Shown: positions 1 to 64,000 of the stretch, one piece after another
How positions within the stretch are numbered: position 1 is the first letter of the stretch
How the letters are laid out: each line of letters opens with the position of its first letter
Assembly: GCA_028622995.1 (NCBI GenBank)
Contig: JAJQJQ010000006.1
Location: forward strand, 1,550,001 to 1,614,000
DNA from: Panagrolaimus kolymaensis
Lineage: Eukaryota; Nematoda; Chromadorea; Rhabditida; Panagrolaimidae
Length of the DNA: 64,000 bases
Direction of reading: 5' to 3'
Position numbers and translations under genes: made by a program
Notes under the pieces: model-generated
Seen by the model: the letters and a program-made list of their open reading frames with translations, nothing else
Databases searched by the model: none
What the model was told of the DNA's origin: nothing

Positions 1-819
1 AGAAAGAAAAGAAAAAATGAGTGCAAAAAAAAGAATTTTTTTCATTCAAAGGGAGAAATTATTATACTCACTTACATAAGGGGAAAGAGAATTAGATAAA
101 AATAGATAAATAGAAAGAATGAGATGAAACAAATAACAAGCAGCAAGCTAGCAAATATTTTTTTTGAAGGTTGGATTGATTGAAAAAAAAGTTTTTTGAT
201 ATTTTATTTTTTGTCTTTTGAAAATAATGGGGAAATTTATTATCGTGTTAGGACAGTTTTTATTATGCGCACGCTCTCATTTTTTTTTTGAAGTCAAAGC
301 TTTTTTTTATTTTATGAAATCGAATAATTTTTTGTTTGAATATTGAAACTTCCATGATATTCCTTTTTTTATCTCCAAAAGTAATGATTACATTTTTGTT
401 CATGGACATGTAAAAGACAATGTTCATTGTTGTTTGTTGGTCGAGAAAAACAATACATAAAATAAATGACGAGTTTTTTCTATTTTTTTCTGAATTTTTT
501 AAAATAAACATGCATCATGTGCCTTGATCGTTTTTGTAATCAGCATTATTTTCTTGCAAAGTGTAGTATCCGTATCATTTAAACCATTTTTATATGGTCA
601 TTTCTTTCTTAGCTTTCTCTCTTTATCTAGGGATGGGCAGCGATGCCTTTAACGCTAGTGTTCCCCGTCTTTTTTTTTCGTCAACGCTAGCAAAAAAGGC
701 AAAAAAACATTTTTTTTAGGTTCGAGTTCTCTCATATATTTTTAGACCTTCTTCGTTATCAATATCGTTTTTCAGGTGCACTTTGACTTTGGTTATTATC
801 TGTCTGCTGTTTAACAAAA
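1..819. other. Region upstream of CWC15, with a truncated MITE
   Basis: No gene was recognised here. The sequence is T-rich and low in complexity, with stop codons in all frames. The only structured element is the MITE end at 628-749, described separately. The last stretch before the CWC15 ATG contains an acceptor-like tttttcag ending at about 775, which could be a trans-splice or 5' UTR splice site. Confidence 0.6.
628..749 (+). mobile_element. Truncated end of a hAT-like MITE (family A)
   Basis: About 122 bp starting TAGGGATGGGCAGCG is nearly identical to the reverse complement of 6768-6888, which is the right end of the complete element at 6229-6888. Similarity stops sharply at about 749. 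No second terminal repeat is present, so this looks like a broken or solo end. It lies about 70 bp upstream of the CWC15 start codon and probably falls in its promoter or 5' UTR. The near identity of the two copies suggests recent activity (inference). Confidence 0.8.
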
Positions 820-1598
820 ATGACTACTGCTCATCGTCCAACATTTAATCCAGCTCAAGGTGGAACAGGTCGTGGAGAAAATGATTTAACTAAACTATCA
901 ACACAATATTCGGCTCGTGATTTACCATCTCATAAAAATCTCAAATATCGTCAAAGAGGTCAAGCTCATCCTGATGAAGTTCGTGAAAAGGTTTGTTGTA
1001 TTTGAGTAATTTCTTATATTCATCTTTATACTTTTTTCAGAATTTGCGATATGAATTAGAAGAAAAAGAACGTGAACGTAAACGTGAAAGAGATGGTGGA
1101 ATTGCTGGAGCTATTGAAGGTACAAGTGTACCAGAAAAGAAGTCAAGGTATGAATCCATTACCTTCCTAAACTTTATCAATTATCAATGAATTTTTAGGT
1201 TTGAATCATCAGTTGATGCGGATGCTGATGAACCAGCTGAAGATGATACTCTTGGCGATTCCGACGATGCTGATGACGATGAAAGTGATGATGATGCAGA
1301 GTTAATGGCCGAACTTGAAAGAATCAAAAAAGAACGCTCTGCTGAAAAAGCTAGAAAAGAAGAAGAAATTCGTGAAGAACAAGAAAGAGTTCGACAAGAA
1401 GCTATGATTCGTGGAAATCCTCTTTTGAATCTCAATGATGAACAAGCTGAATTCAAAGTTAAACGTCGATGGGATGATGATGTTGTTTTCAAAAATTGTG
1501 CTAAAGGAATCACTGAACGTAAGAAAGAAGCATCATTTATCAATGATTCAATTCGTTCTGAATTTCATCGAAAGTTTATGGATAAATACATCAAGTGA
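820..1598 (+). CDS. cwc15: CWC15 homologue, spliceosome-associated protein
   Basis: Three exons join as 820-990, 1041-1147 and 1199-1598, all with GT-AG borders. The N-terminus [15 protein letters not shown] and the following [15 protein letters not shown] are the hallmark of the CWC15/AD-002 family, a component of the NineteenTC/Prp19-associated spliceosome. The middle is an Asp/Glu/Ser-rich acidic stretch, then an Arg/Glu/Lys charged helix. The conserved C-terminus has [22 protein letters not shown] and a final [11 protein letters not shown]. The length of about 226 residues is normal for the family. The start is the first ATG after an acceptor-like site and matches the family N-terminus. 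The SLC37 gene follows on the same strand 219 bp downstream, so the pair may be an operon. Confidence 0.95.
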
Positions 1599-1817
1599 AA
1601 CTGTAATATTGTGTACTCATTTTTTTCTGATTTTATTGTTTGATTTTTCCTTTTTCTGTATTTGAATAAAATGATTGTGTATAAAATTTGTGTGTAATTT
1701 CGAATGGCTTTAGTGCTATCATTTGATTATCTTTTGCTCTCCATTTTCCTTCTTTAACTTCGATTAAGCTTCTTAATGTTTGGATATAGGGGTAGTAGAT
1801 ACAGGAAGCTGCAAAAG
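1599..1817 (+). promoter_or_regulatory. Short intercistronic region, possible operon junction
   Basis: Only 219 bp separate the CWC15 stop from the SLC37 ATG. A poly(A) signal-like AATAAA lies at about 1664. An acceptor-like acag sits at about 1800-1803, some 15 bp before the downstream ATG. Nematode operons commonly show a poly(A) signal followed about 100 bp later by an SL2-type trans-splice site. The spacing fits that pattern, but trans-splicing is inferred. Confidence 0.45.
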
Positions 1818-3929
1818 ATGGAACCAACGCAGAGAAATCGTGTGCTGGTGTTTGTTCTAACGTTTACAAGGTATGTATTTTAGCTTGGAAAAACTACTCA
1901 ACATTATAATTACCTTTGAAAATTATCTACTATGTTCATATTAGCTTGCTGTATTATATCTTTCTAATCTTCAGCAGCTTCTATCATCATTTCTTTCTTC
2001 TAATTAATCCATTGTTTTTCAGTTATGCTCTTTACCATGCAAGCAGAAAGAATCTTTCCGGTGTTAAAGCTTCAATGTCAAATGATTGGCTTGGAAATGA
2101 TACATATCATCCACATCCACCATTATTCGATTCAGAAGTTGGAGCAAAGAATTTTCTTGGCTCATTGGATGGACTTTTTATGATATTTTATGCTGCATCA
2201 TTGTTCTTTTGGGGATGGCTTGGTGATCGATGGGATCCTAAATATGTTGTGGTCCTTGGTATGATTGGATCTGCGATTACAGTAAGTTTCTTGCCGTTCA
2301 CTTACACAAATTTTATTTGCATGTTTTATTATAGCTGATGCTTTTTGGTTCTGTTCCATATTGGTTGGATTTTTACAGCATTCCATATTACGTTGTAATC
2401 TATTGTCTCTTTGGAATCGTTCAAGCATGTGGATGGCCAAATGAAGTAACAATAATGGCAAATTGGTTTCAAAAATCTAATCGTGGTGCTGTTATAGGTG
2501 CATGGGCTGCATGTCAACCTGTTGGTAATATTATTGGTGCATTAATTATTGGTTTTGTTATTCCATGGGGTTATCAATGGACATATGCTGTGAATTCAGT
2601 TCTTATCGTAGTTGGTGGAATATTCCTCTATTCCTTAGTTGAAGTTAAACCCAGAAAAATGATTACTATAAATACATCTCATGGAGTAATTGATATTGAA
2701 GATAGTGAAAACTCTGCACAAAATGCAAACATTGATTCCGTTGAAGAAATAACTCATGAACCAATTACTTTCTGGCAAGCTCTTTTGTTACCAAATGTTT
2801 TAGCGGTAAGTTTTTAACCCAAAAACTTTGGACATTAGTAATTATTCTTTGTTTTCAGTATTGTTTATGTAATGCTTGCGTCAAAATGGTTAATTATGCT
2901 TTTTTCTTTTGGCTTCCATTTTATTTAACCCATAAATTTGGTTGGTCTGAATCCGAAGCAAATCAACTTGCAATTTGGTATGATTTTGGTGGAATTGTCG
3001 GCTCTATTGCTGGTGGAATTGTATCGGTGAGTTTCATCTTTTAAACAATGTTTATTGAATTGGATACTATTTTTTGAGTTAAAAGTGTTCGCTAAATTTA
3101 TCTCTTAAACTTTCTTCTAACATTTTTCTTTTTAGGACAGACTTGGTCATCGATCTCCAATCATTATGATTCTCTTGGTTTCATCTCTGTTCTCTCTCTT
3201 TATCTATGCTGGAGTTGGACCAAACAAATTAATAAATGTTTTAATGATGACAGTACTTGGTGTAACAATTTCTGGACCTTATAATTTAATAGTTGGAACA
3301 ATATCTGTTGATCTTGGATCTCAACCTGCTTTAGCTGGAAATGAAAAAGCAATGTCGACTGTAACTGGACTCATCGATGGAACAGGTTCAGCTGGATCTG
3401 CAATTGGACAATTCTTTGTTCCTGTTATTCAAAATTCATTTGGATGGGAATGGGTGTTTTATTCATTTATTATAATGGTAATTATTTCTATTTTTTGCGT
3501 TTTTCCTTGGGATCTTATTCTAAAAGTGCATTTTGTTATAGTTCAAAGGATGTTTAAGGTTTACAAAAGTAACACTTCACATAAAATAAGAGCTATTAAA
3601 GCTTGCTAAAAAACCTTTGAATGCTTTTTTGATAGCAAAATCTACGGAAAAAAATGGGTTTTGCATTGATTAATTAATCTCTCTTATAAGAAATGCATCC
3701 AAAACAAATGCATTTTTTTCTTTCTATCTTTCATAATCAAATAATTAACATTTTTACTTTATTTATTTATTTTCAGAACTTCCTCTCCGTACTTTGTTTA
3801 ACCAAACGATTCTACGTTGATTCTCATATCGTCTACAGAAATTATCAACGACGTGGAAACTTTTCGATGCGTCAACAACTTCTCGAGGATGAACCACTTC
3901 TTGGATCTTCTACCGTGCATCAAGATTAA
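1818..3929 (+). CDS. SLC37-family sugar-phosphate/phosphate antiporter
   Basis: Exons join as 1818-1870, 2023-2281, 2335-2805, 2859-3026, 3136-3477 and 3777-3929. The protein is a 12-TM major facilitator of the glycerol-3-phosphate transporter type. Family signatures include YALYHASRKNLS after TM1, the MFS loop GDRWDPK between TM2 and TM3, GWPNEVTIMANWF, and DRLGHRSP between TM8 and TM9. The central acidic cytosolic loop is also typical. SLC37 proteins exchange glucose-6-phosphate for phosphate, mainly at the ER. The C-terminal tail ends in an acidic dileucine-like EDEPLL, a possible sorting signal. The start at 1818 gives a short leader directly before TM1; an upstream exon is possible. Which SLC37 member this is cannot be decided here. 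Confidence 0.92.
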
Positions 3930-4253
3930 CTATCAACCTAAATGCTAAATCAACTAATTTATTATTTTTTCATCTTCGTAATATATTTAATAAATAATAC
4001 ATATGTAATTTTTTTTATTGTGTTTGCAGTGAACTTTCTTTACTTTTCTATCGTTTAATTGGTGTTTCTTTCACATATCTGGTTTCCTTCTTTTTTTTGC
4101 TTTCTTTTCGGTTGATTTAACTTAAAAGCCATATCTTCTCACACATTCCTTCATTCCTATCATCTTTCCAAAACTTTTTCTTACAAAATTTTTATTTTAT
4201 AGCTGTTTTTTCAAACTAACATTAGTTCCTTTGCATTTTTTTGTGTGTTCATT

Positions 4254-4876
4254 TAGAGACCGGCAGCTCGAAATTTTTTTTAGAAAATTGAAAAGTTTTG
4301 TATGGACCTAGTATTTTATGCTATGAATATTACGAATATACAAAAATAAATAGAAGAAGACTTAATTAAAACCTCGAAAAGTTGAATTAAAATTTTCTAA
4401 AATCAAAAATTTTTCGTTCGAGAGAACACTTTTCTTTTATTCAACGAAAGGAAAAAAATGCAGCAAGCATGCGGCAAAAGCATCTTTTGCTTCAATTTTC
4501 AATCAAAATAGAGGATTTTAGCAGTTTTTTTGACGCCATATTTCTCTGCGGTGTTCTGCGCTGTTCTCGATTTTACAAGATATGCAAAATTTAATTCTGC
4601 ATCGAATGGTACTAATCCATGATTGAACCGGGATGAACCTTAACGTAAAGTTAAAAAAATAAAGGAAAAAAATCAATTTTAATGGCATTTTTCGGTAACA
4701 ACCTAAGTTTATAATTACATATTCGGAATCAGCATAAAAAACTACATATTATAGGATAGCTATATTATTTTTAAAGTTAAAATTTATAAAGTTGCAATTC
4801 GAGCATACTAAAAATGAGGGAAAACGAAAAAAAATACGGCGAACACTCAGGCATGTAGGAGCGTTGCCGGTCTCTA
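4254..4876. mobile_element. hAT-like MITE, family B copy 1
   Basis: This 623 bp non-coding element has 12 bp terminal inverted repeats, TAGAGACCGGCA on the left and TGCCGGTCTCTA on the right. It is flanked by TGTTCATT (4246-4253) and TGTTTATT (4877-4884), an 8 bp target-site duplication with one mismatch. An 8 bp duplication and a TIR starting TAG fit the hAT superfamily. No transposase ORF is visible, so it is non-autonomous. A second copy lies at 11016-11644. Confidence 0.82.
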
Positions 4877-5132
4877 TGTTTATTTATTAAAAACTTTATG
4901 TGTTCTTTAACAAAGTTGATTAATTAATTTCCAAAGAGTTAAATAAATGTGTTAATAAAAAAAAGAAGCTATGATTAAGAAAATTTTACTGCAGAAATAT
5001 TGCTTTTGGTGATGAAGCCTCTTTCGAATCACCATAACGAATGTGTTAACACAACAGACAAGTAATATGACTGATGGCAAAGAAAAAAAATTTATTGATC
5101 GAAGATAAAAAGTTAAGAAATATTTTTGTTAA

Positions 5133-5333
5133 AGGGGAAGAGGCACCTGACTCAACTTTTTTTTACGACATTTTTTCGTCCTAAAGCGAATGTGCTTTGT
5201 CAAATCCATTTCGAAAACATTTGAAAAGAGGAATTGATTTTTTGAAAGCTTTCGAAATGGATTTGACAAAGAACATTCGCTTTAGGACGAAAAAATGTCG
5301 TAAAAAAAATTTGAGTAAGGTGCCTCTTCCCCT
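5133..5333. mobile_element. 201 bp TTAA-flanked hairpin MITE
   Basis: The element is almost wholly palindromic. Two arms of about 83 nt beginning AGGGGAAGAGGCACC match with about three mismatches around a short loop near 5217-5250. TTAA flanks both ends (5129-5132 and 5334-5337), the target signature of piggyBac-like elements. The superfamily assignment is inferred from the flanks only. The transcript would fold into a long hairpin. Confidence 0.75.
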
Positions 5334-5679
5334 TTAAATAAAATGTTTGAATGAACTTTCGAAAGAATGAATGCACTTGTTTCGTTCTCAAAACTTTTTT
5401 TGAATTTTTTTTTTTCAGTTTTGGAATAAAACAAAGATTACGAAAAAAATTTTTTGCCGATGGATTTTGCTTATTTTTGATGGGGCATATATCGTGATAT
5501 CTGGAGAAAGCACTTCTTTCAAAAAATTTTGACTAACAATTTTCAGAATCATTTTTTATTTTATTACAAACTTCAAAAATGCAATGCACGATACAAATTA
5601 TAAACTAAAAAAAATAAACTTAATTAAATTTAAATTTATGAAAACAATAATTTTTTCTTAATAGCTGGGAAGATATCGG

Positions 5680-7076
5680 CTAAGAAGACCACATAGGCCC
5701 AGAACCTTTTTTTGATGAAGGTAAATCAAATAATAAAATTTCACTATCTTCATTGGCTTGAATGATAATTTTGTTTTCTTCATGAATAGCTAAGGCATCA
5801 CTTTTGGTTGCAGTTTTACTATTGACATCCACGGTACCTTTAACGATTTGAATCCAATATCGTCGATCGGGATTTAATTGAATTTCAGGCTTTTCACCTT
5901 TTGTTAAAAGCCATCGAGAAAGAGTGACATCTTGAAAAACTTTGAGGGATCCATCTCGGCTATCTGGAGTAAGGATAAATTGTTGTTGACCTTTAAGATC
6001 CTCAAATTTTCTTTGCTCATATCGAGGTTGAATTCCAAGCACATTGGGTTCAATCCAAATTTGATATAAATGAAGCGGGGTTTCATTAGAACCATTATAT
6101 TCTGAATGACGAACTCCCGTACCAGCTGACATAATTTGAAATTCGCCTGCAGGAATGCGTTCAATATTTCCCATGGAATCTTTATGTTCAATAATTCCTT
6201 CAAGAACATAAGTTAAAATTTCCATATCTAGGGATGGGCAGCGGTTTTTACAGAATCGATAGAATTTTTTGATTGTTGTCTCAAAAGATAAGATAGCTCA
6301 ATTGAAATAACTTTTGAATTAACGAAAAAACAAAAGTCAATTAAAATATAAATGAAATACGCAATTGAAATTTCTAAAAATTGCATTTTTTTCGTATTGG
6401 AGAACACTTCTGTTTCTCTTTTTTTTTGCTTTGCAAAAGAGCTTTGTCAAAGGGTTTGCTGTTTGACTTCTAATGCCAAAATGTCTTTTTCAAATCAAAA
6501 ATGAATTTTTCAATCAAAAAAGCATTTTTTAATACTTAATTATTAGTTTTTTGACTACTTGTATATCAAGGGGTGATCGGGGGTGATTTTCATTTGTACG
6601 TATATATGTAGAATTAAATTCTGCATCTTGTAATATTAGTCCCATCTTTGATTGGGATTGATTGAGGGGTTAAATAATTAAAAAACTGATTTTTTTACTC
6701 GTTTGAGGCTATTGTTGAATAAGAATCCATGTTGATATTAACATATTTGGAATCTACATAAAAAATTAGGTCTAAAAATATATGAGAGAACTCGAACCTA
6801 AAAAAAATGTTTTTTTGCCTTTTTTGCTAGCGTTGACGAAAAAAAAGACGGGGAACACTAGCGTTAAAGGCATCGCTGCCCATCCCTATCCATATCTTCG
6901 TGTGGATGAGTGGCAAACCCGGTGCCAGGTTTAATAAAATCTTCATTTATTACTCGAAGAACAGAAAATCCCATAAAATTTGGATCTTGATATGATGAAA
7001 ATGAAAAGGTATGCCAACTATCAAGCCAATCTCGAGTTGCATGACCTCGATCATTTGCTTTACGTAAATAAATCAT
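5680..7076 (-). pseudogene. Pirin-family bicupin protein (YhhW type), coding sequence split by a MITE
   Basis: The N-terminal part (7076-6889) begins [20 protein letters not shown] and ends HPHEDMD before running into transposon sequence. The C-terminal part (6228-5680) resumes at MEILTYVLEG. The split falls inside the conserved cupin metal-binding motif HPH-E/R-DMEI; the later metal-ligand motif GVRHSEYN is present. The family is a Fe-dependent quercetin-2,3-dioxygenase-like pirin; this subtype is the bacterial YhhW form rather than the canonical eukaryotic pirin. No intron is seen apart from the insertion. Read-through gives a stop ([14 protein letters not shown] then stop). I see no GT donor that would remove the insert cleanly, though a TAG acceptor-like site sits at its 3' junction. 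It is probably inactive on this haplotype unless the insert is spliced unusually. Confidence 0.85.
6229..6888. mobile_element. Complete 660 bp hAT-like MITE (family A) inserted in the pirin gene
   Basis: The termini are TAGGGATGGGCAGCG and CGCTGCCCATCCCTA, a perfect 15 bp inverted repeat. It is flanked by identical 8 bp direct repeats TCCATATC at 6221-6228 and 6889-6896, the target-site duplication. TIR form and duplication length fit the hAT superfamily. No transposase ORF was found. The perfect duplication and the near-identical fragment at 628-749 suggest a recent insertion. Confidence 0.93.
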
Positions 7077-7588
7077 TTTTCTTCTTCTTTAATTTAAAAT
7101 TTTATATTTGTACGGCAGTGGTTGTTAATTTTGAATCTGAAATCTTTTGGTTTGGGTTATATTTATTTATTGAAATAAAATTTTTAACGCGAATCTAAAC
7201 CAATAAAAATTATAAAAGTGACCATAGCAAAAGTAAGTCAACTACCACGTAAATACAATTTTTAGAAGAATGAAAGTAAAAAAACCAATTTTGCTTGAAA
7301 AAAAAGATATTAAATTTTGGGAGGTTTTAAAAGTCAATGTTTTTTTGCACAAAAAAAAGCTTTTTTTGATATCGTTAGTTAATACTTTTTGTTTGGGGTT
7401 CTAAAAGCTTGAATTAGAAAGTTCACGATAAAAAGAGGCATAAAATTTAAAAACAAAATCTTTAGACAAAAATGAATTTCACATGAACTTCGAATTCAAA
7501 AAATATTTTACTTTCTTTTTCTTTTTTTAAATTTAAACTTTGCTTTTATACCACCACCTCTCTTTTTTTTATGTTTCCCCGCCTTTCT

Positions 7589-7628
7589 TTCATTGCAATA
7601 AAAATAACAACGACAAAGTCAAAAAGCA
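7589..7628 (+). repeat. Direct repeat, copy 1 of 2
   Basis: The sequence ttcattgcaataaaaataac plus the following 20 bp recurs almost exactly at 9819-9858, with about one mismatch in 40. The two copies flank the 1.06 kb foldback element at a distance. They may be remnants of a duplication or of a larger element; the origin is unknown. Confidence 0.6.
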
Positions 7629-8529
7629 AATAACATACATACTATTGAAGAAGAAAGGTGACCAAATAATAAATACATACAACTTGCAAATACACTTTTT
7701 GAATGCTTTGAACTTTTGTTTCTGTCTCTTTTTTTTCTTCTTCCTTTTAACTTTAAAATCATAAACTATAAAGTATTCAACTAACTAATAACAAAAAAAA
7801 AAAAAGAGTAATATATTGAATTTCTCAAAAGATCGATAAAGTTTATTAAAACTTAAATATACTTTCTTTGTAACTATGTAGGTATGTTTCTTGAAGTAAG
7901 TAATAAAGGAATATTAACAACGACATAATGGCAATGTCTTGACTCTCTTTTATTTTCCATCATCGCCAACAACAACAACTACCGAGACAGGCAGGCAGCC
8001 AGCTACAAACACACACGCAAAAAAATTTATGCGACATGCTGAGAAGAAAAAAAAAAGATGTGTGTTTCATAGTTAGTTGTTGGAGATAACAACAAAAAAA
8101 GAAAAGAAAAAAGTTAGCAGCAACAACAATGAATGGTTTCAATGGTTTTTCTAGTTTGTGCTCATCATCATCGTGTAGTTTTTGTTTGTTTGAAAGAAAA
8201 TAAAGAATCATAATTTTTATTTTTGGCGAAAAAAAAAAATGATGAGATGAGCTTTGTTTTTTTTGTCAGCATTTTTATTTTTTTTAAAGATTAGTTTCAA
8301 AGAGTATCTCTCGATAATTATTGACATCGTAATTAATTGATTAGTCCTAATAAAAGTTTAGTTTAAAGTTTAAAAAGGAAAAAAGCACCATATTCCAAAT
8401 TTTTTTTAAAACTTTGAACATCTCCACTTCATCTCCATCGGTAGCTAACTTGATCGCTATCATATGCACCAAAAAAACAGTAGCAATTCGATAAAGGAAA
8501 ATCTTTTAAGAGTAAAAAAGGATATTTAA

Positions 8530-9591
8530 GAGAGGTTCTGTGAGCTGATTCAAATCGGGCGGAACAAAATTTTTTTTATTTTTTATTTTTCTTTACCAAT
8601 CGGTTCTAAAAAATATTTAAAAATTATTGGTAATGAGCTTTTTCTCAAAAACTAAGCTAGATATGTAAATTTTTCATTTTGAAGTTGGAGGCATGCATTA
8701 ACTTCTAAAATTCGGCTAAATTCACCCATGCAGTATAAAAATTTGATTTTTATCCAATATTATGTAATAGATTGCGGGCTAATTTATGGTGTACCCCATA
8801 TATTTTAATATTATAAAAAACCAAGAGAAATTTGCATATTTAAACTTTAAAATGGTGTAACTTTTGATCCAAAGCCAGTGGGGGACCTAAGAAAAATACC
8901 ATATATTCCCCAGAATCTCCTCTATTTTATGCGAAAAAAATCTAAATTTTAGAGCGACGGGAAATCTCAAACCATAATTAAATGTGCTTGAAACAACATT
9001 TTTAACGGGGAAAATGGTTTTTCACTTTTTTCTTTCATTGAAAACAATTCGAACATAATGCCAAAATAACAAAGAGAGAAAGAGAAGAACACCTTTTCCC
9101 CGTTAAAAATGTTGTTTCAAGCACATTTAATTATGGCTTGAGATCTCCCGTCGCTCTAAAATTTAGATTTTTTTTACCATAAATAGAGGAGATTCTAGGC
9201 TTTAATTTGGTGAATACCGTAGGTCCCCCATATGACAAAAAAAAGCATGTTTTCGCTGGTCAAACATTTTAAATCGACTTTTCTTCTCATTTTTACATAT
9301 CGTAAAAATATATGGTATACACCATAAATTAGCCCGCAATCGACTGCATAATAATGGATAGAAATCATATTATTATGCTTCATGGCTGAATTTTGCCGAA
9401 TTTTAGAAGTTAATGCATGCCTCCAACTTCAAAATGAAAAATTTCCATATCTAGCTTAGTTTTTGAGAAAAAGCTCATTACCAATAATTTTTAAATATTT
9501 TTTAGAACCGATTGGTAAAGAAAAATAAAAAATAAAAAAAATTTTGTTCCGCCGACTTCGAAAATCTTTAAATTTACTCGTAGAGTCTCTC
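8530..9591. mobile_element. 1.06 kb long inverted-repeat (foldback) element with TTAA flanks
   Basis: Two arms of about 490 and 500 nt (about 8530-9019 and 9091-9591) are reverse complements of each other with scattered mismatches, around a loop of about 70 nt. Matching blocks include GGCGGAACAAAA (8558) with TTTTGTTCCGCC (9542-9553), and the block beginning AACGGGGAAAA near 9005 with its complement ending near 9104. TTAA is found at both borders (8526-8529 and 9592-9595). No ORF of note is present. It could be a piggyBac-like non-autonomous element; its transcript would form a very long dsRNA hairpin. Confidence 0.8.
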
Positions 9592-9818
9592 TTAAATTAG
9601 AAAAATATCAAAAAACATGTAATAACGAGCAAAGAAAATCGGTAACAATAATTGATGGAAAATGTTGTTGTACGCAGCATGGATTACTTGAAGCAAAATT
9701 TTTATATCTGTATTGAAAAAGGCAATCGATTACAGTATAAAAAAACTTTTCAGCCTTTGTTGTCCCATAAATTAGAGTTTAGCCATAAATTTTAGGGAAA
9801 ACATGTATTTTTAATTTT

Positions 9819-9858
9819 TCATTGCAATAAAAATAACAACGACAAAGTCAAAATGCAA
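9819..9858 (+). repeat. Direct repeat, copy 2 of 2
   Basis: This is the second copy of the sequence at 7589-7628. It lies about 135 bp upstream of the SRPK-like kinase start codon. Confidence 0.6.
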
Positions 9859-9994
9859 ATGGACAATAAAATGAAAGCATTTTAATTTGCATAAAAAAAA
9901 TTACAAGGCCGCCTGAGGACGGCAGTGGTTCTAGTATTATTTCAAAATTCATTTCGCTTCTTCGTATTTTGATTGAAAACTTAGAATCTTAAAA

Positions 9995-12755
9995 ATGGGT
10001 GGTGCTAAAAATCATTTTGGAGCTGATGATCAACCTACAAAAAAAGCATGTGGTGAGTTTATTTTTATATTTATAAAGATAAAAATTAAGATTTGATTAA
10101 CAAAGATTTATCTTCATTTTAAAAATTAAAAATAAAAAAAAGCTATAAAAAAAGACAGGTGCCAAAATCCACGTAAAATAACGTTGAAAAAAGGAAACAA
10201 ATCAAAAATTTTTTTTGGAGGTCGATTTTTTTTGAAATGTCAGACTAATCACTAATGTGGCTATTCACTTTCTGTTGTACATTTTTGTTAAATATTTTTG
10301 GAATGGGAGTGAGTGACTTTTTTAAAGCTAATAGTTGAGGGTAGTATTCCTATTGTTCGAAAATAAAAAGATGGAAAAATTTTCTTTCATGTAAAAGAGT
10401 CAAATATTTTTTGTAACTTTGGATCATAAAATTTTTGCCTCATATTTCTTTATTGTTTCTTTTCTCCAACAAATACACATTTTTATTAGAATTGGAGCTG
10501 CAAAACATAAATATTTTAAAATATTCAAAAATCTGTTTTAGATTTAAAAAATAATTCATGCTACTTTTTAGGTATTCGAAATGCTATTAAAAAGTTAAAG
10601 AAAAAATCAAAGAAAAAAATGATAAACCAGCTTGATTTGGATATTTATGAAAATTGTAAAAATAATCCTGAAAATTCTGCAAGATTTAATGAAAAAACCA
10701 TATATATTATTACCGAACCTGGGTATACAATTAAAACAAAAGAGTAAGTCTTTTTTTTAATTTCAACTTTTTAAGATAAGAATTTTTTTAGAGGAGAACC
10801 GCTTTTCCATGTTATAGCAAAATTGGGATCTGGTGGTTTTTCTCTTGTGTGGCTGGTGTATGATATCGAGTTCAATGAATTCAAAGCTTTGAAAATTTTG
10901 AAGTATGGTTATGGTATAAATCATAAAGAAGTTAAGGTGGGTCTTTTTTTAAATTCAATTTACTTGAAAAGTTTAAAAACTTTCTATTACAAATAAAAAA
11001 GCAAATAAATATGTTTAGAGACCGGCAAGCAAAAAATGAAGTCTCTTTGTTTTGATATAAGGTTTAGAAGGATAGGTACTTTCAAATACGGGGAATTTAA
11101 TGATAGAAGAGAAAATAAATTTTAATAAACTCCCAATTAAGATATCAAGGTTTTAATATTTATTTCTGAAATAAAAAATGGCAATGAAAAAGGTTTTCTT
11201 CCCTTTTGATTTTTTGCATGTTGCAAATGAAAAACAAGAAAAAGCAACATTTTTTACTTGCTGATCCCCACATTTTCTATCAATTTTATGGTTTTTGCTT
11301 TGAAAAAGTGACTTTTCTGACTAGTGCGGGCACGGATTTTTGATATTTTATGCAGATTAGTGTGAGGAATAATATTGTCAAAAAATAAAAATTAGTCAAC
11401 CTTTAAGCTGGCTCAGGAAAAATAAAAAACTGTTTTTGAATCCATTTTCTCTATTTTACGATTTAAAAGAATTAGATATCTCAATAACAGAATTTTACGG
11501 GCTTTCCGATGGGATAAATATCAAAAAATAAAATCGATAAAACGTAAATCAATCAACGCATTTAAAACTTATTTAAAAAAAGTGTCATCGTTGCCATCTT
11601 TTTTCTTTGGCATTCGTTTGGCGAAATGTACATGCCGGTACCTAAATATGTTTGACTTTTTTTGCATTTGGGGTTAATTTTTCATTTTTTCAGGCTCTTG
11701 AGAATGAAAATGTTCAGAACCATCAAAATATGTTGAAATACCATCAATATTTTACCAAAAGAGATAAAAGTAATCGTCTAACATATTTTGCTGTTTATGA
11801 ACTTCTTGGAAAGGATCTTAAAATGTTAATGAAAGAAGCTCCTAAAAATGTCGGACTTTCAATAAATGTAATCAAAAAAGTTGCAAAGCATATTCTGTTG
11901 GCTTTAGAAACTCTTCATAACAAATGCAAGTTTATTCATTCTGATATAAAACCTGAAAACATAGCAATGTGTATTTCTCAAACAAATGTGTACCATCAAT
12001 TGAAAAATATAGTGGAAAAAGGAAAACAGGTGGAACCTCTTCGGATGTCATGTAAAAAGAATGGAAAAATAAATAATGAAAATGTTCGAAATGTATGGAA
12101 ACATTGCCTTGATTCGTTTTCAAAATCTGGAAAAGAAAAATTGGAGGAGGAAGTGCCATTGATCTTTAAATTAATTGATTTTGGAAATGTTATGGTATGT
12201 TTAATTAAACCTAAATATGTTACTAAACTTAAGCTATTTTAGAATACAGGAGAACATCATACTACGGGTACTTATGGCTATCGTCCTCTTGAATATTTAC
12301 TTGGCGATGGTTTAAATTATTCATATGACACTTGGTCGCTTGGTGTTACGGTAAATTTTCCAATTTCTTATATGCTTCTTTAACAAACACATTTTTAGAT
12401 AATTGAACTTGTAATAAACATAAAATTTGTTTCACCTGGAAAATACGATGATGAAAGTGAAATGGAAAAAATAACAAAAATCTTTGGAAAATTTCCTCTC
12501 GATGTCTTTTCTGAACTTGGTTTATCAAATATTCAAAAAGCAAAATATACTTCCGTTTATGATAAGTCAAATCTTCACACATTTAAACTTAATTACAAAA
12601 ACGTATTAGAAAAGAAGATTAAAAAGCGTAAAATGTCTTCTAAAGAACGTGCATACCTGACTGATTTTCTATTTCGAATGTTGCATTATTCACCTTCAAA
12701 AAGAATGTCTGCTGAAGAATTACTTGCTCATCCATGGTTGAATGATGTCGCTTAG
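9995..12755 (+). CDS. SRPK-like serine/threonine protein kinase
   Basis: Exons join as 9995-10052, 10572-10743, 10792-10936, 11694-12194, 12243-12350 and 12399-12755. The domain has a Gly-rich loop (LGSGGFSLVWL), a VAIK-type lysine (FKALKIL), a catalytic loop with the HxDxKPEN form IHSDIKPENIAM, DFG in LIDFGNVM, and the closing RMSAEELLAHPWL. The H-S-D-I-K-P-E-N variant, the insert before DFG and the HPWL ending are typical of SR-protein kinases, which phosphorylate Arg/Ser-rich splicing factors. The spacer is short for an SRPK. The N-terminus is Lys-rich. A 629 bp MITE sits in the third intron, between 10936 and 11694. The start ATG follows an A-rich leader; no earlier in-frame ATG was seen. 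Confidence 0.85.
11016..11644. mobile_element. hAT-like MITE, family B copy 2, in an SRPK-like intron
   Basis: The 629 bp element starts TAGAGACCGGCA and ends TGCCGGTACCTA, matching family B termini at 10 of 12 positions between ends. It is flanked by perfect 8 bp duplications AATATGTT at 11008-11015 and 11645-11652. No ORF is visible. It lies in the intron 10937-11693 and ends about 50 bp before the acceptor at 11693, apparently without harming the splice sites. Confidence 0.88.
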
Positions 12756-14315
12756 GCTTAATACCGCCATTTTCTGTTTTCGATCAAAATTCAATATGTC
12801 TTTGCTTTGATTCAAACAATTTCTTGCTCATTGGTTTCAACTTTCTTGATGGATTCCGTATTATTCCAGTGTCTTGTAAATATCGATCTCAACATGAAAA
12901 TATTCTTTCCTATTAAGAACGGGTGATGATGCTGCGATATGGAGATTTTTGTTTTAGAATGTTGCACATTCCTAAATGTGATATTTTTGATGCATATTTG
13001 TTTTTGTCTTTGTTTTTTGTTTAAAGTACAATAAATTTGTTGTTTATTTTGTTGTTAAAGAAATCTTTTATTAATGTATACTGAAAATACTGAAATTTGA
13101 TGTGTTTTGTTTTGACTTTACAAATTTGCTAGCTTCAGTCAAAGAATATCTCAATTGTAAAGGTTTCAAGTTCTGACATCTATCAACTTTTTAGAAAAGA
13201 CAGAACTTATGGAACGAATCTCCAATTTTGAATTGAATCCAGAAAGTTTAAATAGCTTCTCTCATTGCTTCCATCTCTAATGACGATGATGACAAACTTA
13301 CTTGTGATTATCTCATTTTGATTTTTTTTCTTACTCACAACTTTTTTGTTCTTTACTTGATTTCATAATCACCTATTTCCAACCAAATCAAGAAAAAGCA
13401 GCTTTTTCTTATTAGCTAACTTCGCTAATGAATAAATCAAATATAACTAACAAAAAAAAATAAAGGATTGTTTAAAATCTAAATTAATCTTATTTGTTAC
13501 TCAAACAAGAATTAGCGTAAATTTTTATTGTTAATTTTTTGTTTTCTAAACAGAAATGAAACTACCATTCTTTTTCTCTTTGATGCACGCCCAAAAAACA
13601 AAATAAAAAAGTTTTGCTCCTCTCTATTTTTTTCGCACGCGCCAATGTTTTTATTTTGAGGTATGATTTTTCAAAGTTCAAATGAAAAATAAAAAAATGT
13701 GTATGTATATCACAATAATATTTACGTCATTTTTCATTTTCATCCTTTATTTTTTTGAGGATAGCAAAAAAATGGAAAAAGAAGGAAAATGATTATAATC
13801 TCTTTTTTTTGTCGTTGATATACTGATCGATTTGATCGAACTTTTATAGAATTTTGAATAAAACAAAAAAAGTGTCAAACAAGGCCTTAAAATTTTAATT
13901 TCAGAAAGCTAATGAAGGAGGTTCTGCCGACTTCTAAAAAATAAACTTAAATTGTTTTTTGATCGAACTTTTATAGAATTCTGAATAAAACAAAAAAAGT
14001 GTCAAACAAGGCCTTAAAATATTAACATTAATAACTTAAAAGCCTTTAGATAATTTACGTCCAAAAATTTTAGTTTCATTTTTTCATCTGGAGTTTTAAA
14101 ACAAACATTATTTTTCCCAAAAAAGTGTAAAGTAAATTTAGTTGTTTTTTTTCCAAGAAGCACTCTGCTGCCATGAAATTCCAAAAAAAGTTTTATGCAA
14201 ATTTTCAAAAAACGAAATGAAAAGGGTTGATGAAAAATTTTTGTGTTCCCTTTTTTTTTTTGCAAAACATTGTGTTTTTTATGTTTCTGACAAAATAGTA
14301 ATATATTTGGTTGTT
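12756..14315. other. Intergenic region with a 66 bp tandem-spaced repeat
   Basis: This 1.56 kb gap separates the kinase and the FLYWCH-like gene, both on +. It holds the kinase 3' UTR with AATAAA-like signals near 13032, and the direct repeat at 13836/13961. No coding potential was recognised. An A/T-rich leader precedes the ATG at 14316. Confidence 0.6.
13836..14026 (+). repeat. Pair of 66 bp direct repeats
   Basis: The block beginning GATCGAACTTTTATAGAATT at 13836 recurs at 13961 with only a few differences over about 66 bp. The copies are 125 bp apart. The spacer contains ttctgccgacttctaaaa, which resembles gttccgccgacttcgaaaa at the outer right arm of the 1.06 kb foldback element (9545). 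This may be a fragment of the same repeat family. Confidence 0.65.
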
Positions 14316-15701
14316 ATGGCAAATAATGATGATGGAATTGTTATTACTCGTGAATCTTTTGCTAAATGTGAGTTGTTTTTATGGGTAAAATATTGTCTTT
14401 TTTTTTTTTATTTTTAAGCCAATAAATGCAAAATCGATAACGATAAAATTTTGTTCCACATTATAAATAAACAATTTCGGAGAAATAACAAAAAAGAGTC
14501 ATAGTTTTATAAAATATTCAAAGTGACTAAACAAAGATTTTACGTTTATAAAACACAGGAATAATAAAATAAGTAAATGTTGTTGGAGCTAATATTCTTT
14601 CGAAATGTATTATTTTCATTAGGTTTGAAACTAGGTTAACTAAGACAGAAAAATGTATTTTAAAGCAGCGTTTTGGTATACTTTGTGATACGTAAACAAA
14701 GAAATTAATTAGAATAATATATTAAAATATTTGGCCATTGAATTTAGAGCATAATTAACCTAATATTACTATTTATTTGGGGTGCTAACATTTTTAATCA
14801 AATAATTTAAAATTGTTTTAACTATCTTTAATTTTGAATTTTTTTAGATTCATTTTTCTACGAAATACAAAACAATAATGTAGTTTTGGTCTTCAAAGGC
14901 TATAAATTCTATAATAAAACTGTGCACAATCATTTGATATGCCACGAGTAAGTTATTTTTTCTACAACCATGTTTTTGTAAAAGAAAATTCTTTCATTAA
15001 AAATATTATATTTATGTAATTTTACAGATGCAGTAGATTCTTCATTTTTGATGGAGTTAAAGAAGAAGGAATTGTGGATGCGCGTCTTTTGAAGCCCAAG
15101 CAAAAAGATCTTGATCATAGACCTGAATGTAAAAGTAAGTCAATATTCTTTTTCTTTTTTGAAAAGTCTTTTTTCTAATCTCTTTTTCAATTCCACTTTT
15201 AGCACTTAATTCTGTCAATTTCGACCAAAAGCTTGTTATTAAGCTAAAACGAATATTAGAAGAAAGAAGAGAACGACAAGAACTTTCTGAATATGTTCTC
15301 ACTGAAGAAGACGATAGCGAAGATGAAAGTGAAAGTGATGATCAAATGGTAAATAGAATTGGTGGTATAACTGAATTATGGAATGATGGTGATATAATTT
15401 CAACAGGTATGTATGTGCTTTAGTATGATCAAGAAGAGATAGTTTTGTAGCTTTTTTTACTTCGCTACTTTCCATTTTATTCTTCGGGAATAGGGTTTTT
15501 AAAATACAGTAATTTCCAATGCAATTTTTAGAGTCTTCATATTCGTCTGGTCATTCATGTGGTAGCAGAACACCTGCAGATCGTTCATCTATTGTATGTT
15601 TTATAAAACTTTGTACACTCTTTTATTTCGATTTTATTTTTTAGTCTGATCTTGCTACAAGTAATGATGAGTTTGGCATGGATACAGATAATTCAGAATA
15701 G
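14316..15701 (+). CDS. FLYWCH-like zinc-finger protein with acidic tail
   Basis: Exons join as 14316-14367, 14848-14947, 15028-15134, 15203-15406, 15532-15593 and 15645-15701, giving an open frame of about 193 residues. After a short leader (MANNDDGIVITRESF) comes a segment with the FLYWCH layout: a beta-strand stretch VVLVFKGYKFYNK, then LICHECSRFF, DARLL and DHRPEC. The usual second Cys of the domain appears to be replaced, so the fold is probable but the zinc site may be altered. Next comes a basic helix KLVIKLKRILEERRERQEL, then an acidic Glu/Asp/Ser stretch and a Ser-rich tail. FLYWCH proteins in nematodes act as transcription regulators. The function here is not established. A possible alternative 3' coding segment follows at 15708. 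Confidence 0.62.
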
Positions 15702-16679
15702 TACTCATGTTCCTGATCGAAACTTATCAACTTGATATTGAAACTCTTCATGCTTTGAATGAAACTGTGGATGCTCTTTATGCTCGCGCTTCAAAAATTA
15801 TTTATTAAAATATAGTATTGTTCCATTATGTTTTATTTAGTGTAAACAATAAAATTATTCTTGTGTTTGTTGAATGTTATCTCCCAATCAAAATATTTCT
15901 TCTTACTTTGAAGTTTTTTTTACATAAACAAAATGAAGCTTTCAGGGATTTGTCTCTTAAAGCTTTAGACGCTAGCTTTTTAAAGCTCATCTTTTCACTA
16001 ATATCCCTTTTTCTTGAAGTATTTTCTTCAAATAATATCAAATTTATTGAATGATTGCAATATTTTTGCGCCATCAAAAATTCATTAATGACTTTTTATT
16101 TTGAAACATTTATCGTTTACTTTTTTTTCAAGACCAGTTTTTTTCTTTCCTTTTTTTTCACCCTCCTTTTTTGTTGGATTCGGATGGGTATTGATTAATC
16201 TTGTTTTTGTTATTATTTCATTTCCAAAACTAATTAGTTTTGTGACTTTCTATTTAACATCCAACTACCACCACACCCATTGAAAATCCCAAAAAAGAGA
16301 AAGAAAGAAAAGAAAAGAATTTTTTTTACCAAAGAAAAATCTTATGGAAATTTTGTTCGAACTTCGCGAATCGATTGATGGCGTCTATTCTCTTCTTTTC
16401 TTTTTTTATTTCATCCATAAAATATCTTCTTCCTTTTTTTTATTAAAATAAACCTTAAAAGGAAGGAACGAAGAAGGAGGCGATTGAATGAAATTATAAT
16501 GACCCGAATTTTGTGTATTTACGCGCTTTCCATTTTTTTTTTACTGCTGGCTGCGGTTTTAATAAAAACTTCTTTTCATCAGTTTTTGATTAAATTTAAA
16601 AAAAAGAAGACATTTTTAGCGAGTTACGATTTGTGGCTTTAACCTACAAAAATTAATTATTTTTGCAGCTATCATTATT
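15702..16679. other. Intergenic region, no further gene recognised
   Basis: Apart from the short ORF at 15708-15809 this stretch is pyrimidine-rich with many T-runs, and has AATAAA-like signals near 15847. An acceptor-like tttttgcag at 16660-16668 lies just before the ATG at 16680 and probably marks the 5' splice or trans-splice site of the next gene. Confidence 0.6.
15708..15809 (+). CDS. Short ORF after the FLYWCH-like gene, possible alternative C-terminal exon
   Basis: A 33-codon frame starts six bases after the upstream stop and encodes MFLIETYQLDIETLHALNET and continues to KIIY. Its amino-acid and codon character looks coding rather than random. It overlaps the likely 3' UTR in another frame. 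An acceptor-like acag at 15684-15687 could join it to the previous exon in its own frame. It may be an alternative C-terminus, a tiny independent gene, or a frameshifted remnant. Confidence 0.35.
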
Positions 16680-18027
16680 ATGTTACGGGTAAATATTTCC
16701 ATTAATTCAATATTAATATTTTTAACAATTCAAATATTTGCTCATTCTCTCCCAGAACGTGTATGGGAAGTTCAAACAGCATCGCCTGATTTAGCATCAT
16801 CATCATCATCTAAAGAAAGAATTTTACGTTCTCCACATGTTGCAAATAATCGTCCACAAAAGATTCGATTAATAAATTATGAACAAAGGCATTTAGCAGC
16901 AAGGCAACAAAAATTTGAAGAAAATAATATTAATGCAAAAAATATAAGTTATTTAGAAATTGTTCGACAAAAAATGAGAGGAGGTTAGTGTCTTAAATTT
17001 TTCTTTATTATTATTATTTTGGTTTATCGTCTGTCAAGTTTTATGCAGCGTGGAGTCGATAAATTTTAATTCCATCCATTTATTTTTAGTTCCATCAAAT
17101 GTTGTGGTTCAGCAAGCAATTCCTCTAACTTCAATTGAAAGTAAACCCATTGATAGTCGATTACCTGAATTGGATTCATTACATAAAGCTCGACAGCTAT
17201 TTGAAACTCGTGAAGATGGTTCCACATTAGCACCTTTGAGTGAATTAGAAATAAAAGAAGATTATCAATTACAAAAATCCATGCAACGAACAACTTTACA
17301 AACTAAAATATATCCCACTGATAATGCAATCGATGATGAAACAAATAATTCTGAGCCATCAATATTTTCTTATTCTACCACTCCATTACCACCATCTAAG
17401 ATGGTGTCAAAACCATTGACTCCAACTTTAGTACAATCAAGTTTTGGTGGAGGAGGAGGAGTATCTGGAATGCCACAATTCCAATCACCATTTCCAACCT
17501 TTCCAAATTTAACTCAACCTCCTGGTTTCATCAATCCTTTGGAACTTCCTTCATTTCCTCAACCACCTCAACCTCCATCAGTTGCATCTTTTCCTAATGC
17601 TTTAGGAGGAGGAAATCTTACAACAATATTATCCACTTCACCCAAACCTCCACAATTTGAACAACTTGGTTGTGGATTTGATTTTATATTAAATTCATGT
17701 AAAGATGTATTTACAATTGGATGGTGTGATAGTTGTGAAGATTTTGGTAATATTTTTCTTCATGATTGTCGCTGTACTCAACCCTCACAGAGATATCAAC
17801 TTTTAAATTCAACTATGATACCTGAAGTTCGACCAATGCCACCTCTCCAACAACAATCTCAAGGTTTACCTCCGCTATCACCACCACCACCGCAACAACA
17901 ACAACAACAACAGCTACTCCAAGCACCAACAATGTTGCAACAACCAACAACACCTGAACTTCAAAACAGAACCGTTGGATTTCAGAATTTCTTTATCCAA
18001 CCAAGATTTTTTGGATTTTTTAACTAA
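16680..18027 (+). CDS. Secreted Pro/Gln-rich protein with one Cys-rich motif
   Basis: Two exons join as 16680-16983 and 17090-18027, giving about 413 residues. The N-terminus MLRVNISINSILIFLTIQIF is a signal peptide with likely cleavage after AHS. The middle is hydrophilic, then Pro-rich with a Gly run and repeated FP/PP motifs. A compact six-Cys segment lies near residue 320, spaced as GCGF, NSCKD, GWCDSCED and HDCRC. The tail has a poly-Pro and poly-Gln run and ends FFIQPRFFGFFN. I do not recognise the family. The architecture suggests an extracellular matrix or cuticle-associated nematode protein (inference). Confidence 0.8.
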
Positions 18028-18277
18028 TTTAATTTTATCGTTTAACTTTATGCTTTACCCATCATTGTAATTAATATAAATCCATCCTTAAACTATGTGA
18101 CATAAGTTTTATTGCATGTCCTTGACACCCATCAAAAATCAAAACCTTTTCTCCACATGCAAAACCAAAATTCACTGCATCAAAACCATTTATTAACAAA
18201 CAAAAAAATATAATACAAAAAAAGAGATCAAAAAAGTAAGCACCAATAATATTACAATTATAAAAAAACAAAGTAAA

Positions 18278-20970
<2,693 letters not shown>

Positions 20971-21450
20971 TTTCAAAGATTCTGTAACCGAATAAAGGTT
21001 TGAAAAGCTAAATAAACGATGAAACAATGTAAAAGATGGAAGCTAAAAAAAGCAGCGATGAAGAAACATTTTTTTTGAAACACTTCAAAATTGCGTTGGC
21101 TGTTGCAATGCCTTTTGCCAATCTTTTGTGGGAAACAAAAAATAGGTAAAAGTTTTCATGGAAGAGACTAAAAGTAATAACGACATAGCTTCTTCATAAA
21201 CAAAATTTCTAAAAAAATACTATCGCTAATCAAAACCTTTATAAAGTTGTTCCTCAAAGTCTGATAACATTGTTCGAAGTTTGATAATTTGGGCTGTTAA
21301 TTAAAGATAACAAAAATCTATGCTTTTCTTGTAAATGATAACCTTTCATTTCATTCATAGCCAGCCATACATAGAAAAAACAAATTTATTTCAAAGACTT
21401 ATAAAACTTAAAAATTAACAGTTGAACAGTCTAACTAACACAATACAAAA
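20971..21450. other. Gap between XPD and the LRAT-domain gene
   Basis: About 480 bp of A/T-rich sequence separate the XPD start from the LRAT-gene stop. Both genes are on the minus strand, so the XPD promoter or a trans-splice site should lie here. No other feature was recognised. Confidence 0.5.
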
Positions 21451-22686
21451 TTATTTACAGTTAATATCATTTAGAGGAATTTCAACAGGTTTTGGCGATG
21501 GAGGCGTTGAAGAAGGCAAATTATACGATCGAAGGATTGCATTGATTCGAACATACGAGAGCGTTAAGTAGAGTAATAAAATAGAAATATCAACCAGTCC
21601 AACAAATTGAGAAAGCCAAAAATCCAATTCTTTTGATATCATCAAGGCCATAGTGAATGAAATTTCTCCTGCTAGAATCAAGAAGCCTTTGAAACCCAAT
21701 TTTCTTGCCAAACGAAAGATTCCAAAACGAGACCATAATTTTCGATCAAACAAATGTGGAAACATCAGGATGATGAGATGACAGGTAAGTAAAATTTCCT
21801 TCTTAAAGATCATCAAGATGACTGATATGTGATGAAGAAAATATTTTTGCCATGATTTTTCACGTTCACTTGGATGAAGAAATCGATATTGCCACCAGGA
21901 GTTGTTCTGTTCAGGTAAAACAAACTAAAAAAAGGCAAGCAGATTAATGAATTTTAGGATTCAAGCTTTAAAAACATACCCTTTTCAAATAAGGTTCATA
22001 GTAAGCAATTTGATTTGAAATAAATACACCATTTCGGCACCAAATTGCAAAATGTTCACAATTATTCGTGAAAATATCGTATTCTTGACGTCCAAGCTGA
22101 AAATGTTTTATTTAAATCCAGCCAAAATTTAAGTATTACTTACATCTCTTCGAGCTCGTTTAACAATTTCTTCACCATGAAATGGCCGGCTGATATTATC
22201 ATATTCATTGTTGATTCGCATTTGTGATGTTGCAGCTACTTCTTCCAAGGTATCACGTCGAACCTAAAACAATGAATTTTTGTTGTGAAAATAAAAAGCA
22301 GATGGAAAAAACTTACGGTTGCATTATCACTTAATCCAATTTCACCACTAAAATGAATAACGAAATGAGTATTGAAGAAGCGACCTTCATAAACAGCCCA
22401 ATGCTAAAAAATCAAAAGTAAGCTTTCAAACTTCTGAAACTAATAAAAGCTGACTTACTTGAAAAGGTATTAATTTGTACCATCGTTGAAATTCCAATAA
22501 ATCACCACGAGCCAAAGGTTGAGATGCTTCCAATTCATGATAATATTTCCATTCGGTAATCAAGCCAATATGTTCTTTCATCAAATATGTTGAATACAGT
22601 TCAGAAATGAAATAAATTGATAATGGTAAAGTTAAAATTATCAACAATTTGGAAGAAAAACGAAGAAAATTGAGAAATTGATACAT
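21451..22686 (-). CDS. LRAT-domain membrane protein (NlpC/P60-like thiol enzyme)
   Basis: The gene has several small exons. The N-terminus MYQFLNFLRFSSKLLIILTL forms a membrane anchor. The LRAT domain follows: LARGDLLEFQRWY, then the His motif HWAVYEGRF, then the Cys motif NNCEHFAIWCRNG. These give the family's catalytic His and Cys. The C-terminal third, about 150 residues, is hydrophobic with several predicted helices, followed by a Pro-rich tail SSTPPSPKPVEIP. LRAT and HRASLS-type enzymes are acyltransferases or phospholipases acting on lipids at membranes. The multi-helix tail is longer than the single anchor of typical LRAT proteins. The substrate is unknown. Confidence 0.8.
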
Positions 22687-23500
22687 TGTTGTTTGTTCAA
22701 AATATCTATGAGAGAAAAAACAACACTGAAAAAAAATAAACAACTGCTTTTTTGATTCAGAAAAATTTTAATTTTTAGGAATGAATGTTGGCTTACTTTC
22801 ATTCGTGTTGAGAGTATGAAGAAATTTTGAAAAAATAAGCGGCAATCACTTATGTAGGCTGCTACCATACTTATTAGCAATGAAATATGTATGGCTTTAT
22901 TAAATTATCCTTATCCACCCTTTTCGATTGGTAAGTGATTAATTATTAAAAGGAAGAAGTTTGAGCTTTACGATCGTAAACAATGTCGAAATGTTCCAAA
23001 CTTTTTTTATAGCTCAAGTCAGAAGCTTTGCTACCAGTTTTACTTAGATTAATGCAAGTCGAGAAACAAACCATAGAGTAAGTAAATTGGTTCTAATTTT
23101 AAAATATTTGAAAGTTTGTTTTTAGCTGCTGCTATAGCCCAAGAGTTTGATTACTTCCTTCTTTGATCAATGTGCTTGGGTTAAACTCGACCATATGAAT
23201 ATATTTATTAAAGCCACAGTATGTTGTTACTCATAGTTTACAAGTTTAAAATGTTTTATAAATATGCAATTTTGGGTTAAAGCTTATGGATTTGGTTTGA
23301 AACTCGTAATTTTCTTTTTTGGCCGCTAATTTAGTATATTTAAGAGAATCAATGAAGATGAGATCATAGTGTTTTGTTTCAAAGTGTATGGTTACTGGCT
23401 CAATGTTATTCTCACTCTTTAATGCCACTGTTAGATTTGTCAAATGAATGCAAAGTAAAAATTTCCAACAAAATAAATTATCTTTATTATTTTTTACCCG
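22687..23500. other. Gap between LRAT-domain and GT31 genes
   Basis: About 0.8 kb of intergenic sequence lies between two minus-strand genes. It should include the 3' UTR of the GT31 gene and the 5' region of the LRAT-domain gene. No RNA gene or repeat was recognised. Confidence 0.5.
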
Positions 23501-25519
23501 TTAAAGTAAACCACACAATTTATTATTATACCATTTAGAACAAACAAGATTTGAAAGTTTATCATTTGCATCTTTGAATGGATTTTGAGATTCATTTCTA
23601 AATTCATTAGCATTATTTCCAATATCATAAATGCTCGTTAAATATGGAACATTCTTTTCATCACAGTTGGATTTATTACATTTCAATTCTTTTCCAAATA
23701 TTTTCCATCGATCCATTCTTTTGATATTTGCAGCGGATGCTAAAATTCCAGTATAAAATGCATCTTCAATTGTGATAAAATAATGATTTGTTGTTTGATT
23801 TAGTATCAAATTAACAGCTTTGGAAGTTAATAAATATGTTGGACCATTACAATAGCTAGGAAAATATTTCTTATTCCATGCATAAAAAGGAGTGTACCTG
23901 AAGGAAAAAAAAATGGATGAGAGATAAAAGCAATGTAAGTAAGTGATGGTTGGAAAAGTTTAAAGGAGTCGTAAAAGTACGCTCGCATGAAATAAGTTGC
24001 TTTGAAGTTATTTTACTTACCATTTATCATCAGTTTTTCTTCTTGCAAGAGTCTTCGACCATACTCTACCAAACATTACTCGTCCATGGTGTTGTCTGCT
24101 TACATTATTAAAATCATTATTAATCCAATATTGTAGTCGATTAATATTCACCACCGTATCATCATCAGCTTTTAATAAGTATTCCACATTTGGACAATAA
24201 GCTTGTTGCCAATTCATCAAAGCATAAGTCTGAAAATAACGCTTGATTATCATTTTTTTTGTTTAATGAAAGCTTACCTTTAACGTTAAATTCGTATAAG
24301 AATCAGTAATATTTGTAATAATTAAATCATTGAAGCGCTGAGATTCAAGTTGAGCTTCATTTTTAACGGATTTATTTGTTGTTGAACCAATAATGAAGCG
24401 ATGGATCACTGTTGAACTCTGAAAATCTGTAGAGTTAAATAACGAAACAAAAAATAAGACGGCGGAAAAATTGGTTTAAATGCTTCGATAAAGGCAAATC
24501 TGTGAATAGAAGAGTAAAATCAAGGCATTAGAACGTTAGTGATCCTACTTGCGAGCATCAACAAAAAGCAATGAAGCATCAAAAAGGTAAAAGTACGTAC
24601 TACTTCTTAATGATGATAGTTTATTACCTAAAGAAGTCGCGTTTAAACACAATGGTAAACCACATGCAAGAAAAGCAAAAAAGTTATCGAATATGTTGGT
24701 AAAGTAATTGTAAAGCTTGTAGCTTAAAATCATGCAAAAAGCTATGAAGTTTTAACGAGTTCTATCAAACCAGCGTTTGCAGCAACAAAAAAAGGTTGTT
24801 GTTTTGCTTGCAACGAAACAACAAATCGATGGCTTTGTTAAAAGTTGAAGCAAACATACATACATAAAATTAAAGCAGCTACTAATGTACGCAAAAAAAT
24901 GCCTAATTACAGTAAAAACAATCCCAAAATGAATCAACAACAAAAAACTCACAACATTCTTCAACCAAGTATTTCTAATTGCCATACGTTTTTGAAATGC
25001 ATTAGGCCTTGATAGAATGATGACTAACAAATTCTTTCCATTACAATTGAATTCATCATCCATTTGCACCGTGTAATTCATGTTGATATCTTTGAACGAA
25101 ATTTGAAACATTCCATATTTTCTTCCATTTTCATCATCTTCATAGGATTCAATTTTTTCACCTTGAATAAATTCAACTATCGATGATGGCACAGTATTCG
25201 GTAGAACTTCATCAAAAACATTATCAGCAGTGGAATAATTATTACTTGAGCATAAAAGATTGGCAAAAACATAATAAATCCATGCTAATGTAGTTATAAG
25301 AAATAAAAATTTGATAATCTTTGAAATCATAAATCGCTTTGATCGAATCATTATTATTATTGCCGACGACGAAGGATTCTTTTTGGAATAACGAATTGTT
25401 GAAAGTTTGTTGTTGTTGGAATAATTGTTTGATATGGTCGAATATTCCATATGATCATCGAGAGATGATGATAACGATGTGGAAGAGTTGGAGGAAGAAG
25501 AAGAAGCATCATTGAACAT
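23501..25519 (-). CDS. Beta-1,3-galactosyltransferase-like enzyme (GT31)
   Basis: Exons run 25519-24954, 24418-24278, 24229-24021 and 23897-23501. It is a type II membrane protein: a Ser/Asn-rich cytosolic tail, a TM helix around IIKFLFLITTLAWIYYVF, then a lumenal catalytic domain. GT31 motifs visible are RMAIRNTW, FIIGST, the metal-binding DDD in EYLLKADDDTVVN, YPSYCNGPTYLLT-like GP-x-YLL, and EDAFYTGILA. These enzymes act in the Golgi and add beta-1,3-linked Gal or GlcNAc to glycoproteins or glycolipids. C. elegans BRE-type and SQV-2 enzymes are relatives. The start is the first ATG after a tttcag acceptor at about 25526. Confidence 0.9.
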
Positions 25520-27725
25520 AGAAACCTGAAAAATTGTAAAATATGAGTGAGAGAGAAATCAAGAGAAAGAAGAGAGAGAGAGAACAAAAAAAGTATGAGT
25601 TTGGGAACGGTAAGTTTCTCATCGTTGATGAGAAAAAAATCTTTCGCTGCGTGTTCCTTAAAAATAAGAAGAAGCCATACAGTTTTAGATCATTGATGGA
25701 AATCAAGACATCCTTGCTATTATTGTCAATGCATCCATCTTTTTTTGGAAGCATGCTTTTCACTTTTTTTCTCCATCAAAAATAGGTAACTATAAAAATA
25801 GACGTTTGAAAATAAAAGAAAGAAAAAAAGCTTATAAAATGATTATTCAGAATTTATTTCTTTTTTAGATGGTTTTTCTAAACAAAAAAAAGCACCAACA
25901 AACCCTAAACAATAATATTATGTGCAAACTTTGATAATGATTCATTTTTTTATTTTTGTTTTTGATTTTGTGGCTGCAAAAAAGCAGAAGCATTGCAAGC
26001 GGCGGCATCGAAGAAAAAAAGACTAAAGTTCAGCTTTATTTTGGATAAACATAATGACGATAGCCTTTTTCCGATGATACTAAAAATTTTGTTACGCTAT
26101 TTATCAAAACGCGAGTTGTGGAATTCACTTATTTTCGTTTCTAACAAACAAAAACATTGCATTCCTAATTTACAAAAGCTTGGTTTTAGCGAAAAATATA
26201 TTCAATAAAAAAATTTGTTTAATGATAATCAAAATTTCGACTAAACAAAAAAAGGGGATAAATAAACTAAAAGATTAAAAATTAAAAAGATGGCGGAGGA
26301 AGGAAGTCCTTGAAATACATACATAAATTATTTTGTAGTTTAATTAAATAAAGAATTGTATATCCAATTTTTAAAAAACACAGACCAGCAAAAAAAGTGC
26401 TTCTTCGATTTTTGGCAGTAAATTTGAATTCTTATAAAAAAAAAAATGGAAAAAATTTGGTTCAGCAAGGGTAAACTTCAACAAAGGTTTATCTGCCTAT
26501 TTTTTTTAAACTAATCTTTCTATGTTTTTTTTTGTAAAGCGCTTGAACCTCAAAAAAAGTATGTAAGCTTCCAGAAAAAAAGCCTTTACATATTTTTGGC
26601 ATCAAATTTCAATTATTAAAATATTTACATACATTCCAAAAAGGATTTGTTTTAATAAAAAAATTATAAAACAAAACAAAAAATTGTCGCGGAACCTTCT
26701 CTTCTTTTCTTTTTTTTTGGGGAGAGCTCTTATAAAAAACACTAAAATAATAATGAAAAAAAATAAAAGCAACAAGCCACTTAAACACTTAAAAACGATA
26801 AAGTCCACTCACTCAAAAAAGTTTAAAGAAAGCTAATTTTTTGTTGTTGATGATGGACAAAAATATTTGATGTTATAAGTGCGCAAAGAAGCAAGTAGCA
26901 GCGACAGCAGAAACATGTTAAATGAATGGAAAAAGAAAATCAAGCTTCACAGAAAATTAATAAAATGATTGCAAAAAGTATCTGTCAAATTTTTAGAGGC
27001 ATTTAATATTAGTCTTTGATGGCTCATATTTCACCTAATCTGAATAGCCTTACCGTAAATTAAGAATCTCACTTCATAGATGTTCTTCTTCTTTCCCCGT
27101 TAAACCAATAAGAAAATAAAAAGCTAAGGTTAAGTTTATTTGATAGAGAAAAAAAACAAAACAAGTTTCAAATGACTAACAAATAAAAAACACACTGTTT
27201 TGATTCACAAAAAAAACAATAAATAAACTTACATTTGAATAATCCAATGCAAAACATTTTAGAAAAATATTTATTTTTCGATCAATCTTTTTTTGTTTGT
27301 TATTCAAAGTATTATCAAATTTACACCTAGGCTTATACAGTTTAGTTTAAAATTGTTTCCATGTGTCTGCTTTTTCTTTTCAACTTTTATTTTCAACTTT
27401 TTTTATTCTTAACAACCACCAATCAACAGACTAAAACCATAGAGTTGCTATGGTATCTTTTTTCTTTAATAAATTATGTTGGTAAACTTTTCTCTGACTT
27501 CCTTGAGTCATTTATTCTTTACAAACTTGCAACAAGACTTTTTACATAGCAAAAAGGAAACAAATACATTTTTTTGTTGCTAATTTGTGAAATTAATAAA
27601 ACTTCAAATTTGTAAATGACATAAAACAAAGTAAATCCATTTAAAGCATTTATTCAAAAACATAAACAATAAAGATAAAAGTGAAATACGAAAACGAGAA
27701 ACAAAAATGAGAACAATTTCAAAAA
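25520..27725. other. 2.2 kb intergenic region, no gene recognised
   Basis: This stretch lies between the 5' end of the GT31 gene and the 3' end of the DEAD-box gene. It contains purine-rich runs (gagaga near 25550-25580), many A and T homopolymers and scattered frames without coding character. The promoter of the GT31 gene and the 3' UTR of the helicase should be within it. Confidence 0.55.
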
Positions 27726-30396
<2,671 letters not shown>

Positions 30397-31175
30397 TTTT
30401 AGTTTTTCTTGGATTCTTCTTTTTTGATTGGAAGGTTGTTTGATGTGAGTTTGGTTTCAAGAGATTTTGAAGATTGATGGAGTACAGATGAAGCGCTGAA
30501 ATAATAAAAAGTTATTAATATTTTTTGGAAGAATTCGCGATACGAAGTAACTTCGACCAAACATCAACAACTGAATAAACCACGAAATGGGAAGCCGACA
30601 AACTTGGCGCAAAGCTGTATTTGTAAATATCCTTTATTTTTCAATCAATAAAGTTGTGACGGAATTCCTTCTTCATATACTTAATGGCGTCAATAATGTT
30701 TTTAGTGAAGCAAAAAAGTCGCATATTGTTAGTTGCTATTAATTTTGAGTGAAATTTTAGTTTAGTAATTGGTTTAGAAACTTATTGATTAAAAAATGGA
30801 TTTAAAAGGGGAAAGAAATCTCAAAGCTAAGAAAAATGGAATTAGTAAAAAAGGTGAAGCAGGCATAGGCACAAACACAAAATAGGAAGAAGAAATGCAT
30901 GAATCAGAGAACTAACAACAACAAAAAAAAGGATGAAAAGGTGCATAATGTAAAAAAGGGCGAAGACATAAAAGTTTGATGAAAATTACGAATGTCTGCT
31001 GCCTCTCTTTTTTTGTCTCTGTCGATGGCCAACACAATTGACGAAGATTGTCGTGTTGAGAACTGGAAGCATCCAAAAAATGAAGGTCTTTCTGCTTGTT
31101 TTTTTTCTTTCTTCTTTTTATCAAAAGTCCTCCTATAAAAAATGATTTTCATTATGAGCTATTTCAGCTTCAAAA
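30397..31175. other. Region upstream of DDX17, no gene recognised
   Basis: About 0.8 kb of A/T-rich DNA containing the DDX17 leader and promoter region. Acceptor-like sequence lies shortly upstream of the ATG. No repeat or RNA gene was seen. Confidence 0.5.
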
Positions 31176-31487
31176 TTATCCACAAAGAACAAAAGCTAAT
31201 TTTTTGTGACAGTACATATAAAAAGCATTTTCAAAAACTTTACCATCAAAACCTTTATCAAGAAGATCCATATTACATAGAGGTTGAGAATCTTTGATAC
31301 ATCTAACCATGAAATCCAAACATTTGCTTTCAAGCTTTAGAGAATTTGAGATGATTGAATAATTAGCACTCAATTTCGAGAATAGTGGGAAGCTTAAAAG
31401 TGTAAACCAAAAAAACGCATGAATGGAAGGGAAGAGATGTAAGAAGACAAGGCGGCACACACATATCCAACAACTTTTATTTTTCAA
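31176..31487 (-). CDS. Candidate small Cys-containing secreted protein
   Basis: A frame of up to 103 codons ends at 31176. The C-terminal two thirds look coding: KLSANYSIISNSLKLESKC, RCIKDSQPLCNMDLLDKG, then MYCHKK and FVLCG. Six cysteines lie in this half. The N-terminal part is hydrophobic but may not be the true start, because an acceptor-like ttttaag occurs at about 31395, so an upstream exon is possible. It lies only 44 bp after the LC8-like gene on the same strand, which would fit an operon. Family unknown. Confidence 0.4.
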   Translation of the reverse strand: MKNKSCWICVCRLVFLHLFPSIHAFFWFTLLSFPLFSKLSANYSIISNSLKLESKCLDFMVRCIKDSQPLCNMDLLDKGFDGKVFENAFYMYCHKKLAFVLCG

Positions 31488-31531
31488 AAATTAATTTATT
31501 ACATACATACATATTTCATCATTTTATTTAT

Positions 31532-32017
31532 TTATACACTTTTAAAAAGCATAACAGCAAAAGTTTCAACATAAAGATATAAGAAATGATTTTCACGATG
31601 AGTTATTTTTGCTCCAAATGATGTACCAACGATGCAATGCCAAGTTCCACCAAAAGCTTCATCAAAATCACGTTTAAGTTTAGCAGCGACATCCTTTTCA
31701 TTTCGATTACCATTTAATATTAATTCACGAATAATTTGTTGAGCATATAAAACTTTACGATTTTCCATATCGACCACTTTTACAGTTATACGAGGTTCAA
31801 TTGAATCATTATTTGTTGTTGTTGGAGTTGTTGGTGGTTGATCCTTCATCATGTATGTATGCTTGCTTCTTTGTTGTTGATTTGGATTTGATTGAAATAT
31901 ATCAGCAGTAGCAGCAGCAGTAAATTGAGTTTTAACAGCAGCAGCAGAAACGGAGAAGTAAATGAGAAGAACGAAAGCTTCTTTTTTTGCTTTAGAAAAA
32001 AGAGAAGTGTGAAGCAA
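31532..32017 (-). CDS. Divergent dynein light chain (LC8/DYNLL-like)
   Basis: The C-terminal about 78 residues match the LC8 fold: MENRKVLYAQQIIRELI, EKDVAAKLKRDFDEAFGGTW, then HCIVGTSFGAKITHRENH and FAVMLFKSV. The signature TWHCIVG-x-x-FG and the ending LLFKSG-like are family hallmarks. LC8 proteins are dimeric hubs that bind short linear motifs in dynein and many other partners. The family is usually 89 residues. This frame has an extra N-terminal part; translation may start at MMKDQPPTTPTTTNN (about 31850) or at the hydrophobic MLHTSLFS at 32017. The helix-1/2 region diverges from canonical LC8. Confidence 0.85.
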   Translation of the reverse strand: MLHTSLFSKAKKEAFVLLIYFSVSAAAVKTQFTAAATADIFQSNPNQQQRSKHTYMMKDQPPTTPTTTNNDSIEPRITVKVVDMENRKVLYAQQIIRELILNGNRNEKDVAAKLKRDFDEAFGGTWHCIVGTSFGAKITHRENHFLYLYVETFAVMLFKSV

Positions 32018-32742
32018 AAAAAAAGTTGCAGCAATGTGAAAGTTTACTAATTTGCATAATTTACTCTAATAATAATGGAGGTTCTTTTTTTTATTATTAT
32101 TATTCCCGAATGACTAAAATGCTATGGATTATTATGTTCAAAAAAAGGAAATTCGAGTTGAATACCATGACCAGGATATGAGGGAGATGAAAACATGAAT
32201 TTTAATGAAGCCAATGAAATAGTTTCTCAATAAAAAAAGTGCACTTTACAAATCTTCCGAATTTTATGGATGATGGAGGAAAACGTTGCCCACATTTTTT
32301 GTTGTAAAACAATATTGCTAGTAATAGCTAACGTAGAGTGGGAAGATACTTGCTTAGTTATGGAAGCGAAAACTATGAAAAGTACCAGCAGTAAAATGGA
32401 GGACAATGTGATTAATGATCAAAGCAAAAATTATTCAAAAAGTTTATCAAAAAGATAAACCTTCGTTTCTAAATGTGATCGTAAAATTTTAAGGATGTTA
32501 CACGCCCAAGAATGGATGACGTTAACGCTGTTTTTACATAACAAAAGAACAAACAAGAAAAAAGCATTTTCTGTGCTTTTTCTTCCGCCAATGTGATATC
32601 AGAAACTACCTTTAACACCGCTTTAATTCTCCAAAGTATTTACAGCCAATTTAGAAGTTGCTGAAATTATTATGTTCTCTCATTTTAAAGTTATTAAACT
32701 AAATCCAAAATACGCAAAAACAAAAAAACAAAAATCTTTATT
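32018..32742. other. Intergenic region, no gene recognised
   Basis: About 0.7 kb between two minus-strand genes. A TAT-repeat-like run (ttattattattatt) occurs near 32090. A 62-codon plus-strand frame at 32270-32458 has no recognisable similarity and was not called. Confidence 0.5.
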
Positions 32743-33910
32743 TCACCTTGCACCCGAAAAACCATCAGCATTTTTTTTACAAATAATTTCTTTTGATTTT
32801 GACTTTGATTTGGTTGATGAAGGAGCATCAGTTGTTGCATAACTTGTTTCCATAGATAATGATTGAGTTTCATGAGTCGTCATTTCAGCAGTTTCAAGAG
32901 AACTTCGTTGTTGTTGTCGTTGGACTTCTTTCACCTTTTTCTTCTTTTTAGATTTGGAAGGTTTTTGAGCTGTTGAACATAATGGTGATGATTTCTTAGG
33001 ATTCACTTTTGATGGAGATTTTCTTTTGGATTTTATTGCTGCTGCTTCCTTTTTTGGCGTATTTTTTGATATTGTTTGAGTTGTTGCTGTTGTTTTCTCT
33101 GATGCCATTTTTCGTTGAGCTTTTGATTCTTTGGTTATTGTCGTCGTTATCGTTTTTGATGGTTTCATACGTTTTTCCTAAAAAGTTAAAAGCACGGTTA
33201 ATGATAGGAAATGATCATAGTGTTTTCATAAACCTATAGCCTTTAAAAGTAAAAACACAACTTACCGAAAGTGTTTCAACTTGAGTTTGACTTAAATGAT
33301 TATCAGTTGCTGTTTGTTCCAACAATGGAGTAGGTTTATCAAAATCATCCAAACTACTTGAATATTCTCCATTAACTCTTCGATTAACATTTTTTGAATT
33401 CCATGAAAATGTTTTAGTTTGTTCAACAATTTTCTTTTCTTCTTTTTCTGTTGGATCACGAATAGCTGATGGTTCTTCTAAATCTTCACGAGATGTTAAT
33501 CGAGATTTTGAAGGTTTTTGATGGTTGTTGTTGTTGTTCTTTTGCTTTCCTTGATTTTTAGATGTAACAGATCCTTTAGGTGGTTTGAGATTTTGATGAG
33601 TTTTTGAATGTGGTCGTTTTCTGTGCTAAAAATGTTAAAAATTTTTAGTGAAAAAAAGAAAAAGCAAAAAACAACATACATGACGATGTTGTCCAGGTAT
33701 TGGGCATTCTTTCGTATCTTTAGTTGCATCATTTGTTTTTGTTCCTCCATTAGTTATTGTTGGATCATGAATTGCACATCTTCTTCTTGAATCAATAAAA
33801 TGTTCACTTTTAATTGATTTTTTTCTTCTTCCTATACAATTGAAACATATAAAAGTTAGAAGTGTAACATTAAAATGTAGCATCCATATCAGAGATAATA
33901 ACAACGACAT
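32743..33910 (-). CDS. Lys/Ser/Thr-rich protein with signal peptide, function unknown
   Basis: Three exons run from 33910 to about 33680, about 33627 to 33265, and 33178 to 32743. The N-terminus MSLLLSLIWMLHFNVTLLTF is a signal peptide. The remainder is low-complexity and basic, with runs such as KSKRKSPSKVNPKKS, KSKKKKKVKEVQRQQQR and KSTKSKSKSK; an Asn run lies in the second exon. About three cysteines occur in the first exon. No domain is recognised. The basic composition would suit a nucleolar or nucleic-acid-binding role, but the signal peptide points to secretion; the two cues conflict. Confidence 0.65.
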
Positions 33911-36380
33911 TGTTCTTCACGAAAGAATGAAAAATGGGAAACATTAAAAAATGTGGAAGATTGAAAGATTATGAAATGGGAAAATTTAGAAATTTGCATG
34001 TCGTTGTTGTTTCAAAAATTGAGAATGAGAATCAACAAAAAAAATGCATTGAGTTTGTGATAGGACTAAAAAATACTGTAAATTGCGTTTCAAGAACGAC
34101 ACTTTTTTGAAATATTTTAAGCTGAAAGGCGAATTTGCAGCGTTTATGGCCCTGTTTTGATACTTGTGCACATTAATAATTTTTAGACCTTTTTGCTTCT
34201 TTTCTTAATTTCTCATCTTTCACTACCATTTTTAATTACGGTGTCACAAAGACCATAGTACCGACATACTCATGTGTTGCAATAAAAATTTTTTGGCACG
34301 TGTTTACAATCTCAATAACCAATTAAGGTTATATTGTCTGTCGTTGGTAGCGAGACACACAGACTTCTGCGTCCAACAATAAAAAGTCTTAAAATTTTGA
34401 TCACTTGAACTTTCGCGGAATAGGTTTCATTGAGAAAAAAAAGAAGATTAATTTAAAAAATAGATTTTGGACTCCTCAAAAAAATGCAAATAGTTAATTA
34501 TCGTTTTATTGTAAAGCAATTCTTTGCTATAATTTGGATTGGTTTACTTTGCTTCCAATTTCTTACACCTTCATTCGTTTTTTAGTTAATAAAAAAAATA
34601 ATTCTAAAGAAAGCAGACTTTTTGCCTTTCTTTGCCTTTTTTTTCTCAAATGAAACGACCCGTCTTTTTTACAATTATAAATTTCCATGAAATAGGGTCG
34701 TTGTAAATTGTTTAAAGATAGATTACTTACCATAAACTTAATTTTTTTACTCCATTTCCCCTTACTTCTTATTTTTTTGACGACGATGATGCTGGATGTA
34801 AAAAAAGAAAGCGTATAAATTAAATTTAATTCAATTTAAAAAATAACCAAGCTTCGAGTTTATTGTTATTCAAGAATTTGTTTTTCATGTAATTCACACG
34901 TATTTTTTTTAAAACTGATTTAAAGAATAAAATTTTTACCTCAAAAAATGTTTTCAAATGTTTTTGCTTTAACACTACATTGAAGATTGGTTATGTGCCT
35001 CATTTTTTTCTTTTGTAACCTTCAACGAAATGACATTTTTAAATTTTTTTTGAATAATCTAATTTTTTTTATTCTTCACAATTTAATTTATTACCATGTT
35101 GATGAACTTTGAAGAAAGTGGCAACAAACTTCATGCGTTATTAATATTAAAATATTGCGAAATTTTATGTGAGAAAAAATATGCTGCAAATTTGTCCCTT
35201 TTTTTCTTCAACAAAAAAAAAAAGAAAACGAATTCGGCGGGGCATCACTTCTTTTAAACTTTATGTCATAATTTCTAGATTTCTAAAGGCTACATTACTT
35301 CCTTTTCTTTAAAAATTTTTTTGATGTCAAATAAATGCGATTAGGCTTGGGTATCAGCTTTTTTTTTTGCTGTTACTGTATTTCTAAATTTTTCTAACAT
35401 TTTTTGAAAACAGAAACCATCTCTTTTGCATTTTTATCCCAACTCTTTTACCTTACTTTTGACTGCCGCGAGTTTCAGCATTGTGTTACGATTATCGAAA
35501 CCAACTATGTATTGACTTCACAAAAGCAATGTACATATATAAATTTTTTTATTATTATTAATTTGTGAAGTCATCATAAATACACCGACGTAACACAATA
35601 TTTGGTATTCCCAAATTTACTTAAAAAATTTTTTTTGGATTAAGCTTCAATAAAATTAAATGGCATAAAAATAGAAAAATTCCGTTTTTAGAAAAAAAGC
35701 TTTTTTTGAAAAACAAATTTGCTCAAGTTTTTGAGGCAAATAAATATCATCAAAAATAATTATGTTTTTAATTTGTTTATTTGAGTCAGTTGATTTAATG
35801 GTTTTTCTTGTAGCATAAAAATTTTTGAGAGTAAACACATATCAGAATTTTTTTTGTTGCTAATTTTGTGGAGCATAAACGGTGGCTGTGTTCAATGAAA
35901 TTCCTTGCAAAGGAGTTAACTTTACAAAATAAAATGCATATTTTTTTATTTCAAAATTCTGGCATCAATCGATTTGGGTTTTTTTTTCAGGAGAAATTTG
36001 AGGGATTTCGTTAAAAAATATTTTGTCTTTTTTTTTAATGCAAACATTTTTAAGTTTTATTTTTTTTTGTTTGTCATAAACTGTTTAGTGTTTCTGTAGC
36101 CTCCTTCCGGGTTTTAAAAATAATTCATTATCCTCGTCCTTTTTTTAAAAACTGCCTACATACATTCTTCTTTATTCGTTAATTTTAATGCGTGGTTTTT
36201 AAAATTTAAACTCTCTTTTTTCTTTTTTTTAAATTGTTTTAATTATTTCTTAAAACCATTTTTTCTTCAAAAAATTGCCATTTCAACCATAAATAAACAA
36301 ACATAATTCATTATCATTTTTTTATAGAAAAATTACAACAAAAAAAAGCGCTGAATTTAATCTGAAAAAAAATTTGAAAA
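33911..36380. other. 2.5 kb intergenic region with a small palindromic MITE
   Basis: This region lies between the divergent Lys-rich gene (-) and the GPCR gene (+), so promoters of both should be here. It contains the element at 35480-35599 and long T-runs. The first AAACTG motifs of the GPCR cluster appear at about 36078 and 36150. No gene was recognised. Confidence 0.55.
35480..35599. mobile_element. Small palindromic MITE-like element
   Basis: ATTGTGTTACG on the left is matched by CGTAACACAAT on the right, an 11 bp inverted repeat. An inner pair TGACTTCACA / TGTGAAGTCA lies 30-40 bp inside. The spacing between the two repeats differs between arms, so the arms have diverged. No clear target-site duplication was identified. 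Confidence 0.5.
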
Positions 36381-39015
36381 ATGTCACAAAATTTTTCAAT
36401 TAAACTTATTTCAAATGTTGATTATATTGCATTATATATTTATGTAATTGAAGGAGCAATATTAATGATATTTAATTTTTCTCTTGCATTTGTTATTTAT
36501 TCTTCCAAACGACTTCGAGATCAAAAAGAATATGTCATTTTTGCTGCAAATATGTTTTTTGATGGAATTTTTGGTATCACTTATTTTATTGCGGGCATTC
36601 GTCGATTAAATATTTATTATAGTTCTGAAAGTAAATGTAAGTTGAAATTGGGAAAAAAATATATAAAATAAGCCTAAAACTCTGTAATAAAATTTTTTTG
36701 AAATCTAAAATTTTTACATATTTGAAAAAAGCAAGGATTTATTTGAAGGGTAAATTTTAATTTTCGTTGTTAAAAATGTTATGCATTAAGTGTTTTTTTA
36801 TAAAATTTAAAAACTGGTGAGATAACGTCAGTTAATAAAAAAAAAGGTATAAATTAACGAACACAATAAATAATAAGGGCTTCCACTTTGGTACAGTAAT
36901 TTTTATATTCAAACTGCAAATTTCAAGATTAACTGTTTTTTTTTCATTTATTTAAAAAAAACTGGAAAGTTCTATCTATTCCTGTTTTAATTTTAAAAGG
37001 AAATGCTTTATTTTAAAAACGGAATATATTAAACTGTCGTAAGAATTTTTACTAGGGGATGTTATTATTTAAATTTAAACTGAGTTGACATTATGCTCAA
37101 GTCATGAATTTTTTTTGTTAAATAAATTTATTATCTTTGGAAATTTTTATAAAGAAAAACTGAGTACCAAAGCTTTTACATAATCTAACAAAAAAATGAT
37201 ATTCTTCCTAGAATATTTTGAATTTTTAAAAACTGAGTTATAAAATTACAGTATTTTCATGCCAAAAAAAAAACAAAAAAAAACTGAGTTTGAATAAAAT
37301 ATTTTATAGATTTATTAGCATATTCCCGATGGGATTGTTTCAATGTATCACATTCATTATTTTTTGTTTATATTACTCCTGGAGTTGGGATTATTGCATT
37401 TTTAACATGTTTTGATCGATTTCTCTCTGTTATGTTGCCACTTAATTATCTTCGATTAACTTCAAAATATGCTTTTGGTTTGACCTTTTTAGCTTTATTA
37501 CTTCCATTTCCAACTTTTATTTTATCTGGAATTACAAGTTATGGAACTAAAAATGTTTTAAGTGTTAGTTTTTTTTAAATTTTTAAACTGTTTAGGATTA
37601 TTATTGATTTTTTGTTTGTTTGTTTTCAGCAAGATGAACTTTGCATTTTACAACAATCTTTGACCCAACAAATGTTTATCGCCCTTCGAAGCATTCGAAT
37701 TGTTTCAACTTTGTTGGGAGTTTTATTGTACCTTATCGTTGCAAAGAAGGTTTATAAAGTAAGCGTTTTTTGTTGGTATATTAACTGTCAGCCTTTTTAA
37801 TCTCTCTAAATTTTAACATTTCTTGGGAAAGTAATTTTCTAAAAATTGTCAAAACTTGAAAGGCAAAGATTTTAAAAGTTATAAGTTCTCTAATTATTTT
37901 TTTCTAAACTGTATATGCCATTGGAAAATGGATAATAAAAATAAAACTGTGCTTTCATTTGCGTTTAAATATTCTCTGTGAATAAATAATTCTGTGACCA
38001 TGGTTCTCGATTTTTTTTTGAGGTCGAGTAAAACAAAAATTTAAAAACTGTCGAGCAGCATCTTGATGACGTGAAGTTTGAAATGGTAATAATTCTTTGC
38101 AGTTTAAAAACCCACAAAAAAAGAATCTTCTTTAATGAACAAAAAAAACTGTATTATTTATTTTTTTCGAATTTCATCCCATAATTCTAATTATTAATTA
38201 AGCGTTTATAATATTTATTTTATGTTATCGATTTTGAAAAAAAACAGTATGTTTGTTTATTAAACTGATCAAAAGAGCTATATTATTTGCTGAATTTTTT
38301 TTTAATTAAGATTTTTTTTTAAAAATGTCCTTGATTAAGTATAGTTTCTATCATTTTAGATTTTTTCTTTCTTTTTTAAAACTGAGCCCAATTAATTCGG
38401 TTTTAGATTTTAAAACCTTCGGATGATTCCCGAGTATTTAATACCATAAATCGTCGACGAATAATAACTATGACATCAACATTTATTTTAATAACCATTA
38501 ATCAACTTGTGCTTTTTATTGCTCCTGATATTATTGTATTACTTTTACCCTCAGCAACTAATTCATTATCATTTGTATTTTATTTAATGAATATGAATAA
38601 AGGTTTGTTTTTTTTTTTTTTAAAGAGTAAACTGAATAATATAATCCACGTTTTTTATAGGAATAGTAAATATAATAATATTTTTGCTAACCCAACGCGA
38701 ACTTAGACGTGCAATAACCAAAAAATTATGGAATTTAACAAAATTTGAATCATTACCAGTAATAACAGAAAAATCAACAACCAAAATTCGAACATTCAAT
38801 ACGATGATGACAAAAGGAGATAGCAAAAAGATTGGAGGAGGAGAAATGATTAGGGTTTATTGACAGCAATTTTTTTTGTTTTGTTTTGTTTGTTTGTTTT
38901 TGAAAAAAGTTATCAAAAAAAATGTTTTATAAATTTGTAATAAAAAAAAACTGTTCCAAAAATTATTTCTTGCCACCAACAAAAAAAAAAGTTTATTATA
39001 AAATTAAAATAACTG
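36075..39015 (+). repeat. AAACTG motif cluster 1 (GPCR introns and flanks)
   Basis: About 25 copies of AAACTG or WAACTG lie on the + strand in the introns and flanks of the GPCR gene. Examples are at about 36814, 37036, 37078, 37281, 38049 and 38951. I saw none in the GPCR exons and few or no reverse complements. Each copy tends to follow an A-run and to precede a short stretch of mixed sequence. See the larger cluster 2. Confidence 0.7.
36381..38863 (+). CDS. Nematode chemoreceptor-like 7-TM GPCR
   Basis: Exons join as 36381-36636, 37310-37563, 37630-37758, 38407-38602 and 38661-38863, giving about 345 residues. Seven hydrophobic segments are visible. TM1 is around VIEGAILMIFNFSLAFVIY. TM3 ends in the DRY-like FDRFLSVMLPLNY. 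The loop before TM6 contains a basic NRRRIITMTSTF. TM7 is near GIVNIIIFLLTQRELRR. The layout resembles the srsx/srv/srw-type nematode receptor families; the exact family is uncertain. The C-terminal tail is Lys/Thr-rich. Its introns carry many copies of the AAACTG motif on the coding strand, unlike neighbouring genes. Confidence 0.78.
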
Positions 39016-39525
39016 ATTGATAAATATTGGTTTTTGTGGAAACAAAAAGAAAAGAAAATCTCGCACATTTTCATTTATTTTTTTTCGAAAGCCGGAATTG
39101 TCAAAGCTGCTGTCAAATAAAAACTTTTCAGTTGTTTCTTCTCGGAGACTCAGTCAGAGCAGAGAGACAGTTCAATTTTGTCTTCTGTGTTTTTTGTTTT
39201 GTTTGCGCAAACAAATTTTGAAACAAAAGAAGCATAAAATTTTTGTTGGAAAAAAACAAGCAAAAATACTAGTTTCCGAGATTCTTAATTTAAAAAAGGC
39301 AAAGAAAATAGCAGAAAGGTCATTGTTCTCTAAAAATGTTGTAATCAGGACATGAATTTAATGGAAAAATGGAAACTGACAAAAATAATAATAGTATGCA
39401 TTGGGCGGAACATAGATCAACATGAAAAGCTAGCTAAAGACAATATTGGATTAAAATATAATTTCATTATTATCCTTTCTTTGACTATTTTTGATCCTCG
39501 TCGAAGTAGTTCAGTTCAGCCAACG
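38864..39525. other. Gap between GPCR and lustrin-repeat genes
   Basis: About 0.66 kb with the GPCR 3' UTR, the last two AAACTG copies of cluster 1 (about 38951 and 39010) and a moderately complex leader for the next gene. A tttcag-like acceptor at about 39511-39516 precedes the chosen ATG at 39526. Confidence 0.5.
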
Positions 39526-41281
39526 ATGATGAAATTGATATTTTTATTAAAAAATTTTAAATTTATATTTATATTTTTAATTAATTTTTTTCCAACTACA
39601 ACATATGGGTTTTGGGATGAATTAATTCAAAATAATCAAAATCAAAAGAACCCATCATCATCAATTTTATCTACAGCTTTAAATGAAATATTTGGTCCAT
39701 TACCTCCTCTACCTTCTTTTCCACGATCAAAACAAAAAATATTATCTTCACATGAAAGGCAGCAGCAAATAATTTTTATTGAAAAACGTGGCACTAATAT
39801 TGATGATGAAGAAGATGGAGAAGATGAAAATGGAGGAGGTGGACAACAACCCAGTGATGGAGGTATTAGCCTTATTGGTGGAGGTGGACCTGGTGGAAAT
39901 GCAGCTATTGTTTGTCCATCGGGTAAGAAACAAACCATTTTTTAAAGAAATTTTTAAAGCTAGGAATTTTCTTCTCAGGTAATAGAGTATATGTTCATCC
40001 AATAAGTGGAGATTTACAACAATGCTCTCAACAGCTTGGATTTTATAATCAAACTACTTGCCCTGGTGGAACTGTATGTGAAAGATTTCCCATTTTAATT
40101 CCAGGGTTTCAAGTTTGTGATTTTCACTTTTTTTGTTTATAAAAAAACAACCTAACGAAAGAATTTTTTGATTTTAGGATTATTGTTGTTGGGGAAATGA
40201 TACATCTGAAAGTGAAACATTAATTATTGGAACTTCAAGTAAGCCTTTAAAAACAAAAATTCACAAAAAAATATCCAAAAGCGGGTCTGGAAAAATGGAA
40301 AAAGTGTCGGTTAATTAGCTCCAAATCATCCAACTTATACTTTTCAGCTGAATCATCCATAACTGATTCCATCTCCGGACCTGAATCAAGCGGAAGTGGA
40401 AATGGAGGAATAGGTGTTGGAGTAATTAGCAGTGGTGGATATACAGATTCACCTTTTCCATTTCCAACTACAACTTCGTCAGATAATTCGGATGAATCTG
40501 AATGGATTGTAACAACGACATCTTCAGCTAAAACCAAACGAACAAGAAGACCTCGTCCCCGTTCACGTAAAACTAGTGCATCCACAACTGAAGCTCCAAC
40601 AACTACGACAACAACCATGCAACCACGGTAAGCTAAAAAAATATTTATTTAATAAGAATATTCATTAAAGTGAGGCTCTGTAGGATGTTTGAATATTTTA
40701 GAACTCCTTCACCTCGTCGAGGTCCACGATGTCAAAATCCTGATGATGCAGCATTAATAGATTTTGGAAATCGTTTGAGAGATTGTTATTATCAACAATG
40801 TCCATATAATTATCGATGCGAATTTAATTCAGATATTCGAAGATATATTTGTTGTGGAAAGGAAAGAGGTGTATTTCCACCAGCTGGATTACCTCCATTA
40901 CCCGAACCTCAACCAGTTGTTCCACGACCTTTTCGACCTAGACTTCCTCCACCATATTTGCATGGAGAAGAAGGTAACTCACATTTTTTTCAACAACAAA
41001 AAAATCTATTAAGCTTCTTTAAACTTTCAGTTGAAAATCCTCTAATTTCATCAAGAACCCCTTTTCTTGAAACCAATGATGAAGGTAATGATGAAAATCA
41101 AGTTACAGAACCCACGTGTCCTTTAAACCATGAACATCGTGGATTTCTTGGTGGTGTATCATTTTGTGAACCAGATAATTTAAGCCTCATTTGTCCTGTT
41201 TCACATCCATATTGTCTTCAATCAGATATATGGGGTGCTACAGTATGTTGTAAAAGTGGACCAACATGGCAGGAAGAATGA
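39526..41281 (+). CDS. Secreted protein with lustrin-type Cys-rich repeats
   Basis: Exons join as 39526-39922, 39979-40112, 40178-40238, 40348-40627 and 40702-41281. A last in-frame intron at about 40974-41030 is possible. The N-terminus MMKLIFLLKNFKFIFIFLIN is a signal peptide. Three Cys-rich units are seen: the first runs from CPSGNRVYVHP to DYCCW, the second from RCQNPDD to YICCG, and the third from CPLNHEHRGFLGG to TVCCKSG. The CP...C...C...CC spacing matches lustrin-cysteine domains common in nematode matrix and kunitz-type proteins. Between units lie Gly/Ser-rich, Thr-rich and Arg/Pro-rich linkers. It is probably extracellular. Partners are unknown. Confidence 0.78.
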
Positions 41282-41622
41282 AAAGAAAAAACTTATGATC
41301 TACCTTTAAAAAATAAATAATATTAAAAAATGAACAAAATGTTAATATGTATGTAGTAATAAAGAGATTTAATCATAACTGTAGCTTTCATTAGCAGCGC
41401 GAAGTGATCTTTCATTTTGAAATAACCAATACCTAAAAAAAGCAATTTTACAAAATATGGAATATGTATCTCTCACCTTTAGCAAGAACAAGAAAAACTG
41501 TGACAAATAAGTTCAAATCAAGTTAGTTAGAAAAGTCATTTATCAAAATATTAATACAAAGAAAAATTACACAAAAATATGAACAAATTAAATTATTTAC
41601 ACAAAAATACAAACAAATTAAG
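41282..41622. other. Convergent 3' region between lustrin-repeat and ARF genes
   Basis: About 340 bp between two converging genes. AATAAA-type signals occur near 41312 (+). Nothing else was recognised. Confidence 0.5.
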
Positions 41623-42274
<652 letters not shown>

Positions 42275-42899
42275 TTTCAAAGATCAATGACGAATATGAA
42301 CACACGCCTGAAAAATTAAAATTTAGTAAAAACATTACAAAATACGATATGTGATGAGGAGCAAAGAAAAAAAGGAGAGCATTGAGGCTGTTGCAAGTTT
42401 GAAGCACTTATCGCGAGCGAGCATGAACGCGAGTTGATGATTTCAAAAAAGAGCTCGGCTTTTCCCTTCAAGATTTTTCTACGTGATAATGAAGGTATTA
42501 TGAAGTAATTTCAAAAGACTAATAAGTAGCATAGTTGTCATAATTAGTTACGAGTAATACCAGTCATAAGTACATTAACTTTATTTTGTTGAAAGGATTT
42601 ATTGAATCCAACTCCTGCTTTTCCTTCAACACAAACAAATGAACAAGATAGGGTTTTTAGTTAATTGAGATAAAAGGTGTTCAATATTTTCACTCATGTA
42701 TATGATAACCTATTCACTTCCTCACATTGCTTCAATCACGAATATTCAACAAAAATAATGTAAAAACATCTTCATGCTTTTTAAGCCAGAAAAGTTAATT
42801 TAACCACATTTATTAAAAGTTATAATGTGTTTGTAAAAAATGCCCTTTATTAAAATATTAATACAAAGAAATAGTAAACAAAAACACGAACAAATTAAA
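42275..42899. other. Spacer between the two ARF copies
   Basis: About 0.63 kb of spacer. The first 40 bp upstream of copy A, including acacgcctg, match the leader of copy B (43536-43570). The leader and its acceptor were therefore duplicated with the gene. A 5' UTR intron or trans-splice acceptor at cag|GCGTGTGTTC is likely in both. Confidence 0.55.
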
Positions 42900-44431
<1,532 letters not shown>

Positions 44432-46156
44432 TTATGAAGTGAATTTTAATCTTCCAGTGCATTCAAAATGAACATTTGCAACAATATTTGCATTTGTTTC
44501 AGCAACGGTTTCACGAAATTCTACTGAATCATTTGATGCATGAGGGATAGGTACGCTGTGCCAATATCCAGCTTCAATATGAGCACCTTGCCCTGTAATA
44601 ATTAATTATACTTTAATCAATCAATTATCTAATTAATTTCAAACCTGGAGCAAATGAAAAAACTTTTAGTGATTCTTTCAAAGGTTCACCCGTTGTTTCA
44701 GTGGGTTTAGCAAAAATCATATAAAAATTTGCTTTACGATCGTTAGAAAAAATATAAAAGGATCCATCCGGTCGAGTCATAAGTACATCAACTTTATATT
44801 CATTTGTGGATTTATTGAATTCAACTCCGGGCTTTCCTTCTGCACCCGCAAATGAACCCGATAAACCATTAAATTTGATGGTTTTACAATTAGGTTCAAA
44901 AGAATGTGGAATCCAAGTCATTTTAAAATCTTGAATGAGTGAACCTCCAATGCAATCAGATAATTCATCCGTGCTGCCTGGATTATATTCAAGTCCAGGA
45001 AAGTCCAAATTGCAAATATTAATTGGCCATGGAACGTGAGAAACCTGCAAAAAATAAAGAATAAATATGGATGAGTTTTAGAGAATTTTTTTTTGAAGCG
45101 AAGTAAACTTTTCCAAACCAAAAAGTGAACTTACAATTTCTTCATGTTCTGAAACATTTTCAATAAATTTTCCATATTCAATAAAGTTTGATTTATTTGC
45201 TGGATGAGCTTGAAGTAAATCGGATGTAAAATCCATAGGTAATCGAAGTTTCTTCGGTTTTTCATTTGTTTCTTTTTCTTCATCATCATCTCGTTCCTCC
45301 TCCTCACAAATAATTTTAACTAATTTAACCGTCGTTGATTCATCCAAATCTTTGGTGTTTATATTTAACGCATTTGTAAGTTTAAATTGTGCTACAGAAT
45401 TCACGGAACGATGATAAACTTTAAAATCCACATTATTTGCATGTAATGGAATTGGCATGGAATGTGGTACACAAGCTTCCACAACCACTCCATAACCATC
45501 TGGAACTTTAATTGCTCGAAACAAGAATTCATTATTGGCTGTGGTGGATTTGCCACAAACTAAGATAATAAAATCTTTAGAATGAAATGAAACAAAATGT
45601 TTTTCGGGATAATATGCAACATCCGAATCCAATTGGGCCACAAAGGAACCATAATAAGTTATTCGATCTTGATTTCGTTCAGCTATTGGGACTTCCTAGA
45701 AAAAAAAATTTGTTTAAGATAAAAAGGAATATATAAAAGCATGGAAAGCAAGCAAGGCAATAATTTCAAAGAAAAGACAAACTTTTGGATTTAGATATAA
45801 CTTTTTTTTGCAGTTTGCGAGCCCCTATTTAACAACTGTATATTTAATTATTGGGTTTTAACTTACAATTTCACCAATAGGAAAAATTAATTTATTATTT
45901 TTCCATTCCACTTTAACATCTTCAGCAAAAAATTCTCCTCCTGTTCCACCTTCAGGTTTTCGTTGGTTCGGCAAAGTTGGCCAATTACATTTTCTCAATG
46001 TTGCATGATCGAATCTAAAAAATACATAAATAAAAGTTGTTTTTGAGTTTGGCGTGCAAGTTTTAAAGAAAATAACAAACAAACTAACTTTTCGGATGGA
46101 TAAATACCATTTTCAATTAAATTTTCATTTAATGGTGTAACTCTAATACTTGTCAT
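44432..46156 (-). CDS. Protein with two ureidoglycolate-lyase-like segments
   Basis: Coding starts at ATG 46156 (MTSIRVTPLNENLIENGIYP) and ends in RLKFTS at 44432, over about five exons. The N-terminal half has a cupin-like segment around FLFRAIKVPDGYGVVVEACVPHSMPIPL. A charged Glu/Asp linker (EEEERDDDEEKE) follows. The C-terminal half contains FSFAPGQGAHIEAGYWHSVPIP, which resembles the APGQG-x-W-H-x-P core of AllA-type ureidoglycolate lyase. The similarity is by motif only. If right, the two halves are a fused duplication, and the enzyme would act in purine (allantoin) breakdown. Both segments hold the H-S-x-P-I-P pattern, which supports an internal repeat. Family assignment is tentative; the coding sequence itself is secure. 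Confidence 0.72.
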
Positions 46157-49100
46157 TATTTTACTTTTCTACAAAGAAAGTAGCTAAAATAAAACAAATT
46201 AATTGATTTATTTATTTATTTTAAAGAAAGCAACCGAGTTAAAGAATAAACTATAAACAAAAATAAAGCAAAGAAGAAGAAACCGCAGAAAAAAAAAAAT
46301 TAAATAACAACAACACGAATGAATGCAAAAAAGTTTATTTTTTTTTTTTTCGATGAAAAAATAAACAACAAGAGGCGAGGCGACAAACAAACCAAAAAAC
46401 TTTTCTCTATTCGCAATTGGAAATTTTTTTGTTTCTCTAATATTTTTGTTGTTGTTGTTGTTGAGCCAAAAACAAATATGCATTCGGTTGGTTTTTTTTT
46501 TTGTCCTCGTCCGTCCTTTGTCGTTCAAATTTTTTTTCTTTCCATTTTCTGACGGACGCTTTTTTTTCTTCATCTCTTTTCTCTCAATCCTTTTATTGCT
46601 TTGGTAGTTGTTGAAAAACGCATGAATGAATGGAAATAAAAAAAACAGGCAAACAACATAAATAAAGAATATCTTCGAACGGAACACAACTAACCAAATA
46701 CTTCGAAAATCAAAATTAAAGTTTTAAAATTGACAATGTTTTTTTTTTAATAAAAAGATTTGGTTTTTTGTTTGTTTAAATAAAAAATCAAGTTAAATTA
46801 AATAAACTTTAATTTTATGGGGAATTATATATCAGAAAATAAGAAATAAAAGGAATTTAAAAAAAAATGTAATTGATGGTTTACTTTTGGAAAGAAATTA
46901 CTAAAAATTGAAATTATTTTTTAGAAATGAATTTGAAAGATAAAAACTGTCATGAAATTAACTTATATTTATTTCTTTAATTAAATGAATAAAACTGTTG
47001 TCGCCATTTTTGCTTTTTCCTAAAAAAACTATCGACACAAATATTCAATGTTCTAAAAGATGAAACTGGTATAAAAATTTTTTAGTGCTGAATCATAAAT
47101 AAAAAATATTAATTAAATAATAATAACTGTCTAACGATTACATGGATATTATTAATTACAAATTAATAAAAAAAATAAAAACTGATTCTAGCGAAGCTGA
47201 TTCTCTTGTTGAAGTATTTTAATATAATAAATTGTTGCGAATAAAATAAATTGGCAAAACTTGTTCAAATTAAAGTTTGACAAAAAAACATGACTGCCAT
47301 CCAGAAAATAAGAATGGCAACTCTTGTTGTTGATCTAGAGAACTTTTTCTTTATTCGATTTTAAAATTTTTCATATCTGCAGGAATTTCAAATATGTACT
47401 TTTTCCAGAAACCCACAAAAGTGGGTCAAAAATATTATGTTAAAGCTCAATTTTTTGTCTGCAGAGCATACATAATTTTATTATGGATAGGATTTTTTTC
47501 TTCGTCAGTTGGATCGCTTTTTTCTCACTTTATTTAAAAAATTTTTGTTACTTTAACTGTATTTTAAATTTTCTTCGTTTTTTAAAATTCATAACTGCAT
47601 TAATCTTTTGAGGACCTAAAAAATAGACAAAAATTTATAACTGTTTTTTGGATAATGTACAAAAATATTCTTTAACTTATGGCTTTTTATTTATTTTTGT
47701 GTGCTTTTTTTTACTTTTATTTGCCATACTTTTTTTTTTCAAGCTTCCGTAAACCAAGGATTGGAAGATTTTTAACCTTTTTCTTCTCCCAAAGAAAAAA
47801 AGAGATATAAGATGTCTTTGATTTCATCTTCGTCGTATATATTCTTCTTCATCTTTTAAGAAGAAAAAAAAACTTTGTTTGCTTTTATGATGCCAATTCT
47901 AAGTAAAAAGAAGTAAAGAAGCAATGGCGAAGAATTACTGACTCAAATGAAAAAAATACTTTGCAACTTCTTTATTTCAATTTTTTTTTTTATTAAAAAA
48001 AGATTTATATATTGGCCCAATTTGTTTGTTGTTGTGAGAGATTCTTTCTCTCTTCATTTTTATTTTATTCTCTTGCTTCCTTTTTTAATTTTTTCTTCTT
48101 CTGAAGTTCGTTAATACTAAGAAAATAAAAAAAAATTATATGAGATTTTCTTAATTATTTTTTCTTTAATAATGTTTTATTTCATAAACTGGGTTTCGAT
48201 GCTCTAATTTGGAGATGATCCTTGAAAAAATTTCAAGATAGCATTTTTTAAACTGAGCTACGATGCTGTTTAATATTTTCGGTTTTCAAATAATAAAATA
48301 AATTTTTTTCATTTTTTTATATTAAAAAGAAAAAAACTGTAACTGCAAAATTTTTTAAATTAACTTTTTTTAAAGCTTTTCATTGTTATTCTTAGGTTGT
48401 ACATAATTTACAGAAAGAAGCTATATCTTAAATACAGTATTTTTTTCTTTTTAAAAACTGTCTCGCAAGGTTGGTGTTGGATAGAAAACAAATATTTATA
48501 AGGTTTGATCTCTAAAAAAATAATAAATTAAACTGAGTTTAGAATTGGCGGAAGAAATACATTTAAAAATTTTTTATTTATACTATATATAATAAAAATT
48601 AAAAACTGCAGCTGCAAATAATTGATGGAAGTAAATCATAACTGTCCCATTATTACTATCGATATCAATAAAAATTTTGTATGTAAAAACTGTCATTTTA
48701 TGATTTGTTAGAAAAAATATGAAAATTAAGAAAACGCGTGGCGACTCCGCGCCATATGTTATTTCTTTTAAAAACAGATTTTTGATGTGTTTTTTTTTTA
48801 TAATACCAAGCTTTAAAAAAAGCAAACTTTATTTTCCAAACTAATAACCACCAAAAAAACAAAAACAAAATCATTTATTCAATAACCGAAAAAAAAGAAT
48901 CATTCAAGCGAATCTTTTTTTCTTTCTTTCTCGTTTTTGTTGGTTGACGCTAAAATTTGCCTTTTTTTGCTTCTTGCTTCAGCTTCTGCTTTATTCTGTC
49001 GCAAAAAAATTCCAACAATAAAAAAAAGTCAAGCAAAGCCTTCTTCTTCTTCATCCTCGGAAGTCTCAATTTCGTTTAAACTAATTTTTTTCGTCGTCGG

Positions 49101-49813
49101 AATTTTTTTGTGTGCGTCGATTTTTGACTTCATAATTTGCCTTTAAATTGAATAAGTTTTTCCGCCACGGCATCCATCATCCCTTGACGCTATATATATA
49201 TTTTTCCATTCTTACATTTTCATTTTCTGTCATCGCACTTTTTTTGGGCCACAAAAAAAAGAGTTACATAAAAGATTTCTTTTTCGTTTTTTATTTTTTC
49301 ATGTTTTCAATCCATATTTTTTGTGGTAAATTATTTATTTTTATTTTTTTTTGATTAAAACTGATTACCATAAACTAATTTTAAGATTCTTTCATTTTAG
49401 ATATTAAAACTTTGGGTTTAATAAATACATGTCATAAAAAATGACAGTTTGGAAGTTTATGTTTAAAAAACCATTTTTCTAATTTTCATAAATAACTGGG
49501 CAGCATCATATTAAGGGGATATTTATATAAGATATAAATTAAAAATAAATTAAAACTGTGGCAGTTGACCATAATTGATTTTTATTAATTTGTTTTATAA
49601 TAATTATTAAAAATAAAGCTTATAACTGTCACCAGAATTTTTAGAAATTTAACTGAATTTTTCATTTTTCTTTTGTTTGTCTTAAAATGTTCGCCATTTT
49701 TGTATGTATCTTTAAAAATGATATTTAACTGATTTAAATTTGATTAATGTTTATATTTTTTTAAAACTGCATTATAATCATAAAAACTAAAATTTTCAGA
49801 AATTAAAAAAATA
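46157..49813. other. Divergent upstream region of the Kv channel gene
   Basis: This 3.7 kb lies between the divergently read ureidoglycolate-lyase-like (-) and Kv (+) genes. From about 46940 it carries AAACTG copies. It may be partly a 5' UTR intron of the Kv gene, because an acceptor ttttcag lies at 49793-49799, just before the ATG. No separate gene was recognised. Confidence 0.55.
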
Positions 49814-52800
49814 ATGTCTAAAAACATTTCAACCATTGATCAAATAGATGCCGCAAATTTGGCTGATTCTCCAGCTCATTCAGGACCATTTCGACGGTTT
49901 CCAAGTCAACAGTCAACTATTCGAAGCGTGGAAAGATATCCATCAAAATCGGGTGAATTAGAAACTGATAGGTTTGTGAGAATTTTTAAAACCATGCTGC
50001 GCGCTTTATTTATTTTTTAAACTGAATGTCCTGAAGTCGTTGAACTTAAATTTGATAATGCTTTAAAAAAACTGAGTTAAGTTAATTTATTTGGTTTAAA
50101 AACAAGTCTAAAAATCTATGAAAATGTAAATAATAAAATTATTATTTTCGAAATAAAAAAAACTGCACCATCAAACTATTTTCTTTGAAAAATTTATAAC
50201 TGTCTTTGGCTTTTTTCTTTTTAGCGGTTTTAAACATTTTTTTTAAATTAAAAACTGTAGCAATACTTTCTAAACGTTTTGGAAAGAAGGTTTATGTATT
50301 CTTTTTTTTGTTGCTATTTTGCAATCTGATATCCAACATCTAAAAAAGAGTTTTCTTCCATTTCTTACGAATTCTCAAATTCTCAAAACTGTTGTTCATT
50401 TTTCTTGTTTTTTAATTCTAAAGATTACCAAAAAAAGAAAAGCACTTATTTTTAATGTATTACAATAAATAAGAAAACTGTTATTCACAAGTAACATACT
50501 AAAAAAATTTTAACTTTAAATTTAATGTTTTAAAAACTGAATCACCAGGGATATTTTTTTGTTTTGACATTTTATTAGCAAATAATTTTTTTTCCATTTA
50601 CTTATTCTAAAAAATTACATATTCTTAACTTCTTACTTTTTTTTCTATTTTTGAAAAAAAAGAAAGAAAAAAGAGATGAATAATCGTTTAAAATTACCCT
50701 TTTTCCGCGCACATTTCTTTGAAGCTTGAAGCTTTTTTTCTCTTTCTTTTTTAAATTTAAAATAAAAAACAGGACGACGGCAAAATAGAAATTTTTCTCT
50801 TCTTTTTTGCAGAATTCATTTAAACGCGGTTTTCATATACATATAAATATATACAACGTGTGAAAAAAAAGAAAAGAGAGAGAGTCTATGAAAGGAATAA
50901 AAAAAAAGAAGCTTGTTGATGCTGGAGTGAGCTTCTGTTCTTGTCATTTTCCCTCTTTTCTCTCTTTATTTTTTTCCCCTTACTTTTTTTTTGTGTCGTT
51001 AATAGTAGTTATATTTTATATTTTATTTTATACTAAGCTTCCCCTATCTTTTTTTTTCTTTTTCATATACACCCCTTTTTTTATATTTGTTTTATGTTTT
51101 AACATAACAAAACTTTAAAACAATTGAAATTGACACTTCTCTTCGTTTTTATTTTTTCGGATAAAAAGAATGAGGGCTTGGCTTCTTATAAATATTATTC
51201 TTGCCCGTGTTGCCGTCAATAATAATAATAAATAATAAGGATTTCTTTCTCTCCTTTATTTCTGAATGTTTGTTTTTATATGTATGTGTATGGCTTTGTC
51301 GTCGAGGCCGTTGTCGAATTTTTAATTTCAACCGATTTTTTTTTGTTTGGCTTATGCCGAATTTTTGTTAGCTTTTTGCTAAACTTAAAAGTATACCTTT
51401 CAAAGTTTTTTTGACGTAGTTAAATTTCTTTTACCTTAAAATTATAAAAAACTGAATTCACGTATTTTTTTGAGATGTTACCTCTCAAGAGATTTTTTTT
51501 AGCGATGATTTAAAACTGTCATTTAATGAATCGTTACTTCAGCATTTAATATTTTAGGTTACCATAAATTTTAATTTTATTTATTAAAACTGTTTCTTTA
51601 AAAACAACTTTTAGAAAAAAATTTAAACTGAATCCTTCGATATTTTATTTTCACTGGCATTGGCAAAATCGAAAGATGTTTTCAAGCTAAATTTAATTTT
51701 AAAAAACTGATATATAGAGCATTCATAGGAAAAATTTCTTAGATTGTTCGAAAAATGGATCGCTCAAAAATTATCTTTGTTCTATCTTTTTATTGAATTA
51801 GTAATTTCCCTAATTTTTCGATTGACCCTCGTTTCATAACTCGGAAAATACAAAACTGCAATAATTTAAATTTCTGCCGTTAAGATAAATATTTTTTATA
51901 AAAAACTGATGAGATTTTTTGGCGACGACTTTGTCATTTGATTGATTAAAACTGAAGAACATTTAACACTGCGGATTAAAAGTATTGAAAAATCTTGAAA
52001 ATGTGGGAGGAATTTTCGGCCATTTTAAAACTGTTATAGATGGTTCCTGTTGTGTCATCGGAATAAAACTGGTTTGAGGTGTTTTGAGATAGATTTATGA
52101 AATCATTCTGCAATTTTTTTTTGCTATTAAAATTTTTGGAATAATTATTAAACTGTGTTTTGTATAAACGCCAAATTAATATTAGTAATTTAAAACTGAT
52201 ACAAGTTTAGCTCAGTCGCGTAAAATCCGAAAAAGACACAAATTAATGGTCATTAGTCATTTAAAAAAATTAAATAACCCATTTTCCCTCTCTTTTTTTT
52301 TATGGACTGACTTGCGCCATTTTAAAAGCAAGCAGCTATCATCAAGAGTTTTTTTTTATTTTGGACATTTCTTTTTTTTCTTAAATTTTTTGTTTTGTTT
52401 AAATGAAATGAAAGGACACCAGAGTGAGTGTGTTAACAAGATTCTGTCTCTTCCCCCAATCATTCACGACCCATTTCCGGTGAAACAAAACAAAAAAATA
52501 GATGGATGGAATGGGATGGCATTTGTCCAACCAAAGGAAAAAAAAATAGGGCTCTCTCTATCAATACTCTCATTTTTATTTTTTTACTCGAAAATTATTT
52601 TTGGAAATAAACCCACTTTTTTTGCAACCAAAAATTATTTTATTTTTTGTTTTAATTTTTTTAAACTGTGCGCGTGAATGGTTGAAGTCGTTGGTTACCA
52701 AAAACTATTTTTAAAATTTTTAAACTGACAATTTTGATTGACGGCAGCATGAGCCCAAAAGAGATTCTTAAAAAAATTTATTGATAATAATCTAAATTCG

Positions 52801-55800
52801 ATAAAAAATATTTATTTTTATATTCAATATTGTTAGAATTAAGAAACTGAGTAAGCGAGAAATTTGTGGTATCACAAATTTTTCGAGTAAATTTTTTTAA
52901 AACTGTGATATGATGATCAAAAATGTCTAAATTTTAATAACAAAAAACTGTCCATAATTACTTGTCCGGGACTTTTGTTTAACTGATTTAATTATTTTTT
53001 TATTTTTTGATGTAACTGCCTTACTCCGAAATATAAAAATCAATTTACATTTTTTTAATAATTTTATTGCTAAATTTTGAAGCCTCGTTATTAAAAACTT
53101 AAATTTTTAAGCTATGAAATGAATACGGTCAATAAAAAAGGCGTTTTTTAAAAATGTTTATAGCTAAATAATTCAAAAACAGCACATAAATGTTATAATA
53201 TTCTTAATATTAATTTCACAAAAAATGAAATAAAAACTGGGACATGACGAAATCTTAGGTGCGCAAATCTGAATTTTTTTTTGAAATATTATTTTTTTAA
53301 ACTGAAACTTAAATTAACAACATGGTTAAATTTAAAACACCAAAAAAAACTGTCAACTTCTAAGAATTTTTAAATTAATTTATTGGCTGCTTTTCTTTTT
53401 TTAAATTTCTTTTGAGAAAAAACTGCATTTTCGTAAAAAATATTCCATTACATTTTAATTTTATTTTTACCTGCATTTTTTACTTTTTCCAATAAAAACC
53501 AAACATTTTTTTTTGTTTTATTTTGTTTATTTATAAAATCTCAGTTATGGGCCAGAGCAACAACAACAAGCTCTTGTTGTTAGTCAGACATTTAATCCAA
53601 TCCTTCAAACACGCCACCACCTCCACTTTTTTTTCCTTCATGACTGTCGTCGTCGTCCTATTATGGCAAGAAACATGCTTTGCTTTTAATTTTAATTTTA
53701 TTTTTTTTGCATCATTGCTTTTTTCCAAAAATGTTTATATAAAATTTATAGTCTAGTTTTTTTTGGCATTTTAAAAGGCTACGTGTATTTTTTTTAGTTT
53801 AGGAATGTCACAAATAACTGTCAGCTTTTTTTCAATAATTTTTTTAAAATTCTTCTAAAACTGTTTTTTGAAAATAATTTTAGGTAAAAAAAAAGTTTGT
53901 TAGATCCACAAAAAAACTGGTTGGAGTTGTAGTGAGTTATTTATTTTCATAATTTGTAAGAACAAAAAAAACTGTGGTCCTTGAGTTGACAAAATAAATT
54001 TTTTTTATGTATTTTTTATTTCGAATTTATTCTTTTCTGCTTCTTTGTAAAATTTAAGTTAAACTGAGAAAAATGAATCAATCAGAAAAAGGACTTTAAA
54101 AAAGTATGGTAGTGATTGTTTTTTAATTGCGTTTGTGTTTAGTATGATCGTGTTCTTGATTCAGTAAACACATTTCTCGGGATCTTTTTTCTAAATAGAA
54201 TTTTAATTTTTTAACTGCTTTTCATTTCAAAAAACATTTTCTTTGATAACTGATTTGAGTCATGTTTAATTGAGATAAGCCCCAAGGAACAAAAAAACTA
54301 CATTAAATTTTAAAAAGAATAAAAGAAAATTTTCTTAAACTTTTTTGATAAAAAAAACTGACACGAGCAATTAATGAAAGGAACTCCTTCCAATATTTTT
54401 TTATACAATAGCTTGTTATAAAAGAAATTAAACTGATATATTTTTAATGACAATTTATTTAACTTTTATTAAAACGCATATTTTTTTATTAAACTGCTTC
54501 AATTTTTTCTTCGTTATTCCATAACTGTCAACAATATAAATTTTATTTTTTCAGTTTCGTCAAAATTTGCACTGTAATTTATATTTTTTTTTATTTGTTA
54601 AAACTGAGCTCTGTTATTAAAAAAATTGAAAATTTGCAAAATTATCAACAATGTTCATGCAATATTTTTTTTCTTTCTTTCCCCTTATTTATTCTTTTAT
54701 TTTATTTTTTTCGTGTTTTGTTGTTTCTCTGAGAAACAACAACCCTTTTCTTTTCTTATTTTTTTTCTTATTCATTTTCTTTAACGAAGAAGGCAGGCGA
54801 CAACAGAAGAAAAAAAAAAGTGACATGGAAACGGCACATTAAAAAACAAGCTTTTTTCTTGCCTTTTTGTGTTTTTTTTGTTCTTATTTCCTATTTAAAA
54901 AAAGAAAAAAAAACTTGACTTTTGTTTTTTACATAACAACAACGAAGGACACGACAACCTTTACTCTACTTTTTTTTGTTGTTTTAAACTGGATTCGGAA
55001 AAAACATTTGACTTTAATGTATTCAAACCTTTAAAGGCAAAAAAAAACTCTGATATGTGGTTAGGGGATTCTTCATTATAGTGGTGTAGTCAACTGAGTG
55101 AAGATAATTAGAAAATATTTTTTTAATAGCATCCTTTTTTGGATAATTGGTAGCTGTTGTTGTGGTTGTTGTTTGTAGTTGAAGTTATTTTGAGAATGCG
55201 AGGTGGTGGTTGACATTATTTTAATTATTTTATTTTATAATTTTAATAACTCTGATTATTTTTTATTTTAGTTTTGTTTTGCTATTTTGAGTAAAAAAAT
55301 GGTTATGGTAATATAAATTTTTGAGTGAGATAAAACTGTGAAGTGTTATAATTTTGAATGAATCATATCTTATAAATTTTCGTATTTTTTAAACTGGGTT
55401 TGATATTCCATTTTTTTAACTGCATAGGCACTTTTTAATTTTTCTATCAAATAATTTTTTAAATAAACTGAAATTTTTGAAATCTTCGGTTTTTTAAATC
55501 AAATCTTGGTAAAAAAATGTTTTAACTGAAACTTGAAAATATTCTGTACATTCTGTTCTCGAATAGTAAATAAAAAAAAATTTACTGAAAACCAAAGTTA
55601 AAACCTAGTATTTTTATGCAATAAAATTTAGAAATATTCAAAAAATTTCTTAACTGGCGCTCCTTTTTATTTCATTTTTGTTATGATTGGATAAATGGCT
55701 TTTTTTTCCTTCTTCAAATCTTCTGTATTTGAAAAAACAGGTTACATATGGTAATTTAAAGGAGCAACATAAAACTGATTTGTTCAAAGTCTTCCAAATT

Positions 55801-58800
55801 TTTTACTTTATTTTTTATTTTTTAAACTTGGTTGAAGGATTCGGAGTTTTTAAAAGCATATTTCTTTCTTATTTATAAAGAAATTTTTATTAAATTTTAA
55901 TAAACTGCATTTTTGAGAAAAAGAATAAATATTTTTTTAAATTCATATCTTTTTCTCAGCTTTTTTAGATTTTGTTTAATTCTTTTTATTCTGTGTTTTC
56001 GAATAGTAAAAAAGTTAATTAAACTGCATATAACGTTGAAAGGATTGTAAAAAGTTTTATTTTAATACAATAAAATCAACAAAGATTTAAAAAAATTTTT
56101 TAACTGACGGCGAGTTTCTTCAGATTTTATTCCTTTTAATTTTAGAATGATAAAATACTTTTTTTCAAATCTTTAATAAACTGGTAACTGGACGGTGCAA
56201 CAGAAAAATAAAAAACTGAGCTTAAACCTAACATTTTGTATTCAAATTTATAAACTGCTTTGTACTAAAATTGATGGAGAAAAATTAATCGCTTCTAATT
56301 AAAATTTATAATATTCCATTTCTGAAATTTTTTTATATCTCCTCTTATTTTTTATAGAGGCTCAATGCCGCCGCTAGTTTTTATTTTTTAGTATTTTATT
56401 TTATTTATTTTTTCATTTAAAGCAAAAAATAAAAACTATCGAGTGTCTTTTTTGTTGGTATATATATATTTTTTTAAATGAACAATAACAATGCCAAATA
56501 AACCTATTAATATTTCATGAAATGTTCGTTCATTTGTCGTCGTCGTCGTTGTCATCGTCGTCGTTGTCGCCTTAGACTCACTCACTTTCATATAATTTTT
56601 TTTTGTTCTGTTGAGCTTTATGTTTTTTTTCTTATTCCTTTTCTTGTTTTTGTTTTGGCACACGTTGATGGGTGCTTGCTAGCTTGCTAATAACTACTAC
56701 TTACTATTGCTTTTGAATGCGCATAAAATAAAAAAAATTTAAATTAGAAAAAAAAAAGAGAGAGGATGAGAAACCAAAAAAAAAACTGAAATCTATCGTT
56801 AATGAAGGGTAAAGAAAAATTAATATCTAAAAACCGTTATCAAATATCTTCAAAATCTGCGTTTCTTGCAAAATTTTTATTTAATTTTAAAAAACTGAGA
56901 TCGCCCGAGATATCTTTATTTAATAATTTATTTTAAACTGTAATCCTTCTATTAATTTTTTATGCTAAAAATATAACACTAAAAATTTAAATTTCAGCTG
57001 TTTGATGCAATTTTTATTTACTACGAAATTTTAAATTATTTGTTTGTTTTTTCAAAAAAATTAATTGCATTCTTTTTCTTTCTTACAAACTCATAAAATT
57101 TTTATCTGTGACAGATGTGTTTTTCTTTCTTTTTTCAAATGTTTTTATTTTACTATTTTATTAACCCTTTTTTTTATTCTTCCGCTTTTTTCAATCAATT
57201 TCTCTTTGAAAAAACTTTATCACTGAGTTCTGAGTTTTTTTGTTGTTGGTATTTATGGGTCTGGGAAAAATTTGAAGCTGGGATAGACAGGAGGGAAATT
57301 CAAATCTTTTAGTTTTCTAGATTTTTGTTTTAATAATTTTTTTTTAATTTAACAACTGTATCAACGCTTTCTTTTCGGACTTTGTGTTTTATGCTTTTTA
57401 AACATTTTTTTGGATTAAAACTGGCCGTTTATGAGTACTTTCTAAACTTAAAAACAAAAAAATAAATATATTTCTTTGAAAATTTTCTAACAAATTTTAT
57501 ATTACTATTTTTATTTTATCAAAACTGTGCCGAAGTATTTTTTTTTTTATTGTAAATGAAAAAATATTAAATTCTTTTATATAAAAAATTTCAGAAATAA
57601 TTCACAAATGGATACAGAATACAGGATAATATTAAATGTTGGTGGTGTACGACATGAAACGTATAAACATACATTAAAAAAAATTCCTGCTACGAGGTTA
57701 TCAAGGTATGTACATAGGAGGGATTTTCAAAACTGATGACGTAGTTTTCCGGTGGACACAAACAAAAAATTTAACTCACAATTTAAATTAAAACTGTTTA
57801 CGGAAATTCTTTCAGGATTTAAATTATTTAACTGGAAATTGTATTTCTTCTTGATTTTTAAATAATTTTTACAAAAAAAACTGTAAATAATTATTAAATA
57901 AAAAGAAAAATAAAATAAAACTGAATTGCATTTGATACTTTTTTAGGCTGACTACAAATTTAGCTAATTATGATCCAGTATTAAATGAATATTTTTTTGA
58001 TCGACATCCAGGTGTTTTTGCTTTAGTATTAAATTATTATCGAACGGGTACACTTCATTATCCACGTAAGAATTTCAAATTTTAAAATTAAAAACTGTTA
58101 TAAAAATTTTCCAAACTTTTAGTTGACGTATGCGGGCCACTTTTTGAAGAAGAATTAAGGGTAAAAATTAAACTTCTTTTTTTAAACTGTCTTATCATAT
58201 TTCAATTCTGTAATTTTTTAGTATTGGGGTCTTGATCCAAATGAAGTGGAACCATGTTGTTGGATGACATATACCCAACATCGAGATACTCAAGAAGTTT
58301 TATCAACCCTTGAAAAGCTTGATGTGGATGTTGAAAAACTTAATAATCAGGTTTGGATTTTAAAACTGTGTAGGAAGTTGGGATATGAATGGGAAAAAAT
58401 TTAAAATTTAAATAAAGGAAATGGGTTTACATCGGAATTTATTTTAATAACTGTATTCAGGTAAAAATCAAATCACTTCTTAAAAATATAATTAAAAACT
58501 GGAAAGAATTTAGGTGTAATTTTTATAGTTTGAACAAATACCAAGAAATGTTTAATATTTTTTGCTTTTTATTTTTAATTTTTTTGAAACTGATGATCCA
58601 ACATTCTCCTTCCATTTTTTGTTGTTGGTGGAGTTAGAAGCAATTGTTTTTTAAATTTTAATACATAGCTGCGGAAAATGGTTTCATTCTTTTTTTATTA
58701 ATGAAATGCATTTTATGTCTTTCATTTATCAATAAAACTGTTTTCCCCTGCAAAAAGCTTAAAATAAAACTAATAAATAAAACTGACATAAAATGGACAT

Positions 58801-61800
58801 CTTTCATATGTAACTAACTGTTCTTGTTAGTGCAATGATGAAATGCATTAATTTTAATTTTTTTTATTAAATAAACTGTTTTACATCTATCTTGATTAAT
58901 TGCTCCATTTTTTTTAAATCAATAAAACTGGAATAAATGAAGAATGATGGATAAAATAAAACTGACAGCCTTTCTTTTTCCTGTGAATTTTTTTTTCAAA
59001 TTAACTGGTCTTTGATTTTAATTTTTTTTTCGTTAGATAACTTTTGAATACATTGATTTAAATATAAGTAAATAAAATAAACTGTCGGGAGACTTGATTA
59101 TATTTTCCATTATTTATTTTAGGAAGAATTATATAAACGTTTTGGTTGGGAAGATGATTATCATAATCAATCATTGAGTTTATGGCAAAAAATAAAACCA
59201 AAATTATGGAGATTGTTTGATGAACCATCTTCATCCACTGGAGCTAAAGTAACTGATACAGCTTGTGATTCGTTTTAAAACTAAAACTAATTTTTTTTTA
59301 TAGGTAATAGCAGTAATTTCAGTATTTTTTCTTATTGCTGCTATTGTTGTATTTTGTTTAAAAACTCATCCAGGTTTAAGGGTATATGAAATTGATAGCA
59401 TCACAGTAAATATATCAAATCCACATTATCCTGGTGTTTCAAAAAATCATAAAGATTCAAATCGAGGAGGAGGAAATAATAAAGGCAGCACAGGAGTGGT
59501 GGAACAACAAAATCAAAATCGAAGAAAACATCGAGATGATAATGATGAAGAAGAGGAAGACGATGGTGGAGGTGGAGGAGGAGGCAATAGTGATGGCGGC
59601 CCAAGATGGAAAAGACAAACCACCATGTGTAAATACAGGACAGAAGCAATAGGAATAGATCAAAAATCTTCTAAACCTCATCCAAGTTTTATGGTTAGTT
59701 TTAAAGTTTAACTGTTTACGAGGAAGATTTGTTGATGTTTGTCATATTTTTCTAAAAATTTTATTTAAATAAAAACTGCACAGGAGATTGCGAAATTAAG
59801 ATTTTTTGAATATTTTAAAAAACTGCCACAACAAAGCATATTGCTTATAATTTTTTTTTAAATCTAAAAAACAACGAACTTTGTCTTTTGAAAAATAAAA
59901 ACTGTTTAAAACTTTACCTACTTTTTTTTCAAAGTCTAATTTTTTTTAGCAAGAAATACTTTTTTTTATCATTCATAGAAAAACTGACATCTTTGCATAA
60001 CATTGGAAAGTATAAAGTTAATATTTCTTTTTTTAGAAATTAATAATACTTCATAGAAGAAGAAAAAAACTGTGGAGACATTTTTACTTTTTTGTAACAA
60101 CTAAATTTTTTTAAACTGTATACCATTTTTTTTTGATTTTTTTGAAAAAATATTCCCTTAATTTTATGTTTTTGCTCTCAAAACTGTCGCCAGCCAATAT
60201 ATGGCTTTTTTATTTTGGATTTCCAACTTTTAAACTGCGTATTTTTTTCAGATTGTTGAAACTATCTGCAATGTTTGGTTTACAATTGAAATAATAATTC
60301 GGTAATAATTTTTAACTGTCATTTCAAAACAATCTTTTGATTTTAATTATTTTTAGATTTTTAACAAGTCCATCTAAAATAAAATATTTTAAAGCTCCAG
60401 TAAATATAATTGATATAGTTGCAACTTTAACATTTTATGTGGATTTATTATTAGCCACTTCATTTGGAACCACAGCTGATTTGGAATTTTTATCTATTAT
60501 TCGTATTATGAGATTATTTAAATTAACTCAACATTCTCAGGGATTAAAAATTTTATTGCATACTTTCAAGTAAGAAGGAAGCTTTTTTTTAAAAATAGAG
60601 TAAAAAACTGAATTTGATAATAAATTAAGGAATTTTAAAATTAAATATAAATAATAAAACTGTCAAAAAAATTTATTATTTGAGTTTTATAGAAATTTTT
60701 TAATTTTTTTTTGCATTTAACTGTCGCCCTTTTTAACCTTTTTATTTTTTATTACTGCTTGAACGTAGTTTTTTAATTTTTTTTTGTAAAGAAAATTTAA
60801 TAGAAATCTAAAAGCAATAGAGGTCTAAAAAATATTTACATAATTATTTTAATTGGGTTTTAAAACTGCATCGGTTTGTTTTCGCGATACAAAAAACACT
60901 GCACATGAAAAGGAAATTTTTTTAATTTTTTTAAAAATAAAAACTGTAGTATGATATTTATACCGGAGTATTTTTTATTTTTACTTCTTAAAATAAATAT
61001 TTAAAAATTTTATTTCACACTTTCAGTAAGTGGAAGATTTGTTTAAAAAATTTAAGTAGACAATAGAAAACTTTTTTTTTGTTGATAATTTAAAAATTTT
61101 ATTAATTAAAAAAACTGTTAAATGAATTTATTCCAAAGCTTTTATAATTTTTGAAAGAAAAATTTATTTTTATGGCATTTAACTGGTGCTTTTTTAAACA
61201 GTTAATTTTTTTTTTCGGGGACTTAACTTAACTGATTTCAAAGGTTACCGGAGGTTTTAAAATACTTATGTACAAGAAATTTTTTAAATAGGGTTTTAAA
61301 ACTGCGTAAGTATGCGCGTAGGGCAAAAATTCTGCTAAATGAAATAGGGAACATTTATCCCTTTTTTTAAATTTTCTTTTCAAAAATAAATACCTAAGAT
61401 AAGAATTTTTTAAATTAAAAACTGTTGACCATAAAAGAATATTTTTTATTTTATTTTTTCAAAAAATAAATGCTTAAAATAAACTTTTTTTTCAAAGACT
61501 TAAACTGGTGCCATATGTGCAATTATGAAAAGATTATTTTTATTCAAAGTTTTAAACTGAGGCGAGGTGTCGGATTTTCAATTGCAGAATACTCTCCAAC
61601 TTAATTATCACCAACTATTTATAATAATTTTTAATTAAAACTGTGATGTTGAAATAAACTCGATTTTTTTTTCAGGGCAAGTGCCAAAGAATTAATGTTA
61701 CTTGTATTTTTCTTGGTTCTTGGTATAGTTTTATTTGCTTCACTTGTATATTATGCGGAAAGGGTGGAAGTAAACCCAGATAATCAATTTCAATCCATTC

Positions 61801-62628
61801 CCCTTGGATTATGGTGGGCTGTAGTAACTATGTAAGTCTTAAAACTAACACAAAAAAAATTAAACTGAATTAGGTTTATTTACAATTAATAAAAAAACAT
61901 TCGTTTCAGGACCACTATAGGTTATGGTGACATGTGAGATTTTTATTTGCTATTTTAAAAACTGCACCAAATTGAAATTTTATTTTAGGACTCCTCATAC
62001 ATATCTTGGCCGTTTGATAGGTTCCATTTGTGCTTTAGCTGGTGTATTAACCATCGCCCTTCCAGTTCCCGTTATTGTTAGTAATTTTGCGATGTTTTAT
62101 TCTCACACGCAAGCTAGATCTAAAATGCCTAAAAAGAAGAGGGCTGTATTAAATTTGGAACAGGCAAGATTTAATTATTTTATTTTTTTAAACTGAAGTT
62201 GGAATTTTTTCTTTGGTAATTGAAAAAATAGCAAAAAATTTTTTAACTGTAAATTTTTCTTTTTATATTTTTGATTAATAAACTGTGATAGATTTTCATA
62301 AGACTTAAAAATAGTTTTGAGAAAACTGTTCCCAGTTATTGATTTTTTAATAATAAAAAATCTTTAAAACTGATAAAAATTATTTTTCTTAAAAAAAATT
62401 CTTGAATTAAATTACAAATATCTTTAAAATTATAGAGTAAAAAACTGAAGAGAATTAAAAATTCGCAGATTGAATTAAAAGTTTTATTTTTAGGTTAAAC
62501 AACAACCCATAGCTCATCAACGCCGCCAGCTATTACTTGCAAATAAAAATTCATGCCAACATGAAATAACCACGCCATTATTAAATTCAAATGGTCCTCG
62601 AATGGGAATGGCCTCAGCTAGAATGTAA
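49814..62628 (+). CDS. egl-36: Voltage-gated potassium channel, Shaw/Kv3 type (EGL-36-like)
   Basis: Exons: 49814-49971, 57595-57705, 57947-58065, 58123-58160, 58222-58350, 59123-59248, 59304-59693, 60252-60301, 60357-60569, 61676-61831, 61910-61933, 61989-62163 and 62494-62628. T1: [30 protein letters not shown] and the Kv3 hallmark [15 protein letters not shown]1 is [19 protein letters not shown]. The S1-S2 loop is unusually long, with an acidic run and Gly run. S4 reads [20 protein letters not shown]; the pore is [11 protein letters not shown]6 is [15 protein letters not shown]. The protein is a tetrameric membrane channel for fast repolarising K+ current. Intron 1 is 7.6 kb. The last intron uses a GC donor (CAG|GCAAGA at 62164). 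An alternative start is Met at 57609-57611, just before the T1 domain. Confidence 0.95.
49972..57594 (+). other. 7.6 kb first intron of the Kv gene
   Basis: GT at 49972 and AG at 57593-57594 border this intron, if exon 1 (49814-49971) is correct. It carries most of AAACTG cluster 2. No other gene was recognised in it. Plus-strand frames such as 52246-52677 are T-rich and lack coding character. A 5' regulatory role is possible. Confidence 0.6.
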
Positions 62629-64000
62629 AAACTGTTGACCATCTTGGAAAGTTTTTCTTCATTTATTGTTTATTGAAAAATCAAATTTAAAAAAATTATG
62701 TGATATTTATATTTAATAATTACATTTCATTAAATTATTATTATTTTAACTGTCTTCTCCCATATACTGATTAGTTTTAAAATTAAATATAATTCTTAAT
62801 TTTAAACTGTCATCATTTTTCTTGAATGTTTTTGATAAAAGTGAATTTTTTTCTCTCTCGAATAACTGTAAAAAACTGTAAATTTTTGTATTACCACTCA
62901 AAAACCAAAATAAATCTCAAAAAATATTTATTTATAAAAATTTTAAACGATCTCATTCTTTTAATATTCGTTGATTTTTCTTTTTTTCAATTCAAAATAT
63001 TTTTATTTTTTGTTTAAATTTTATAAAATAATTAAGTTTTAATATTATTACGGTAAATGTTTATCCGCAACAAGTCTTTAACTGTACAAACGAAAGCTAT
63101 TAAGCCATTATAAACTGTATCTTCATGAGAGTTATGTAACAAATTAGCTCTTTAACTGTAGAAAAAAAATTCATTCCCTCTTTTTGGAAATGAATGTTAA
63201 AGATAAAACTGTAAACAAAATTTATTCTCCATTTTAAAAAAACTGCGCAATGTAATAATAACTTTAAAAAGAAGAGTTTCATATCTTGAAAATTAATCAA
63301 AAACAATTATAACTCATTTTTTTTAAAAATCGAGCTTCAGCCGGAACAGCAAAAATTTTTTTTTGCTTTTTCTGGACTAAAAACTCGATCCTAGGGGTAT
63401 CTTACTATGAAAATCACGAAAATAGAGGCCGTTTTGCCATTAGATATACTCATTCTGGAGATACAGTAACCTAAAAAGCATAATTCTAAAATTTTATATT
63501 TTGTTTTATTCATTAAAGTTCTATATACCATTCGATTCGTAAAAATGTGCTGAACAACATTGTAATTGATACCAACCTTCGATATCCGTATAAAAATAGC
63601 ACTATGCCGCTATCAAAGGTTATGAATTATAGTGTCGAAAGGAAAAGTATGTCGTAAAGTTCGATTTGGGGAGTTTTCTCAACGGAATAAAATTCTCCAT
63701 GTATTTTTGCATTTTTGTACCGAAAAAAACAAAAAATTTTAAAGCAATACGTATACCTCCCTCCAGCACGAATATAGTACACCAATATGAGGTATATGGA
63801 CAAGTATATCATAAATACATGTAAAAATTCCAAAATCTATCCAAAAACGTAGAAAAAATTATTTTATGATTTTACAAATCGAGAAAAAAAAATATTCCTT
63901 GACAGAATTATTTTTCCTGAATTTTAGGAGTTTAATAGTAGCACACGATAGATAAAAAAATAATAAAAATTCTAAAAATCAAAAATTTATTTTTGAACTC
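62629..64000. other. Downstream of Kv: end of the array, then unclassified sequence
   Basis: The first 600 bp contain the last AAACTG copies, the last near 63241. From about 63320 the composition changes to more mixed, less A/T-run sequence. It has no AAACTG and no convincing ORF. A small inverted repeat is seen where AGCAAAAA meets TTTTTGCT at about 63349-63371. This right part may be a dispersed repeat or transposon fragment that runs off the window. The identity is unknown. Confidence 0.45.

Follow-up and report, generated by a model that had tools for sequence, protein, structure and literature searches.

The window, a stretch of 64,000 nucleotides from the polyploid genome of the nematode Panagrolaimus kolymaensis, holds two arrays of the hexamer WAACTG on its plus strand, one in and around each of two genes. 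The genes, the arrays and three example units, each consisting of AAACTG and 20 nt, are as follows.

36078 to 39398, plus strand: second array, 23 WAACTG units (first WAACTG at 36078, last at 39373), in and around the 7TM chemoreceptor-like gene
36381 to 38703, plus strand: chemoreceptor-like 7TM gene, host of the second array (Srbc, 21.6 bits, just below the Pfam cut-off of 22)
46944 to 63265, plus strand: main array, 149 WAACTG units (112 AAACTG, 37 TAACTG), in the introns and flanks of the Kv-type channel gene
49826 to 62180, plus strand: scattered exons of the Kv-type potassium channel gene, host of the main array (PF00520, 67.3 bits; the Ion_trans match joins pieces of 60316-60570 and 61921-62193)
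49553 to 49578, plus strand: example unit, predicted 21-mer from the T at 49557, TGTGGCAGTTGACCATAATTG
58184 to 58209, plus strand: example unit, predicted 21-mer from the T at 58188, TGTCTTATCATATTTCAATTC
60181 to 60206, plus strand: example unit, predicted 21-mer from the T at 60185, TGTCGCCAGCCAATATATGGC

The initial annotation had described a dense, one-sided AAACTG array, and the asymmetry proves stronger than it claimed: between 46940 and 63250, AAACTG occurs 112 times on the plus strand and twice on the minus strand, TAACTG 37 and 3 times, and AAACTG is the most one-sided of the hexamers with at least 30 copies on both strands summed. The excess over base composition was borne out as well, with 4.2 plus-strand copies of AAACTG expected in this interval, while the expectations of order 1, 2 and 3 are 8.3, 25.6 and 68.4, respectively, the last already containing most of the motif. 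The copies lie in an AT-rich context, as had been noted. Their reported scarcity on the opposite strand and in exons largely holds, the listed exons having three WAACTG starts in 2,381 bp, which is rarer than in the arrays (172 over the 20.5 kb of both, exons included). The proposed tie to the Kv channel gene stands insofar as the main array lies there, but not as an exclusive one, given the second array and the membership of both in megabase domains. A scan with Rfam at gathering thresholds and a tRNA scan of the window gave no match.

Anatomy of the unit

One unit comprises 26 nt, namely WAACTG and a payload of 20 nt, as defined by composition, spacing and divergence between homeologs; the 20-25 nt of unique sequence that had been described after the motif are best described as 20 nt. 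The composition profile covers positions -80 to +89 of 595 units, a set that excludes minority-strand copies and the domain stretches without arrays (L041, L045, L046). GC content is 15.6% over positions -19 to -1, 28.6% over the payload (offsets 6-25) and 21.6% downstream (offsets 26-49), with a step from 35.6% at offset 25 to 23.9% at offset 26, that is, the drop from high to low GC at the predicted 3' end that characterizes nematode piRNA loci. Moreover, G and T are preferred 20-21 nt past the T of the motif, at offsets 24-25, where A is down to 22-24% and G up to 23-29% with the neighbouring positions unaffected, and this signal is lacking from 133 control copies of WAACTG outside arrays. 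Units rarely overlap: 17 of 600 spacings are shorter than 26 nt against about 122 expected, and the median spacing is 69.5 nt.

The same profile contains no second promoter motif over its whole span; the units show no helical phasing (all mean vector lengths below 0.06) and the autocorrelation of A-tracts no consistent 10-bp period. Weaker positional signals are present at -28 and -30. A reading on the reverse strand was rejected, as the sharpest signals other than the motif itself (offsets 7, 10, 24 and 25) follow AAACTG on the strand that carries it. Local tandem duplication was likewise rejected as the source of the arrays, a GC-containing 9-mer being common to 12 of 1258 near pairs of units and to 206 of 23995 far pairs.

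Genomic domains, host genes and strand

The initial annotation had proposed a map of the motif across the genome, and in this map dense arrays are concentrated in a few megabase domains, at 6.78-10.0 Mb of contig C3 and at about 0.26-2.7 Mb of contig C5, which lie near contig ends (right in C3, left in C5); the parts of C18, C20, C23, C40 and C42 that bear dense arrays are probably homeologous to these two domains. Specifically, 39 of 40 thinned array matches fall on C3, C5, C18, C20, C23, C40, C42, C81 and C218 and one on C19 (control 0+0), and a scan of both strands of the genome gave 120 array matches, the first 100 of them listed (control 0+1). The units are estimated to number tens of thousands genome-wide, an estimate that agrees with the many thousands of loci in megabase domains typical of nematode piRNAs.

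Within 12 fragments of 3-20.5 kb, 612 WAACTG copies lie on the majority strand and 21 on the minority strand, the weakest bias in a fragment being 13 to 3, and on the scale of a whole domain the both-strand scan finds the strands mixed. An ordinary intron or splicing signal, which the initial annotation had itself allowed for and which would invariably be sense to the gene it lies in, could account for the arrays that are sense to both host genes of the window (Kv and chemoreceptor), to the host in L040 and probably to those in L044, L005 and L042; it is contradicted, however, by the arrays antisense to an Srw receptor gene in L039 and a carboxylesterase gene in L008, and probably by that in L043, as well as by the distribution of the listed triples, of which there are four in the 23.3 Mb of C1 and C2 and none on C3 before 6.78 Mb in the plus-strand listing (none before 6.99 Mb on either strand). 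Because array strand is locally uniform but independent of gene strand, a splicing signal is barely credible. The same uniformity, with 612 of 633 copies sharing the prevailing orientation of their fragment, be it that of the gene or not, would suit long one-strand transcripts that are cut between AAAC and UG into guides of 21-22 nt in the manner of flamenco, the motif then acting in RNA. Such a precursor is nevertheless improbable, since the AT-rich 19 nt upstream and the GC-poor step downstream look as if each unit carried its own promoter and pausing signal, and the DNA between units would go unused.

Divergence between homeologs

52601 to 63330, plus strand: stretch aligned with its homeologs on C20 and C23 for the measurement of divergence
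56021 to 56046, plus strand: unit with a strongly divergent payload in the alignment of homeologs, in which the motif and most flanking bases are kept

In three homeolog comparisons from two domains (202 unit comparisons in all), the motif is kept while the adjoining 18 nt diverge 2.45-2.72 times as much as the flank. Measured at offsets 6-23 of units in which both homeologs retain an intact motif, payload divergence is 0.250 in C5/C20 (80 units; ratio to flank 2.45, interval 2.07-2.89), 0.183 in C20/C23 (88 units; 2.61, 2.17-3.21) and 0.306 in C3/C40 (34 units; 2.72, 2.09-3.61). It is the payload that is fast rather than the flank that is slow, because noncoding DNA in other, array-free parts of the window shows differences from C20 at 94 of 1365 and 31 of 274 positions. 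The fast divergence falls off 18-22 nt after AAACTG, ending near offset 23-27. The near-miss motifs WAACTH and WAADTG, the only such classes with more than 20 copies, are followed by divergence of 0.05-0.16 in six comparisons, near that of the flank; the rare near-miss [CG]AACTG is high in C3/C40 (21 of 80 and 10 of 40, from 4 and 2 copies), which may reflect true variant units or noise.

Indels amount to 20-24 per kb in the payload against 9-15 in the flank in C5/C20 and C3/C40, a 1.5-2.3-fold rise, but exceed those of the 19 nt upstream just 1.1-1.3-fold in the same two comparisons. The transition/transversion ratio is unchanged (0.95 against 0.92), and the payload stays richer in GC than the flank; the analysis of the substitution spectrum omits the listed Kv exons when the window is the reference, while the divergence measurements retain them. 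Deaminase-type hypermutation was rejected on the unchanged spectrum, and replacement of whole cassettes on the nature of the changes, which are mostly scattered substitutions with some block gaps in the 45 units viewed. An apparent constraint on the region 28-42 in the raw pooled profile was also dismissed, as it vanishes in C5/C20 once neighbouring units are excluded; under the same exclusion it persists as a tendency in C20/C23 and C3/C40.

The main rival to the reading of the units as small-RNA genes is a repair-shielded protein footprint. A polar DNA-binding protein would then recognize AAACTG, for example a factor in chromosome pairing, domains or silencing; its footprint of 26 bp would keep repair off the adjoining 20 bp and make them mutate faster, with no RNA made. 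The small number of overlapping units, the raised divergence at an unchanged transition/transversion ratio and the raised indels fit this explanation, as does the position of the domains near contig ends, which likens them to the pairing centres of C. elegans. The latter are located near chromosome ends and share with the arrays a short repeated motif in a chromosome-end domain, but neither a payload nor uniformity of strand nor a fast-evolving neighbour is known from them. A passive footprint would hardly be expected to produce a G/T preference at two exact positions or to hold payload GC above that of the flank, and substitutions are raised more than indels, although the contrast is modest; a footprint is judged unlikely. 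Mutagenesis linked to transcription alone, in which units transcribed now or formerly suffer damage in the bubble of a paused polymerase and no guides are selected, would explain why the fast stretch ends at roughly the end of a 21-26-nt transcript begun in the motif, and the indels in excess of the flank in two comparisons point the same way. The unchanged substitution spectrum, the indels little above those of the upstream 19 nt and the maintained payload GC argue against it; this explanation is held to be very improbable.

Predicted guide RNAs and related systems

The initial annotation had suggested a piRNA-like cluster with a new anchor and 21-nt RNAs beginning at the T of ACTG, and this suggestion gains from the G/T preference, the few spacings below 26 nt, the fast payload with its fall-off 18-22 nt after the motif and the megabase domains, while a piRNA in the strict sense, which would be bound by a PIWI-clade Argonaute (PRG-1), is left unsupported: searches of the genome for genes with the Piwi domain and with PIWI-like-1 found none of the PIWI clade. 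The best 20 of the 143 Piwi-domain matches listed all carry a SEGQF or SEGQY catalytic loop, as read by eye, and the best of the 54 matches to the PIWI-like-1 stretch is an ALG-1-like locus with 36.3 bits. Against a near-identical stretch, Argonaute-1 chains from the PDB score 36.7 bits and true PIWI chains as low as 29.8 (6kr6) and 38.2 (Siwi), so that bit score alone is inadequate against a divergent PIWI. The Ruby motif CTGTTTCA, expected about 40 nt before the T of a piRNA, is absent from both arrays of the window, as had been observed; its two copies in the window (29146 and 41196) lie outside them, and among the other array loci checked it occurs at one place in C3 (overlapping L035-L037). 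An origin in snRNA promoters (SNAPc) had been considered, as the reverse complement of the motif, CAGTTTW, is one mismatch away from the Ruby motif, and was rejected, the U1 promoters examined being without the motif: neither WAACTG nor its complement occurs in the 101 nt upstream in any of 11 U1 regions (10 distinct; 26 U1 matches; U1 only). The lack of a Ruby motif in the arrays, of AAACTG in U1 promoters and of a PIWI-clade gene together set the arrays apart from canonical piRNA clusters.

The reading that we favour, and consider probable, is that each unit is a tiny 21U-like small-RNA gene with a diversifying guide, the RNA itself being predicted. Behind this reading stand the invariant motif, the 26-nt unit with its spacing and AT-rich flanks, the fast payload, the megabase domains and the locally uniform strand; a nematode 21U-RNA locus would give a 21-nt RNA with a 5' U and a capped start 2 nt upstream, and in the units a T is fixed, with the G/T preference 20-21 nt past it. 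The AT-rich stretch together with AAACTG would provide promoter and start site, and from the 20 nt after the motif would come a guide RNA, about 21 nt long with a 5' U. RNA polymerase II would initiate at the A of ACTG, two bases ahead of the T, and pause where the GC-poor downstream stretch begins; the product, U-G-N19, would be loaded on a worm-type Argonaute of the CSR-1/WAGO kind, abundant in this genome, rather than on PIWI. Selection would retain the motif and favour new guide sequences, a turnover to be expected of a repertoire that races transposons or has to avoid the worm's own mRNAs. On the other side, it is not evident why autonomous units should need a locally uniform strand, AAACTG is the sole promoter motif seen, and the raised payload indels could stem from a mutational process.

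Type I piRNA (21U-RNA) clusters of C. elegans chromosome IV resemble the arrays in that thousands of very small units lie in intergenic DNA and introns within megabase domains, each with a short conserved motif, AT-rich sequence around it, a fixed T, a non-conserved payload of about 20 nt and a GC drop at the predicted 3' end. Unlike in those clusters, where the motif is found about 40 nt upstream, it directly adjoins the payload here, CTGTTTCA is absent from both arrays of the window, no PIWI-clade gene was found, one strand dominates over 3-20 kb, and the payload evolves faster than the flank. The GC-high then GC-low profile and the megabase domains recall the pausing signature that PMC6436959 reports at piRNA loci of nematodes, and the piRNAs in introns of active genes of the Pristionchus type share the small intronic units and the pausing-type GC profile but are described there as spread over five autosomes, with PRG-1 and the Ruby motif. 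As presented in PMC9203780, Strongyloides ratti, of the PIWI-less clade IV, has clustered 21-22U RNAs (regions of 1 and 2.7 Mb) with AT-rich upstream sequence and the 5' U that is predicted here; its loci, for which no motif was found there, overlap, are in part TE-derived and lie about half on an X scaffold, whereas the predicted RNA genes described here have a strong motif and seldom overlap.

PIWI and piRNAs are reported lost in nematodes outside clade V, plectids apart, and transposon control in PIWI-less nematodes is treated as an open question (PMC4323106, PMC9203780, PMC6436959, as far as the relevant passages go). It is possible, though we hold it with more doubt than the small-RNA genes themselves, that a piRNA-less lineage re-evolved a 21U-like system, a PIWI-independent and self-diversifying guide repertoire with AAACTG as promoter-initiator, megabase domains and positive diversification; it would amount to a germline-encoded, RNA-based immune repertoire. 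Data from other clade IV species weigh against small-RNA genes of this kind in general: a small-RNA library of M. incognita juveniles (J2) is described as having no piRNA-like reads, and the genome as having no reported PIWI or HEN1 gene (PMC4524723), and a 2015 survey that included larvae and adults of Globodera pallida (clade IV) is summarized, with no mention of Meloidogyne, as finding 5'-U small RNAs only in clade V (PMC4323106). With a readable motif and a payload fixed at 20 nt, the genome yields a full list of predicted guides that can be checked in small-RNA libraries, and a short sequence that outpaces its surroundings would be either a rare case of diversification among noncoding RNA genes or a new mutational mechanism. 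No published description of the AAACTG motif or array was found among the matches listed in the literature search, as far as their available text extends.

Arrays in the window and across the genome

The motif count gives 149 WAACTG copies at 46940-63250, where AAACTG occurs 112 times on the + strand (base composition predicts 4.2, an order-2 Markov model 25.6) and twice on the - strand, in agreement with the initial annotation, which had described about 150 one-stranded AAACTG/WAACTG copies that are scarce on the other strand. The window, which spans positions 1550001-1614000 on contig C5, has a GC content of 29%. A second stretch at 36078-39373 contains 23 WAACTG, and the remainder of the window, outside both arrays, 12 on the + strand. 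Across 12 fragments (the window arrays plus loci on contigs C3 and C5), 612 of 633 copies lie on the dominant strand of their fragment, and the arrays are oriented relative to their host genes as follows.

Arrays, host genes and the evidence for each gene
46944..63265, + strand: array sense to the Kv gene; PF00520, 67.3 bits
36078..39398, + strand: array sense to the chemoreceptor gene; Srbc, 21.6 bits, cut-off 22
Locus L040: array sense; Ras, PF00071, 49.2 bits
Locus L039: array antisense; Srw receptor, 25.8 bits
Locus L008: array antisense; carboxylesterase, 196.3 bits
Locus L044: array sense, weaker case; receptor match under the cut-off
Loci L005 and L042: array sense, weaker cases; coding score alone
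Locus L043: array antisense, weaker case; no Pfam match

The alternative that the initial annotation set against small-RNA genes, a sense-strand-only intron signal serving splicing, is removed because arrays are sense to some host genes and antisense to others (L039, L008).

The motif map proposed earlier, run on the whole genome (265.8 Mb, 807 contigs), confines the dense arrays mostly to domains of a few contigs. Three AAACTG spaced 25-55 nt apart match 2058 times in forward and 2103 times in reverse orientation, against 142 and 174 for the reversed control. A first thinned version of the pattern matches 23+17 times (control 0+0), with 39 of 40 matches on C3 (7.2-10.0 Mb), C5 (0.8-2.7 Mb), C18, C20, C23, C40, C42, C81 and C218 and one on C19; a second matches 56+64 times (control 0+1; locations from the first 100 of 120) and, among the matches listed, extends the C5 range down to 0.26 Mb. 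The earliest C3 triple among the matches listed, which for C3 cover the + strand only, lies at 6.777 Mb. The homeologs of the window region on C20 and C23 show 81-85% BLAST identity, and C3, C18 and C40/C42/C81 share, by eye, the same matched strings, near-identical or diverged. From this distribution we infer two domains of ~3 Mb each, with about three homeologous copies apiece. Array-containing stretches account for 5 of 8 fetched by coordinate within the domains, some picked near known matches, and for 0 of 2 outside them. The total is estimated at ~9 x 10^4 units from the ratio of WAACTG to triples, based on only 15 triples in the window arrays and five other fetched stretches together, or at 5-8.5 x 10^4 from 3-5 units per kb over an estimated 17 Mb. 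A glycoside hydrolase 28 gene is present in three similar copies (C1, C7, C47) and a further pair (C2, C17), which, together with the homeologous contig sets, the GC of the window and the CSR-1-type expansion, suggests a polyploid nematode of the root-knot kind; among nematodes, GH28 is a pointer to Meloidogyne.

Other elements were observed in these regions. Two adjacent Arf-like GTPase genes (41626-43598, - strand, by eye) lie between the window arrays, with 0 + strand motif copies; a high-copy element of ~190 bp (63307-63500; 37 further genome matches at 88-99%) starts right after the main array's final unit; and a GC-richer minisatellite, whose translation gives VLVVVGVV-type repeats, lies in the domain stretch C5:1950001-1955000, where WAACTG has 0 copies on both strands. 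A high-copy repeat of ~1.07 kb (8525-9595; matched dozens of times elsewhere in the genome at 75-87%) matches itself in inverted orientation and is therefore probably a palindromic or long-inverted-repeat transposon; C20 and C23 align either side of it and lack the repeat itself.

Architecture of the unit

A unit is taken as WAACTG plus the next 20 nt, with offset 0 at the first base of the motif. The composition profile was built on 595 unique WAACTG from the 12 fragments, six of which are motif-enriched by construction because they were picked by motif-pattern searches, although the composition signals are independent of that choice. GC drops from 22.7% at -20 to 16.1% at -19 and averages 15.6% at -19..-1, 28.6% at 6-25 and 21.6% at 26-49. 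Against a background set by the analyst, G rises to 25% at offset 7 (chi-square 126), and at offsets 24 and 25 G reaches 23-29% and A is down to 22-24% (chi-square 98 and 166), a preference absent from the neighbouring positions. With the T of ACTG at offset 4, an RNA starting on it would have offsets 24 and 25 as its nucleotides 21 and 22. The 133 WAACTG in 158.7 kb of array-free DNA show a flat GC profile (34, 32, 33%) and no preference at offsets 24-25. Unit spacings below 26 nt number 17 of 600, against 122 by geometric expectation (~95 once the impossible spacings 1-5 are left out), and become frequent from 26 nt upward.

Divergence of the payload between homeologs

The nucleotides after the motif, the payload, diverge faster than their surroundings. 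In automatic alignments, within this one genome, of 52601-63330 to the homeologs on C20 and C23, C5/C20 identity is 94% in the motif, 87-90% in the flanks and 75% at offsets 6-25. The excess holds at each reference base (A 0.242 vs 0.086; C 0.392 vs 0.173; G 0.314 vs 0.161; T 0.175 vs 0.082), with similar Ts/Tv (0.95 and 0.92), and recurs in the independent pair C3:6895001-6900000 and C40:390000-395600 (payload 0.281-0.305, flank 0.13, motif 0.07-0.09). When the comparison is restricted to units whose two copies both carry an intact motif, and neighbouring units are removed, the ratio of divergence at offsets 6-23 to the flank is 2.45 [2.07-2.89] for C5/C20 (80 units), 2.61 [2.17-3.21] for C20/C23 (88 units; a figure that mixes tracts, because some hardly differ) and 2.72 [2.09-3.61] for C3/C40 (34 units). 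The intact-motif filter anchors the alignment beside the payload and should, if anything, mask divergence. All three comparisons show somewhat more divergence at offsets 6-14 than at 15-23, and the intervals overlap.

The flanks show no unusual conservation, since noncoding DNA outside the arrays differs from C20 at 94/1365 and 31/274 positions, a small neutral yardstick from a short stretch that may include regulatory sequence. The one-mismatch motifs WAACTH and WAADTG (22-43 copies each) are followed by divergence of 0.05-0.16, about flank level; rarer classes span 0.03-0.30, with high values for [CG]AACTG in C3/C40 (21/80, 10/40). Indels in the payload are raised 1.5-2.3-fold over the flank in C5/C20 and C3/C40, and 1.1-1.3-fold over the upstream 19 nt; in 45 units inspected, the differences are mostly scattered substitutions. 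The near-identical C20/C23 tracts, aligned to 53815-54061, 54430-54601 and 55651-55902, look as if they came from gene conversion.

Candidate small-RNA genes and Argonautes

The sequence features and the divergence lead us to favour, with moderate confidence, the units as small-RNA genes with diversifying guides, whose transcription, length, Argonaute and selection we infer. The AT-rich DNA and AAACTG would act as core promoter and initiator, and transcription may start at the A of ACTG, by analogy with nematodes carrying Ruby-motif piRNAs, in which it is described as beginning two bases ahead of the piRNA and pausing at a high-to-low melting step (PMC6436959). The predicted product would be a U-starting guide of ~21 nt, released where GC drops and loaded on a CSR-1/WAGO-type Argonaute, while guide sequences would diversify. 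The available parts of the nematode piRNA literature gave no report of divergence above neutral.

The Ruby motif, CTGTTTCA, the usual upstream piRNA motif that the initial annotation found missing, has indeed 0 copies in both window arrays. A PRG-1/PIWI gene, for which a search had been suggested, did not emerge: among 143 Piwi-domain matches in the genome, the best 20 loci are, by eye, ALG-1-like, CSR-1-like or WAGO-like, with no PIWI-clade gene, and a PIWI stretch used as query matched ALG-1-like loci first (36.3 bits). In the portions available, published surveys describe PRG-1 as absent from Meloidogyne (PMC5934874, PMC4524723) and from clade IV (PMC4323106, PMC6436959). The large Argonaute set, which includes a CSR-1-type expansion, could provide partners for the predicted RNAs. 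The AAACTG-type motif is found in 0 of 11 upstream regions of U1 snRNA genes; by eye, these regions carry CTGTCTG/CTATC-type and ATTCAT-type elements at a distance of ~50-75 nt from the gene, and directly ahead of the gene a conserved CAT, with a differing subgroup on C41, C48 and C50. Several of the CSR-1-like copies carry HHKRFF.
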